Counted from the stretch's first letter, positions 1 through 64,000 are shown. The stretch: DNA of 64,000 nucleotides from Candidatus Kuenenia stuttgartensis (GCA_945860915.1 CAMARR010000001.1:413277-477276); one strand, 5' to 3'. The notes: a model not told the origin generated them from the letters alone. Numbers and translations: made by a program.

Positions 1-932
1 GCGAGCGACGGACGCCAGGTGCGATTGAGAATGAGCTCAAATGGATCACTTGTGACGGGGCTGACGCCTTTGTGCAGCGGCAATTTGCCGGCGATCGTGT
101 CGCCAAGTACGTCGGCCGTCAATGCCGCTTGCTTGGCGCGATCCGTCGGGATTCGGACATAAAAGTCGCGTGGAATAATGGTGCCCGTATCGGAATCTTC
201 TAAGCGCTCCAAGAGCCTTCGAAGGACTCGAAACGATGACGCTACAAGGCCGCCACCATCGCCGGAGTGAATTCCCTCTGACAGCAACTCGACGGTGAGA
301 TCTCCCGCAATGAGCCCGCGCAACGACGTGGTGACCCAGAGACGCTCGTAGTCGCCGCAGCCCGAATCGAGACAAACCACGAGTTCAGGGGAACCGATGC
401 GAGCCTCGAGATGGTCAATGTAGGCGGGCAAATCGTATGAACCTGATTCTTCACAACACTCGATAACCATGACGAGCCGCGCGTGACGTACGCCTTGCTC
501 GCTCAACGCCTTAGCCGCTGCGACTGAAGCAAACACCGCGTAACCATCGTCGGCACCGCCACGTCCATACAACTTGCCATCCTTGAACACCGGCTTGAAC
601 GGGTCCAAGCCCTCGGCCCATGGAAGCATGGGGGGCTGCTTATCCAAGTGCCCATAGAGGAGAACCGTTCCCTGCGCGTCACCTGGAATCTCGATGAAGA
701 GAATCGGTGTGCGTCCTTTGAGCTGAATCACCTCCTGCTTGAGGCCGGGAATCCCTTGCTTCGCCACCCAATCCGATGCCAACTTGATCGCACGCAACAT
801 GTGGCCGTTCTCCACCCACTTGGTGTCGAAGTACGGAGACAAGTTAGGGATCGTGATGTACTCGGCGAGTGTCGGGAGAATGCTCGCCTCGAAGATCGTG
901 CTAACCGACGCTTGGGTTTTGCTGGCATCCAT
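1..932 (-). CDS. M20 family peptidase/dipeptidase, truncated at the window start
   Basis: Minus-strand reading from ATG at 932: MDASKTQASVSTIFEASILPTLAEYITIPNLSPYFD...VLLYGHLDKQPPMLPWAEGLDPFKP...GRGGADDGYAVFASVAAAKAL...ECCEESGS. The GHLDKQP, GRGGADD and EESGS motifs are typical of M20. No stop before base 1. Confidence 0.88.
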   Translation of the reverse strand, partial: MDASKTQASVSTIFEASILPTLAEYITIPNLSPYFDTKWVENGHMLRAIKLASDWVAKQGIPGLKQEVIQLKGRTPILFIEIPGDAQGTVLLYGHLDKQPPMLPWAEGLDPFKPVFKDGKLYGRGGADDGYAVFASVAAAKALSEQGVRHARLVMVIECCEESGSYDLPAYIDHLEARIGSPELVVCLDSGCGDYERLWVTTSLRGLIAGDLTVELLSEGIHSGDGGGLVASSFRVLRRLLERLEDSDTGTIIPRDFYVRIPTDRAKQAALTADVLGDTIAGKLPLHKGVSPVTSDPFELILNRTWRPSL

Positions 933-958
933 GGCGGCAGTGTAACGCCGCCGAAAAA

Positions 959-1567
959 TCAGCCTGCGATCATGGGCCGAACGTCAACGACGTCCATGCC
1001 CGCGGCCAATGCGGCTTCGATGCCCGGATCCCCGTCTTCAAACACAAGACATCGCGCCGCCCCAACGGCTAGAAGATCCGCGGCCCGGAGAAAAGGGTCG
1101 GGGTGGGGTTTGCCGCGAATGGTGTCTTCGGCAGTGACAATCACGGGGAAGTAGCCAATAAGGCTTGTATGTTCGAGCGTTCTAAGGACCGCCTTACGAA
1201 TTCCCCCCGAGACAACTGCCAGCGGCTGCAGTCCATGCCGCGCGCGCACAAGGTCCGTCACCGTAGGGATTGGCTTCACATGGTGCATTCTCTCAACGAA
1301 GCGCCTCTCCTTTTCTGGAAGCAACTCGTCTACGTCCACGAATATCCCTTGCTCACTTCCCAAGACTTCAAGAATCCTCCGCGTAGGAGTCCCCGCCATT
1401 TTCGTATATCGATCAAACGGGAACGAGAGTCCGAGGGGCTCGACGGTTTCTTTCCATGCCTCATAGTGAAGCCCCATCGTGTCCGCGAGCGTGCCATCAC
1501 AATCAAAGAGCAACGCACCATACTGGCAACACAATGCCGAATCCGCCTCATACAGGACGCGCGGCAT
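959..1567 (-). CDS. HAD superfamily hydrolase (beta-phosphoglucomutase-like)
   Basis: LLFDCDGTLADTMGLHYEAW motif I; VVSGGIRKAVLRTLE; GKPHPDPFLRAADLL; VFEDGDPGIEAALAAGM. Confidence 0.87.
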   Translation of the reverse strand: MPRVLYEADSALCCQYGALLFDCDGTLADTMGLHYEAWKETVEPLGLSFPFDRYTKMAGTPTRRILEVLGSEQGIFVDVDELLPEKERRFVERMHHVKPIPTVTDLVRARHGLQPLAVVSGGIRKAVLRTLEHTSLIGYFPVIVTAEDTIRGKPHPDPFLRAADLLAVGAARCLVFEDGDPGIEAALAAGMDVVDVRPMIAG

Positions 1568-1568
1568 C

Positions 1569-2075
1569 TCAGCCTTCCCCGATGACCATCAAGACGTCGC
1601 CACCATTGACCGTTTGTCGATCTTGGACTCTAATTTCTTTGACGACTCCGGTTGACTCGGCACGAATCTCGTTCTCCATCTTCATGGCTTCGATGATCGC
1701 TACGGGCGCACCTTTCTCGACACGGTCGCCGACCTTCACGAGTACTTTGGAGACGAATCCGGGCATCGAAGCCTTAACGACGGAAGGGCGCGGAGCTCCG
1801 CAGGCGCCCGTCAAAGCTCGGGCATTTCGTTCTTGTTCTGATTCAACAACCACGTCGAGTGTGCGACCTCGCAGGGTGAGCCGCCAGGGACCTTCGGTTG
1901 GAGCCCCCTGGGCCTCAACAGAACGACCGCCAACGAGCAACGAATGTAGGTCTCCCGTCGTCGTCGCATCTACGATGAGCGTTTCGCCGAGGTAAGTCAC
2001 CTGATGACGTCCATCGTCGCGTGTGTGCACCGACACCTGACGATCTTTGCCAAGATAATTCACGAAGTAATTCAT
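1569..2075 (-). CDS. Biotin carboxyl carrier subunit of acyl-CoA carboxylase
   Basis: C-terminal biotinyl domain ...VEKGAPVAIIEAMKMENEIRAESTGVVKEI with the AMKM biotinylation motif. Internal Met start gives an ATGA overlap with the upstream gene. Confidence 0.88.
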   Translation of the reverse strand: MNYFVNYLGKDRQVSVHTRDDGRHQVTYLGETLIVDATTTGDLHSLLVGGRSVEAQGAPTEGPWRLTLRGRTLDVVVESEQERNARALTGACGAPRPSVVKASMPGFVSKVLVKVGDRVEKGAPVAIIEAMKMENEIRAESTGVVKEIRVQDRQTVNGGDVLMVIGEG

Positions 2076-3577
2076 CGCATGGCCCCATGGCGGAACGCGC
2101 TGCGCCAAGCATCAATCCCATGCCCTGCGTTTTGTTTTAGGGAAGGCCGCGAGGTTTCCGCATCCGCGTGCCGAAGCACCGCGGCTACAATCGTAGCCAA
2201 GCGATCGGTTTCTGGATCATCTTTCGGTGGACTCATGCGTTGAAGAAGTCCGGTGTCGTAGACACCAGAACCGAATTCCGGGTCGCGTAGGATGCGTGCA
2301 AGAAACGCGATATTCGTGCGCAACCCACCAATGCGCAATTCTGCGAGGCTCTGACGCATGACGGCGATGGCCTCGCTCCGCGATGCGGAATGGACACACA
2401 ACTTCGCCAGCATTGAGTCATAGAACGGCGTCACTTCAAGTCCCGGGTACAAGGCCGAGTCGAGACGCACATGCGGCCCACCGGGCAAGAGCAGTTCTTG
2501 GATCTTTCCCGTGGATGGGAGATAGCCAGACTCGGGATCTTCGGCACAGACTCGGACTTCAATCGCATGTCCGGATTGACGGACATCCGCCTGCTTGAAC
2601 GATAGAGGATGGCCAGCCGCCACCCGCAACTGCTCAGCGACGAGATCGATACCTGTCACGAGCTCCGTAATCGCGTGCTCAACTTGGAGCCGCGTGTTCA
2701 TCTCTAGGAAGTAGAAATCACGGTTACTGTCGACAAGAAACTCCACCGTCCCGGCATTGACGTAACCGACTGCGCGAGCTGCCGCGACAGCGGCATCGCA
2801 CATGCGCTTGCGCAACTCCGGCGTGACGAATGGCGAAGGTGTTTCTTCTACGACCTTTTGATGCCGGCGTTGAACCGAACACTCACGCTCGAAGAGGTGG
2901 ACGATAGTTCCGTGGTGATCACCGAACACCTGAACTTCAACGTGGTGCGGGCCTTCGACCAGCCGTTCGAGAAATACTGTGCCATCGCCGAAAGCCTTTT
3001 CGGCCTCGGCGCGAGCGCGTTCGAAGGCCTCTTTGATCTCGGACATCGACCTGACGATTCGAATGCCCTTGCCACCTCCGCCCGCCGATGCCTTGAGCAT
3101 GAGCGGGAATCCGACGCGAGTCGCTGCTTCCTCAAGAGTGTCCTCATTGACAGCATCTTCGCCTGGAACCACCGGGACCGAAGCGGCCTTCATCCGCAAA
3201 CGCGACTGAATCTTGTCCCCCATCGCGCGAATTGCCTCCGGGGGAGGCCCGATGAATACGATTCCGGCGTCTCGGCAGCGTGACGCGAAAGCAGCGTTTT
3301 CTGACAGAAACCCGTAGCCCGGATGGATGGCGTCGGCACCCGAGATTTTGGCGGCTTCGAGAATACGGTCATGCACGAGGTAGGACTCGCGCGGGCTCGG
3401 GGGGCCAATAAGGACGGCCTCGTCGGCCATACGCACGTGGAGAGCGCTGCGGTCGGCCTCGCTGAATACAGCGACCGTTGGAATCCCAACGACGTGGCAC
3501 GCTCTGATCACGCGCAACGCGATCTCGCCCCGATTCGCAATGAGAACTTTCTTGATTGGCTTAATCGGGACCTTCAC
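2072..3577 (-). CDS. accC: Acetyl/propionyl-CoA carboxylase, biotin carboxylase subunit
   Basis: [17 protein letters not shown]...[12 protein letters not shown]...[17 protein letters not shown]...[16 protein letters not shown]. Confidence 0.93.
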
Positions 3578-5121
3578 AGCGGGATGTTTCCATGCTTCTT
3601 CGGCGGGTTTCGGTCGCGCTTGCTCTCCAGTAGGCGCAGCGCAGAAGCTAGCCTTTGCCTTGTCTCGCGTGGCTCGATGACGTCATCGATGTATCCGCGT
3701 GCTGCAGCGACGAACGGACTCGCGAACTTGTCCCGGTAGTCCCGGATCAAGCGTTCTTCCTCCGTCGCCCGATCGGCCGCCTCTTCAATCTGACGTTTGA
3801 AGATAATCTCCACGGCGCCCTTCGGGCCCATCACGGCGACCTCGGCCGTCGGCCAGGCAAGATTGAGATCTCCTCGAATATGCTTCGAGTTCAGCACGTC
3901 ATACGCTCCGCCATAGGCCTTGCGCGTGATGATCGTAATCCGCGGAACGGTTGCTTCACAGAACGCGTACAAGAGCTTGGCACCGTGGCGAATGATGCCT
4001 CCGTGTTCCTGCGAAACGCCCGGCAAGAACCCGGGAACATCTTCGAAGACGATCAGCGGGATATTGAAGCAATCGCAGAATCGGACGAACCGCGCACCCT
4101 TAACTGACGCGTCAATGTCGAGCACCCCAGCGAGAAAGGCCGGCTGATTCGCGACGATTCCAACAACGCGCCCGTCAATACGGGCAAAGGTGCAAATGAT
4201 GTTGCGCGCGAAGTCGGGCATTATCTCTAGGAATGTTCCGTCGTCGACCACTCGGCGGATGACGTCTTTCATGTCATACGGACGATTGGGATTCTCGGGG
4301 ACCAAGGTGTCGAGTTCTGCGTCGGCACGATCGGCCGGGTCCTTAGTCGCGAGTCGAGGAGGGTCCTCTGCGTTGTTGAGCGGGAGGTAGGACAAAAGAT
4401 CGCGAACGCGCGCCAGCGCCTCGGCGTCATTGGCTGCCGTCATGTGCGCGACGCCAGACTTAGAGGCATGGACGCTCGCGCCACCGAGTTCTTCGGACGT
4501 CACATCCTCGTGAGTCACTGTCTTCACCACCGTAGGCCCTGTGATGAACATGTACGACGTGTTTTCCACCATCACGACGAAGTCCGTGATAGCCGGTGAA
4601 TAAACTGCGCCACCGGCACACGGTCCCATAACAACTGAAATCTGCGGGATCACGCCCGAGGCAAGTGTGTTGCGAAGAAAAATATCTGCGTATCCGCCAA
4701 GGCTGACTACGCCTTCCTGAATGCGCGCCCCTCCGGAATCGTTGAGTCCAATGACGGGACGACCCGTCTTCATCGCCATGTCCATCACCTTGCAGATTTT
4801 CGCCGCATGGGTCTCGGAAAGCGACCCGCCAAAGACCGTAAAGTCCTGCGAGAAGACGTACACGTCTCGGCCCCCGATGGTCCCAAATCCCGTTACCACG
4901 CCGTCGCCGGGAATCTGTTGGCGCTCGAGTCCAAAGTCTGTGCATCGATGCGTAACGAACATATCGAGTTCAGTAAAAGAACCCGGGTCGAGCAGGAGGT
5001 CGAGGCGCTCGCGGGCCGTCAGCTTGCCGCGCTTATGCTGAGCCTCAATGCGTTCCTTGCCGCCACCGAGGCGTGCAGCATCGCGCATCCGCTTGAGTTC
5101 TTCACGAGGGTCAACAGCCAA
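3574..5121 (-). CDS. pccB: Acyl-CoA carboxylase beta subunit (propionyl-CoA carboxylase-like carboxyltransferase)
   Basis: [28 protein letters not shown]...[32 protein letters not shown]...[19 protein letters not shown]; 515 aa. Confidence 0.92.
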
Positions 5122-5165
5122 TGGGAGTCTCCGGTGGCAGGCGGAAGCCCGCCGGGTTTGGGAAC

Positions 5166-5594
5166 CTAGCCCCCTTGATGGGGTGCGTCAACGTCGGGCG
5201 GCTGCGAGAGCTCGACGAGCACGCCGCCCGTAGCCCTCGGATGCACGAACGCGATCGAGCACCCATGGGCACCGAGCCGAGGTGCTGCATCAATCAAGGC
5301 AAATCCGGCTCCCTTGAGCGCGTTCAAATCAGCCCCGACTTGGTCGGTCTCGAGACAGACATGGTGGAGTCCGGGTCCTCGTTTCTCAATGAACTTCGCC
5401 ACCGGTGAATCTGCTGATGTCGGCTCGAGAAGCTCGATGCAGAACTGGCCCACGACCATTCGGGCGACTTTGACCTGCTGATCGGCGACGACCTCGACAT
5501 GCGAACACGTGAATCCCATCGCTGTCCACGCTTTGATCCCGGCATCGAGGGACGACACCGCAACCGCAATATGTTCGATTCCTTTGACAGCCAT
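5166..5594 (-). CDS. mce: Methylmalonyl-CoA epimerase (VOC family)
   Basis: [23 protein letters not shown]...[34 protein letters not shown]; sits between the mutase and carboxylase genes. Confidence 0.88.
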
Positions 5595-5604
5595 AAGAGA
5601 AACC

Positions 5605-7245
5605 TCAGAAGACAGAGCGCTCCCGCCAGCGTCCAAAAGTGCGTTCAAGACACGTGCATATCTCGCCGATCGTCACCGAAGCCTCGACGCAGCGAAGAAC
5701 CGCGGGAAACAGGTTTTTCGTCGAGGTCGCCGCGTCGTCAAGCTGTGACAGGGAGTCATTCGCCTCCCCTGCTGCACGACTAGAGCGAATCTCGCGGATT
5801 CGTTCGATCTGACGATCTCGAATCGCATCGTCGATACCGAGCACATCGAACGGCACCTCATTATCGACGCGGTATCGGTTGACTCCGACCACCACTCGCG
5901 AACCGTCTTCAACCGACTTCTGCGACGCATAGGCGGCGCGGTGAATCTCGCGCTGATAGAAACCGGCTTCAATGGCCTTGGCTGCGCCGCCGATGCGGTC
6001 GATTTCGACGATCAAAGCGAGCGCAGCCTTCTCGAGACTGTCCGTGAGACTCTCGATGAATGGCGCGCCGCCGAGCGGATCGACGACCGAGGTGACGCCT
6101 GATTCGTCCATCAGGATCTGTTGAGTACGCAACGCAAGGCGTGCGGCATCAGCCGACGGCAGAGATAAAGCTTCATCCTTTGAATTCGTATGGAGGCTCT
6201 GAGTACCCCCGAGAACGGCGGCGAGCGCCTGGATGGTCACACGCACCGCGTTGTTCTCGGGCTGATCCGCGGTCAACGTTGAGCCAGCCGTCTGGGTGTG
6301 AAATCGAAGCATGAGGCTCTTCTTGTCACTTGGCGCGAACCGCGATTTGACCAATGTTGCCCAAAGTCGACGCGCCGCACGAAACTTGGCGATCTCCTCG
6401 AAGAAGTCATTATGCGCGTTGAAGAAGAATGAAATGCGTGGCGCGAAGCGATCGACAGGTAGTCCTCGATCAACGGCCGCTTGGACATAGGCCAACCCGT
6501 TCGCAATCGTAAAGGCGAGCTCTTGGACTGCGGTACACCCCGCCTCGCGCATATGGTAGCCCGACACGGAAACTGTATTGAATTGAGGGAGACGCTCTGC
6601 CGCGACTTCGAAGATGTCCGTGATGAGGCGAAGCGAAGGATTGGGAGGGAATCGGTAGGTTCCGCGCGCTGCGTATTCCTTCAGAATGTCATTCTGAATG
6701 GTCCCCGAGAGGTCTTTTTCCGACACTCCCTGCCTGCGGCCGACGGCGACGTAGAGGGCAAGCAACACCATCGCAGTCGCGTTGATCGTCATCGACGTCG
6801 AAACGGAACCCAGTGGAATCCCGTCAAACAACTCCATCATGTCGTCGATCGAGGCAACTGACACACCGACCTTGCCCACTTCGCCATCCGCGAGCGGGTC
6901 GTCAGGATCAAAGCCCATCTGCGTGGGGAGGTCAAACGCAGTCGAGAGGCCCGTTTGGCCGTTCTTGAGGAGGTACCGGAATCGCTCGTTGGTCGCCTTG
7001 GCCGTCGAGAACCCTGCGTACTGCCGAATGGTCCACGGCCGCCCGAGGTACATCGTTGGGTGGATGCCTCGCAGATAGGGCGCATCACCGGGGAGGCCGA
7101 GGTGCTCGGATTGACCCTTCCAAGCATAGACCGGATCCAGACTCAAACCGGACGGAGTCGATTTGGATCCGACATCACGGCGCACCTTATCTAGAAACGG
7201 TCCGAACGCGGGTTCAGAAGAAGCTGGATTTGGCACATCGGTCAT
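5605..7245 (-). CDS. Methylmalonyl-CoA mutase-like acyl-CoA mutase large subunit, without a C-terminal B12 domain
   Basis: [45 protein letters not shown]...[11 protein letters not shown]...[29 protein letters not shown]. Start taken at [10 protein letters not shown]; the ORF opens at 7275. Confidence 0.9.
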
Positions 7246-7305
7246 GGCGATATCGTACGAGTCGAGGCGTCCCACCCACAGGCACCCGGCGCGTATAACT
7301 AAGAC

Positions 7306-8847
7306 ATGTCACGTTGGACACTAGCCGCCCTCGTCTTCACTGCCGCCGCTGCCTTAGGTCAGGTGGTTCTTCCACCGCCCGTTTTGGGATCAAAGGCCTA
7401 CCCTCGCCCACTATCTGTGCGCCTCAACGACCAAGCGACAACCAGCGTTTGGTTCCTTGCCGGCGATGCTGTGCCAAGAGGGCTAGATGGCATCTACAAC
7501 CCGGCTCTCGACATCGTCGTGCGACGCGACACCTCAGTTCTTCGACGATTCGCGCAAAACGCGTACGGTCGCACGGAAAAGCCCGCAGCGCGGCTAGCCG
7601 GAGTGGTTGCTCCATTTGGACCCGTAACGGAACCTGCCCCTCCTGCGATCGAAGTGGCCAAGAGAATCGAGGGGTTGCTTAAGCAACCCTTCGTTTCGTC
7701 ACTCGGGACATTCCTGAAAGTCGGGACAGTGGACCTGTCGGATGCCACCCCTCTTCCAGTGGCGCATCGGATTGCGGCGGTCGCCGCGCTAACCGGGGCT
7801 GAGTTTCACCTACCGCAGGGCGTTCCGCTCGATCCCGAGCGTGCCTCACTTCTCGATAGGATTTCGCCCCCCGTCGAGTCGTGGTGCGCCGATGCCTTTC
7901 CGAAGTCAGTGCCCCCGGATGTGATCGTGCGTCATCACCAGCGATCGGGCGTCCGACAGACAACCATCGCGATTCTCGGATCGCCATTCGACCGAATCGC
8001 GCGAGTCCCGCTTCAAGACCTTGGGCTCGATGACATCCCATACATCCTTGTCGATGTATTCGACAATACACAACTACGTTCAGAAGGCGGCATCATCTCG
8101 TGCCATGTCCCTGCCCATGGCGTCCGACTTCTGGTTGCCGCCCCAGAGGGAACCGAGCCTGCACTACTGTCTTTTGGCGAAGATCTCGCAGGCGGACTAG
8201 ATCTCCTCGAGTCGATCTCGATTGGCGAGACGGACGGGAAGCCCGTTGTCAGGTGCAAAACAGTCAAACCCTCCGCACAAGCATCCCGCGTCATTTGTTA
8301 CGTACCGAAACGTGGCGCAGTGTCGATTTCCGTGGAACCTATGCCCAGCGATGCAGCCGTTTTGAGTTCACGCTCAGACACATGGACCGCTTTACCGAAA
8401 AGTCGCCCCACATCACGGCCCTTTGACAATTCCAAAATCGCCGCGCGCGGAGCAGACCTACGGAGTTGGCCTGGCTTTACAGCAACACCATGGTCAGATG
8501 GATTCCGGCGCGACCAATCCGCGTGGGGCTCTAAGCTTCTCATCAACGGAGCACCGGTTATCTACGGCATCGGCGCCATTACGGGGACGAAAGCCACGAT
8601 CCCTCTAGCGGGTAAAGCAACCTCACTAAGCGCGCTCGTCGGTCCTGCCACCGATGGAGAAGCACGCATCGTCGTGTACTGCGACGGCATCTTGAAAGCA
8701 TCAATTGACGTAGGAGGCGCAACCCCAAGCGCACTCCTCTCGGTTGACCTCGGCGGTGTCCAAGAATTGACGATCGACATCTCGACACCCAAGCCTGTCA
8801 CCAGGCCCATCGACGTGACATTCGCGAACATCGCACTTTCGATTTGA
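7306..8847 (+). CDS. Secreted protein of unknown function; C-terminus resembles NPCBM-type carbohydrate-binding domains
   Basis: Signal peptide [20 protein letters not shown]-terminal [60 protein letters not shown] is NPCBM-like. Confidence 0.7.
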
Positions 8848-10296
8848 TCAGATCGTCTTGCGATGTCGTGACGCAGCGATTCCGAGCGCCTTGCGATACT
8901 TGGTCACCGTTCTGCGAGCAACTTTGACCCCGTGAAGCGCAAGAAGACGCTGAACGATTTCATCGTCAGACAGCGGGATCGTCGCCCCCTCGTGCTCAAT
9001 GATCTCCTTGACCTTCATCTTCACGGACTCGCGGCTGTCGGAACTGCCGTCAACATTGGTGGTGCCACCGGCAAAAAAGTCCTTCAGCGGGAATATGCCT
9101 CGGTGCGTTTGGATGTACTTCCCAGAGACTGCTCGAGAAATCGTCGACGTATGTACGTGAACCTGCTCGGCGACCTCCTGCATACGGAGGGGCTTTAGGT
9201 ACTGAGGCCCGTGGTCCAAGAAGTCCTTCTGCCGAGCGACGAGGATACGTCCGACATCAAGGAGTGTCTTCTTGCGCTTTCTTACTGCCTCGACGAGAGC
9301 CCGGGCAGATTCGTATTTTCGCCGGGCATAGTCAAGGTACGCCTTGTCGCCCTCTCCCTTGAGAAGGGCATCCATGTGGCGCTTCGCAACACGAATCTGG
9401 GGCACCCAATCGTTGACTAAGACGACATCGTATGTCTCACCATCCCATTCCGTCATAAGATCGGGATTCACATAAGCGCGTTGACTTTTATCTGCATCTA
9501 CCGAAGCCCCTGGACGCAGATTGAGATCCTTGAATCCATGAAGAAGTTCACGGAGACGATCCTGCGTGATCTTGAGTTCTGCCGTGACGCGAGCGACTCT
9601 CCCCTTCAGAACATCGTCGAGAAAATCGACAAGCAATCGCTTTCGAAGCTCATGGTCGGGGTGTGAAGGATCGAGCTGAAGCAGTAAACACTCGGACATG
9701 TTGCGCGCACCCACGCCCTTCGGCTCTAAGCCTTGAATCATCGACAGCACTCGAGCCGCATCTTCGGGCGAAAACCTGTCAGCAACCAGGGCACACGCAT
9801 CTTCCAACGGGACATTGAGCCAGCCGCGATAGTCGAGATTGAAGATGACCTGTTCTGCGAGCGGGCGCAGCGAGATTGAGTTTGGAATCGCATCGAACTG
9901 GCGAAGCAACTCCTCCTGAAGCGTCGGGCCATCCCCCGGCGCATTGTTCATCGCCTCAATTTTGTCCTGACCGGCATCACGTCCCGTTGATCGCGTGCCC
10001 GGGACGAAATCGGATGACTCGCCCGAGTACGCAGATTCCCATCCTTCAAAATGGGAGTCGTCACCCGATGATCCGGAAGCCGTGCGATCCTCAGTGCCAT
10101 CGTCCGACTTCTTGGACACTTCGGACGGCAGTTCCTTCGCCTTGACCTCGAGGAATTCGTTCGTGTCGAGCTCCTCCTGAATTCGATTGGCGAGTTCGAC
10201 GGTTGAAAGCTGCAACAACTCGACAGACTGCAGGATCTGCGGTGCCAGAATCTGCTTCTGGCTTAGATTCTGGGTGAGTCGAAAATCAAGTCCCAC
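8848..10296 (-). CDS. rpoN: RNA polymerase sigma-54 factor
   Basis: N-terminal Q-rich activator region QNLSQKQILAPQILQSVELLQLSTVEL; C-terminal RpoN box ARRTVTKYRKALGI. Confidence 0.96.
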   Translation of the reverse strand: MGLDFRLTQNLSQKQILAPQILQSVELLQLSTVELANRIQEELDTNEFLEVKAKELPSEVSKKSDDGTEDRTASGSSGDDSHFEGWESAYSGESSDFVPGTRSTGRDAGQDKIEAMNNAPGDGPTLQEELLRQFDAIPNSISLRPLAEQVIFNLDYRGWLNVPLEDACALVADRFSPEDAARVLSMIQGLEPKGVGARNMSECLLLQLDPSHPDHELRKRLLVDFLDDVLKGRVARVTAELKITQDRLRELLHGFKDLNLRPGASVDADKSQRAYVNPDLMTEWDGETYDVVLVNDWVPQIRVAKRHMDALLKGEGDKAYLDYARRKYESARALVEAVRKRKKTLLDVGRILVARQKDFLDHGPQYLKPLRMQEVAEQVHVHTSTISRAVSGKYIQTHRGIFPLKDFFAGGTTNVDGSSDSRESVKMKVKEIIEHEGATIPLSDDEIVQRLLALHGVKVARRTVTKYRKALGIAASRHRKTI

Positions 10297-10299
10297 GAA

Positions 10300-10908
10300 T
10301 CAACCCCCGCTCCCGGATGGACGTCTAAGGCGGAGGGCTTCGGCGAGGACTTCAGTACCTGCAAACTCAATGGCGCCACCACTCGAAAGGCCACGTGCGA
10401 GCCGAGACACCACGGCTTTGCCTTGTAGGCGCTTTTCGACGACCAACGCGGTGGCGTCGCCCTCGATGTCAGGATTGGTACCAAGAATGACCTCGCGCAC
10501 ACGATCTGAAGTCACGCGGTGTTCCAAGTTTCGAATCGACAGAGCCTCGACGCCTGCGCCCTCGTGCGGTGTCAGTCGTCCCATGAGAACATGGTACGTA
10601 CCTTTGAAACGTCCGGTTTTCTCGAAGGACACGACGTCTCTCGGATGCTCAACGACGAGAATGAGCCCGGCATCGCGAGTCGGGTCCGCGCAAACATCGC
10701 AGAGATCGGCTGTCGCGACATTGGAACAGCGTAAGCAAGAGGTCACGCTTTGCTTCGCCGACGAAATGGCGTCCACGAACGACCCGACCTCGGCTGGGGT
10801 GTCCCGCAGTACGGCAAAGGCAAGCCGTTCTGCAGTCTTGGTCCCTATTCCCGGGAGTCGTTCGAATTCCGCAATGAGCCGTTGTAGAGGTTCTGGAAAG
10901 CCTGCCAT
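10300..10908 (-). CDS. recR: Recombination mediator RecR
   Basis: PLQRLIAEFERLPGIGTKTAERLAF; CLRCSNVATADLCDVCADPTRD zinc finger; Toprim segment LILVVEHPRDVVSFEKTGRFKGTYHVLMGRLTPHEGAG. Confidence 0.95.
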   Translation of the reverse strand: MAGFPEPLQRLIAEFERLPGIGTKTAERLAFAVLRDTPAEVGSFVDAISSAKQSVTSCLRCSNVATADLCDVCADPTRDAGLILVVEHPRDVVSFEKTGRFKGTYHVLMGRLTPHEGAGVEALSIRNLEHRVTSDRVREVILGTNPDIEGDATALVVEKRLQGKAVVSRLARGLSSGGAIEFAGTEVLAEALRLRRPSGSGG

Positions 10909-10961
10909 GGGTGCCGCGTCGTTACGCGCGTCCCTATTCTATGCGAACCGCAGGACATTGA

Positions 10962-11282
10962 TCAGAACAATCCGCCGAGTCCGCCACCCATCGGCGAAAC
11001 CTTCTGCATCTCGGCATCATGGAGCTTCTTCGCCTTTTCCATGGCTGTCTTGAGCGCAACGAGCACCAAATCCTCGAGCATCTCCGTGTCCGATGGGTCA
11101 CACGCCTCAGCCTTGATCTTCACGGCCTGCGGCTCCGAGAGTCCGTTCACGATGACTGAGACGGAGCCACCGCCGGCTGCCCCCTCCACCATTCGGCTAC
11201 GCAAGTCGTCCTGCGCCTTCCGCATGTCGGACTGCATTTTTTGAGCCTGAGCCATCAACGCATTGGGATCAAATTTGTTCAT
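10962..11282 (-). CDS. ybaB: YbaB/EbfC family nucleoid-associated protein
   Basis: MNKFDPNALMAQAQKMQSDMRKAQDDLRSRMVEGAAGGGSVSVIVNGL; sits between dnaX and recR. Confidence 0.93.
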   Translation of the reverse strand: MNKFDPNALMAQAQKMQSDMRKAQDDLRSRMVEGAAGGGSVSVIVNGLSEPQAVKIKAEACDPSDTEMLEDLVLVALKTAMEKAKKLHDAEMQKVSPMGGGLGGLF

Positions 11283-13054
11283 GGTCGATTCTGTTCCACG
11301 TGAATGATGCCACCGTCGAAGGCATCCATCACCCTGCGAACTGCAGGGTCGGCGTAAACATCTTTCTTCGGTCCTGTCGGAATAGCCGTGGGGGCCGGCC
11401 CTGTGACTTCGAATCGGAGCTTGATCGAGCAGGGAGTAAGGGCCGAGAATGCGGCTTCAATCACCGGCTTAACCTTCGGCGACTCAAGCATATTTGCGGC
11501 GATTGACGGCCCGCCGGGCAGTCCAACGATCGTCAGCGAGCCCTCAGTCCGGCACGGGAGGCTCCCCTCGAGCCACTTGGCGTGGGGAGCAAGAGATTGC
11601 GGCATATTCGCCAACATTGCCCTCCAAAGGCTCTGCTGTATCTCGAGAATGGGTGGCTTCGAGGGAAGTGCCGGCGCCACGACTGTCGGCGAAACTACGA
11701 CCGACGTCGGCACCGACGGCTCGGCTGCTTCGGAAGGGCGAGATGTAGCAGAAGGGGGTATCGGCGCGTGTGATTCCGAAGGGGCCCGCGTTAGCGATGG
11801 AACCGTTGTGCGGACCGCTGATGTGGGAGGCTGCGCGGGGGGACGGACCGGGGCAGACGTCAGAGGAGCCCGCGGGGGCGCCGAGAATCTCGGCGCAGGT
11901 ACAGGCGCACCCTGACGCGAAAGTCTCTCCTCCAACTTGTCAATTCGTGACACGAGATCAGTCCACGGAACAAGTTCGACAGATCGGGCCAACTTAAGCA
12001 GCGCAACTTCAAGCTGCAGACGACCCTGGCCCATCGATTTCACTTCGCGCCATGTATTGAGGAGAAGGCGCGTGGCAAACAGAAGTCGGTCAAGGTCGAA
12101 GCGTGAACGGGCAGCATCAATGACGCCCGACCTCCGTCCACCCGTGCCCGCTGCAAGTCCGCGGGCGGCAGCCGACATCGCCTCACGGAACGTCTCAAGC
12201 AATTGACGAAGCACTTCCTCGGCATCACGCCCAGCTTCGAATGCGTCGTCAAGCGCGATAAGAGTCGCCGCTGGGTCGCCATCGCCGAGTGCGGTGACCA
12301 AACCGAGCATCCGGTCGGAGTCGAGATTGCCAAGGGCACGATCGACATCTTCAACTTTGATGTGCTGCCCAGCAAATGAGACGATCTGATCGAGCAAGCC
12401 CACCGAATCGCGAAGTCCACCCTCGGCTTTCCGTGCGATCTCCTCTAAGACGCCGGCTTCGGCAATGACCGACTCGCGATCACAAATCGACCGAAGTCGA
12501 CTAGTAATATCGTCAGCCGTTATGCGCCTAAAGTCAAAGCGTTGGCACCGGGACACAATCGTCTCCGGAACATCCTGAAATTCGGTCGTTGCAAAAATGA
12601 ACTTGACGTGGCTCGGCGGTTCCTCGAGCGTCTTCAACAGCGCATTGAACGCTTGGATCGTCAACATGTGAACTTCGTCGATCACATAGATCCGGTAACG
12701 GGCACGAGCAGGTCGATATCCGGCGTTGTCCCTAATCGCGCGAATCTCGTCGATGCCACGATTCGAAGCGCCGTCAATTTCAAGAACGTCGAGATCTTCA
12801 CCGGCTCCGATTGCAGCGCAGATTTCGCAACGATTGCAGGGTTCTGCGTCTGCGACGTTCGGACAGTTCAGCGCCTTCGAGAGAATACGCGCCATGGAAG
12901 TTTTGCCTGTGCCACGGCTACCCGTAAACAGGAACGCATTCGCCACGCGTCCCTCGCGCAGTGCATTGCGAAGAGTGACCGCTACGGTCGACTGTCCGAC
13001 GACGTCGGCGAAGGTCTGCGGTCGGTATTTGAGGGTGAAGGGTTGGTAAGTCAA
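11279..13054 (-). CDS. dnaX: DNA polymerase III subunit gamma/tau
   Basis: LTYQPFTLKYRPQTFADVVGQ...FLFTGSRGTGKTSMARILSKALNC...CNRCEICAAIGAGEDLDVLEIDGASNRGIDEIR. Start reassigned to TTG at 13054 because the longer track ORF runs through the SRP RNA and the tRNA. Confidence 0.93.
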   Translation of the reverse strand: MTYQPFTLKYRPQTFADVVGQSTVAVTLRNALREGRVANAFLFTGSRGTGKTSMARILSKALNCPNVADAEPCNRCEICAAIGAGEDLDVLEIDGASNRGIDEIRAIRDNAGYRPARARYRIYVIDEVHMLTIQAFNALLKTLEEPPSHVKFIFATTEFQDVPETIVSRCQRFDFRRITADDITSRLRSICDRESVIAEAGVLEEIARKAEGGLRDSVGLLDQIVSFAGQHIKVEDVDRALGNLDSDRMLGLVTALGDGDPAATLIALDDAFEAGRDAEEVLRQLLETFREAMSAAARGLAAGTGGRRSGVIDAARSRFDLDRLLFATRLLLNTWREVKSMGQGRLQLEVALLKLARSVELVPWTDLVSRIDKLEERLSRQGAPVPAPRFSAPPRAPLTSAPVRPPAQPPTSAVRTTVPSLTRAPSESHAPIPPSATSRPSEAAEPSVPTSVVVSPTVVAPALPSKPPILEIQQSLWRAMLANMPQSLAPHAKWLEGSLPCRTEGSLTIVGLPGGPSIAANMLESPKVKPVIEAAFSALTPCSIKLRFEVTGPAPTAIPTGPKKDVYADPAVRRVMDAFDGGIIHVEQNRP

Positions 13055-13070
13055 TCGGCACGCATCATAC

Positions 13071-13204
13071 GGGGCGAAGAGGACTTCTCGGTCATACAAA
13101 CCACAGCCACCGGGAGCTCGGGTGAAGGCTGCTCCCGTCAGGGCCTGACCTGGTTCACCGGTCCCGGTTCCATAGCCGCACAACCGAGAAGTCCTCGTCG
13201 CTCC
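13071..13204 (-). ncRNA. ffs: Bacterial signal recognition particle RNA (4.5S-like)
   Basis: Minus-strand ...ACCAGGTCAGGCCCTGACGGGAGCAGCC... matches the conserved SRP RNA apical loop. Terminal arms GGAGCGACGAGGACTTCTCGGT and ACCGAGAAGTCCTCTTCGCCCC are nearly fully complementary. Located immediately upstream of dnaX. Confidence 0.93.
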
Positions 13205-13287
13205 ATCTAGGAGAACGCCGCCGCCGTTGCGATCCTGCGATCGCGACTCGACCGCCTCGGTTAGGAGATCTAGCCACCAAACACTAG

Positions 13288-13374
13288 CGGAGAGGGAGGG
13301 ATTCGAACCCTCGGTACGGTTGCCCGTACACACGCTTTCCAAGCGTGCTCATTCGACCACTCTGACACCTCTCC
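13288..13374 (-). tRNA. tRNA-Ser(GGA)
   Basis: Minus strand GGAGAGGTGTCAGAGTGGTCGAATGAGCACGCTTGGAAAGCGTG...GGTTCGAATCCCTCCCTCTCCG; 7-bp acceptor stem, long variable arm, anticodon loop TTGGAAA. Confidence 0.96.
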
Positions 13375-13384
13375 CAAGGCGACC

Positions 13385-13407
13385 CGGGGGCGCCAGAAGC
13401 GCCCCCG
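13385..13407. repeat. Perfect 9-bp stem-loop between two tRNA-Ser genes (possible terminator or processing hairpin)
   Basis: cgggggcgc-cagaa-gcgcccccg; no obvious U tract. Confidence 0.6.
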
Positions 13408-13422
13408 AATCCAAAGAACCAG

Positions 13423-13509
13423 CGGAGAGGTAGGGATTCGAACCCTAGGTACCCTTGCAGGCACACCGGTTTTCGAAACCGGCTCATTCGACCACTCTGA
13501 CACCTCTCC
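13423..13509 (-). tRNA. tRNA-Ser(CGA)
   Basis: Minus strand GGAGAGGTGTCAGAGTGGTCGAATGAGCCGGTTTCGAAAACCGG...GGTTCGAATCCCTACCTCTCCG; anticodon loop TTCGAAA. Confidence 0.96.
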
Positions 13510-13523
13510 AGAGGGGCGAAATG

Positions 13524-17505
<3,982 letters not shown>

Positions 17506-17570
17506 GTCCACCGATGGATGAAACTCCGGCGCGAATGCTAGCATCAACCATTGACGCCGCGTGGTCCCCC

Positions 17571-17846
17571 ATGAACCGAACCGAAGCCATTCTCTTAGGA
17601 TCAATCGTCCTCGTCGCAGGTGGAGCGCTCTTGCTTGAAAGAGCGGACATCACGACGGTCCGAAATGTCGCCATCGGCATCGTGATGCTGCTCAACATTG
17701 CCTTCATCTACGGAGGGATCCGACGCATCCGCAGGCGCAATGCAGAAGCGCGCGCCATTTTCGAGGCGATGGCTGAAGCGCAAGCCGAAGCGGCCCGTCA
17801 GGCCGCAGCCGATGGATCAGAAGCCGAACCGGAGAAGACGCGCTGA
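17571..17846 (+). CDS. Small two-TM-like membrane protein, unknown function
   Basis: MNRTEAILLGSIVLVAGGALLLERADITTVRNVAIGIVMLLNIAFIYGGIRRIRRR followed by an Ala/Glu-rich tail. Confidence 0.6.
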   Translation: MNRTEAILLGSIVLVAGGALLLERADITTVRNVAIGIVMLLNIAFIYGGIRRIRRRNAEARAIFEAMAEAQAEAARQAAADGSEAEPEKTR

Positions 17847-17849
17847 TCT

Positions 17850-18878
17850 TCAGACGTCCACTTCGCCACCGCCGTGCGTTGCGTCTGTGAAGTCCCAATC
17901 GGCGAGGACGGCATCAGACGTGGCACGGATTCGTGCTTCATCACGAAGTAGGTCGATCTCTCGCGTGATTCCCTCTCGAACGAGAGGATCTGCTTCGCGA
18001 GTCAACCGCTTTGCGCAAATGAGAAATCGCTCCATGTCTGCAGCAGGCCCCGGCGCAGCTGCAACGGCCGCTATGGCATCGACGAGTGAAGGATCTGCTT
18101 TGATGATCGGGCCCAGCCTCTCAGCGAATCCACGAGCGGCTTCGGGTGTCGAATCCACGACTCCGTGAACGAGTCCGAAGTCGGGTGTTTCACCTGAGAC
18201 CAGAGCAGAAAGCACGTAGAGGTTGTTGAGCATCGCAAGTCGTGCTCGCACCACGAACTCCTTGCGCTGTCCAGCCCGCATACAGGCAAACGCGGCAACG
18301 AGATGGGCATCGGGCGTCGCTCCGTCGACCGGCGGTATCACGCCACACGCACGAACCGTATCACCTGCAGCAAGCCAAGACTCACAACAATGCACGGAGA
18401 GCCCCAATGGATCGGATGCGTCTTCCGCGAGTGCCGCCGCGTACGCTAGTGCCGCGTCCTTGTGTCGGCCGAGGACTCGGAGGGCGTGTCCTTCGCCGGT
18501 TGCGGCGAGTAGCCTCACCTCAGTCGGGTCTTGCAAAAAGTCCTGCCGCGCACGTGCTGCCTTGGCCCTCGCTGCCGAGAAGGTCCGGAGCGCTTCGTCC
18601 GGGTCTCCATCTAACAGATTAAACTCGCCTAAAAGCAAATAGCCTTCTGGGCGAGACGCGTCAAGGCGCACCGCCTCGCCCGCGCGCTCCATCGCCGTGC
18701 GAATCGCGCCCTTCTCTGCGAGCTCGCGCGCCTCAAGAAGGATCTCTTCGATGACCCCATCCGGGACCGGACTATCATCGAATCGAGGCGCCAGTCGCGG
18801 CCCCCGATGCATAGGAGGACCTGGGGGTCTTCCCCGAGGATTCGGTCGGCGACCTCCACGTGGCACAAATCCGTTCAT
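17850..18878 (-). CDS. TPR-repeat protein
   Basis: AGEAVRLDASRPEGYLLLGEFNLLDGDPDEALRTFSAARAKA; start overlaps the mutY stop by 4 bp. Confidence 0.75.
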   Translation of the reverse strand: MNGFVPRGGRRPNPRGRPPGPPMHRGPRLAPRFDDSPVPDGVIEEILLEARELAEKGAIRTAMERAGEAVRLDASRPEGYLLLGEFNLLDGDPDEALRTFSAARAKAARARQDFLQDPTEVRLLAATGEGHALRVLGRHKDAALAYAAALAEDASDPLGLSVHCCESWLAAGDTVRACGVIPPVDGATPDAHLVAAFACMRAGQRKEFVVRARLAMLNNLYVLSALVSGETPDFGLVHGVVDSTPEAARGFAERLGPIIKADPSLVDAIAAVAAAPGPAADMERFLICAKRLTREADPLVREGITREIDLLRDEARIRATSDAVLADWDFTDATHGGGEVDV

Positions 18879-19951
18879 CGACGATCCTTCAATAGATATC
18901 TCGCTACCTTGCGCGTTTCAGTGGTGACGCTCGCGCTTGAAAGCAGCGAACGTTCGATGCGAGCGAGGCTCCCTCCGCTGACTTGCGGCGGCCGTGCCTC
19001 GACCCTATGCACTGAAACCTCAATGCGATGATGAGTGATGACATGATGGCAATTTGCAACGGTGTCCCCCACCGAGACCTCTGAAAAACCTAGGGATCCA
19101 AGCACGCCCTGTAGAGCTGTATCAGCTGATTCTCCTGGGGCGAGCCACCTGCCTGGGAGCTCCTGAAACCCGGCCAATCGTTGCCCATCCGGAATTCGAG
19201 TCGTCCAAACATGACACCCGTCCGGCACGAATGCTCGGACGCAGCGCACCGCGACCGAGGCTTTGCGCGCCCTTTTCAGCGGATAGTGCATCGGATCGCC
19301 GTCGGTCGCAACACACCAGTCGCGGATCGGACAACGTCCGCAATCGGCAAACGATGGCTTGCACACAAGTGCACCCAATTCGATCAGCGCCTCATTGAAG
19401 GCGCCCGCCGCGTCTTTCGGGATCAATGGGATGAGCTCGGACTCGATGGATTTCCGACCCTTTGCTGTCGAGGGATCAACGCGGATGCCGAGTAGTCGGG
19501 AAGCGACGCGCCCGACGTTCCCATCGATCGCGGCAACCGGCTCTCCGAACGCGAGTGAAGCGATCGCGCCCGACGTGTAGGGACCGACTCCCGGTAGCTT
19601 CATCAGAGCAGCCTGCGTCCTTGGAACCTCGCCTCCAAACGCCTCGACACATGACCTAGCTCCATCACGAAGCGATCGAATCCGACGGTAGTAACCGAGG
19701 CCCGCCCACGCGGCGAGAATCGCATCATCGCTTGCCGCTGCTAGCGAATGAGGATCGGGAAACTGCGTGACAAACGCTTCGAACCGAGGAGCAACGGTAT
19801 CCACGGTCGTCTGCTGCAACATCACTTCCGACACCCAAGTGCGCCATGGAGTGCGATTACGACGCCACGGAAGATCGCGTTTACTCGAATGGAACCAACC
19901 GACGAGGGCTTTCGAAAGCCCTCGCGCGTCACGACTCAAGGGGCTTTCCAT
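18875..19951 (-). CDS. mutY: A/G-specific adenine glycosylase
   Basis: DLPWRRNRTPWRTWVSEVMLQQTTVDTV...LMKLPGVGPYTSGAIASLAFGEPVAAIDGNVGRV...CKPSFADCGRCPIRDWC (Fe-S cysteines). Confidence 0.95.
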   Translation of the reverse strand: MESPLSRDARGLSKALVGWFHSSKRDLPWRRNRTPWRTWVSEVMLQQTTVDTVAPRFEAFVTQFPDPHSLAAASDDAILAAWAGLGYYRRIRSLRDGARSCVEAFGGEVPRTQAALMKLPGVGPYTSGAIASLAFGEPVAAIDGNVGRVASRLLGIRVDPSTAKGRKSIESELIPLIPKDAAGAFNEALIELGALVCKPSFADCGRCPIRDWCVATDGDPMHYPLKRARKASVAVRCVRAFVPDGCHVWTTRIPDGQRLAGFQELPGRWLAPGESADTALQGVLGSLGFSEVSVGDTVANCHHVITHHRIEVSVHRVEARPPQVSGGSLARIERSLLSSASVTTETRKVARYLLKDRR

Positions 19952-20388
19952 GAAACGTTCGAGAGCGGATAGAAGCCGCCGGTGTCGTCGTCTCGAAAAC
20001 CATCGATGAACGGCGTGGTGCGAGGGCGGCTTGACGATGTCGGATAAAACGCACGAGTTCGCAGGTCAAGCCATCCCCGTGACACATTGCGACCGCGCGG
20101 AGGGGAGCCCACGTTGCCGATGATCTCGCCTGTGGCATCGAAATGACCGCCTACCCATTCACCCAAGACATAGGGTTCGATTGGCTTGCGTTCCTCAGTT
20201 GCCATGTGTCCCGATAGGTCCTTGAATTCGAGCCAGCCTGCCGAACGCTGCGAGGCCGGGTGCCGGTCGACGATGACAGCCCCACCACCTTGGTCTTCTG
20301 GTGCTGACGGGCCTCCACAGGCTGCAATTGACAAAAGAAGGAAAGGAATGATGCGGCGCATGTGTACGTGATTGTGCGCGGGGGTCAC
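19936..20388 (-). CDS. Putative lipoprotein of unknown function
   Basis: MRRIIPFLLLSIAACGG with a lipobox-like IAAC. Start could be 20388 (ATGA coupling to the NUDIX gene) or 20361. Confidence 0.65.
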   Translation of the reverse strand: MTPAHNHVHMRRIIPFLLLSIAACGGPSAPEDQGGGAVIVDRHPASQRSAGWLEFKDLSGHMATEERKPIEPYVLGEWVGGHFDATGEIIGNVGSPPRGRNVSRGWLDLRTRAFYPTSSSRPRTTPFIDGFRDDDTGGFYPLSNVSWKAP

Positions 20389-20936
20389 CGATGTCGCAAC
20401 AGGGCCACACGCTCAAGGATCAAAAGTGCCAAATGGACCTTCACATCAACAATGCCCCCGCCCTTCAACCGACGAGCGAGCCATGCGCGGACACGTTGCA
20501 ACGGAATTACATGAACCACGATGCTCTCCGTCGAATCGCCGCCCCCTTCCCCGGCCCGACGGCACCCTGTCGCCACAAAAAGTGCCACCTGTTCGTCCGT
20601 AATTCCCGGACTGACTGGACCTGTGAGAATATGACGAAGACTTCGGGCTCGGTAACCGGTTTCCTCCATGAGTTCGCGACGCGCTGCGGCAACAAGAGGC
20701 TCGCGGCTATTGCCGGGCAAGTCACCACACAGCCCCGCAGGAACTTCGATGACCGATCCCCCCATCGGCGGTCGATGCTGCTCGACCAAGATCATGCCGC
20801 CTTCTTCGGTGAGTGCGGCGATACCCACAGCAGGCCGAGGGCTTGTCCGCTCCACAGCCTCCCAAGTTCCCAATTCGACGAATCGAAGGAACCTGCCCTG
20901 ATGGACCACTTTCCGCTTCACTAGCCTAGATTTCAT
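20385..20936 (-). CDS. NUDIX hydrolase (ADP-ribose pyrophosphatase-like)
   Basis: GMILVEQHRPPMGGSVIEVPAGLCGDLPGNSREPLVAAARRELMEETGYRA. Confidence 0.88.
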   Translation of the reverse strand: MKSRLVKRKVVHQGRFLRFVELGTWEAVERTSPRPAVGIAALTEEGGMILVEQHRPPMGGSVIEVPAGLCGDLPGNSREPLVAAARRELMEETGYRARSLRHILTGPVSPGITDEQVALFVATGCRRAGEGGGDSTESIVVHVIPLQRVRAWLARRLKGGGIVDVKVHLALLILERVALLRHR

Positions 20937-22099
20937 CCGATGTCGATTTTTGATTGGCCGCCAAGGGAAACAACCGTAAATGTCATGCGCCTTGCCGCGT
21001 CAGGGAACTTCGAAGCGTAGAGAGGCCTGATTCGCTTCTCGAGTTCGCCTGCGGAGCCAAGTTGAATGAACGCCAACATGCCGCCCCCGAATCCGGCACC
21101 AGCGAGCGTCGCTCCGATGACGGAAGCATCACGTTGAAGCTCATCAAGAAGAAACGTCGTCTCCGGCGTCCCTGCACCGAAAAAATCGACCATGGACCTA
21201 CCGCTTTGGTTCATAAGAGCACCCAATCCCGCGAGGTCGCCCTGTGCGAAACAAGAGAGTCCGTGCTTCACACGCTTGTTCTCTGATAAGACGTGGTCAA
21301 CCCGCTTAGCCGCCGTCGGATCAAGCCCTGAACGTTTCCTGCGAAACTCCTCGTACCCGATCGATCGCAAGACCGGAGGATCGCCGGTAGCTCCTAGTGC
21401 ACGAGCCGCTGAGCGACACTCCTCGACCCGCAAGTTGTACGGTGACTCACGAAGGTCACGGTCGACGCCCGAGTCAAGGATGAGCGCGTCGAAGGGCGGA
21501 CACTTCTTTCCAATGGGATACGCCTTCGGAACGCCATCGAGGCAGTCGATATAGACAATTTTCCGAGGACCACCAGACAGAATCACAGTCGGATCTAGGA
21601 TGCCGACCTCAACCCCCGCGTAGCGGCGCTCCGCCTCGACGACCACGCGGATACGGTCGCGCCGCGACAGATCTAATCCGTGGAGGTCAAGCAAGACGGC
21701 AAGCCATGCGCAAGCCAAAGCTGCGGACGAGGAGACGCCACCTGGCATCAAATCACCTTCGACGAGCGCGTCGCACCCGATCGACAACGGGAACTGCTCC
21801 GAAAGGACCACGGCGCACCCCCTCAGGTAGTCGCCAAAATCTCCAGACCGCGGGGGCGGCGAGGCGATATCGAACTCGACCTCCCCCGTAAATTCACGAG
21901 AACGCGCGCGGACGAGACCGTCCGTGCGAGGGATAAACGCGATCCTGAGCCGTGCAAGAGTCGTCATACCAATGACGAGTCCGTGCTGATGGTCCGTATG
22001 CGCGCCGAGCGGGCTAATTCGGTACGGAGCTTCGGAAATCTTCGGATTGTCCGATGTTCCCCACGTGGACCGAAACCGCTGTACGATGTCTTGCGCCAA
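20933..22099 (-). CDS. GHMP family sugar kinase (galactokinase / galacturonokinase-like)
   Basis: PYRISPLGAHTDHQHGLVIGM; GDLMPGGVSSSAALACAW; TLAGAGFGGGMLAFI. Confidence 0.85.
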   Translation of the reverse strand: MAQDIVQRFRSTWGTSDNPKISEAPYRISPLGAHTDHQHGLVIGMTTLARLRIAFIPRTDGLVRARSREFTGEVEFDIASPPPRSGDFGDYLRGCAVVLSEQFPLSIGCDALVEGDLMPGGVSSSAALACAWLAVLLDLHGLDLSRRDRIRVVVEAERRYAGVEVGILDPTVILSGGPRKIVYIDCLDGVPKAYPIGKKCPPFDALILDSGVDRDLRESPYNLRVEECRSAARALGATGDPPVLRSIGYEEFRRKRSGLDPTAAKRVDHVLSENKRVKHGLSCFAQGDLAGLGALMNQSGRSMVDFFGAGTPETTFLLDELQRDASVIGATLAGAGFGGGMLAFIQLGSAGELEKRIRPLYASKFPDAARRMTFTVVSLGGQSKIDIG

Positions 22100-22146
22100 G
22101 GCAATGGAAGGATCGTCGAATTCGCACCCTTCGGCAACCCCAAAAA

Positions 22147-23724
22147 ATGCAAGGTCTTATCACACGAATATTCGTCGCTGCATTCGCTGCGGCTGTTTTC
22201 GCATCAGCCCAGGGCGCATCTTTTGACGCGGCTGCAGCCGAGCATCTTCTCAATCGAGCAGGATTTGGCGCGTCTCCCGAGGAGGTCGAGAACGCGGTGA
22301 AACGAGGACGTGCCGCAACGGTTGAGTCCCTTCTGGACGCCGGACACGAATACACAACAGAAGACCGCTTTCCTAGAATCACCATCACACGACTCAGTCG
22401 AAAGCAGATTGCCGAATCGCGACCGGCACTAACAAAAGAGGAAGTGGCCGAGCTTGCCCAGAAGGCAAGCAATGAGGCTGAAGGCCGCGACCAACGACAA
22501 GTTCTAGATTTTCGAAATTGGTGGGTTGATCGAATGATCACGAGCAACACGCCACTTCGGGAGAAGATGACCCTGTTCTGGGCCGGCCACTTCACTTCCA
22601 GCCAACGCGACGTTCGCAATTCAGAACACATGGTTCAGCAAAATGAGTTTCTGCGAACACATGCGCTTGGCTCATTTCATTCCCTACTCCACGGCATGGC
22701 TCGAGATCCGGCGATGCTGAGGTACCTTGACAACAACAAAAATCGAAAGAGCCGTCCCAACGAGAACTTCGCGCGCGAGGTGATGGAGCTGTTCACCCTA
22801 GGTGAAGGGAACTACACTGAACAAGACGTCAAGGAAGCTGCGCGAGCTTTCACGGGCTGGAACTTCAAAGGCAACTCGTTCGTACTTGACACAGCGAATC
22901 ATGATTTCGGCATCAAGACCGTGTTGGGCAAACAGGGCAACTTTGATGGTGGCGACGTCCTCGACATACTCCTCGCGCGCCCTGAATCGTCACGTTTCTT
23001 GGCCCGCAGGCTCCTCAGTTTCTTCGTTGTACACCATCCACCCGAGAATCTTGTTGATCGCTACGCGGCGCAACTTCTAGAACATCAATGGCAGATCACG
23101 CCAGTGGTTCGCGCGCTTTTCAACGACCCCGAGTTCTATAGTCCCCAATTCATCGGATCGAGGATCCTCGGCCCCATCGAGTTCGGAGTCGCGATCGCCC
23201 GACGCGCTCGAGGTGCAAACCGTGCTCCCGGGTACTTAATCGCATTCGCATCAGATGGCATGGGACAGTCCCTGCTCTCCCCGCCCAATGTCAAAGGATG
23301 GGAAGGCGGAGAGGCTTGGATTACCTCGTCGTCATTGCTGGCGCGAGGGAATCTAGCGTTGGCTCTTGTTCAGGGTTTCAACGAGCGCGTTGCCCGCAGC
23401 GCGATGATCGGGGCCTCGGTCGATGGCACCAGCCGCATCGTTGAATACCTGAGGCGAAGCAAGTCGGCGGAATGGAAACCTGACTTCAGTGCCAAGACGT
23501 GGGCGGACATCACTTCGCACGAAGCCACGTCCACATTGGTCGACTCTCTTTGCGAACGATTACTCGGTGTCGAAGTTTCACCTGAATCGCGCAGTGCGCT
23601 GATCAAGTTCTTGGAGGACGCAGTGCCCGAAACACCCACCAAGAAAGTCCCTCAACCCAAAGACCGCCGTTTTGAGCGCCTGCTCCATCTCATACTCAGC
23701 CTTCCGGAGGCTCAACTCGGATGA
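22147..23724 (+). CDS. Secreted DUF1800 family protein
   Basis: Signal peptide then AAEHLLNRAGFGASPEEV...LREKMTLFWAGHFTSSQRDVRN...NKNRKSRPNENFAREVMELFTLGEGNYTEQDVKEAARAFTGW. Confidence 0.93.
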   Translation: MQGLITRIFVAAFAAAVFASAQGASFDAAAAEHLLNRAGFGASPEEVENAVKRGRAATVESLLDAGHEYTTEDRFPRITITRLSRKQIAESRPALTKEEVAELAQKASNEAEGRDQRQVLDFRNWWVDRMITSNTPLREKMTLFWAGHFTSSQRDVRNSEHMVQQNEFLRTHALGSFHSLLHGMARDPAMLRYLDNNKNRKSRPNENFAREVMELFTLGEGNYTEQDVKEAARAFTGWNFKGNSFVLDTANHDFGIKTVLGKQGNFDGGDVLDILLARPESSRFLARRLLSFFVVHHPPENLVDRYAAQLLEHQWQITPVVRALFNDPEFYSPQFIGSRILGPIEFGVAIARRARGANRAPGYLIAFASDGMGQSLLSPPNVKGWEGGEAWITSSSLLARGNLALALVQGFNERVARSAMIGASVDGTSRIVEYLRRSKSAEWKPDFSAKTWADITSHEATSTLVDSLCERLLGVEVSPESRSALIKFLEDAVPETPTKKVPQPKDRRFERLLHLILSLPEAQLG

Positions 23725-24947
23725 ACCCACATTCCCTGCTGCGACGTAGAGAGTTTCTTGGACTGCTCGGGTGCGGGACATCTTGTCTCCTCGCCAAGGA
23801 TCCCTTTTCCCTTGGGGCCATTTGGAACCGCATTCAGATCGCGGACCCTGACCGAGTCCTCGTCCTTGTCCAGCTTTCTGGAGGAAACGATGGACTCTCA
23901 ATGATCGTCCCACATGCCGACGACATCTACTATCGCGTGCGGCCGGCGACTTCTATTGGAGCGGCCAGTGTTCTGAAGTTGAACGACTATGTCGGGCTTA
24001 ATCCGAAGTTGAGCGATCTTCGTCCGTTGCACGAAGGTGGACAACTCGCCGTGATTCAAGGGGTCGGATATCCGCAGCCGAACCGCTCTCATTTCGAGTC
24101 AATGGATATCTGGCATTCGGGCGACCTTCGTGGCCGGGACGCTGGTGAAGGATGGATTGGACGGTGGGCCGATGCCGTCGATGACAGCGCCTTCGACCCA
24201 AACACCGTCGTTCACGTCGGCGGCGACAAGCCATGGTCGCTTCATGCGCGGCGTCATGCAGCAATAGCATTCGCTAGACCTGAGTCCTTCACATGGGCGG
24301 GCACAGAGGACGAGCGAAAAGCGTTCGAAATGGTGGCAGAGTCACGTCCCGGAAACGGACGCGATAACGCTATTGAACGGATACGGAAATCGCTACGTGA
24401 CGCTCAGGTTTCTTCAGCATCGATTCGAGACTCAGCGGCACGGTACAAGCCCAAAGCCAAGTACCCCACCTCAACGCTCGCTCGCCAGCTGACAACGATT
24501 GCAGGACTGATCCACGGCGGAGTACGTGGGCGTGTCTACTCAGTTGGATTCGGCGGGTTTGATACTCACCAGGGGCAGCGCGGACGACACGACGGATTGA
24601 TGTCAACTCTCGGTGGTTCGCTAGCCGCGTTCCTGCAGGATCTGAAGTTGCAGGGCCTGGAACAGAGGGTGGTCGTGGTAACGTTCTCCGAATTCGGAAG
24701 GCGCGTCGCTGAGAACGGAAGCGCTGGCACGGACCACGGCACCGCCGGCCCCATGCTGGTGCTCGGCGCTCCCGTTAAGGGCGGAATCTATGGCACCCAT
24801 CCAAGTCTCGCCGACACGGACCGTGGTGATCTAAAGTTTTCAACAGACTTCCGTTCCGTCTACGGCACCCTCATCGACAGGTGGATCGGAGGTAGTTCGC
24901 GCGAGCTACTTGGTGGCCCGTTTGACGCGCTGGGATTCTTGGCTTAG
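23721..24947 (+). CDS. DUF1501 family protein with a Tat-like signal
   Basis: LLRRREFLGLLGCGTSCLL twin-arginine motif; LVLVQLSGGNDGLSMIVP...GGFDTHQGQ...VVTFSEFGRRVAENGSAGTDHGTAGPMLVLG; ATGA overlap with the DUF1800 gene. Confidence 0.93.
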   Translation: MNPHSLLRRREFLGLLGCGTSCLLAKDPFSLGAIWNRIQIADPDRVLVLVQLSGGNDGLSMIVPHADDIYYRVRPATSIGAASVLKLNDYVGLNPKLSDLRPLHEGGQLAVIQGVGYPQPNRSHFESMDIWHSGDLRGRDAGEGWIGRWADAVDDSAFDPNTVVHVGGDKPWSLHARRHAAIAFARPESFTWAGTEDERKAFEMVAESRPGNGRDNAIERIRKSLRDAQVSSASIRDSAARYKPKAKYPTSTLARQLTTIAGLIHGGVRGRVYSVGFGGFDTHQGQRGRHDGLMSTLGGSLAAFLQDLKLQGLEQRVVVVTFSEFGRRVAENGSAGTDHGTAGPMLVLGAPVKGGIYGTHPSLADTDRGDLKFSTDFRSVYGTLIDRWIGGSSRELLGGPFDALGFLA

Positions 24948-25357
24948 AGACTCGTTCGTACGAGAAGCCCACTAAGCGTCTCGAGAAGAGCCATGATGCG
25001 AAATGGCTTCTCGAGCGTCGCAACACCGAGTTGGTCCATGTGGGACTTAACCTCTCGTGGCAACTCGTCGCCTGACATCAGAATGCATCTGTGCGCGTAA
25101 TTCGGATCCGCCGCGCAAGCACCATCGATGATGGCAACACCCCCAGCACCAGGCAGATTCAGATCGCAGATGATCAAATCAGGTCGCTCGTGGATGATCG
25201 TTCGAAGCGCACCAATCGTATCTTCGGAAGTGACGACTACGGCACCTGCCGAGGTGACTGTTTCCTTGACCATTTCGCGGACATGAGGATCATCGTCGAC
25301 GACCAGAACTCCGACACCCTTCAAGCATTGCGGAATCATCAACGCACCTTTCGCCAT
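24944..25357 (-). CDS. Single-domain response regulator (CheY-like receiver)
   Basis: GVLVVDDDPHVREMVKETV...PDLIICDLNLPGAGGVAIID...LMSGD...LEKPF. Confidence 0.88.
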   Translation of the reverse strand: MAKGALMIPQCLKGVGVLVVDDDPHVREMVKETVTSAGAVVVTSEDTIGALRTIIHERPDLIICDLNLPGAGGVAIIDGACAADPNYAHRCILMSGDELPREVKSHMDQLGVATLEKPFRIMALLETLSGLLVRTSL

Positions 25358-25427
25358 TGAAGAACTACCCGTAGTTGATCGTCTTTACGGGGTTGTGCCG
25401 TTAAGATCGCCGCAGGAGCAGTTTCAC

Positions 25428-25805
25428 ATGGAGCGTTCTGAATTCGAGAAGATTGTGAGGGGCGTCTTCGACGAATTGCCGCCGATGTTTCGCGAACATC
25501 TCAAATCTGTAGAGCTCATCATTGAAGATTATCCCGACGATGAGCTCGTTCGAGACCTTGAATTGACCGACGACGATGCGCTTTACGGCATCTATGAAGG
25601 GATCCCAATCACCGAACTGCCGTCAGCGAGCGACGGCGAACTTGCTCCTGTCATGCCGACAATCCGTATATTCCAAAGAGAACTGGAGCTCGATTTCGAC
25701 GATCACGAGTCGCTACTCCATGAAGTCCGCGTCACCGTAATCCACGAAGTAGGACACCACTTTGGACTCGACGACGAAGAAATCGAGCGATTGGGGTTCG
25801 GCTAG
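25428..25805 (+). CDS. Zincin-like metallopeptidase family protein
   Basis: MERSEFEKIVRGVFDELPPMF...IRIFQRELEL...VRVTVIHEVGHHFGLDDEEIERLGFG; HEVGHHFGLDD motif. Confidence 0.85.
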   Translation: MERSEFEKIVRGVFDELPPMFREHLKSVELIIEDYPDDELVRDLELTDDDALYGIYEGIPITELPSASDGELAPVMPTIRIFQRELELDFDDHESLLHEVRVTVIHEVGHHFGLDDEEIERLGFG

Positions 25806-26578
25806 GGAACGACGAGAACGGCACCCTTCGCAAGAGCAACCACGCGCTCGCTAACGCTGCCCATGAGCAGCTCAGCGAAGAAACCCAACCCTCGACGGCC
25901 GACGGCAAAGACGTCTTGAACTCCATCACGAGCTCGGGTGCCAAACACCTCAAGGGGACTCCCGGCACACGCCGTGATCGGCACATTGCCCGCGGCTTTG
26001 ACACAGGCCAATGGAGGATCGCAACCCTCGTCAGTGACAGTCACCGCGGCGAAATGGGCCGCGGGCCATAGAGTCTTAGCCAAGGACAGGGCGCGGCTTG
26101 CCGACGGAGACTCATCGAGCGCCGCAAGAACCCCGAGTGGGCGGTCCGTTGGTGGTTCCCCATGAACAACCAAGGTCGCAACTTTCGCTCGACGCACGAT
26201 GTGCGCCGAATTCGAACCTAGAATAAGGTGCCCGATTCGGCCCATCTCTCGACGCGCCACGATAATGAGATCCGCTTGCCAAGACTCTGCCTCGCGAAGG
26301 ACCATGTCGGCGGGAATCGCATGGTCGACAACAAAACTCGCGGTCACACCGGATGCCTTGAGTGAATCACACGCCGCTTTGGCGCGCTCGGATTGAGCCG
26401 CCATAGCAGCTTCGAACATCCGGGCTACTTCGGTGACCCCTTCATAGGTCGCGATCGGAAAAGTCGAAACGGCATGCACGAGCCTAATCTCACCGCCGAG
26501 GCGTGCCACAAGGTCCTTCGCCCACACAACAGCTGCCGCAGATCCCGGCGTATCAGACCATCCCACGATGACCTTCAT
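25802..26578 (-). CDS. Tandem-domain universal stress protein
   Basis: KVIVGWSDTPGSAAAVVWAKDL...ADLIIVARREMGRIGHLILGSNSAHIVRRAKVATLVVHG, then a second domain GVLAALDESPSASRALSLAKTL...FAVGRRGLGFFAELLMGSVSERVVALAKGAVLVVP. Confidence 0.87.
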   Translation of the reverse strand: MKVIVGWSDTPGSAAAVVWAKDLVARLGGEIRLVHAVSTFPIATYEGVTEVARMFEAAMAAQSERAKAACDSLKASGVTASFVVDHAIPADMVLREAESWQADLIIVARREMGRIGHLILGSNSAHIVRRAKVATLVVHGEPPTDRPLGVLAALDESPSASRALSLAKTLWPAAHFAAVTVTDEGCDPPLACVKAAGNVPITACAGSPLEVFGTRARDGVQDVFAVGRRGLGFFAELLMGSVSERVVALAKGAVLVVP

Positions 26579-26687
26579 GACAGTTCCCTTCGCGCCCGCA
26601 TTGGAAGCGCAAGAACATTGTACTTAGATCCTTTGCCTATGGGAGGGGCACCCTTCCGAGCGGTCCCGGTTTCTGTCACCCTGACAC

Positions 26688-27986
26688 ATGACGGCGACCG
26701 TTGCAGGCCGCGGGATTCCTCCCCCACACCGACCCTATGAAGCGCTGGCAATTCCGGCATTCCGTCGCTACTTGGCCGGCCTGTTTCTGATCACGCTTGC
26801 ATGGGGAGTCCAAGCGGTAGTGGTGGGTTGGCAGGTGCACGAATTGACCGGAGACCCTTACGCACTCGGACTCGTCGGTCTCTGCGAATTCTTGCCATCG
26901 TTTCTGATCACTCCCGTCGCTGGAACCCTCGCTGACCGGATGTGTCGCCGCAAGCTCGCCCTCTATGGCGCAATCGGGCTTTTCGTGGTGAGTCTCTGTC
27001 TTGTCGCTGTCTCACTCGCCTCACGTGGCATATCGGCAAACGACGACGGGCCGGCTGTCGCCCAGTGGATCTACGGCGCGCTCTTGGCGGCAGGGTTGAT
27101 TCGTGGCTTAACAACTCCAGCTCGGTCAGCACTGGGTTCTGAGGTAGTTCCTCGCGAGATGCTCGCAACCGCCATATCGCTCCGTACGTCGATGTGGCAG
27201 ATCGGCGCCGTAATTGGGCCAGCGCTTGGTGGACTCACTTACAGCCTCGGCGGAGCGACCGCTGCCTATCTCCTTGACGGCGCTTTGATCGTTGGCGCAG
27301 CAATTGCATTCGGGATGATTCGCGTTCTGCCCAAAGTCCGAGTGGCTTCAGTCACCGAGCCTTTCTTCGCAGGCATCAAGGACGGCTGGAAGGTCCTTCG
27401 CGAGCGAAAGGAAATCCTCGCTGCCCTCACACTCGATCTGGTTGCGGTGCTATTCGGTGGCGCAGTCGCGTTGCTTCCAGTATTCGCCAAAGACATCCTC
27501 CACGCTGGGCCCGGCACTCTCGGATTGCTGCGATCCGCCCCGTCGCTCGGTGCCGTAACGATGGCTATTTTCATTACCCATTTGCCGCCATTTGAGCGTG
27601 CGGGCCGGGCCATGTTGATTTCTGTCGCAGGCTTCGGCATCGCAACCATCGGCTTTGCGCTATCAACCGAGATTTGGCTCTCAGGTATCTTCCTTGCCCT
27701 AACTGGAGCATGTGACTACATCAGTGTTGTGGTCAGACACACCTTGGTTCAAGTTCGCACGCCCCCTGAAATGCTTGGGCGTGTCACCGCTCTGAACGCA
27801 CTTTTTATCGGTTCCTCCAACGAACTCGGAGCCTTTGAATCCGGCTTGGCAGCCCGGCTCATGGGAACCGTCCCATCTGTCATTTTCGGCGGCGCGATGA
27901 CACTTGCGACTGTGACAGTCGCTGCGGTCTCTTGCCCACCCCTTCGAAGGCTTGGTCGCTTGCGGGACGTCCGCCCCAACGACTAG
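26688..27986 (+). CDS. MFS transporter (EntS-like)
   Basis: FRRYLAGLFLITLAWGVQAVVVGWQVHELTGDPYALGLVGLCEFLPSFLITPVAGTLADRMCRRKLAL; multiple TM segments. Confidence 0.88.
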   Translation: MTATVAGRGIPPPHRPYEALAIPAFRRYLAGLFLITLAWGVQAVVVGWQVHELTGDPYALGLVGLCEFLPSFLITPVAGTLADRMCRRKLALYGAIGLFVVSLCLVAVSLASRGISANDDGPAVAQWIYGALLAAGLIRGLTTPARSALGSEVVPREMLATAISLRTSMWQIGAVIGPALGGLTYSLGGATAAYLLDGALIVGAAIAFGMIRVLPKVRVASVTEPFFAGIKDGWKVLRERKEILAALTLDLVAVLFGGAVALLPVFAKDILHAGPGTLGLLRSAPSLGAVTMAIFITHLPPFERAGRAMLISVAGFGIATIGFALSTEIWLSGIFLALTGACDYISVVVRHTLVQVRTPPEMLGRVTALNALFIGSSNELGAFESGLAARLMGTVPSVIFGGAMTLATVTVAAVSCPPLRRLGRLRDVRPND

Positions 27987-28045
27987 ACGCGAATTTGTTT
28001 GCAATTCCGACCCACTTCGGTTCTCATGGACATCGAGGTACTCCA

Positions 28046-28531
28046 ATGAATCGTGCCCCTGCCCTGCTCATCATGACTCTGGTTGTTTCGACTGCACGAG
28101 CGCAGGTAGGTCCATCGCTTACTGCAGTTGGTTCAGGATGTCCTACCGCAGCCGCTCTGATCCCCGGACTTTGGGCCAACTCGCTTCCTTGGATTGGTAA
28201 CCAAAACTTCCAGATTACTTGTTCAAACGTCCCGACAGGAACAGGTTGCTTGCTGTTCGGCGCGATAGGACCCGCTAGCCCACCGTTCAACATTGGCAAC
28301 AACTGCAACGTCTACCTGGATCCGCTGAGCATGGTGGGCCTAATCGACCTCGGAATCTCGCCGCTTGGCCCGATCTTCCCAGACCCTTTCGGCAGCGCAG
28401 CGTTCGCTCTTCCGATTCCGATCAGCCCCCCTCTCGCGGGGTTGACGCTGTCATTCCAAGCCGTGGTATTGAATCCTGCGGGCCCGCATGGTCTTTCACT
28501 TTCAAACGCAGTGGAAGTCCGCTTCAACTGA
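28046..28531 (+). CDS. Secreted beta-sandwich-like protein of unknown function
   Basis: Signal peptide MNRAPALLIMTLVVSTARA|Q; paired Cys; GLTLSFQAVVLNPAGPHGLSLSNAVEVRFN C-terminus. Confidence 0.7.
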   Translation: MNRAPALLIMTLVVSTARAQVGPSLTAVGSGCPTAAALIPGLWANSLPWIGNQNFQITCSNVPTGTGCLLFGAIGPASPPFNIGNNCNVYLDPLSMVGLIDLGISPLGPIFPDPFGSAAFALPIPISPPLAGLTLSFQAVVLNPAGPHGLSLSNAVEVRFN

Positions 28532-28679
28532 CGGCGCGTCGCCTCCGCCCCCTGCGGCAGATAAGCCGCGGATGCGGCAGGCCTTGAGTACTCAGCGCCA
28601 TCTAGTCGATGACCGCAGGTGCTCTCCAACGGCAATGTCGGACAAGAAGCCAACGCGTTCGACCGGAACAGCAGCATCA

Positions 28680-28721
28680 TGCTTTACGCTCACGAACGCA
28701 GTCGATCTCATTCTGAACTGA
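28680..28721 (+). pseudogene. Possible decayed C-terminal fragment of a paralogue of the 28046 gene
   Basis: In-frame ...SCFTLTNAVDLILN-stop resembles HGLSLSNAVEVRFN-stop of the gene just upstream; no intact ORF precedes it. Confidence 0.3.
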
Positions 28722-28749
28722 ACGCGACAGTCGGCAGATTCCGCCAGCA

Positions 28750-28787
28750 CAAAGAAAGAACCCGCTCGGCTTGCACCGCGCGGGTTC
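28750..28787 (-). terminator. Rho-independent terminator of tRNA-Arg
   Basis: Minus strand GAACCCGC...GCGGGTTC followed by TTTCTTT. Confidence 0.75.
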
Positions 28788-28796
28788 ATGTTGAAG

Positions 28797-28870
28797 CGCA
28801 CCCAGGAGGATTCGAACCTCCAACCTCCTGATCCGTAGTCAGGTGCTCTATCCAGTTGAGCTATGGGTGC
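28797..28870 (-). tRNA. tRNA-Arg(ACG)
   Basis: Minus strand GCACCCATAGCTCAACTGGATAGAGCACCTGACTACGGATCAGGAGGTTGGAGGTTCGAATCCTCCTGGGTGCG; anticodon loop CTACGGA. Confidence 0.96.
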
Positions 28871-29006
28871 TTGGACGAGGGCGAAATTACGCAACCAACT
28901 AACCCCCGTCAAGGGATTAGAACTGCGCGTTGCCTAGCCGAACGTCGCCAAACCATGATGTCGCGACGAATCGGAGCGAATCGTGCTAGTCCCACCGGAT
29001 CGCCGA

Positions 29007-29636
29007 TCAGCGAGGATCCCGGTACTTGAGCCACATTTGCAGATAGACAATCGGTCCAGGAATCTGCCCGACAATCAACGGTAAATCTCCCTTATGTACG
29101 GAGTAGGAAAGCATCAGTAACCCTCCGAGGATGCTGATCGCGAAGAAAGGCCGAGGCATTGCCACCGCCCCCGCATTCTCGGTTGCAATCCACTGCAGGA
29201 TGAAGCGCGACTGCCAAATGAACTGGCCGACGATCCCAATGGCAAGCCAATGAAGGAGCTCCTGATCCCAGGACTGCCGGATCTTAGGATCAGACAACAG
29301 CGCGGCAACCAGCGTGCCTACGAGCGCCAGTGTGAGGAGAAGCACCGCGTACCGCGGAAGCCCACGTCCCGGTTGAGAATCCAACCGGAGGTTCCGGGCG
29401 TAGATGACCAAAGTGGACGCATATCCCGCTGCAAAAACCACGTCTCTGACTTTGAGCCACGCGTAGGCCACACCCAGTACCGCACCGAAGATAGATAGGA
29501 CCCAAAAAGAGCGCGGCGTGACGATCCGCCCCCCCGCCCTTCGCGTATGCCACCATTGCAGGGCCATACGACCGAAGAAGAACCCTTGCGACATCCAACC
29601 AACTGCAGCTAGCCCCAGCGCGCGGTCGTCAACCAT
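29007..29636 (-). CDS. Membrane protein with two copies of the lipid-A-disaccharide synthase N-terminal (LAB_N) domain
   Basis: Copy 1 GWMSQGFFFGRMALQWWHTRRAGGRIVTPRSFWVLSIFGAVLGVAYAWLKVRDVVF; copy 2 GIVGQFIWQSRFILQWIATENAGAVAMPRPFFAISILGGLLMLSYSVHKGDLPLIVGQIPGPIVYLQMWLKYR. Confidence 0.85.
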   Translation of the reverse strand: MVDDRALGLAAVGWMSQGFFFGRMALQWWHTRRAGGRIVTPRSFWVLSIFGAVLGVAYAWLKVRDVVFAAGYASTLVIYARNLRLDSQPGRGLPRYAVLLLTLALVGTLVAALLSDPKIRQSWDQELLHWLAIGIVGQFIWQSRFILQWIATENAGAVAMPRPFFAISILGGLLMLSYSVHKGDLPLIVGQIPGPIVYLQMWLKYRDPR

Positions 29637-30444
29637 CACGAGGGCCACCCAAATCACGCAATGGACGCTCCAATGTCGGCGACTCTCGGCAGCCACGAGA
29701 GGTGCGTCCTATCGCGCCCCCGTCAGCTCGAATTTCCTCCACTTGATAGCGAAAGTGTCGAGCCTGCATCCACCTGACCACAAGGCAGTCGCGAAGCGAG
29801 CGGAATACTCGGTTCCACACGCCATACTTGCTGACACCCGAGACTCTCGGCCTGTGACTCACGATGACCTCAACGGAACGAAAGCCCTCGAGATGCGCGA
29901 GCGTAATGAAGAAACGATGAGATCCCGTAAACAGCGGAATTCGGTCAGCGATCTCGCGACGAAACACCTTGAGTGGACATCCTGTATCGACTATTGACTC
30001 GCCCGTTAGTCGATTCCTCACACTGTTCGCTATGCGAGTCGAGACGAGCTTGAGCCATCCGTCGCGTCGCTTCTCCCGTCTTCCATAGACGAAATCAACT
30101 TCGGTCTTTCGGACGATAGCCAACATTTTCTCGAGGTCCGCGGGGTTGATCTGGAGATCACCGTCCATCGTGGCGATCCACGGCGCTCTCGCCGCGCGAA
30201 AACCTGCGTCGAATGCAGCGGTTTGCCCGGTGTTCACTGCGAGTCTAAGGTAACGAACTCGGGGAAATCTCGCTTGCACGCTCACGATCACACGATGCGT
30301 TCCATCGATCGAACCATCGTTGACTAGAATGATCTCTGAGTCAGGTGCGAAGGACGTGAGGGTCGCATCTAGCTCTTCAAGAAGGGGTAGGACGTTTCCC
30401 TCTTCGTTGTATACAGGGATTACTACAGAGAGCTCAAGGTTCAT
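29629..30444 (-). CDS. Family 2 glycosyltransferase (dolichyl-phosphate mannosyltransferase-like)
   Basis: MNLELSVVIPVYNEEGNVLPLLEELDATL...IILVNDGSIDGTHRV...WIATMDGDLQINPADLEKML...VDTGCPLKVFRRE. Confidence 0.9.
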   Translation of the reverse strand: MNLELSVVIPVYNEEGNVLPLLEELDATLTSFAPDSEIILVNDGSIDGTHRVIVSVQARFPRVRYLRLAVNTGQTAAFDAGFRAARAPWIATMDGDLQINPADLEKMLAIVRKTEVDFVYGRREKRRDGWLKLVSTRIANSVRNRLTGESIVDTGCPLKVFRREIADRIPLFTGSHRFFITLAHLEGFRSVEVIVSHRPRVSGVSKYGVWNRVFRSLRDCLVVRWMQARHFRYQVEEIRADGGAIGRTSRGCRESPTLERPLRDLGGPRDG

Positions 30445-30497
30445 GTCCGAATCCTACTCAGGATCGGACGTGAACGCGACGCACGCAACTCGACGAA

Positions 30498-31964
30498 TCA
30501 ACGATCTCGCCACCAGTTCCCCTTAAGAGGCGTCGACCGATCTGTCGGAATGTGATTGAAGAAGGAGGATTTGTCCTTCTCATAGACCACTCTCCCATTC
30601 ACCAAGACGATCTCCGCGAACGAACGGTAGTCCAAAGGCTCACGATCCATCACGAGGATGTCCGCGTCCTTACCGATGTCCAGACTGCCCACTCGGTCAT
30701 CGATCTTCAAAAGCCGCGCGGGGTTCAACGTGATTGAAGCCAGTCCCGCAGCATCCGAAGCGCCTCCGCGAATTGCATAGCACGCCTCAATAGGTAGAGC
30801 CATCAGATCGCGCCCAGGCAAACCGTCTGTCGAAATGGTCGGCGACAACGGCTGAACTGCAAACGTGTAGCCAGCCTTCTCCAAAGACGCGGCGTTATAC
30901 GGTCGCCATCCCGACGGTTCTGTCAAGAGCCGATTCCGAGGCTCCGCACCGTCTGCTGGACGTTGACGCGGATTGAGCATGAAGGTGAGCCGCCCACGGG
31001 CAAGATCCGGTAGTGAAGCCCAAGCCTCTGTGGCGTCCGTCACCGTAATCGGCAGGTTGAATTCCTCCGAGAGGCGTGCGACGTCAGCGAGCTCAGTGCG
31101 TGTCGAGGCACGAACAAATACAGGCACTTCACCGTCAAGTGCCTTGACGAAGTTCATGGTGTTCTCGTCCGCCGTCGGGGCCTTCCCCGCTTTCGCTGGG
31201 TCGGCAACGAAGGCCGCACGCGCCTTCCGAAACTCAACGGCACGTTTGAGGAGGTCGCGCGTCTGCTGCTTGCCACTCTGGTCGGATGGGGCCGCAGGCG
31301 CAATTGGGTCGCCTCCAAACGGGCTGCGCAGGGGCTCAGTCGTCCCATATTGCACCCAAAGGACAGCGCGATCACGTATCCCAAGACCGTCGATCGAACC
31401 GTAAGTGTGCTTACCGATAAACCCGGCGAGGGTCCCGGTTGGGGTCGGGGAACCACCCTCCATGGCAGTGGTGATTCCCGACGCCAAGGCCATCTGCATT
31501 CTGATGTTGTAGGGATCGGCTTGGTCGGCTGCCGACTCGTCACCACGTGCCATGAAGCCGCCGCCGAAAGTCTGCAGCGCCCGCATCGCGATGAATCCAG
31601 GCGAAAGGTGCTTACCCTTGCCGTCGATGATCTTCGCACCTTCTGGGATCGGAATATCGCGCCCCACGTCGAGTATTTTGCCCTCAAAGATCAAGATCGT
31701 GCCGCGGCGTATTACCGGCGCCGAAACGGGCCAAATAGTCGCATCCACAATCGCAGTAAAGGGGCTGTCCGTCGGACGAGATTCAGCCTTCGCTTGCGAT
31801 GACGTACTCTCCGCGTTCCGCCTACGCCGGGGTCGCGATGCGGGCTTCGAATCCGATGCGGGCGCGGTTTCCGGATTCGATTCGGGCAACGGAGCCGGAG
31901 GATCTTGGGCAAAAGCCAACATCCCTAAGAGGCCGGCAATCATGAGCAACGACGGACGCATCAT
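30498..31964 (-). CDS. Secreted amidohydrolase-like protein, metal-ligand His motifs lost
   Basis: Signal peptide to FA|Q; barrel-entry strand reads LSPGFIAMRALQ (no HxH); VFVRAST and VTDATEAW in place of HAH/EHG; conserved tail ITLNPARLLKIDDRVGSLDIGKDADILVMDREPL. Confidence 0.85.
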   Translation of the reverse strand: MMRPSLLMIAGLLGMLAFAQDPPAPLPESNPETAPASDSKPASRPRRRRNAESTSSQAKAESRPTDSPFTAIVDATIWPVSAPVIRRGTILIFEGKILDVGRDIPIPEGAKIIDGKGKHLSPGFIAMRALQTFGGGFMARGDESAADQADPYNIRMQMALASGITTAMEGGSPTPTGTLAGFIGKHTYGSIDGLGIRDRAVLWVQYGTTEPLRSPFGGDPIAPAAPSDQSGKQQTRDLLKRAVEFRKARAAFVADPAKAGKAPTADENTMNFVKALDGEVPVFVRASTRTELADVARLSEEFNLPITVTDATEAWASLPDLARGRLTFMLNPRQRPADGAEPRNRLLTEPSGWRPYNAASLEKAGYTFAVQPLSPTISTDGLPGRDLMALPIEACYAIRGGASDAAGLASITLNPARLLKIDDRVGSLDIGKDADILVMDREPLDYRSFAEIVLVNGRVVYEKDKSSFFNHIPTDRSTPLKGNWWRDR

Positions 31965-33229
31965 GGAGCCTCCTCAGAATCATGCACAACGGTTCCCGCA
32001 ACCATCACTCGCAGCAATCGCGACGACGGGGCAAATGGATCACCCGACCAAACAAGCAAGTCAGCGGACTTCCCAGCGCCCAAGGACCCGACTTCGCCCT
32101 GAATTCCCAGAATTTCCGCAGGCGTCAAAGTCACCGACCTTAAAACATCGTCTCGGGAAACCCCTCGACGCACGACCTCAGCAAGGTGGTAAGCGAATCC
32201 AGTGAAGGCAGGTGCCGGATTCTCAGGGACCAGCGCAACGGGAATACCGGCATCGAAAAACCTGACTGCCGTCGGAATTTCAATATCTGTATCGGCGCGA
32301 AGAACCGAGGCGGTTGGAAGTATCACCGGCACTCCGAGTTCCTTTACCAAATCGAGGGACCTCCAGCAGTCCGGTCCCAAAAGCAGGATGGGTCGAAATG
32401 CCGGGAATTCCTTCAAGATTGGCATCATGTGCAACAATCCGTGTGGAGCTCGAATCCCAAGGATGCCAGGGAGACGCTTCTCCAAGACATCCACGAGTGG
32501 AGACAATTTGGGATCCTTCGCGGCCTCACTTGGCTTCGACTCGGCCCCCTTAGATTCCGACGGAGCCGACTCCGAACTCTCCGGTTTCGATTCTGCTTTT
32601 GTCGACTTCTTAGGCTTGGCCGCATCCTCGCGAGCCTTAGTGGCTTTACCAAGGGCCTCGCGGAAGAACTTCTTTGATGAAGTCTTGGGATCGAATCCCA
32701 TTGCAAGGCAGGAACCGGATCCCGCGAGGATATCGTCAGCACGCGGATCACGATTCTGCTTGCGCGCAGGATGAACGAATGCGCCCTGCCCCGCGAACCC
32801 GCCACCCATCGAAACCACATTCAAACGGGTAAACCCGGCCTTGGCGGCAGCCGTGATCACTTCCCAAGACATGGGCTTCACATCGGTCGCTATCTGGCGA
32901 TCCGCCGAATTACTCGCTCCGCTGAAGTCGCCCGTTGGCATACCGAACGCGGCGGCATACGCATGAATGAAACCGGGCGTCACATGCCATGTCGGGTTCT
33001 CAAGCAAGTCGGCAGTTTCGGGAATCTCTACCTCGGCCGCCGATCCGACGCGAGTGATCTTCCCGTTTTCAAGGAGGATCACTGCATCGTCGATGGGCTT
33101 CCCCGAGACAGTCCATGCACGGCCCACATGGAGCGCCAGCATGCGCTCCTGTGCCGCAACGGATCCCGCCACGCATGCGACAAACAGAGCCACTATTGCA
33201 AGTCGCCCCACCTTAGAACCTGATGCCAT
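31961..33229 (-). CDS. Secreted amidohydrolase-like protein, metal-ligand motifs lost, Lys/Ser/Glu-rich insert
   Basis: Signal peptide to AA|Q; VTPGFIHAYAAAFG; insert KPKKSTKAESKPESSESAPSESKGAESKPSEAAK; tail VTLTPAEILGIQGEVGSLGAGKSADLLVWSGDPF. Confidence 0.82.
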   Translation of the reverse strand: MASGSKVGRLAIVALFVACVAGSVAAQERMLALHVGRAWTVSGKPIDDAVILLENGKITRVGSAAEVEIPETADLLENPTWHVTPGFIHAYAAAFGMPTGDFSGASNSADRQIATDVKPMSWEVITAAAKAGFTRLNVVSMGGGFAGQGAFVHPARKQNRDPRADDILAGSGSCLAMGFDPKTSSKKFFREALGKATKAREDAAKPKKSTKAESKPESSESAPSESKGAESKPSEAAKDPKLSPLVDVLEKRLPGILGIRAPHGLLHMMPILKEFPAFRPILLLGPDCWRSLDLVKELGVPVILPTASVLRADTDIEIPTAVRFFDAGIPVALVPENPAPAFTGFAYHLAEVVRRGVSRDDVLRSVTLTPAEILGIQGEVGSLGAGKSADLLVWSGDPFAPSSRLLRVMVAGTVVHDSEEAP

Positions 33230-34484
33230 CGCGATCAGCGTCATAGCCCACCTCCCCATCGACGATCACTACTTGGGTTCGACTTCGTGGATCCAACGGG
33301 AAACCCGTCCAAATCGCGATATCGGCGTCCTTACCTGGTTCGAGCGAACCGAGACGCTTCTCCAGCTTGATCATTCTTGCTGGATTGATGGTCAAAGCCC
33401 GCAACGCCACGTCCTCGGGCAGCCCGTAGCGGATTGCCATTGTCCCCTGAAGCGGGAGCTCCTCTTGGGGAATGACCGGCGCGTCCGTATTGATCCCAAT
33501 GGAATTCCGATCGATTCCACGCCAGAAATACGCAGCTGGAATGCCGATGAACTTCGCTTGGCGTCGGTCGTAGTCAAATCCACGAGGGCCAGCGGCCACA
33601 GGCATCCCGAGCGCCTTGAGTTCAGGCGTGTTGAGATAGCCCTCCCACTCGCCGTGATCGACGAAGGGATCGAGCCCGAACTCCTTTTTCAGAATTCGAA
33701 TGGTCGATTGGACGACCTGAAACCACTGCGTGTGAACTGCGATCGGAATTTCCTTCTTGAAGAGCAGGCGCATGTTCTCAAAACGCAGGTTCCTCTGCGG
33801 TGCGACTTTCGTGTCGCCTTTTTCATACGCCTCCCAAGCGAGGTGATAGACCTGCGCCTCCTTGAGCGTGTTCCGAATGATCCAGTTCATGCCCATGCGG
33901 CCAGCGCCGAGGTCCCCGCCTTGACGCTCGGGGTTCCCGGCCTGCGCGATTTTGAGCGCGCCTGGGAATCGAACCACGATGTCATCGCGTGTCCTTCCCC
34001 AAGTCTTCATGACGACGCCAAACCCGCCCATGTTGGTCCCGGATCCCGGGATCGTCAGCAAGGTTGTGACGCCGGCTGATAGCGCATTTCGGGTCGCCGG
34101 GGTGTCGAATTGGACAAAGTCAACTACGCGCAAGTCTGGGTTGACTTGAAACACCATGTCGTTCAAATCGGAGAGAGATACACCGGTGTGGTTGTGCATC
34201 TCCAGAAAGCCCGGCACCACCACGCGATTCGTGGCGTCAATGATGCGAGCGCCCGACGGAATCTGAACCTCGCCGAATTTTCCAACCGACTCAATCTTTC
34301 TGCCACGGACCACAACGACGCCATCTTCGATTTCAGGCGATTCGATCGGACAAACACGGCCGTGAACAATGGCTAAGACCGGGTCGTCAGCGCGCGGCAT
34401 CGGGCTTGGCGCTTGAATCAGTTGCGCCCAGGCGGCACCGCAAAGCGCCAGCACCAGAGCAAACCGCGAGAGCAAGTGCCTCAT
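33213..34484 (-). CDS. Secreted amidohydrolase (COG1228-like), probably catalytically intact
   Basis: VVPGFLEMHNHTG (HxH); IPIAVHTQWFQV; FVDHGEWEG; GINTDAPVIPQ; TINPARMIKLEKRLGSLEPGKDADIAIWTGFPL. Confidence 0.92.
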   Translation of the reverse strand: MRHLLSRFALVLALCGAAWAQLIQAPSPMPRADDPVLAIVHGRVCPIESPEIEDGVVVVRGRKIESVGKFGEVQIPSGARIIDATNRVVVPGFLEMHNHTGVSLSDLNDMVFQVNPDLRVVDFVQFDTPATRNALSAGVTTLLTIPGSGTNMGGFGVVMKTWGRTRDDIVVRFPGALKIAQAGNPERQGGDLGAGRMGMNWIIRNTLKEAQVYHLAWEAYEKGDTKVAPQRNLRFENMRLLFKKEIPIAVHTQWFQVVQSTIRILKKEFGLDPFVDHGEWEGYLNTPELKALGMPVAAGPRGFDYDRRQAKFIGIPAAYFWRGIDRNSIGINTDAPVIPQEELPLQGTMAIRYGLPEDVALRALTINPARMIKLEKRLGSLEPGKDADIAIWTGFPLDPRSRTQVVIVDGEVGYDADRDGIRF

Positions 34485-37375
34485 CGCGCACCTCCTTCTT
34501 CAACGAGCTTTCCATCGATAATAGTCATGATGACATGAGTTCCTGGAGCAAATGGTTCGCCCGAAAGGAGCACAACATCTGCATCCTTTCCGCGTTCGAG
34601 ACTTCCAACCCTCTCGAGCACTCCGAGAAATCTCGCGGGCTGTCTCGTGATCATTCGCAGTGCGTCTTCGGGGTCCACGCCCTCGCGCACAGCCATCTCC
34701 GCCATGCCGTAAAGCTCACGTGTGTCACCCGTCCCAGATCTAAACAACACAGGCAACTTACTGCGGAAGGCCAAGTCGGCGGGACTCATGGACACGCCAT
34801 CTTCTTGGAGCATTTCTCCGCCGGAGCAGAACGCGACGCCTGCATCGCGATAACGATTGAGCGCCTGCTTGAAGGCGCCAATCCCAATGACGACGACTTT
34901 TAACTCGTGCTTGGCACGAAGGACCTCGAGCACGGAGTCGACTTGAGCCTCGCCGGTTACGTAAACAAAGATCGCCGCTTTCCCTGCGATGACCGGGCGC
35001 CAGGCTTCACCGGAGTCTGTCTTAGCCGGTGCCTTCGGTCGACCGTCTTCTGCCGGGCCCGCAGATGCAGCGCTCGCAGGCTTAGTCTCGGCCGACGAGG
35101 TGGAGGAGGCTCCCGCCTCGGTGGAGCCACTTCGGCTCGCCGAAAACTCAGCCTCGCCGAGCGGACCGAGTTTCACTGTGCCCTCCATCAGGTCGCGCCC
35201 CACCGTAGCCTCAACGGTGATCGTCGTTTCGCCCTGGGTCGCCGAAACCTTGAGTTTGCCTCCTTCAAAGGTGCCTTCAAATGGCATCGGCTTGGGTGGC
35301 TGGCCGCCTCCTCGGCGATTGCCCATGGACATGGTCAATTCGCCGGTGACCTTGGTTCCTTCGAGGGCAAGCGTAATGGTTAAAGGCAACGGGCGAGGAC
35401 TTCGCCCGAGCCTCAGCTCTCCGGTCCAGGTCCCGGAAACAGGGTCTTTGCTCTTTGGAGCCGTGATAGCACCGAGCGACCTAGACTCCGGAGCCTTCAG
35501 AGATGACTTTCCGCCCCGCTTCCATTCAGCAAGCGCAGCATCATGTTGCGTCCATGACTCATGGTACTTCTTCGCAGACTCGACGAACCCGTCGAGTTGT
35601 TTGCTGAGGGCCGCCCCTCCGGGATTAGCCGTGAGGTCGATCATGACGCCGGCTTGTCGCGCAAGAATGGAGTTGTTCGCACCGCCGGTCTTTACAACCG
35701 AAAGCGGGCCCGCCACGAGTTTGCCCATGCCTGGAGTCAGGCCCGCCGATGTCACCCCTGCACGAGCGGCTGCATTGAGATCGGGCATCGTTGGATCGAA
35801 CGAGTCGACGAGCCACTGCTCTGTGCCAGTAGCTCCAAATTTAGGGCCGAGGGTCATCGCACCGTCGCCGAGCCCCACATAGGATCTCAATCCCACCTGT
35901 GTGCCCGCATCTACAAACCCGGGAACCACCACTGCATCCGGACGCACGATACGTCGGGCTCCGGCCGGAATGACGACGTTCCTGCCGACTGCGCGGATCT
36001 TTCCGTCTTCAATCACGATGGTTCCGTTGTCGATCGGATCCCCGTCACACGTGTGAATTCGGCCAACCGTCACGGCAACGACTTCTGACTTGCGGGCTGC
36101 GCGGTGCACGACACGTCCGTTGGAGACAACCATCATCGGGCGTTCGTGGTACGCGAACGGGCTGCGTGAATACACAGCCAAATCAGCTAAGCGACCATTG
36201 ACCAGGGTTCCTGTTCCGTCAGGAAGTCCGAGCATTTTTGCTGGCGCAGTGGTGACGGAAGTCAACACATCTGATGGCCCAAATCCATCGCCCATCAATC
36301 TTGTGGCGTGGAAGAGAACTTCGCCTTCCTCACCCACGAATGGCGGCACGACAGCAACAGGCACCCCAGCCTTGATCAGTAGTGCTGCGGCCGTGCGGCG
36401 GCCTTCACCGGACTCATGAAACAACGGTGCGATTGCCGAGTTTCCGATGGGTGGCGTTGCCACGGCGCGAAGAACAACGCTGGCATTGATCGACGCAAGT
36501 GCCGCTGCATGCATCCATGCTTCGTTCCCACCTTCGATGATGAGTCGGAGCTTAAACTCGCGTGCGAGTTCAATCGCTCCTGCGACATCAGCTTCTCTGT
36601 CGCAAGCCACCCGAACCGAGATCTCGCCACTCAGCGCGCGTGCGAAAGGACGAAGATCGACATCGTCCATGGATGGCGTCCACTTCGGATCGCGGGCCTC
36701 GGAGCCGGCGCGCCGGAAAAGACTGCGCAGCGCATCTAAAGCGCCTGCGCGAGTTTTCCCTGGCTGCATCTCTGCAGCCGGAAGTGGTTCGCCGAGGTCG
36801 GGTATCAGCGGTGGATTGAAGACGTTCGGCGCCGAGCGAATATTCTCGGAGAGTGACACTCGAAGTGACACCGACCGAACCAACACTTCCCCGCCAAGAT
36901 CAGCTCCTGCCAGTCGGACGGCTGAACCCTGCCCCGCAACGATGCGGGCGAATCCTGGCGAAATGTAAGCAGCTGTCACGCCCCCACGAGTGACTCCCTT
37001 GAAGGAATCAAACGGGTCAAACGCATCTGCAGCGACGGTGCCCGGGGTCAAGGACTCCTCAGGATCGGTCACTTGCGCCAACGTGCGAGAGTGCGCGAGA
37101 ATCAACCCAGGAAGGATGACGCCATCCGGCAACTCGACGACTTCAACATCGGAGGGAAGCCCAGGAACCGCATCGCGCCACGACTTGGCGCCGGCGAGCG
37201 GGATGGTCCCCGAAAGAACTCCGGCCTTCACCACGACGGCAACCCGCTCGACGGGTTGGCTCGGCGTCGCATAGGCCTGCTTCACAATGAAGACGATCGT
37301 CGCGGGGCCTTGCGCCGCGATCGACATCGCGATCACCAAAAATGAGGCAATAAGAATGGGTAGTCGGCGAAGCAT
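34481..37375 (-). CDS. Secreted double amidohydrolase-like protein with an inserted beta-barrel-like domain, metal-ligand motifs lost in both halves
   Basis: Domain 1 ILPGLILAHSRTL...VTTAPAKMLGLPDGTGTLVNGRLADLAVYSRSPF; domain 2 VVPGFVDAGTQVG...ITRQPARFLGVLERVGSLERGKDADVVLLSGEPF; insert DPVSGTWTGELRLG...EFSASRSGS. Confidence 0.85.
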   Translation of the reverse strand: MLRRLPILIASFLVIAMSIAAQGPATIVFIVKQAYATPSQPVERVAVVVKAGVLSGTIPLAGAKSWRDAVPGLPSDVEVVELPDGVILPGLILAHSRTLAQVTDPEESLTPGTVAADAFDPFDSFKGVTRGGVTAAYISPGFARIVAGQGSAVRLAGADLGGEVLVRSVSLRVSLSENIRSAPNVFNPPLIPDLGEPLPAAEMQPGKTRAGALDALRSLFRRAGSEARDPKWTPSMDDVDLRPFARALSGEISVRVACDREADVAGAIELAREFKLRLIIEGGNEAWMHAAALASINASVVLRAVATPPIGNSAIAPLFHESGEGRRTAAALLIKAGVPVAVVPPFVGEEGEVLFHATRLMGDGFGPSDVLTSVTTAPAKMLGLPDGTGTLVNGRLADLAVYSRSPFAYHERPMMVVSNGRVVHRAARKSEVVAVTVGRIHTCDGDPIDNGTIVIEDGKIRAVGRNVVIPAGARRIVRPDAVVVPGFVDAGTQVGLRSYVGLGDGAMTLGPKFGATGTEQWLVDSFDPTMPDLNAAARAGVTSAGLTPGMGKLVAGPLSVVKTGGANNSILARQAGVMIDLTANPGGAALSKQLDGFVESAKKYHESWTQHDAALAEWKRGGKSSLKAPESRSLGAITAPKSKDPVSGTWTGELRLGRSPRPLPLTITLALEGTKVTGELTMSMGNRRGGGQPPKPMPFEGTFEGGKLKVSATQGETTITVEATVGRDLMEGTVKLGPLGEAEFSASRSGSTEAGASSTSSAETKPASAASAGPAEDGRPKAPAKTDSGEAWRPVIAGKAAIFVYVTGEAQVDSVLEVLRAKHELKVVVIGIGAFKQALNRYRDAGVAFCSGGEMLQEDGVSMSPADLAFRSKLPVLFRSGTGDTRELYGMAEMAVREGVDPEDALRMITRQPARFLGVLERVGSLERGKDADVVLLSGEPFAPGTHVIMTIIDGKLVEEGGAR

Positions 37376-37377
37376 GC

Positions 37378-38613
37378 TCAGTTCTTCCCATCCCCGAGGC
37401 CGAGAACTTCGGTGAGGCGGCGATCGGATCGACGCTCGTAGATCACTCGGCCTTCAATCACACCGGAGTCAACCCATGCACGGCCTGACAAGGGGTCGTC
37501 GCTGAGAATTAGGACGTCGCCGTCCTTTCCTATTTCAATTGAACCCTTTGTTTTGCCAAGTCCGATCACCTCGGCAGCGGTCAGGGTGACGGAACGAAGC
37601 GCGACGTCGCGAGGGATACCCATTCGAACAAGGGATCCGGCCTGATACCAAAGGTAGCGCTGACCAAGACTGGTCGGCCGTGCGGTTGCCGCGAACGCGA
37701 CGCCCTTCTTGTGCAGAATGGCGGGCAGCTCACGACGCACCATCTTGCCGGTTTCCGGATCCATTTCTTCGACGTCCATCTCGGGCGTCAACACGACGGG
37801 CCGCTTGTCGGCTGCAATCAGATCAGCTGCCTTCCATGTTCCTGGCGCGAGAACAAGGCGCTGCTCATAGCCGAACTCGGTCGCTAAGGCGAGCGCGCGA
37901 ATGACGTCGCCCGGTTCGCCGCAGTAGGTGAACGCGGTCACCTGCTTCTTAAGCAGGCGGGCCATGGTTTCCCTCCGGCGATCGATCGCCAAACGATCCA
38001 TATCGAGCTTCAAAGATCCGCTCGGGCGGGAATCCGCCGCAGCCTCCTTGTTGTCGAGATAACGCTTCGCATCGTCGAATGCTGATCGCAGTTTGGCCAT
38101 CTGGGACGCGCGATTCCCCTGTGGAGGCACCATCGATATCTTGATCGAGCCGTCCGGAACAATGGTCATGTCTTCGACGACGCGGCCCGTCGGACGCAGC
38201 ACCCGTCCCGATCCACCAATGACCGTACGATCGCCAGGGAGAATATGAATCGAGTAGACGCCATCGCGCACGGAGTCATCGAAGAACGGACGCGTTGGGT
38301 CGATCGAGTCGAGAACCGACACGAAGGGGGTTACCTCCATGTTCTCATTGGGTCGATCGAGCCCTTCGCTCGTCGCTGCGAGCACATAGGCCGGCATGAC
38401 TGCCCGACCTGCGGCGTCGATAACCAAAGTAGAGAGATCGGCCTTCAGTCCTTCACCAATCGCGGACACGCGACCATCGCGAATCAGAAGATCAGTCTTC
38501 GCGTTTTCAGGTCCGGAGACCGGAATCAGGCGTGCGTTGCGAATGAGGAGATCCTGAGCAGGCATGAGTCCTGCGAGGAATGCACAAGCAATGATGGGAC
38601 GGAGTATGCGCAT
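37378..38613 (-). CDS. Secreted amidohydrolase-like protein, metal-ligand motifs lost
   Basis: MRILRPIIACAFLAGLMPA|Q; AVMPAYVLAATSEG; SVTLTAAEVIGLGKTKGSIEIGKDGDVLILSDDPL. Confidence 0.83.
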   Translation of the reverse strand: MRILRPIIACAFLAGLMPAQDLLIRNARLIPVSGPENAKTDLLIRDGRVSAIGEGLKADLSTLVIDAAGRAVMPAYVLAATSEGLDRPNENMEVTPFVSVLDSIDPTRPFFDDSVRDGVYSIHILPGDRTVIGGSGRVLRPTGRVVEDMTIVPDGSIKISMVPPQGNRASQMAKLRSAFDDAKRYLDNKEAAADSRPSGSLKLDMDRLAIDRRRETMARLLKKQVTAFTYCGEPGDVIRALALATEFGYEQRLVLAPGTWKAADLIAADKRPVVLTPEMDVEEMDPETGKMVRRELPAILHKKGVAFAATARPTSLGQRYLWYQAGSLVRMGIPRDVALRSVTLTAAEVIGLGKTKGSIEIGKDGDVLILSDDPLSGRAWVDSGVIEGRVIYERRSDRRLTEVLGLGDGKN

Positions 38614-38618
38614 GGAGT

Positions 38619-39848
38619 TCACTCCTTCTTCGCGGACGCTGTTGATTCGCGCCACACGATGCGGCCGCCGATGCCGGCGACCAAAAGACGAGATGTTGGA
38701 GACATGGGGTCGGAGGACCACACGCAGAAATCGGCATCCTTGCCGACAGCGAGAGTGCCTACACGGCCATCCAAACCGCAGACCTTTGCTGGTGCCGATG
38801 TGATCGACATAAGAGCTTTGTTTGGGTCAAGTCCGCCGCGGGCTGCCGCACGGGCCAAGTCAAGTAGCGTCGATCCGGTGTCATCGTTTCCGCGCGAGAT
38901 GGCGAACGCGATGCCAGCCTTATCTAGGCGACGCGGGTCGGAAATCGCTCCACCCTTTTCCGGGCCGCTACCCGGATTGAAAAGTGGTCCGATCAAAATT
39001 GAGATCTGTGCCGCCTTGAGGTCGTCCATAACCAACGTTGCCTCGATCGTCCCGCCGATGCGGTACCGCGGGATTCCGGCTTCTTTGCAGAGGCGGATGG
39101 CCGCGAGAATCTCAGCGGCGTCTTGCGCCACGAACGCAACAGGAACTTCACCGCGTCCAATACGGGCAAGCGCGAATCCTTCGCGGTCCGGATACAGAGG
39201 CTCCCAACCCGGTTGATTGCGGCCCATCGCTTCTTGAAACGAACGTCGAAGCTCGGCAATCACACCCATGCGCGTCGTGGGACGCCGCGTGAACATGGTG
39301 GCTTCGCCACCACGAAACGCTGCGTTGCGAATTGTCGGTCCACGGCCAATGACTGCGTGGATTGCGACTTCTTCAGACAGGACTTCGGCGGCGCCCGGCA
39401 CCATCTTCATGGCGCAAGAAACTCCCGCGATGACGTTCCGATCTCCAGGCAGCACGACCGCGGTTGTCACGCCCGTACGTAGAAGCGCCGCAAAGCCGGG
39501 GTTTGCCTTATCGATTCCGTCCACCGCACGGACCCAAGGAGTTGTCTCACGTCCCTCCTCATTGTCCGCATCGCCCCGCAGCATACCGACGCGGCTCTCG
39601 GCCTCGACAAAGCCCGGGGTCAGTTCGGCCTCAGCGATATCAATCACTTCGAGGGCTGCAGGAGGCGCAACGTCTTTCCCAACGACGGACGAAACCTTGC
39701 CGCCCGAAATGACGAGAGCTGCGCCTTCTACGACGGTGCCGTCCCCCACGTGAAGTCGTTTGACTTTGATCACTAGGCTTGGTTTGTCCTGAGCGCTGAC
39801 AAGCGATGCCAAAGCGAGGAGAAGAACACTCCCAAATCGCAAGCTCAT
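38619..39848 (-). CDS. Secreted amidohydrolase-like protein, metal-ligand motifs lost
   Basis: MSLRFGSVLLLALASLVSA|Q; LTPGFVEAESRVGM; ITSAPAKVCGLDGRVGTLAVGKDADFCVWSSDPM. Confidence 0.83.
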   Translation of the reverse strand: MSLRFGSVLLLALASLVSAQDKPSLVIKVKRLHVGDGTVVEGAALVISGGKVSSVVGKDVAPPAALEVIDIAEAELTPGFVEAESRVGMLRGDADNEEGRETTPWVRAVDGIDKANPGFAALLRTGVTTAVVLPGDRNVIAGVSCAMKMVPGAAEVLSEEVAIHAVIGRGPTIRNAAFRGGEATMFTRRPTTRMGVIAELRRSFQEAMGRNQPGWEPLYPDREGFALARIGRGEVPVAFVAQDAAEILAAIRLCKEAGIPRYRIGGTIEATLVMDDLKAAQISILIGPLFNPGSGPEKGGAISDPRRLDKAGIAFAISRGNDDTGSTLLDLARAAARGGLDPNKALMSITSAPAKVCGLDGRVGTLAVGKDADFCVWSSDPMSPTSRLLVAGIGGRIVWRESTASAKKE

Positions 39849-41002
39849 GGTTTGGAATCCTTCTCTGCGCGCCAGATGACACGCCCGTCTGAAACAACCA
39901 AAAGCACACGTGATCTCGAGTCAGTGGCAGGTCCGGACAGGGCGACGAGATCCCCGTCCTTGCCAACTTCAAGTGATCCGACGCGGTCATCGACGCCCAC
40001 GAGTCTCGCGGCGTCAATCGTCAATGCCCGCTCGACCTTCGACACGTCTGCGCCGCACATGACAGCCGTTGATGCCGAAACGCGCAACGACGAGGGTCGA
40101 GTGAACGGCGCCGCGGAACAGAACGCAATTGGCATTGTCGAAGCGAAGAGGTCGGCAATCTCCTTCGCGGCATACCCATCCATCCCAGGGCGGATGGGGC
40201 TCAGGATCAATCCTGACGCGCCGGCAGCCAGCTCTTTCGATCTCGCACCGGCGCCCGCCGAAGCAATCACGGTTGGATTGAGTCCAGCGTCACTGCGCAG
40301 GCGCGCTGCGGCGTCGTATTCACGATTCGACCCAGCTGCAACGAAAACACGCGACTTGCCGTCTTTCCATGGAGCCATCGCCTCCGCTGATTCCTTAGGA
40401 GGAGACCGAAGGAGTGATAATCCCCCAAACAACGAGGTTGGATCACGGCCAGCTGCTCCACCACCGCCAAACATGCGCGAAAAAGGATCTCCGCCGCCAC
40501 CACCTCGAGGAGGTGCGTACTCGGACTCTCTGAGGCTGACTTTAAGGCCCGTCACGGGCTTGAGCCATGAGGCGCCATCAGCCCCGCCGATCTTGATCGC
40601 AGTCGCCAATCCGCCGACGACATTTCGGTCGCCCGGAAGAACGTGAACGGTCGTTACGCCATGCGAAGCAAAAGACTGAAAGTCACGATGTCCAAGTTCG
40701 ACGGCATCGCGCATTTTGAATTCAGGCAAGATCGTCTTGGACAAGTCGTCGCGCTCTCGACGGGCGCCCGCTGCAGTCGCCGCGTCGACGAACCCTGGGT
40801 AGATGTGGGCATCGCCCAGATCGAGGGTGGCAGCGTCATTACCGACGGAGGCCACCTTTCCCTTGCTGACGACAATTGTCGCAGCAAGTGTGCCTTGGCT
40901 GCCCATCGTGTGGACGTGCGCAGACTTGATCCGAAGATCCTCCTGGGCACAGAGTGTGCCCACGAGACCGAATGCCAGGACACCAAGTCGAAGTTTCATC
41001 AC
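39845..41002 (-). CDS. Secreted amidohydrolase-like protein, metal-ligand motifs lost
   Basis: MMKLRLGVLAFGLVGTLCA|Q; IYPGFVDAATAAGA; LTIDAARLVGVDDRVGSLEVGKDGDLVALSGPA. Confidence 0.83.
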   Translation of the reverse strand: MMKLRLGVLAFGLVGTLCAQEDLRIKSAHVHTMGSQGTLAATIVVSKGKVASVGNDAATLDLGDAHIYPGFVDAATAAGARRERDDLSKTILPEFKMRDAVELGHRDFQSFASHGVTTVHVLPGDRNVVGGLATAIKIGGADGASWLKPVTGLKVSLRESEYAPPRGGGGGDPFSRMFGGGGAAGRDPTSLFGGLSLLRSPPKESAEAMAPWKDGKSRVFVAAGSNREYDAAARLRSDAGLNPTVIASAGAGARSKELAAGASGLILSPIRPGMDGYAAKEIADLFASTMPIAFCSAAPFTRPSSLRVSASTAVMCGADVSKVERALTIDAARLVGVDDRVGSLEVGKDGDLVALSGPATDSRSRVLLVVSDGRVIWRAEKDSKP

Positions 41003-42480
41003 TTGCCCTCCGGATCGAAGGCCTTTGAGCCCGCCACAACCGACGTGATTTTGGTCGCAGGATCGAGCAGCGCGCCAGTAGTCACTAGCAACTGAGCATC
41101 TCGGCCGACCTCAACGGTGCCAAGCCTGCGACCGAGCCCAAGCGCACGAGCAGCATTCGTCGTGACCGACGCGAGTGCAGCTTCGGCGGAAAGCCCGCGA
41201 CCCATGTGAAGAGAAACGATGAATGGAAGCCCAGCGATGCCATTGACTCGCGCGCCTAGAGACGTCACGACGATGGGCACGCCCGCAGCCGACAACACCG
41301 ACGCTAGGTTCTCTCGATGCAAGAGCATGTCTAGATCGTCTGGGTCGCCTGCCGTCGGATCAGACAAGGCCACCATTGCCTTCTCCGCCTTGATCCGGTC
41401 GAGAATCCGCGGTGCCTCGGTGGCGCCTACGATCACGACACGAATTTTCCGCGACTTAACCGTGTCCAGAACGGATTCGATCTCCGAAACCCAATGCGCC
41501 TCGACCCAAAGCGGGGCGTCGCCTTTGTTGACTCGAATCAATGCTTCTTTGGACGGGTCTCGCTTGGGCTTTTCCGGCGGGTCCGGTCGCTTTTCTCCAC
41601 CGGTAACTGCCGAACTTGTGGGACCCGATTCGGCTCCGCCTCCGCGCCTCGCGCCACCACCTGCGCCGCGCATGTTCTCCCGGATCCATTCCTGCTGTTT
41701 CTCGCGCGGCCAATCTCGGAATCCCTCGGGAGGCGAGGCTGGGCGACGAGGAGAAGCCCCGGTATCAGGAGCCGCGGGTTGTGGCTTGGATTCAGAAGAG
41801 CCCTTCTTTTTCTCCCATTCCTCAACCTTCTTTTTCCACTCTTCGAGATCTTTTTCGTACTTCTCCTGCGACTCACGATATTTCTTCGCGCCGTCGAGGG
41901 CTTCCTCTATCTGCTTGCCCAAGCCGGCTCTGCCACCAGCCGATGCTCGGCCCATGCCTTGCCCCTGTTGGGCAGCGCCGGCGATGATTGCGACGACCGC
42001 ATCGTCGAGGATGACTGATGGCTTAGTGGCGGACGCTGCTACTGAAACGATCGGAGCTGCAGGGCCGCGAACGGAAACAAATCCCATGCCGACCACACCG
42101 ACTCCTTGGCGGAGCAACGCCAACCTGGCGTCAGAGCCGAACGCGTCATACACGTCAAGCACTCGATCGCTAGGCCCGACACCACCCGGGCGCGCCGACG
42201 ATGACTCGATCATTCCAGAGTTGAATGCATCAATCATCGAAGGGAAGACGTGCTTCCCCGTGGCGTCGAGAACGGTGGCGCCTTCCGGCACCGAGAGATC
42301 GACGCCAATCGTCTTGATGACACCCTTGTCTACAAGGACGTCGGCGACGATAGGCGGGGACTGCGGCTTCGCGTGAATTGTTCCGCCCTTGATCACCAAA
42401 ACGTCAGACTGGGCTGAGGCGGTGAGGGCTACAACGCACGCGAACAAAGGTCCGTAGAGGACCGTTCGGAGTCGTGGCAT
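40999..42480 (-). CDS. Secreted amidohydrolase-like protein with a charged helical insert, metal-ligand motifs lost
   Basis: MPRLRTVLYGPLFACVVALTASA|Q; VFPSMIDAFNSGM; insert KYRESQEKYEKDLEEWKKKVEEWEKKKG; VTTNAARALGLGRRLGTVEVGRDAQLLVTTGALL. Confidence 0.82.
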   Translation of the reverse strand: MPRLRTVLYGPLFACVVALTASAQSDVLVIKGGTIHAKPQSPPIVADVLVDKGVIKTIGVDLSVPEGATVLDATGKHVFPSMIDAFNSGMIESSSARPGGVGPSDRVLDVYDAFGSDARLALLRQGVGVVGMGFVSVRGPAAPIVSVAASATKPSVILDDAVVAIIAGAAQQGQGMGRASAGGRAGLGKQIEEALDGAKKYRESQEKYEKDLEEWKKKVEEWEKKKGSSESKPQPAAPDTGASPRRPASPPEGFRDWPREKQQEWIRENMRGAGGGARRGGGAESGPTSSAVTGGEKRPDPPEKPKRDPSKEALIRVNKGDAPLWVEAHWVSEIESVLDTVKSRKIRVVIVGATEAPRILDRIKAEKAMVALSDPTAGDPDDLDMLLHRENLASVLSAAGVPIVVTSLGARVNGIAGLPFIVSLHMGRGLSAEAALASVTTNAARALGLGRRLGTVEVGRDAQLLVTTGALLDPATKITSVVAGSKAFDPEGK

Positions 42481-42549
42481 CGGATTGGGTCTCAGGCTCG
42501 CGCAACAACACGGGACATGGCACGCCATGCCCCGACACTTGGAATGGTG

Positions 42550-42594
42550 GAATAGTCCCACGGTGGGCATCCCCTGTCGAGAGCAGGACTATTC
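42550..42594. repeat. Inverted repeat, 9-bp arms with a 27-nt spacer, upstream of the amidohydrolase-like array
   Basis: gaatagtcc (42550-42558) and ggactattc (42586-42594), exact reverse complements. Confidence 0.6.
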
Positions 42595-42603
42595 GGCGCA
42601 AAT

Positions 42604-44958
42604 TCAGAGACCAACCGCAATCTCCGCCGGGAACACACCTTCTGTGTCCCCGCGTGTGAGAAGCGTTGAGATCATTGTCGCGAGAGTTCGAACGAGCCTT
42701 CCCCGAAATGCCTCCCTGTCGCCCAAGGTGACGACGACGTCTTTTTCGAAATCGACCATCGTGTCGTCAAGCCGAATGAGAAGCGAGCCCTCAAAGCCCT
42801 TGTTATCAGACACCCGGACGACCTGCCCCTGACGCAAGGCGACGACTTCCGATCTTGGCTTGGGTGTGCTCGCTGCGAGCCAGTAGCTTGATCCGGCCAG
42901 CACATCGTCCTGTTTCCACACAATTCGATCGGGCCGTAGATTCCGCGTGTATTTGGCCATCCATGGGACGGCGGCCGCATCCTCTCGGTCCATCCAATGC
43001 CCCTTAGTCTCGTGAACTAGGACCCAGTGGGGGTAAGCATTCGGATCCCTCTCTGAGAGGCCGTCCAATAGGACCTTCCATTCAGACGCGTGCTTGTTGC
43101 GATCGTACGCGGCATCACGCCCGCCAACGTGAATGGTGAACGGAAGATTCCGAAGACCCAAAGGAGACGCGTCCCCAGGATGCCCCGCCATCATCGCGGC
43201 AGCCGCCCACCGATCGGCGATCCGAGGAGCCAATTGGAACGCACCGTCGCCACCGGCGCTGTATCCCATCAAGTACACGCGGTCCGGATCAACCCCCTCG
43301 AACGCCACCATGTTCTCGATGAGTCTGTCAAACAGTCGGTCTATGTGGGGCTGGTGCCAGAGGTCCCACGTGTCCGTGGGTGCCCGCGGTGCAACGTAGA
43401 TCCCTTCACTCGGCCTGTAGAGACGCTTCTGGTTCTCCCACTGTTGATCATTGACCTTCGCGGGCGCGCCTCCGCCCCCGTGCATCGAAATCCAAAGGCT
43501 CCGACCTCGGGCCGGTCGCTCGCCGTACGCGGCATACCAGTACGGCATCTTCTTTCCATCGAATTCAAGAACCCGATCTGTGGCTTCTCGTTTGCGATCT
43601 CGTCGAATCGACCCGTGGTGAGCTGCAACCAAGAGTGTCTTCGCGCTCGCGCACTCCTCCTTCGAAAGCGAGAGTCTGGCGAAAGGCCGCGTAGCCGCCG
43701 CCTGCAGCGTGCCTCCCTCTCGAATGAACGCACTTAACGCCTCAACCGGATTCTCGGCTTGACCACGCGTCGTCGGCAGCGTTGTCAGTGGCGTCTGCGG
43801 CGCTCGAGCCGCGGACGCATCGCTCGGCGCAAGATTCAAGTCAACAAGCTGTTCGTCGATCTTCACAACGAACGGAATGAGACCGACGTCTTTCCTGTCG
43901 AGTACGCGGACGCGAAGCGAAGCTCCGACAGTTAACACAAGCGTCGCGTGATCGTTGGCGTCAAAACGATCATCGCGCGACTCGGAGGACTTGAGGACCC
44001 TCCCCTCGCCATCAACGACGTCGAACTTCAGGGCAACGCGCGGAGCGCCACTCCGTATCCGAAAACGAACGCGTGCCATCCCGGCGGGAATCAGATCCGG
44101 CGTCTTGTAGCGCTCCGAGACATCGATCCCGCGCACCGAATGATCTCCAGGCGCCCAAACCATCGGGAAGCTCAGTGGCGAATCTCCCCATGTCACCGCG
44201 TATATGCCGCGTTTGGCGTCACCAGTGATCGCCTTCGCGGCGCGGTCCGCGAACCATCCCTCGTTGAGGCGATCTCCGGTTGGCTCGGCCGCACCCGTGT
44301 ACTTCCAACTGCCGTCCCAGACCTCTGTCCATGAGTGATTCCCACTGCCGTCCGACCATAGTGCCGTCCCAGCAAAACGCGCCGGAACCCCAACTGCCCG
44401 GCAGGCATCGACCAGAATCACCGTGAGCCCCGTGCACGAGGCCAAACCCGATGCCATCGATTCGAGGGGGCCCTGATCCGCGCGCGCCCGTTGCGTCGAG
44501 TATTTGACCTTCAACTCACTGAACACCCGCTGATTGAGCAAGACCGCTGCTTCTCCCGCCGTCTTAGCGTTCAAAACAACCGAGCTGAATCGCTTACGAA
44601 AGTCCTTCCGCCATCGCTCGCGTTTCTCTGAGACGCTTGCATAGGGCAAGATCGCATCACGAAACAACTCAACGGAAACCGCAGACCGCCAAGGCGCTGC
44701 CTCGAATCCGTCGTGCGCCTCATTCACATTTTCAATCAGGTAATTCGCGTCGAGGGACCTAAGGTCGACGTCCGGCATTCGCTCTAGAAGCCACGACAGC
44801 GACTCACGCCTCTCGCCGACAAAGGAACCTAATGCGCGATCAAGTTCTGCGCGGTTTACTCCGGATCGAACGAGAGCCGATTCGAGCCTAGATGGCGACG
44901 ACAACTGTGCAATTGCAAGCCAAGACAAGACGATTAAAGTCAGGACAGATCTACACAT
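42604..44958 (-). CDS. Secreted transglutaminase-like / alpha-beta hydrolase (esterase) fusion
   Basis: Transglutaminase core LASCTGLTVILVDACRAVGVPARFAGTALWSDGSGNHSWTEVWDGSW; C-terminal SLWISMHGGGGAP...VYLMGYSAGGDGAFQLAPRIADRWAAAAMMAGHPGD...FTIHVGGRDAAYDR. Confidence 0.87.
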   Translation of the reverse strand: MCRSVLTLIVLSWLAIAQLSSPSRLESALVRSGVNRAELDRALGSFVGERRESLSWLLERMPDVDLRSLDANYLIENVNEAHDGFEAAPWRSAVSVELFRDAILPYASVSEKRERWRKDFRKRFSSVVLNAKTAGEAAVLLNQRVFSELKVKYSTQRARADQGPLESMASGLASCTGLTVILVDACRAVGVPARFAGTALWSDGSGNHSWTEVWDGSWKYTGAAEPTGDRLNEGWFADRAAKAITGDAKRGIYAVTWGDSPLSFPMVWAPGDHSVRGIDVSERYKTPDLIPAGMARVRFRIRSGAPRVALKFDVVDGEGRVLKSSESRDDRFDANDHATLVLTVGASLRVRVLDRKDVGLIPFVVKIDEQLVDLNLAPSDASAARAPQTPLTTLPTTRGQAENPVEALSAFIREGGTLQAAATRPFARLSLSKEECASAKTLLVAAHHGSIRRDRKREATDRVLEFDGKKMPYWYAAYGERPARGRSLWISMHGGGGAPAKVNDQQWENQKRLYRPSEGIYVAPRAPTDTWDLWHQPHIDRLFDRLIENMVAFEGVDPDRVYLMGYSAGGDGAFQLAPRIADRWAAAAMMAGHPGDASPLGLRNLPFTIHVGGRDAAYDRNKHASEWKVLLDGLSERDPNAYPHWVLVHETKGHWMDREDAAAVPWMAKYTRNLRPDRIVWKQDDVLAGSSYWLAASTPKPRSEVVALRQGQVVRVSDNKGFEGSLLIRLDDTMVDFEKDVVVTLGDREAFRGRLVRTLATMISTLLTRGDTEGVFPAEIAVGL

Positions 44959-44979
44959 GGGTCTATCATACCGAACGAA

Positions 44980-45780
44980 TCATGCGCGGCGGCGACGTGA
45001 CCCGGCGACATAGGCAATGACGAGGAAGATCACGGCCACGGCGACTAAAACGCCAGCGTCGGCCAGCGGGCTCCCTTTTCCCGCAGTTACGAGGGATGGG
45101 CGATACCAACCAAATGGGCCGAAAGACCTGATCCAAGTCCTTCCCTTCCAGAGCTGACCTGCAACCTGTATCGAGAACGCGAGAAATGTGCATATCCCAA
45201 ATCGTCGCATCGCGGACGGTCCGTCTGGAGCTAGAACCGAGACGATTGCCGCGGTCGCGGTGAACCACCAGCCGAGTGCGACGAGGTTGATCGACGTCTT
45301 GAAAAAATAGTCAAGCGGAACTTGATCGGAGACACCCGCGAGACGAGCCCCCATACTGACCCCAACCAGCGGCGCGAACCCAACGAAGAGGGTCGCCACG
45401 GCGCCAGCCAACGTTGACGACATGAGGAGGCGTCCTCGGGTCAACGGAGTCGCTAGAAGCAAATCGAGAGTGCCGCGTCCGCGATCGCCAGCCGGCAAGG
45501 AGAGTAGCGGAATCGCGCCTGCGAAAATCAACGCAAGAATCGTCAGCGGATGCTGAAATGCCACGTTGAAGAACCCGGCGGGTGTCACAACGTCAAGAAT
45601 CATCTCTTCGTCGAGTGCCTTGCGAAACATCTTGGCAACCTGTCCGAGAAGCTCGCGGTCCTTCTGATTCTCAGGGAAGAAGACCCCGGTAAAGACGCCG
45701 ACGATCACTGGCACGATGAACAGCAGGACCGTGGCGATGCGATGGCGCTTGAGAACGAAGAAGAAGAGACTCGGGTTCAC
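44980..45780 (-). CDS. ABC-2 type transporter permease
   Basis: Six hydrophobic segments; GDRGRGTLDLLLATPLTRGRLLMSSTLAG; coupled to the ATPase gene at 45777. Confidence 0.83.
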   Translation of the reverse strand: MNPSLFFFVLKRHRIATVLLFIVPVIVGVFTGVFFPENQKDRELLGQVAKMFRKALDEEMILDVVTPAGFFNVAFQHPLTILALIFAGAIPLLSLPAGDRGRGTLDLLLATPLTRGRLLMSSTLAGAVATLFVGFAPLVGVSMGARLAGVSDQVPLDYFFKTSINLVALGWWFTATAAIVSVLAPDGPSAMRRFGICTFLAFSIQVAGQLWKGRTWIRSFGPFGWYRPSLVTAGKGSPLADAGVLVAVAVIFLVIAYVAGSRRRRA

Positions 45781-46622
45781 TCTCCCTCCTTATGCACTGC
45801 CTGTTGGAAAATGACATCGAGAGGCACTGGGCCAATTTCAACATCGGCCAACTCGAGCGATTTCAGCCGATCAAGAAGAACATCGATCGGCCCCGCAGAC
45901 TCGAATACCCATTCCGTTCCATCCTTCCGGATTGCAGTCACTCGCCGCGGAAGCGTGGCCCGAATTCCGGCCACGGTCTCGATCATTCGCAGCGATCCCT
46001 TCGCGATGATGGCGATGCGGTCTGCAACGCGATCCACCTCGTCTAGAACATGACTCGACAGAAATACCGTTGCTCCTCGGGCGCGGGCCATACGAACCAG
46101 CGCAAGAAACGCGTCACGAGCCAGAGGATCAAGCCCAGTAGTCGGTTCGTCAAGGACAAGCAGTTCCGGACGATGCTGAAAGGCGAGGGCGATTCCGAGA
46201 GCCTGCCTCATCCCGGTTGAGTAGCCCTTGACGGACCGCCTAAGTGCTTCGTCCGGAAATCGGAGGGTTTCGAGAACGGTACCCCGATCGGGTGTCGCGA
46301 CTCCATGAAGATCAGCAAAGAGGCTGAGAGTCTCGCCGCCCGTCGCATGAGGAAAAAGGGCAAGGTCGCCCGGCAGGAACCCCACCCGTCGACGGGCGAT
46401 GGCAGGGGCCTTCGCGAGGTCCTGTCCAAGTACTAGCGCCTCCCCCGCGTCGGGCCGGATCAAGCCCAGCAAGGTGCGGATCGTGGTGGACTTCCCCGCA
46501 CCATTCGGTCCGAGGAAGCCAAACACTTCACCCACCCGTACCTCAAGGTTTAGGTTTGATACCGCCACCGTCGGTCCGTGTCGAACAGTCAGGTTTCGGA
46601 TGGATATCGCGGTGGAGGTCAT
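45777..46622 (-). CDS. ABC transporter ATP-binding protein
   Basis: GFLGPNGAGKSTTIRTLLGL; YSTGMRQALGIALAFQHRPELLVLDEPTTGLDPLARDAFL; FLSSHVLDEVDRV. Confidence 0.93.
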   Translation of the reverse strand: MTSTAISIRNLTVRHGPTVAVSNLNLEVRVGEVFGFLGPNGAGKSTTIRTLLGLIRPDAGEALVLGQDLAKAPAIARRRVGFLPGDLALFPHATGGETLSLFADLHGVATPDRGTVLETLRFPDEALRRSVKGYSTGMRQALGIALAFQHRPELLVLDEPTTGLDPLARDAFLALVRMARARGATVFLSSHVLDEVDRVADRIAIIAKGSLRMIETVAGIRATLPRRVTAIRKDGTEWVFESAGPIDVLLDRLKSLELADVEIGPVPLDVIFQQAVHKEGE

Positions 46623-46685
46623 AAGAGCCCAACGAACGTCGAGGAAGGGCTCGCAAAGTTAGCATTCAACCGAGGACCTTCCCCT

Positions 46686-48365
46686 ATGACATCCATTCGC
46701 TTTGCATTCGCCTTCTTTCTTCTAGTGGCAGCTTCGGCTGCACAGGTCGCAGACGAAGGGGCGGATCTCGTCATCATCGGGCGCGTCATCACGCTCGATC
46801 CGACGCTTCCCGAAGCGGGCGCGATCGTGGTTCGCGGAGGCCATATCGAGAGGCTGACGTCCGCTGAGAGTGCAGGTAGCAGAATTACGCCACGAACAAG
46901 AGTCATTCGACTCGCGGGTGACTCTGTGGTGATCCCCGGCTTCATCGAGTCGCACGGGCACCTCCGCTCGCTCGGAAAACTGGCTCGCACGATTAACTTG
47001 GCGGATGCGACGTCAGCCGAGGACATTCGCATCGCGGTATCGAAGGCGGCCAAGGACCTTCCTAAGGGAGCTTGGATCCTCGGCCGAGGGTGGAACCACG
47101 AGCGCTTCACCCAAAAGGAATGGCCAACCCTTAAATGCCTAGAGGAATTCACAGAGAATCCCATCGCACTCTCGCGGACAGACGGCCACGCACTACTCGC
47201 TAACCGCCGCGCTCTAGAGCTCGCCAACATCTCAAGAGCGAGCCCCAACCCGACAGGCGGCGAAGTGATGAAAGACCCGAGCGGCGAGCCCACCGGGATC
47301 CTGATCGATCGCGCCATGGAGCCCGTCTCGGCGCTGGCCGAGTCCGACCCGTCTCCGCAACTCATCATCGGCGACTATGTCGCCGCTGAGAAGTCGTGCC
47401 TCGCCGAAGGCGTCACTTCCTTCATTGATGCCGGAACAACCCCGGGTGAATTGATGCGGCTTGCAACGATGATCGACGAAGGTCGCTTTCAAGTGAGAGT
47501 GCATGCGCTGCTCTATGCGTCCACTCCCGCCGATCTAGCCGCAGCAACTGCGCGCCCGCCCATTCACGATCTCGCGAACGGGCGACTTTCCGTACGCGGA
47601 CTCAAGATCTCGGCCGATGGAGCACTGGGGTCCCGCGGCGCAGCGCTGACCGAGCCATACAGCGATCGGCCGAGTTCGACCGGACTCCTGATCACGCCGC
47701 CTCCCTTTCTTGTCGACGCTGCCCGAAGGGCGCTAGCCAATGGCTGGCAGCTTTGCGTGCATTCGATTGGAGATCGTGCGAACCGAGTGGTCTTAGATGC
47801 CATGGAAGCCGCGTTGCGCGAAAACCCCGTGAAGGACCATCGATTCCGAATCGAGCATGCACAAATCGTTGATCCCACGGACCTACCCCGATTTGCGCAG
47901 CTCGGAGTCATTGCGTCAATTCAGCCATGCCATGCAACGTCTGATGGCCCGTGGGCCCCGAAGCGGATCGGTGCCGCTCGCTACGCATCCATGGGCTATC
48001 CTGCGCGCTCTCTTCTCGATGCCGGTGCGCGTATTTGCTTCGGCACGGATGTTCCGGTCGAACCGATCTCGCCGATTCGAAACCTCGTCGCGGCAATCAC
48101 CCGTTGTGACCCGGATGGTGTTCTAGGTGGCCCATTCCGCGCCGAGGAACGACTGAACCGCAAGGAGGCCCTCCTAGGGGCTACCGCATGGGGAGCCTAC
48201 GCCTCATTCGCCGAGAACCGCCGAGGCACCCTCAGCCCAGGGATGGACGCCGACCTTGTGATCCTCTCTGCAAATCCACTCACGGCCGAACCATCCTCAC
48301 TCGCGAAGGCGAGGGTCCTCACCACGATCGTCGCAGGACGAATTGTCTACGAGGCCGCTCGGTGA
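46686..48365 (+). CDS. YtcJ-like secreted amidohydrolase, metal motifs intact
   Basis: VVIPGFIESHGHLRSLG; LSRTDGHALLANRRAL; HRFRIEHAQIV; ARICFGTDVPVEPISP. Confidence 0.92.
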   Translation: MTSIRFAFAFFLLVAASAAQVADEGADLVIIGRVITLDPTLPEAGAIVVRGGHIERLTSAESAGSRITPRTRVIRLAGDSVVIPGFIESHGHLRSLGKLARTINLADATSAEDIRIAVSKAAKDLPKGAWILGRGWNHERFTQKEWPTLKCLEEFTENPIALSRTDGHALLANRRALELANISRASPNPTGGEVMKDPSGEPTGILIDRAMEPVSALAESDPSPQLIIGDYVAAEKSCLAEGVTSFIDAGTTPGELMRLATMIDEGRFQVRVHALLYASTPADLAAATARPPIHDLANGRLSVRGLKISADGALGSRGAALTEPYSDRPSSTGLLITPPPFLVDAARRALANGWQLCVHSIGDRANRVVLDAMEAALRENPVKDHRFRIEHAQIVDPTDLPRFAQLGVIASIQPCHATSDGPWAPKRIGAARYASMGYPARSLLDAGARICFGTDVPVEPISPIRNLVAAITRCDPDGVLGGPFRAEERLNRKEALLGATAWGAYASFAENRRGTLSPGMDADLVILSANPLTAEPSSLAKARVLTTIVAGRIVYEAAR

Positions 48366-49069
48366 CCGGACTGGCAGGACTCGAGGCCTTTGCAAACTCG
48401 GATTCTCGTCTCCGACGACTATGGACCGCTGTTGAGCGTGAAGCGTCGCACGATGCCGCCCACGACGTTTGGCATTTTCGTCGCGTCGCGGCCGGGGCGC
48501 GCCGACTCGCTTCAAGCGACCTCGATCCTGTGCTCGTGGTAGCGGCGGGCCTCGTACACGACATTGTCCATGTTCCGAAGAATTCTCCGCTGCGCGCACA
48601 AGCGTCGGAACTCTCCGCCGCACGGGCGTCAACCTTGCTGCTCGAATCGGGTTTTGCGGAGGCGGACGCCGAAGCCGTCGCCGAAGCCGTGCGTGACCAT
48701 TCGTGGTCTAGAGGCAAGCAGCCGTCGACGCCACTCGGTTGTCTACTGCAAGACGCCGACCGGCTTGAGGCGCTCGGCGCAGTTGGGCTGATGCGTTGCA
48801 TCGCGACTGGCGTTTCCATGGGCGGCACGATGTTTGATCCTCAGGATCCATTTGCCGCAGACCGCGAATTGGACGACCGACACCACTCGGTCGACCACGT
48901 CTTCGTCAAACTCCTTAAGCTTCCCGCGACCTTCACAACGGAAACGGGTCGCCGTGAGGCGGAGCATCGTGCCGATTGGCTCGTCGCGTTTCTCAAGCAA
49001 TTCTCTGACGAAATCGGTGTGCCCATCCCCGCGCACCGCATGCCCCGACAACCAAGGGACGAGACATGA
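48362..49069 (+). CDS. HD-domain phosphohydrolase family protein
   Basis: GTG start overlapping the upstream stop; AAHDVWHFRRVAAGARRL...VVAAGLVHDIVHVPK...VRDHSWSRGKQPSTPLGCLLQDADRLEALGAVGLMR. Confidence 0.87.
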   Translation: MTGLAGLEAFANSDSRLRRLWTAVEREASHDAAHDVWHFRRVAAGARRLASSDLDPVLVVAAGLVHDIVHVPKNSPLRAQASELSAARASTLLLESGFAEADAEAVAEAVRDHSWSRGKQPSTPLGCLLQDADRLEALGAVGLMRCIATGVSMGGTMFDPQDPFAADRELDDRHHSVDHVFVKLLKLPATFTTETGRREAEHRADWLVAFLKQFSDEIGVPIPAHRMPRQPRDET

Positions 49070-49500
49070 CCGATCTACCCGAATTTGACGATCGAAGCTG
49101 GTGCGCCGAACGCAGAGTAGAAGTCGCGCACTACATTCAGACTGAGGCCCTGCCCTTCGGTCGGGTGAGCGAAGAACCATCGTGGTTTGTTGCGCCCTAT
49201 ATTTCCATTTGGTCAGTCGAAGACGCGATCAAGCCGGGTTGGCCGGGCGCGTGGGTGATCTGCGGGGATCTGCCGACGGACTTCGTCAGAACCTCTGCTG
49301 CAGCCAGTGCGCGCGACGCACTGCGAGAACTTGCAAGACGATGGCTCGAAGTCTCTGAGTCCATGGCGCGAGGCGAGATGCACGCGGAGTACTCCATTGG
49401 GACTCCTGATGATTGGCCGATGCTCTCACCCATCCTTCGTTCCCGCGCTGAGCTCCTCGATGCATGCGCTGACGATGCGGAACTCTGGCCCGAGGTCTAG
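49066..49500 (+). CDS. DUF4826-like protein
   Basis: WFVAPYISIWSVEDAIKPGWPGAWVICGDLPTDFVRTSAA...LSPILRSRAELLDACADDAELWPEV. Confidence 0.72.
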   Translation: MTDLPEFDDRSWCAERRVEVAHYIQTEALPFGRVSEEPSWFVAPYISIWSVEDAIKPGWPGAWVICGDLPTDFVRTSAAASARDALRELARRWLEVSESMARGEMHAEYSIGTPDDWPMLSPILRSRAELLDACADDAELWPEV

Positions 49501-49574
49501 TTCATTTACCTTCCCGCGGTTTGCCGTTCCGCCGTGCCTGCGATCATGGGCAAATGCCCCGCGCCCTTGCGGGT

Positions 49575-49715
49575 TCAAGATGCGAGTTCGTGGCGCAATC
49601 GCTCGTAGATGATCAGCCGATCGATTCGGACAAGATCGACGCGAACATTGCCGAACTCGTGCAAGAATTGGCGTGCTGTTGCGTAGGTGAACGAGCCTGA
49701 ATCGTCGGCGGCCAT
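49575..49715 (-). CDS. Possible small protein downstream of the E1 beta gene
   Basis: MAADDSGSFTYATARQFLHEFGNVRVDLVRIDRLIIYERLRHELAS; 46 aa, in line with the E1 operon. Confidence 0.4.
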   Translation of the reverse strand: MAADDSGSFTYATARQFLHEFGNVRVDLVRIDRLIIYERLRHELAS

Positions 49716-49731
49716 GAGGCCCCCTTTCGAC

Positions 49732-50787
49732 CTATGCCGGAACGGAAGCGGTCTCGCGGAGCATTCGTTCGATGTCGGCGATCTGCGGAACAGATGCGTC
49801 TTCGAGAACTGGTGCCAAACCCACGCCGGGGACATTCTTCCCGCAGAGGAGACGCGGTGGCGCGTCTAGCTCATAGAAGAGTTCTTCGGTGGTGCGACGT
49901 AGCAGGTGTTCGCCGAAGTTAGATACCGCAGTGTCCTCATTGAGAAACACGACGCGGCGAGTCTTCCTTATCGAAGCTTTGATCGCCTCGAAGTCATATG
50001 GATAAAGCGTACGCAGGTCGATCAACTCGACGGAAATGCCCTCGGCCGCCAGTTTGTCGGCCGCGGCCTTAGCCCAATGAACGTGCCGACCATAGGTCAC
50101 ACAGGTAACGTGAGAACCTTCAAGAACGGTCTTGGCTTTGCCGATCGGGACGCTGAAGTCGGTGAGATTCGGCCAACGCGGCTTCCAGTTCGATCGATCG
50201 CCGAGCGGCGCGTCGATCATTTCCTTTAGCGTCTTTTCGTCCTCAGGCTCGCCTGGGATTCGCTCCTCACCCTTGGTGCGAAGCAACGCCTTCGGCTTCA
50301 TGAACATCACCGGGTTGGTGTCCTTGAGGGCAGAGATCATCAGGCCATACGCATCAATCGGCGTAGAAGGCATGACCACCTTCCAGCCAGGAATGTGAGT
50401 CATCATCGACTCGAAGGAATGCGAATGATAGATCGAGCCGTGGATCCCTGCGCCGACTGGAGTCATCACCACGAGCGGCAGGTGGAAGGTACCGGCCGAC
50501 CCCCAATGGGCATTGCCGACAAGTTTCAGGAGGTCGATGGTATTGAAGATGTAATCGCAGAATTGGATCTCTGCAACCGGCTTGCCGCCAGCGAGCGCGA
50601 TACCATAGGCCAACCCGATGATGCCACGCTCATCAAGTGGGGTGTTCCAGGCGGTCTTGAGACCCTGAGTCGCCGTGAAAACGCCGCCAAGTGGAGGGCC
50701 GACGTCCTCACCGAAGACATCCGTGACGCCAAGATGCTGCTCGCCGTACGCGAGTGCCATGCGAATCGCTTGAGCCATGTTTGCCAT
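49732..50787 (-). CDS. 2-oxoacid dehydrogenase E1 component beta subunit (pyruvate or branched-chain)
   Basis: MAQAIRMALAYGEQHLGVTDVFGEDVGPPLGGVFTATQGL...DERGIIGLAYGIALAGGKPVAEIQFCDY...DLRTLYPYDFEAI. Confidence 0.9.
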   Translation of the reverse strand: MANMAQAIRMALAYGEQHLGVTDVFGEDVGPPLGGVFTATQGLKTAWNTPLDERGIIGLAYGIALAGGKPVAEIQFCDYIFNTIDLLKLVGNAHWGSAGTFHLPLVVMTPVGAGIHGSIYHSHSFESMMTHIPGWKVVMPSTPIDAYGLMISALKDTNPVMFMKPKALLRTKGEERIPGEPEDEKTLKEMIDAPLGDRSNWKPRWPNLTDFSVPIGKAKTVLEGSHVTCVTYGRHVHWAKAAADKLAAEGISVELIDLRTLYPYDFEAIKASIRKTRRVVFLNEDTAVSNFGEHLLRRTTEELFYELDAPPRLLCGKNVPGVGLAPVLEDASVPQIADIERMLRETASVPA

Positions 50788-50789
50788 GG

Positions 50790-51806
50790 TCAGTCTCCCC
50801 CGGCCTTGGCAATGGCGTTGTCGGAATCATTGTGGAAGGCATTGTTCCAGATGTCCGACGCCTGCGGGAATGGTTCGGTGCGTTGTTGCTTCACGCACGC
50901 ATTCGCTTCATCCCGGAAACGCTCCCACGTCACTCGGATCTCGCCGGGCGAACAAATGCCCTCGTCGACCAACTGCTTCTCAAATGTCGCAATGCAGTCC
51001 GGCTCGTCTATGCGATTCGCGCCAGACGACGAAGAGTGGCCATTGAGGCGAGAAACATGGGCTTCGAGGAGGAATGGCCTCCGCTCAGTACGCACGTAAC
51101 GCATCGCCTCTTCAATTGCGGCCCACGACTCAAACACGTCGTTGCCGTTAATGACTTTCGTAGGCATTCCATGAGCGATGCCACGGTCGGCAATATTGCG
51201 TTCGCCATGCTGCGTATCGTAGGGGGTGGAGATGCCAAACTTGTTGTTGACCACGATGATCAAAACCGGCAGTTCCTTGCCTGGTCGCGTCGACCAGATT
51301 AGGCATGAAGCAAAATCACCCTCGGCCGACCCTGCGTCTCCGCCGTTGACGATAGTGATGCCGTCACCACCATGTCGCTTTTGGACCCATGCGGTGCCTG
51401 GAGCAATCAGGTACTGCGTCTCGATCGTCGGTGCCATCGGAACCACATTCCACTCGGGGATGGCGTAGTGATTGGTGAAGTTTCGGCCTGCCGAATAGCG
51501 GTCGGTGGCTCTCATTCCCATTTGTCGAATCGAATCCAACATGGTGCCACCCATCGCCATGATGAGCGGTGACGATCGATAGTGCAGGTGAAGGTAGTCG
51601 AAGTCAGGCCCTTGGCCCTTCTTGACCTGAAGCCCAAGCGGAATGCCGAAGGCTTCCTCACCCGGCGCGCCAATCCAGAAGTAGCCCTCGCCGTCACGGT
51701 TCATCTTGATCATCCGCTCCTCGAGGCAGCGGGTCTTGACCATCAATTCGTGAATCCGGAGCTGGAGCCCCGGCTCGAGACGAGGACGTAGCGTGGACTT
51801 CTGCAT
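50790..51806 (-). CDS. 2-oxoacid dehydrogenase E1 component alpha subunit
   Basis: GEEAFGIPLGLQVKKGQGPDFDYLHLHYRSSPLIMAMG...VNGGDAGSAEGDFASCLIWS...VINGNDVFESWAAIEEAMRYVR. Confidence 0.9.
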   Translation of the reverse strand: MQKSTLRPRLEPGLQLRIHELMVKTRCLEERMIKMNRDGEGYFWIGAPGEEAFGIPLGLQVKKGQGPDFDYLHLHYRSSPLIMAMGGTMLDSIRQMGMRATDRYSAGRNFTNHYAIPEWNVVPMAPTIETQYLIAPGTAWVQKRHGGDGITIVNGGDAGSAEGDFASCLIWSTRPGKELPVLIIVVNNKFGISTPYDTQHGERNIADRGIAHGMPTKVINGNDVFESWAAIEEAMRYVRTERRPFLLEAHVSRLNGHSSSSGANRIDEPDCIATFEKQLVDEGICSPGEIRVTWERFRDEANACVKQQRTEPFPQASDIWNNAFHNDSDNAIAKAGGD

Positions 51807-51833
51807 GGAGGGCGATCCTGGCACGGAAGAGTC

Positions 51834-53834
51834 TTAGCCGTCAGAGGCGCTCGGAGCAACCCGCGCGCGGGTCAGACGCTCAGCAGCAATGAATAGCGCC
51901 GCCGATCCTGCCAAACATACGACGCGGGTAGCGGTTGCGGAGAGCCCGGGAATTGCGCCTTCCCCGGCAAATGGAAGTAGAAAAGACCCGCCTAAGGCAA
52001 CGGCGGCAACCATACCGTTGTTCACAGCATGAGTGAGCATTCCTGCCATCACGCCCCCCGTGCGGAGCCGCAAAACGCCGAGAATGATCCCAAGTAGAGC
52101 GGCGGTCAGCATTTGGGCCGGGACGAAGTGGATCAGCGCGAACATCCCTGCGGAGACCAGCACTCCCGATACTGCGCGATTGCCGGCGCCGAATGCGCTT
52201 TGAACCAAACCTCGGAATAGAAACTCCTCGCACAGGGACGGCATCACCGCGATAAGCAACACGGCAACCGGAGCCCCTAGTTCGAGAATGGGCCCAACGG
52301 CCTTCTGGAGATCCGCCTCGTATGTTGCAGGGCCCGGGAAAATGAGCGACCGCAAAGCATGCAATTGCACGACGGCAAGGAAGCTCCCGAGTCCAGCGAG
52401 AACCCCGCCCAACGCCTGTGCCCTTGTCGGGATGCGGCCCACGAGACCACGAAGAGGTCCAACCGTCGCAATCCATGCCACCAGAGCGGCAATGAAGAAC
52501 GTAGACTGTTGCACAAGAAGTTGCGTCGCAGAATGGGCTCCTTGAAGCACCGACGCGAGAGAGAAGGTGCTTACAACGCACGCGAGCACAGCGATGATCG
52601 CCGCTGGAGTTGGAGGCGCGAAACGACGCGGATCGCGACGAAACAGAGGCACACCTCCTTCGCGAAAGATCACGTCCTCGCGCTGAAACAACGACACGGT
52701 GAAGGACAGTGCGACGAAGACCAACGCGCTCATGATCCCGATTACGATCAACACGTCCCCGGCAGCGGCCTGGTCACGCATCATGTCCTTGACCAACAGC
52801 GCCACATTTGTGATCGGCACCCAAGCGAAACTAGAGAGCATCGTGGTCGGCGGGGTCGCCATCATGCCCAAAGGGATCACGAGAAACATCAGCGGCGCCA
52901 TCCATGACTGCGCCTCCTTGAAGGAACGGGCAAACGCAGACACGGCAAGTCCGAGGGAAGCGAAGAGCGCCGTCACCAAGACCAAGGCAAGAAAAATCGT
53001 CGCAAACGCGCCGGGGCCAACCGAAATCTCAATTTTCCCTGCTGCCTTCATGGAAGAAAGCATGCTGTTCATTGACACGGCAAGAGAACCGAGCGAGACA
53101 GCGGTGGATGCTGTGCCAATGATGAGGACTGTAAGGAACTTACCGATCACAATCTCAACGCGACTTGCCGGAGAGATCAAAAGCGCCTCGAGCGTTCCAC
53201 GCTCCTTCTCACCCGCAACAAGATCCACCGCCGGCATGAGCGCTGCCGAAACCGCAAGCGAGATCAGAATGAAGCCCAACATGCCCCCGAGGATTGCCGC
53301 GCCCCGGTGGCTAGGAGGCGACAGGTCCTCGACATCAGCGGACAAGGGCACAAGCCCCGACGAATAGCGAGCAAGTGCTTTGTTCACGACTCCGCGGACT
53401 TCTTCCGATAACGGGTGCGCAGAATAAAGCCGCACGTCGATAATAGTCTGTTCGCGTCGTTCGACTCTCGCAGAAATGTCGCCCGGGATGTTGATAACTC
53501 CGAGGATCTTCCCGTCCTCGAGTGCTTTGTCGGGAAACTCCGGTCTCTCGATCCTCACGCGGGAATCCAGAAGTAGACACGCAAGAAAACTCGGCGTCGA
53601 AGCCTCCGGCACCGCGGGGCGGCTTGCAACAGGGTTGCCACCTTCCCGGATCATCAGTGGAATCTCGGCTGCATCGACTTTATCCCTCTCTGACTTAGTG
53701 AGGGCGCCCATCCCAATGGTGAGCAGCGGGTAGATCAGCACCGGCATGACGAACGAGGTGATCAGCGTCCGACGATCGCGAAGAATATCGCGTAATTCAC
53801 GGCGGACGATTGCAACAACCGTAGACCACCTCAT
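51834..53834 (-). CDS. ABC-2 (NatB-like) permease fused to a C-terminal CPBP intramembrane protease domain
   Basis: N-terminus RRELRDILRDRRTLITSFVMPVLIYPLLTIGMGAL...GEKERGTLEALLISPASRVEIVIGKF; C-terminus MPSLCEEFLFRGLVQSAFGA...FALIHFVPAQMLTAALLGIILGVLRLRTGGVMAGMLTHAVNN. Confidence 0.92.
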   Translation of the reverse strand: MRWSTVVAIVRRELRDILRDRRTLITSFVMPVLIYPLLTIGMGALTKSERDKVDAAEIPLMIREGGNPVASRPAVPEASTPSFLACLLLDSRVRIERPEFPDKALEDGKILGVINIPGDISARVERREQTIIDVRLYSAHPLSEEVRGVVNKALARYSSGLVPLSADVEDLSPPSHRGAAILGGMLGFILISLAVSAALMPAVDLVAGEKERGTLEALLISPASRVEIVIGKFLTVLIIGTASTAVSLGSLAVSMNSMLSSMKAAGKIEISVGPGAFATIFLALVLVTALFASLGLAVSAFARSFKEAQSWMAPLMFLVIPLGMMATPPTTMLSSFAWVPITNVALLVKDMMRDQAAAGDVLIVIGIMSALVFVALSFTVSLFQREDVIFREGGVPLFRRDPRRFAPPTPAAIIAVLACVVSTFSLASVLQGAHSATQLLVQQSTFFIAALVAWIATVGPLRGLVGRIPTRAQALGGVLAGLGSFLAVVQLHALRSLIFPGPATYEADLQKAVGPILELGAPVAVLLIAVMPSLCEEFLFRGLVQSAFGAGNRAVSGVLVSAGMFALIHFVPAQMLTAALLGIILGVLRLRTGGVMAGMLTHAVNNGMVAAVALGGSFLLPFAGEGAIPGLSATATRVVCLAGSAALFIAAERLTRARVAPSASDG

Positions 53835-54601
53835 GACGCCGCCCCCGGAGAAGAAGCATCAGATGCTCCTCGAACAAGTTGCATGAACGCGTCTGCCACA
53901 CGGCCACCCTGAGCCAGCTCGTCCTTCGTCCCAAGAAACAGGACACGACCTTTATGGATCACTGCGACGTCGTCACAGAGGCGCTCAACTTCACCCATCA
54001 CATGCGTCGAGAAAATGATGCACTTGCCGCGCGCTCTCTCAGCCTCGATGAAGCGCATGACCTCATCTGCAACGAGAATGTCGAGCGTGGCCGTTGCCTC
54101 ATCAAGCACCAGGACAGGAGGGTCGTGAACCAACACGCGCGCTAGCCGCACCTTCTGCCTTTGGCCGTCTGACAACTTGCCACATGGCATATCAAGAAAC
54201 GACTCCATTCCGAGGAGTCGCGAAAGTTCATCAACGCGTGCTGTGATCGCGGAACGATCCATTCCGTGCAACTCACCGAAGAAGGACACCAGTTCGCGGG
54301 CGGTAGACCTCTCGTAGAGACCTGCGACACCAGACAAGAACCCCATGCTCCTTCGCGCGCGGGCCGGATCCGTGGAAACAACGACCCCATCTATCGAAAC
54401 CGATCCCGTGGTCGGTGAAAGAGTCGTCGCCAGAATTCGAAGCAAAGTGGTCTTGCCGGCACCGTTAGGACCCAGAAGTCCGAAGATTCGCCCGGAGAAG
54501 CAGCTGAAGGACACACCACGCAAGGCCTCGACGGATCCTCGCTTCGGATCTTCAAACACCTTGGTGACGTCCTGCACCTCGACAAAAGCACGCAAGCTCA
54601 T
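53831..54601 (-). CDS. ABC transporter ATP-binding protein (NatA-like)
   Basis: MSLRAFVEVQDVTKVFEDPKRGSVEALRGVSFSCFSGRIFGLLGPNGAGKTTLLRILATTLSPTTGSV; LSDGQRQKVRLARVLVHDPPVLVLDEATATLD. Start shortened from the track ORF. Confidence 0.92.
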   Translation of the reverse strand: MSLRAFVEVQDVTKVFEDPKRGSVEALRGVSFSCFSGRIFGLLGPNGAGKTTLLRILATTLSPTTGSVSIDGVVVSTDPARARRSMGFLSGVAGLYERSTARELVSFFGELHGMDRSAITARVDELSRLLGMESFLDMPCGKLSDGQRQKVRLARVLVHDPPVLVLDEATATLDILVADEVMRFIEAERARGKCIIFSTHVMGEVERLCDDVAVIHKGRVLFLGTKDELAQGGRVADAFMQLVRGASDASSPGAAS

Positions 54602-55350
54602 GCGTGCCAGTCGGCGACAACTACTGTGATGTTGTCTTTGCCACCGCCGGCATTCGCCGCGTCGACCAGTCTTCGCGCCCTTGCATCTGGAGTTCCGCCC
54701 TCGGAGAGGAGTCTGCCGATTTCCGAATCGGAGACCATGTCCGTCAGGCCGTCGGAACAGAGAAGGTATGTATCGCCTTCCTGCGGCGACTCGATTGCCA
54801 ACTCCGGCTTTACGTCTAGAGCGGATCCGATGGCACGCGTAATCACATTTTGGCGAGCGGACTTCGCAGCCTCGACGGATGTCATCGCGCCCGAATCCAG
54901 TTGGGCCTGGACCCATGAGTGATCACGTGTGATTTGAGTCAGCGAGCCCATTCGATATCGGTAGATACGACTATCACCGACATGGCACCGGATGAGAGAC
55001 GTGCCCACTTCAACCAGGATAAGGAGAGTCGTGCCCATCCCGTTGTATCGTTCGTTTTCAGCCGCTTTCGAGAACACGGCGCGATTCACGTCTCTGACCC
55101 AAGCATCGACAAGATTCATTACGGCAAAATTGCGGTCGTCTGTTGGGAGGCGAATCATCGACGCCGGCCATGCTGTCTTGAAACCCTCGGTTAGAAGATC
55201 GACGGCCATGCTTGATGCCACCTCGCCATGAAGTCGGCCTCCCATGCCATCGGCCAGAAGAGCGACGCCTTCTTCTGGCAAAACACCGAAACGATCCTCG
55301 TTGCCGTCTCGCTTCTGCCCCGTGTCGGTGTGTCCCGCCATCCTCAACAT
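54598..55350 (-). CDS. PP2C-family serine/threonine protein phosphatase
   Basis: GHTDTGQKRDGNEDRFGVLPEEGVALLADGMGGRLHGEVAS...CHVGDSRIYRYRMGSLTQITRDHS...LLCSDGLTDMVSD...GKDNITVVV. Confidence 0.95.
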   Translation of the reverse strand: MLRMAGHTDTGQKRDGNEDRFGVLPEEGVALLADGMGGRLHGEVASSMAVDLLTEGFKTAWPASMIRLPTDDRNFAVMNLVDAWVRDVNRAVFSKAAENERYNGMGTTLLILVEVGTSLIRCHVGDSRIYRYRMGSLTQITRDHSWVQAQLDSGAMTSVEAAKSARQNVITRAIGSALDVKPELAIESPQEGDTYLLCSDGLTDMVSDSEIGRLLSEGGTPDARARRLVDAANAGGGKDNITVVVADWHA

Positions 55351-55408
55351 AGAATCTCAATCCTCCGCGCCACATCGTGGAAGCGGCGTGCCGACTCGTC
55401 AAGCACCC

Positions 55409-56383
55409 TCAGACTCCGGCGCCATTTTCGCGTTCACCCTCAATTCGAATTCCATGACGTGTTCGCAGCCGCGCAATATCGGAGGGCTTAAGCGCCGCCT
55501 CTGCGGACTTGGGACCGACTGCAAGCGCGGCCGACCTCAGCGCATATCGAAGCGAAATGCCTGCGTACACCAGCCAGTTCACGAAGAAGGGGTACTGGTC
55601 AACCAGATGCTTCTTATGGAAGAGGATCATAGATCGATGAAAATGCCAATTCATCCGATGCGGATCCTTGCGCACCGAAGCTCCCTTGTGATGAATGACT
55701 CGGTGATCGCCCACGTACCACACGGCCCAATCCCGCTCCTTCATGCGATAGGCCCAGTCGAGGTCTTCACCAAACATGAAGTAATCTTCGTCAAGACCTC
55801 CAACCTCCTCGACCGCCTCGCGGCGCACCAACATAAAGGCGCCGACGACCGAATCGACTTCGAACCGGCCGGCAGGATCGTCTGCCATGCGGCTGTATCC
55901 CCCGAACGATTTCGGAAAAAGTCGATCGAGGCCCGTAAAGCGCGCAAAAGCGTTCGTCGGCGTAGGGAAGTTTCGCTTGCAGGCCTCGTCCAGTCTTCCA
56001 TCCGGACGATCAACGCGACATCCCGCCATACCGACCCGCGGATGGTCATCGAGAAACCTCGTCATCGGTCCGATGGTGTCCGGCGGAATCAGCGTGTCGG
56101 GATTGAGTAAAAGGACGTAGCGGCCGAGCGAGTCCTTGAGCGCGCGATTGTTTGCGCGGGCGAACCCCTCGTTCGTGGCGTTCGCGATCAACTTCACCTC
56201 TGGGTAGTTCGCCGCGACTGCGGCCGGCGTTCCGTCCGACGACGCATTGTCCACCACGAAGATCTCAAGTCGCAGCCCGTCATTGGCGGCCTCAAGTGAC
56301 TTCAAACACGCGAGAAGCAGATCCTTCGTGTTGAATGACGCAACGAGCACCGAGAGGTCGGGCCGATCGTTCGCTTGAGTCAT
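55409..56383 (-). CDS. Family 2 glycosyltransferase (rhamnosyltransferase-like)
   Basis: DLSVLVASFNTKDLLLACLKSLEAAN...VVDNASSDGTPAAVAANYPEVKLIANATNEGFARANNRAL...LLLNPDTLIPP. Confidence 0.92.
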   Translation of the reverse strand: MTQANDRPDLSVLVASFNTKDLLLACLKSLEAANDGLRLEIFVVDNASSDGTPAAVAANYPEVKLIANATNEGFARANNRALKDSLGRYVLLLNPDTLIPPDTIGPMTRFLDDHPRVGMAGCRVDRPDGRLDEACKRNFPTPTNAFARFTGLDRLFPKSFGGYSRMADDPAGRFEVDSVVGAFMLVRREAVEEVGGLDEDYFMFGEDLDWAYRMKERDWAVWYVGDHRVIHHKGASVRKDPHRMNWHFHRSMILFHKKHLVDQYPFFVNWLVYAGISLRYALRSAALAVGPKSAEAALKPSDIARLRTRHGIRIEGERENGAGV

Positions 56384-57306
56384 GGTGCTCGATGGATCCG
56401 ACGGCGCCGCAACGTTGACGACAGGCCGCGGAAGATGTCCGCGTACGCCGCGAGCGTCCCCGGTTCCTTCACTAAGAGATAGCCTACGATGGCCCCTTCT
56501 TGCAAGATAATCATGGGCGACCTGAGAAGGAGGCCCCACCAAGAAGCGTTCTTGATCAGTGTCCACCATCGATTCCTTAGGGACCATCGCCGAATGTGCG
56601 CTGGGATTGCCGTTCGGTCGCCGGGTCGAAATCCTCGCTCATGGATCCCAGATGCCTTCACGACATGGCGGACCCGGAATCCGGCACGGCGGAGCCGCCA
56701 CCCTAGGTCCACATCCTCTTGGTAGGCCATGAACCTCGTGTCAAAGACCTCATAAGCACCGTCGGCGGCGGCCCTGACGGCCGAGATCCGAAGGAGGGAG
56801 GCGGCCAAACAAGGTGCATCGACATCGTCGTCGGCCTGAAATTCGGTTTCGCTGCGTCCCGCGCCCCGGTCAAAAGCCCGCAACGTCCAGCGTGACAGGG
56901 AGATGCCTGCAGAATCTAGAGTCCCGTCAGGCCTACGTAGATGAAATGCGACCGCACCCACTGCGGGCGACGATTCGAGGACTTCAACCGCCGAGGCCAG
57001 CGCCCACGGGTCGAGGATGCAATCAGGATTGATGTTGAGCAGAAAGTCCGCGCCTGACACCCGGATGGCACTCTCGAGAGCGCCCGACAGGCCAACGTTC
57101 TCGAGATGGCGCTGGCGTTCAATTGTCAAAACGGCGCCTCCTGCCTGACCCAGGTCAACCGGATTCGGACCGGCTTCATTGTCGATGACCAGCAACCGAC
57201 AGAACGCGCCAACTTGAGCACGGAGGGCGCCAATCGCGGTGACGGCACGCGGGTCGTCGTGCAAGGTCACTACGATAGCCAGGATGGACCTATTCGTCAC
57301 AGCCAT
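56380..57306 (-). CDS. Family 2 glycosyltransferase
   Basis: SILAIVVTLHDDPRAVTAIGALRAQVGAFCRLLVIDNEA...LLNINPDCILDPWALASAVEVLESSP...MAYQEDVDLGWRLRRAGFRV. Confidence 0.88.
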   Translation of the reverse strand: MAVTNRSILAIVVTLHDDPRAVTAIGALRAQVGAFCRLLVIDNEAGPNPVDLGQAGGAVLTIERQRHLENVGLSGALESAIRVSGADFLLNINPDCILDPWALASAVEVLESSPAVGAVAFHLRRPDGTLDSAGISLSRWTLRAFDRGAGRSETEFQADDDVDAPCLAASLLRISAVRAAADGAYEVFDTRFMAYQEDVDLGWRLRRAGFRVRHVVKASGIHERGFRPGDRTAIPAHIRRWSLRNRWWTLIKNASWWGLLLRSPMIILQEGAIVGYLLVKEPGTLAAYADIFRGLSSTLRRRRIHRAP

Positions 57307-58286
57307 GCCTTCGATCGATACCAATCTGCGGTGGCTTGCGCGCCCGCTGCGAACTGAATTTGAGTCTCGAAACCGAGGTCCCGTCGCGCCTGTTCCACGG
57401 AGCACGTCCATCCGGCGGCGACGATCTCAGGAATCTTGTCGAGAGTGACGAGCGGTGGGCGAGCCATGAATGGCTTAGCAATCGAACCGAGTGCCGCGAC
57501 ACCCCATGCGATGGGCGTCGGAATCCGTGGACACCACGGCTGACGGCCTACTGCGGAACCGATCACACGGGCGATTTCCTCCCAGGTGTAATCGCTAGGC
57601 TCGGCGAGGAAATACGTCTTGCCTAAAGACTTCTGAGAGACAAGCGCCATCACCGCGCCTCGGGCCAAGTCCTCGGCATGAATGATCGAGTAGCGCGCAC
57701 CGCGAGGACCGGTGACTGGCACCACGCCCCGGCGTGCCATGCGAAACATCTCGAGCAGATCCCGCTCGCCTGGACCATAGACAATCGGAGGACGTACTAT
57801 AGTCCATTGTCCAGTCTGCGAGGAAGATCGAAGCGATGACTCCCCGGCAAGTTTGGATCTGCCGTAGGGAGTGACCGGTCGCGCCACATCTGATTCGGCA
57901 ACAGGTTGCCCCGCCGAAGACGGACCTGCGGCTGCAAGACTCGAGACGTAGACGAAGCGCGCCCGAGGTGAAGCTGCTTCGAGTGCAGCCACGGCCCGGG
58001 CGACCCCGTCAGCATTTGCGGCGAGGAACTCCGACTCCGACTTCGCACGAGTCAGGGCTGCGAGATGAATGACCCCGGCGAGCCCATCGAACGCCCTAGT
58101 CAGGGCCGCAGCATCCAATAGGTCAGCCTCACGAATTTCTAGATTACGGCCGCCGAGCCGGGAGGGGTCGCTTCCCGGCCGCACGATGGCCACAGGACGC
58201 ATTCCAGCGCGGAAAACAGCCTCAATGGCGTGTCCGCCTATGAAACCGGCCGCACCCGTCACCCCAATCCTCGGACTAGTTTCCAT
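57297..58286 (-). CDS. NAD-dependent epimerase/extended SDR, candidate ceramide reductase (CerR-like)
   Basis: IGVTGAAGFIGGHAIEAVFRAG...GVIHLAALTRAKSESEFLAANADGV...FVYVSSLAAAGPSSAGQPVAESDVARPVTPYGRSKLAGE; divergent from the SPT-like gene. Confidence 0.85.
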   Translation of the reverse strand: METSPRIGVTGAAGFIGGHAIEAVFRAGMRPVAIVRPGSDPSRLGGRNLEIREADLLDAAALTRAFDGLAGVIHLAALTRAKSESEFLAANADGVARAVAALEAASPRARFVYVSSLAAAGPSSAGQPVAESDVARPVTPYGRSKLAGESSLRSSSQTGQWTIVRPPIVYGPGERDLLEMFRMARRGVVPVTGPRGARYSIIHAEDLARGAVMALVSQKSLGKTYFLAEPSDYTWEEIARVIGSAVGRQPWCPRIPTPIAWGVAALGSIAKPFMARPPLVTLDKIPEIVAAGWTCSVEQARRDLGFETQIQFAAGAQATADWYRSKAWL

Positions 58287-58446
58287 CTAGATGTCCCTTC
58301 CCTAGGGTAGAGCGGATGTTAAAACCGTCCGCATGGGGATGGTTCCCCGAAGGGCATTCGCGGGCCGACACGGTCGTCCCCCTCAACCCCTTCACGGAGC
58401 CTTCCTTACCAAATTACGAACACGGTTCTCAGGGGACACCCTTTAA

Positions 58447-59661
58447 GTGGATCTCTTCGACAAGTGCAACCGCTTTACCCGGGCCAAAGAGCTCATGGCT
58501 CAGGGGCTGTTCCCGTATTTTCGGGCGCTGTCCGCAAATGAGTCTACTCGTGCGCGTGTCAACGGGCGCGACATGGTCATGGTCGGCTCCAACAACTACT
58601 TGGGGCTCACGCACGATCCACGCGTCGTTGAAGCGGCCGTCAAGGCAACCGAGACTTTCGGGACCTCGTGCACCGGCTCACGCTTTCTTAACGGCACGTT
58701 GGAGTTGCATGAAGAACTCGAGCGTCGGCTGGCGAAGTTCCTTAACAAGGAATCAGCCTTGGTGTTCTCAACTGGGTTCCAAGCCAACCTCGGGGCGATC
58801 TCCTCGATCGTCGGCAAAGGTGATGTGATCTTCTGCGATCGCGAGAACCATGCCTCCATCATCGATGGCTGCCGTCTCTCGTTCGGTGAAATCCGCAAGT
58901 TCCGACACGATGACATGGCGGACCTCGAACGCCTCCTCGAACAAACTCCGAAGAGCTCGGGGAAACTCATTATCATCGACGGCGTATTCTCGATGACGGG
59001 TTCGATCACCAACCTCCCCGGTATCGTCCGCCTCGCAAAGGCCCACGGCGCGCGCATCCTCCTGGACGACGCCCACGGACTTGGCACGCTTGGCGAAACA
59101 GGCCGCGGCACCATGGAACACTTCGATCTCCTCGCGAGTGGCGAGAACGAGATCGACATTGTGACGGGAACCTTCTCGAAGTCCTTGGCATCGCTTGGCG
59201 GCTTCGTAGCAGGGCGCGAGGACGTCATTCACTACATCAAGCACGTGGCGCGAACGTTGATCTTCTCCGCATCGTGCACGCCGGCTTCGACAGCTGCTGC
59301 TTTGGCTTCTCTGAAAATCCTCGAAAAAGAGCCGTGGCGCGTTAATCGTCTCAACACCATTTCAAAGCGCGTGCGAGCGTCGCTTTCAGGGTTGGGCTAC
59401 GACACGATGGGATCGGCGACGCCTATCATCCCGGTCCTTATCGGCGACGACACCGAGACATTCCTATTCTGGAAGTCGCTCGACGACCGCGGCGTCTTCG
59501 CCAACCCTGTCGTCCCGCCTGCAACTCCTCCCGGCAAGGGGCTCATCCGCACTTCCTACATGGCAACTCACGAGGATCGCGATATCGATCAAGTGATTAA
59601 CGCCTTCACTGAGTTGGCCGACTTCGAGACTCGCCCCAGTGCCCTCAACGCACACGCCTGA
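58447..59661 (+). CDS. spt: Alpha-oxoamine synthase, probable serine palmitoyltransferase
   Basis: GTG start; LFPYFRALSANESTRARVNGRDMVMVGSNNYLGLTHDPRVVEAAVKATETFGTSCTGSRFLNGTLELHEELERRLAKFLNKESALVFSTGFQANLGAISS; PLP-Lys motif GTFSKSLASLGGF. Confidence 0.82.
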   Translation: MDLFDKCNRFTRAKELMAQGLFPYFRALSANESTRARVNGRDMVMVGSNNYLGLTHDPRVVEAAVKATETFGTSCTGSRFLNGTLELHEELERRLAKFLNKESALVFSTGFQANLGAISSIVGKGDVIFCDRENHASIIDGCRLSFGEIRKFRHDDMADLERLLEQTPKSSGKLIIIDGVFSMTGSITNLPGIVRLAKAHGARILLDDAHGLGTLGETGRGTMEHFDLLASGENEIDIVTGTFSKSLASLGGFVAGREDVIHYIKHVARTLIFSASCTPASTAAALASLKILEKEPWRVNRLNTISKRVRASLSGLGYDTMGSATPIIPVLIGDDTETFLFWKSLDDRGVFANPVVPPATPPGKGLIRTSYMATHEDRDIDQVINAFTELADFETRPSALNAHA

Positions 59662-60778
59662 TCTTTCGATCGGCGTGATGTCAGGACGACGCGGGGTCGC
59701 GGAGTTCATTGCTCTTCCAGAGCGCCTGTTCTCTTCCGAAGCCGACTTTGTTCCCCCGCTGCACGCCGACGTCAAATCGCGGATAGACAAGAAGCATCCT
59801 TATTTCCTTCACGCTGATGCTGAGAACTGGTTGGCCTCGCGCAACGGCCGCGTGGTGGGTCGCATCAGCGCGACAGTGAATCATCTTCACAACGAGATCC
59901 ACTGCGAGAAGACCGGGTTCTTTGGCTTCTTCGAATGCGAAGACAACCAGGAGACGGCCGATCTTCTCTTCAACACCGCAGCTGCGTGGTTGCATCAGCG
60001 CGGCATGAATCGCATCCGCGGGCCGGCCAGCTACTCGTCCAACGACGAATTCGGCTTGTTTCTGGGCGGGGATCCCGGGCCCCCGCGGTTTCTGATGCCG
60101 TGGAATCCCTCTTATTACGTCCGTCTGATCGAGAACTTTGGATTCACTAAAGTCATGGACCTCCACGCATGGCACATGTGGACGGACGACCGTTCGGATT
60201 TGGCTCGTTGGACGAGAATCAGCGCGCGCATTAAAGAGAGGGAGGGGATCACGCTTCGCCAGATCGACATGCGACGGTTCAAGGACGAAGTCGACCTCAT
60301 TCGAGACCTCTACGCCGACGCCTGGTCGAAAAATTGGGGCTTTGTCCCGATGACCACAGAGGAATTCGACCTCATGGCGTCACAGATGAAGTCGGTGTTG
60401 ATTCCATCGTGGGTCATCTTCGTCGAGAAGAATGGCGTTGCGGTTGGATTCGGGCTAGCACTCCCCGACCTCAATCAGATCATCAAGAACCTCAAGGGCA
60501 AACTGTTCCCCTTCGGTTGGCTCAAGCTCCTCTTAGGCAAGAACAAATGCGATTTCGCTCGGGTGGTCACACTGGGTGTTCGCAGAGAGTTTCAGGGCCG
60601 TGGAATCGATTCAATCCTCTATGATGGCCTCGCGAAGGCCGTTTCGGGATCAGGCGTCGACAACAGCGAACTCGGGTGGGTGTTGGAAAACAATGACACC
60701 ATGAACCATGCGCTCGAGCGGGCGGGCGGCCGAATATCTCGCCGCTACCGCGTCTACGAGCGGACTCTCGAAGGCTGA
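59639..60778 (+). CDS. GNAT-fold N-acyltransferase, candidate bacterial ceramide synthase (bCerS-like)
   Basis: FVPPLHADVKSRIDKKHPYFLHADAENWLASRNGRVVGRISATVNHLHNEIHCEKTGFFGFFECEDNQETADLLFNTAAAWLHQRGMNRIRGPASYSSNDEFGLFL; overlaps the SPT gene by 23 bp. Confidence 0.75.
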   Translation: MPSTHTPDLSIGVMSGRRGVAEFIALPERLFSSEADFVPPLHADVKSRIDKKHPYFLHADAENWLASRNGRVVGRISATVNHLHNEIHCEKTGFFGFFECEDNQETADLLFNTAAAWLHQRGMNRIRGPASYSSNDEFGLFLGGDPGPPRFLMPWNPSYYVRLIENFGFTKVMDLHAWHMWTDDRSDLARWTRISARIKEREGITLRQIDMRRFKDEVDLIRDLYADAWSKNWGFVPMTTEEFDLMASQMKSVLIPSWVIFVEKNGVAVGFGLALPDLNQIIKNLKGKLFPFGWLKLLLGKNKCDFARVVTLGVRREFQGRGIDSILYDGLAKAVSGSGVDNSELGWVLENNDTMNHALERAGGRISRRYRVYERTLEG

Positions 60779-61695
60779 TTCGCCCGTATGACAAGGCGGT
60801 CGTGAAACACGGCGAACGGTCCCGTCGCGACGTACGCCAAGATGATTCCTGCCACGACATCCACGACGAAGTGATACCGCAGGTAAACCGTGGAAACCGT
60901 GACGATCACGGCAAGTGGCCAAGCCCAACACGCATGCTGCCGTCCAACTCGAGTTGTGAGGACTGCGCAAATGAACGCCACTGCAACGTGGCCCGAGGGA
61001 AAGCAGTCGCGCTTCGTTGGCTCGGCATGGAACATCCACTCGCGAAGTTCCTGAGCAATCCACACCCCCGGAAGCGGATCCGAAAACTGGTAGAGAGGCA
61101 GCACGGGTATTGAGACTGGAGCCAGCGGGCCAAGATTTGAGTGAATGTTGGGCCCACTTGTAGGGACGAGCGCATAGCCGACATACGAAAGGTAGATCCC
61201 ACCGAGAAGGCACCACATGGACCGAGAGACTTCTTTCGGACTCGCCCCCGTCGCGATCACCCACACCGTCGCTACGGGAAGCAGGAGATAGGCGGTGTAG
61301 CCCCACTGCATAACCTCTGTAAGCCATGGAGATGAAATCCGCTCGATCCACTCCAGAGGATTCCCGCCCCAAAAAAGCGACTTGTCCAATTGGAAAAGGA
61401 GGCCTGCGTTCTCTACATCGCGGAACTCTGCGAGAACGAACCCCACCTGTGTGAAGATCACGGGCACGATGCCGCAACCGAGCAGAAGTCGCGCCAACGC
61501 AGCACGACGGGGAGCGGCCGTACGAAACCAACGCGAGACGCCGAGAACGACACAAATCCCGAATACATCAAACGCAACCCAGGCTATGGCCCCTGGGATC
61601 CGACCCACCCCGAAGAGGGTCACGCACAAAAGCGCTCCGAGCATAAGGATATGCAGAAGGTCGACGGGCCACTTCCTCACGGCGGTTTCAGGCAT
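60754..61695 (-). CDS. PAP2-superfamily integral membrane protein (Aur1/SMS-like architecture)
   Basis: Multiple TM segments; KRDCFPSGHVAVAFICAVLTTR and VYLRYHFVVDVVAGIILAYV motifs; convergent with the bCerS-like gene. Confidence 0.85.
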   Translation of the reverse strand: MPETAVRKWPVDLLHILMLGALLCVTLFGVGRIPGAIAWVAFDVFGICVVLGVSRWFRTAAPRRAALARLLLGCGIVPVIFTQVGFVLAEFRDVENAGLLFQLDKSLFWGGNPLEWIERISSPWLTEVMQWGYTAYLLLPVATVWVIATGASPKEVSRSMWCLLGGIYLSYVGYALVPTSGPNIHSNLGPLAPVSIPVLPLYQFSDPLPGVWIAQELREWMFHAEPTKRDCFPSGHVAVAFICAVLTTRVGRQHACWAWPLAVIVTVSTVYLRYHFVVDVVAGIILAYVATGPFAVFHDRLVIRANQPSRVRS

Positions 61696-61890
61696 CTAGA
61701 AGTTTGCCAACAGCGACTCGAAGGAAAAGGACCCAGATACAGTCGATTGAAAATCGCCCAAATCGGTGGGCCCCAGAAAACGAAACTACCGCGATCCTGA
61801 CCCAATAGACTACACTTCTCCCCAGTATCCCCCATCGGATCGAACATCACCCCGACCCGACCCTCAATCTGCCGGAGACGGATCAACCTA

Positions 61891-62901
61891 ATGAAACGCC
61901 TAGTATCAGCAATCGCCCTTGGGCTTATGTCTTCATTGACACTCGCCCAAGGCGTCAGTGCTCCGTATGCACAGAACTTCGATGTCGCCGGCTGGCAGGG
62001 TCCTGAGTGGACCATTTCTACAAGCGTTCCTGCCGGACGCGTGCAGCTGCTCTCAACGGCTCCGGTCTCGCCACAAGGCGGTTCGTATCTCGCGTTAGAC
62101 GTCAGCACGTCCAACACGGTGTGCACCGACAACGTGACCCTCGCCATTAACGGCGCCACGATCACCCCCGGCACATTGCTCAAGTACTACGCCAAAGAAA
62201 CGGCGGATGAAGCGGATGCCAACGTCGACGGCTGTTTCATTTCAAATGGGGTGATCGAGTATAGGGTCGTTGATCACACGACGCTGACATCCACATGGGC
62301 AGAGAAGTCCGTTGACCTCTTTGCAGCGGCACAGACCGGTGGCATTCCGCTCAACGCATCGTTTCGCGTGATCTTCCGTTGGCGCGATAACAACCCGACC
62401 CCCTCTGACGGCCTCCAAATCGACGACGTCAGACTCAATCCTCCGCCAATTCCTGACACCGGCCAAGCCAATTCGGCCGCTGCGCGCCTCACCATGGGGC
62501 CAGCAGTCAACATCAACGGGTTTGCCTATGCGGACGCCCTGAACGGGCCCTACTTCGCCACGCGAGCCAACGGTTCAACGCTGACCTTCAACGTGTCGGG
62601 TCCTGCGAATAGCCCATACGTTGTCATTGCCGGTCCGCTTCACCGGAACAACCTAGTCATTCCTTCGGTCGGCTCTCTCGACCTCGGAACCAATGTCACA
62701 CTGAACGATGTCGTGATCATCATCGATGGCACCGCGCCGGGCTTCATTAACGGGCTGGCCGTTGTCCCCGCCGCGGGTACTTCCACCCTGTCGTTTCCGC
62801 TGCCGACCTTGCCGGCAGGTGTGTGGACGACATTCCAGGCTGCCATCGTGACACCAACCAGCGTCACCGTAACCGCCGCAACCCAAATCACCGTGTCATG
62901 A
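61891..62901 (+). CDS. Secreted protein with an N-terminal MAM/choice-of-anchor-like jellyroll and a C-terminal beta-sandwich
   Basis: MKRLVSAIALGLMSSLTLA|QGVSAPYAQNFDVAGWQGPEWTIS...GLQIDDVRLNPP; C-terminus FPLPTLPAGVWTTFQAAIVTPTSVTVTAATQITVS. Confidence 0.8.
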   Translation: MKRLVSAIALGLMSSLTLAQGVSAPYAQNFDVAGWQGPEWTISTSVPAGRVQLLSTAPVSPQGGSYLALDVSTSNTVCTDNVTLAINGATITPGTLLKYYAKETADEADANVDGCFISNGVIEYRVVDHTTLTSTWAEKSVDLFAAAQTGGIPLNASFRVIFRWRDNNPTPSDGLQIDDVRLNPPPIPDTGQANSAAARLTMGPAVNINGFAYADALNGPYFATRANGSTLTFNVSGPANSPYVVIAGPLHRNNLVIPSVGSLDLGTNVTLNDVVIIIDGTAPGFINGLAVVPAAGTSTLSFPLPTLPAGVWTTFQAAIVTPTSVTVTAATQITVS

Positions 62902-64000
62902 AAGGGATGGAAACCATGAAGCGCACATTTGCAATCACTCTCGCGCTGGCGGCCGCCGTGGCTGCGCAGTCTCCGCTTACCACTCGCACCACATTGACCG
63001 GGCTCACCGAAGTCGTCGCAGAAGCGGCAACTCTCAACGGCCAAGCCGGTGCCGTTCTATGGACGGGCCAGGGCACGCTTCTTGCGTCGTCCGTCGCCCC
63101 TGCAGGGAACTCCGGCTGGATCGCTGCAACCTGGACCCTCGCGACATCCGAGGGCGTGCGAACATATTCCGCAGCTTCGCCCGACGGCGGCTTGAATTGG
63201 TCAACCCCTCGCGAAACCGACTTCGAGCTGCGCATGCGTCACGGACGCTTCGACCCGTTGAATGGCACGCCCACCCCTCCGGGTGGCCTCACGGCCTCAC
63301 CCATGTCCCGCCTTCACATCGTTCAATGGATGGCGGCGGGCGTCCCCGCGTTCCGTCAGGCACTCGATGCCGTCGGAGCCACTGCGATCGGCTACCTGCC
63401 AAATCACTCCGACATTATTGATGTCGATCCGACCAAGCTTGCCGAACTGAAGGCAAACCCTGGAGTTCGGTGGGTCGGGCCATTCCATCCGGGATACAAA
63501 GCCTTCCCTGAAGATCTGAACGCTATCGGTTCGGGTGAACTTAAAGGCACCATTCCGTGGAACGTCGTTGTCACGCGCAACCACGACTTAGGCCTCAAGC
63601 AAATCGTGGCACGCGAGCTTGCCGGGCTTGGCGGCATTCTCAAATTCCCCCTCGCACGTGAAGGCTACATGCTCACGGTTTATCTTCCGGTCACGAGCGT
63701 TGCGCAAGCTCTTGCCCTCGACGGCGTGGCGTGGATGGATCGTTGGTCTGAACCTGAAGCCGACATGGACATCGCGCGGCAGTTCACTGGTGCCGCGTAT
63801 GCAAGCACGGTGATACCCGGTGGGTTCCGTGGCCAAGGCACTGCAGGAGAAGTCCTCGATGTCGGATGCCTCACGTCACACGTTGACTTCGCAGGCCTCA
63901 TTCAACACACGGCTTCCATGGTCACCAATAGCCACGGCACATCGACCTATGGGATCGTGTTTGGCAAGGGCATCGCAAATCCTCAAGGGCTCGGCATGAT
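62898..64000 (+). CDS. Secreted S8-family (subtilisin-like) serine peptidase, truncated at the window end
   Basis: MKGMETMKRTFAITLALAAAVAA|QSPLTTRT; inhibitor-like prodomain; Asp region GTAGEVLDVGCLTSHVDFAG; His region TNSHGTSTYGIVFGKG. No stop before the window end; the true start may be 62916. Confidence 0.78.
   Translation, partial: MKGMETMKRTFAITLALAAAVAAQSPLTTRTTLTGLTEVVAEAATLNGQAGAVLWTGQGTLLASSVAPAGNSGWIAATWTLATSEGVRTYSAASPDGGLNWSTPRETDFELRMRHGRFDPLNGTPTPPGGLTASPMSRLHIVQWMAAGVPAFRQALDAVGATAIGYLPNHSDIIDVDPTKLAELKANPGVRWVGPFHPGYKAFPEDLNAIGSGELKGTIPWNVVVTRNHDLGLKQIVARELAGLGGILKFPLAREGYMLTVYLPVTSVAQALALDGVAWMDRWSEPEADMDIARQFTGAAYASTVIPGGFRGQGTAGEVLDVGCLTSHVDFAGLIQHTASMVTNSHGTSTYGIVFGKGIANPQGLGM

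Follow-up and report, generated by a model that had tools for sequence, protein, structure and literature searches.

The window analysed here is a 64,000-nt stretch of DNA from Candidatus Kuenenia stuttgartensis (GCA_945860915.1 CAMARR010000001.1:413277-477276), and all coordinates are given within it. Positions 30498-42570 hold eight co-directional ORFs on the minus strand, which encode nine amidohydrolase-fold domains because the ORF at 34481-37375 contains two. The domains were numbered D1 to D9 in the order of transcription.

40999-42480, minus strand: D1, first gene, ligand-less domain preceded by a putative signal peptide; ORF extends open to 42570, start probably at 42480
39845-41002, minus strand: D2, ligand-less domain (Pfam, alignment, census)
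38619-39848, minus strand: D3, ligand-less domain (Pfam, alignment, census)
37378-38613, minus strand: D4, ligand-less domain; ORF open to 38721, likely start at 38613
34481-37375, minus strand: D5+D6, ligand-less pair of domains on a single chain (alignment, AlphaFold model)
35126-35443 (residues ~645-750): beta-rich insert of D6, with many confident strands in the AlphaFold model
33213-34484, minus strand: D7, sole domain with the full metal-ligand set, predicted binuclear metallohydrolase
34188-34196, minus strand: D7 ligands H97-N-H99 (101/101 copies)
33951-33953, minus strand: D7 ligand K178 (100/100 copies)
33732-33734, minus strand: D7 ligand H251 (100/100 copies)
33654-33656, minus strand: D7 ligand H277 (100/100 copies)
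33483-33485, minus strand: D7 ligand D334 (100/100 copies)
31961-33259, minus strand: D8, ligand-less domain (AlphaFold model matches 3OOQ)
30498-31964, minus strand: D9, last gene, ligand-less domain (alignment, census)

The ORFs overlap by 4 bp at 40999-41002, 39845-39848, 34481-34484, and 31961-31964, and a 2-bp gap lies at 37376-37377. The start of D4 is probably codon 37 of the ORF (38613), 5 bp after D3. These coordinates agree with a preliminary description of the locus, which had reported eight co-directional minus-strand genes with 4-bp overlaps and a D1 start at 42480. All of the ORFs score above the Pfam Amidohydro_1 cut-off, chiefly through their C-terminal ~70 residues, and a Pfam search with the D6 insert gave no match. 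An N-terminal hydrophobic stretch is found in each of the eight products, with a cleavage-like site in most of them by a heuristic check, which makes it likely that all eight are exported. The genome contains 14 matches to the family, nine of which are the array domains, with few elsewhere. The plus strand at 46578-48365, about 4 kb from the array, encodes a further amidohydrolase, predicted to be exported and with what looks like an HxH motif (ESHGHL), which falls outside the nine classes. Just upstream of D1 on the minus strand (42604-44958) lies a gene for a large protein, predicted to be exported, that combines a transglutaminase-like domain with a region resembling alpha/beta-hydrolases; it is not a conserved neighbour of the array. 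Comparison of the array loci revealed no conserved neighbouring gene that hints at a substrate; the few families that did recur were confined to certain lineages or were noise from the opposite strand.

Alignment of the nine window domains showed that the barrel motifs set side by side in the preliminary description were read correctly, and that H97, H99, K178, H251, H277, and D334 are all present only in D7. The product of the gene at 33213 is, as had been claimed, the only one with the metal ligands; the earlier list of these had omitted the lysine, K178. Among solved proteins, D7 comes closest to 3OOQ from Thermotoga maritima (E 5.5e-51), and the printed alignment of 3OOQ with a D7 orthologue has the HxH, Lys, His, His, Asp pattern in common, so that the D7 ligand set matches the structure. 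From this pattern we infer that the metal site of D7 is binuclear and bridged by a carboxylated lysine.

A ligand census of the public loci found all six ligands in each of the 100 full-length copies of D7 and no more than four of six in any of 503 non-D7 sequences, in line with the earlier proposal of one likely enzyme accompanied by eight ligand-less, full-length domains. D1, D8, and D9 have none of the ligands in nearly all copies. Most D4 copies retain the first His and the Lys, with Tyr/Leu at two further ligand sites. In D3, four ligands occur in one sequence only, and in D2 up to four occur in a few lineages; the D2 copies with four of six (loci L090, L111, and L121) are likely intermediate stages of ligand loss. 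The ligand columns of each class were set by alignment, which makes the beta-1 HxH column, adjoining a conserved PG, safe, and the beta-8 and some of the beta-6 columns of divergent classes less certain. Repeated as it is in dozens of genomes, the ligand pattern is far beyond chance.

A search with D7 gave a match in 48 of 59 genomes. Those with a close D7 orthologue hold 10-28 family matches each, and the same layout was seen in twenty fetched regions. In a tree of 161 domains, the sequences group by array position and not by genome. Scanning contigs with D7 identified 264 relatives, the best 80 of which come from Planctomycetota, including Isosphaerales (e.g., Tautonia sociabilis), Pirellulales, Gemmatales, and Phycisphaerae, and from one Candidatus Aminicenantes chromosome. 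By class profiles, all nine classes are present in 44 of the 45 public loci that include both array ends, and the strict D1-D9 order is kept in 42 of these 45, the exceptions being swaps of D3/D4 or D8/D9. D5 and D6 form a single chain in 69 of 70 loci and are separate in the Aminicenantes locus; D1 and D2 are fused in 19 loci, D8 and D9 are on one chain in L069, and D7 is present in two or three copies in 18 loci. In a second tree, which included outgroups, D4, D5, D6, D7, and D9 were recovered as clean groups; D1, D2, D3, and D8 each had one or two misplaced long-branch members, and their orthology therefore rests more on position.

Because D7 had served as the bait, and the loci might thus have been chosen with bias, a search was also run with a D4 profile. 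Against 294 genomes of the phylum it returned about 72 with E < 1e-100, which belong to some two dozen families, and the array is therefore common but patchy. The 20 regions around D4 matches contain the full set with an intact D7 nearly wherever the contig allows. One region is cut by a contig end (L186), one, on a short contig, consists of a stray D3-like gene (L196), one at a contig end is without D9 (L180), and one has a second D3-like gene at the place expected for D2 (L183); in L180 and L190, D4 comes after D5+D6. The remaining regions except L199 have the full set, and the D7 HxH is present in every region that reaches D7. Since regions chosen by D4 nearly all have the full set, selection bias from the D7 bait was rejected. 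The domain tree and the D4 survey also led us to reject a lineage-specific expansion and to revise the 'single-operon expansion' of the preliminary description: the array is phylum-wide and made up of nine classes. In the genus of L199 (g128; genomes G152 and G179), D1-D6 are found at one locus and D7-D8, together with a further match at the D9 position, at another. The contigs that carry the two loci in G179 are 49.8 and 422 kb long, and both loci lie away from the contig ends, which makes the split genuine. The persistence of the separated D1-D6 and D7-D8(-D9) parts fits with their being parts of one machine.

Predicted structures indicate that D5, D6, and D8 keep the amidohydrolase fold, a barrel with a small beta domain. 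The AlphaFold model of D8 (47 sequences; pLDDT 88, pTM 0.85) has 3OOQ as its best match in the PDB (E 7e-27, TM 0.70/0.78), as does that of D5+D6 (44 sequences; pLDDT 86; E 6e-25, TM by target 0.81), in which the lower pTM of 0.67 leaves it unsure how the two domains are placed relative to each other. By sequence, D1-D4, D7, and D9 are assigned to the amidohydrolase superfamily as TM0814/COG1228-like members. The classes differ in how many polar or aromatic alignment columns are at least 85% conserved: 32 in D7, 2-3 in D1, D2, and D8, 7 each in D5 and D6, 11 in D3, 14 in D9, and 16 in D4. On these counts, D1, D2, and D8 look structural in role, and D3, D4, and D9 may accommodate a ligand. No class-conserved alternative set of H/D/E/C residues for a metal was found in the class alignments of D1, D2, D5, and D8. 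Relocation of the metal ligands to other positions, a possibility that the preliminary description had raised, is therefore rejected for these four classes, which have too few conserved H/D/E/C residues; sequence alone leaves it standing for D3, D4, and D9.

We propose that the products of the eight genes form a single enzyme system, exported and composed of nine divergent versions of the TM0814/3OOQ-type fold. D7 would be its catalytic subunit, with a predicted binuclear site that may hydrolyse an amide, peptide, or related bond. The eight other domains, which no longer have the metal site but retain the fold, would most likely assemble with D7 and with one another outside the cytoplasm, D5-D6 and D1-D2 as fixed pairs, and would take the place of the identical neighbours in an ancestral homo-oligomer. 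Such partners could stabilise the active site of D7, gate it, or feed it. The data show the gene set and its order, the loss of ligands, the selection, and the predicted folds of D5, D6, and D8; physical assembly, the division of labour, the substrate, and the export of the array proteins are what we infer. In its general form, this reading seems to us reasonably probable: a secreted hetero-oligomer whose catalytic subunit is D7 and whose structural, gating, or substrate-binding subunits are the eight paralogs that have no ligands. The more specific version, a phylum-wide, obligately heteromeric exported enzyme in which eight dedicated non-catalytic positions of nine paralogous domains surround a single metal-dependent subunit, is tentative, at a little under an even chance.

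Proteins whose genes stay in the same order over long times and become fused are usually in physical contact. The hetero-oligomer is favoured because of the order and fusions described above and because of two precedents: ochratoxinase, an amidohydrolase of related fold, is a homo-octamer of D4 symmetry (PMC11342369), and in P. aeruginosa the activity of ATCase requires an inactive pDHO (PMC7053772). The ligand pattern, the low dN/dS given below, the intact-plus-degenerate pairs and triples found elsewhere, and the resemblance of the models to 3OOQ also speak for it. Three points count against it. The nine domain types have no simple mapping onto a known octamer; judging from their conserved residues, some of D3, D4, and D9 may bind or even convert a ligand on their own; and a substrate is not indicated by any conserved neighbouring gene.

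In a different explanation, the domains without ligands serve as secreted binding proteins. Each would have become a pocket for its own substrate or product, and they would be co-expressed with D7 but form no single complex. The retained barrel fold of the modelled domains, the class-specific conserved polar residues of D3, D4, and D9, and the probable export of all products are consistent with such a role. However, D1, D2, D5, and D8 have only 2-7 such residues, and the strict one-of-each conservation, the fixed order, and the fusions are more typical of the parts of one machine. We consider it unlikely. Slightly less likely still is that some of the ligand-less domains are enzymes in their own right, using a new chemistry that is metal-free or differently liganded, the array being a multi-enzyme pathway. 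The D4 class speaks for this, as it has the first His in 60 of 65 sequences, the Lys in 62 of 65, and the invariant residues E126, D138, Q360, Y428, and D433, and the ligands kept by D2 in some lineages point the same way. Nevertheless, the D4 of the window has Ala116 where the class has its first His, and most classes are without a conserved alternative ligand set.

In a close pair of genomes (G001/G002), which is the least saturated pair and covers D3-D9, dN/dS is 0.042 for D3, 0.039 for D4 (trimmed), 0.051 for D5+D6 (trimmed), 0.036 for D7, 0.015 for D8, and 0.030 for D9. In other pairs, where dS is near saturation, it is about 0.04-0.18 wherever dS is estimable. Every class tested is under purifying selection, with all values far below 1, and the genes are therefore not decaying. 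The earlier suggestion that selection keeps the degenerate genes is thus upheld, and the array, checked in relatives for absence or pseudogenisation, is present and intact. A pseudogene or an assembly artefact is rejected by these values together with the conservation in dozens of genomes. That the eight domains are transient, role-less, decaying duplicates of D7 is refuted by the present data and deserves almost no credence: catalytic residues were lost, and the ligand-less domains changed faster than D7 in more divergent pairs, but dN/dS is 0.015-0.05 in the least saturated pair, the ORFs are full-length, and the same nine classes recur across many families.

Several known proteins resemble parts of this system. 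The TM0814-type amidohydrolase 3OOQ is similar to the D5, D6, and D8 models in fold and to D7 in sequence and ligand pattern; however, it is one intact protein, whereas in the array eight of nine relatives, in fixed order, are ligand-less. Outside the array, pairs and triples in which an intact HHKHHD domain adjoins one or two degenerate ones were found in further Planctomycetota and in the Aminicenantes phylum group. The tandem or fused pairs and triples of Acidobacteriota and Planctomycetota likewise place one intact domain beside degenerate ones, and D7 groups with their intact members, but the ratio there is 1:1 or 1:2 instead of 1:8, and the nine classes were not seen there. In a single-contig genome of the same phylum as the window, a 1,483-residue ORF (L175, 1776-6224) has three amidohydrolase domains in the arrangement degenerate-intact-degenerate. 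A six-domain array of the Aminicenantes phylum group (L168, G301:C4:8000-22500, at 3673-11370) alternates intact (HHKHHD) and degenerate domains and realises the same idea in a second way. Placing intact and degenerate domains side by side looks like a general habit, with the 1:8 array at its extreme. The CRMP/DRP (dihydropyrimidinase-related) proteins, which appear among the weak PDB matches, are also inactive relatives of metal amidohydrolases and form (hetero)tetramers of their own; unlike the array proteins, they are animal and cytosolic, with no catalytic member in the set and no gene array. ATC-pDHO of P. aeruginosa (PMC7053772) includes an amidohydrolase-fold pseudoenzyme that a partner enzyme needs for its activity. 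As in that kind of system, inactive homologues are fixed beside the gene of an active partner, here D7. However, the active partner of pDHO is a transcarbamoylase of another fold, with one kind of pseudo-subunit, in the cytosol; no transcarbamoylase partner gene accompanies the array, outside of which the only conserved neighbours are lineage-limited.

In the open-access literature, which the search covered, we found no published description of such arrays or of TM0814/3OOQ, and no published analysis of the Acidobacteriota/Planctomycetota amidohydrolase pairs. An enzyme with an inactive paralog is already known as a kind; the scale and the phylum-wide fixity are new to us. Where a pseudoenzyme stands next to an active paralog, this is usually an isolated instance. 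In this array, a whole phylum has retained eight paralog lineages that have no ligands together with one active paralog, in order and under selection. The array is therefore a natural test system for the specialisation of identical subunits and for the indispensability of inactive paralogs. A further consequence is that, for eight of the nine domains in these arrays, the annotation as amidohydrolase probably does not denote a metal-dependent hydrolase.
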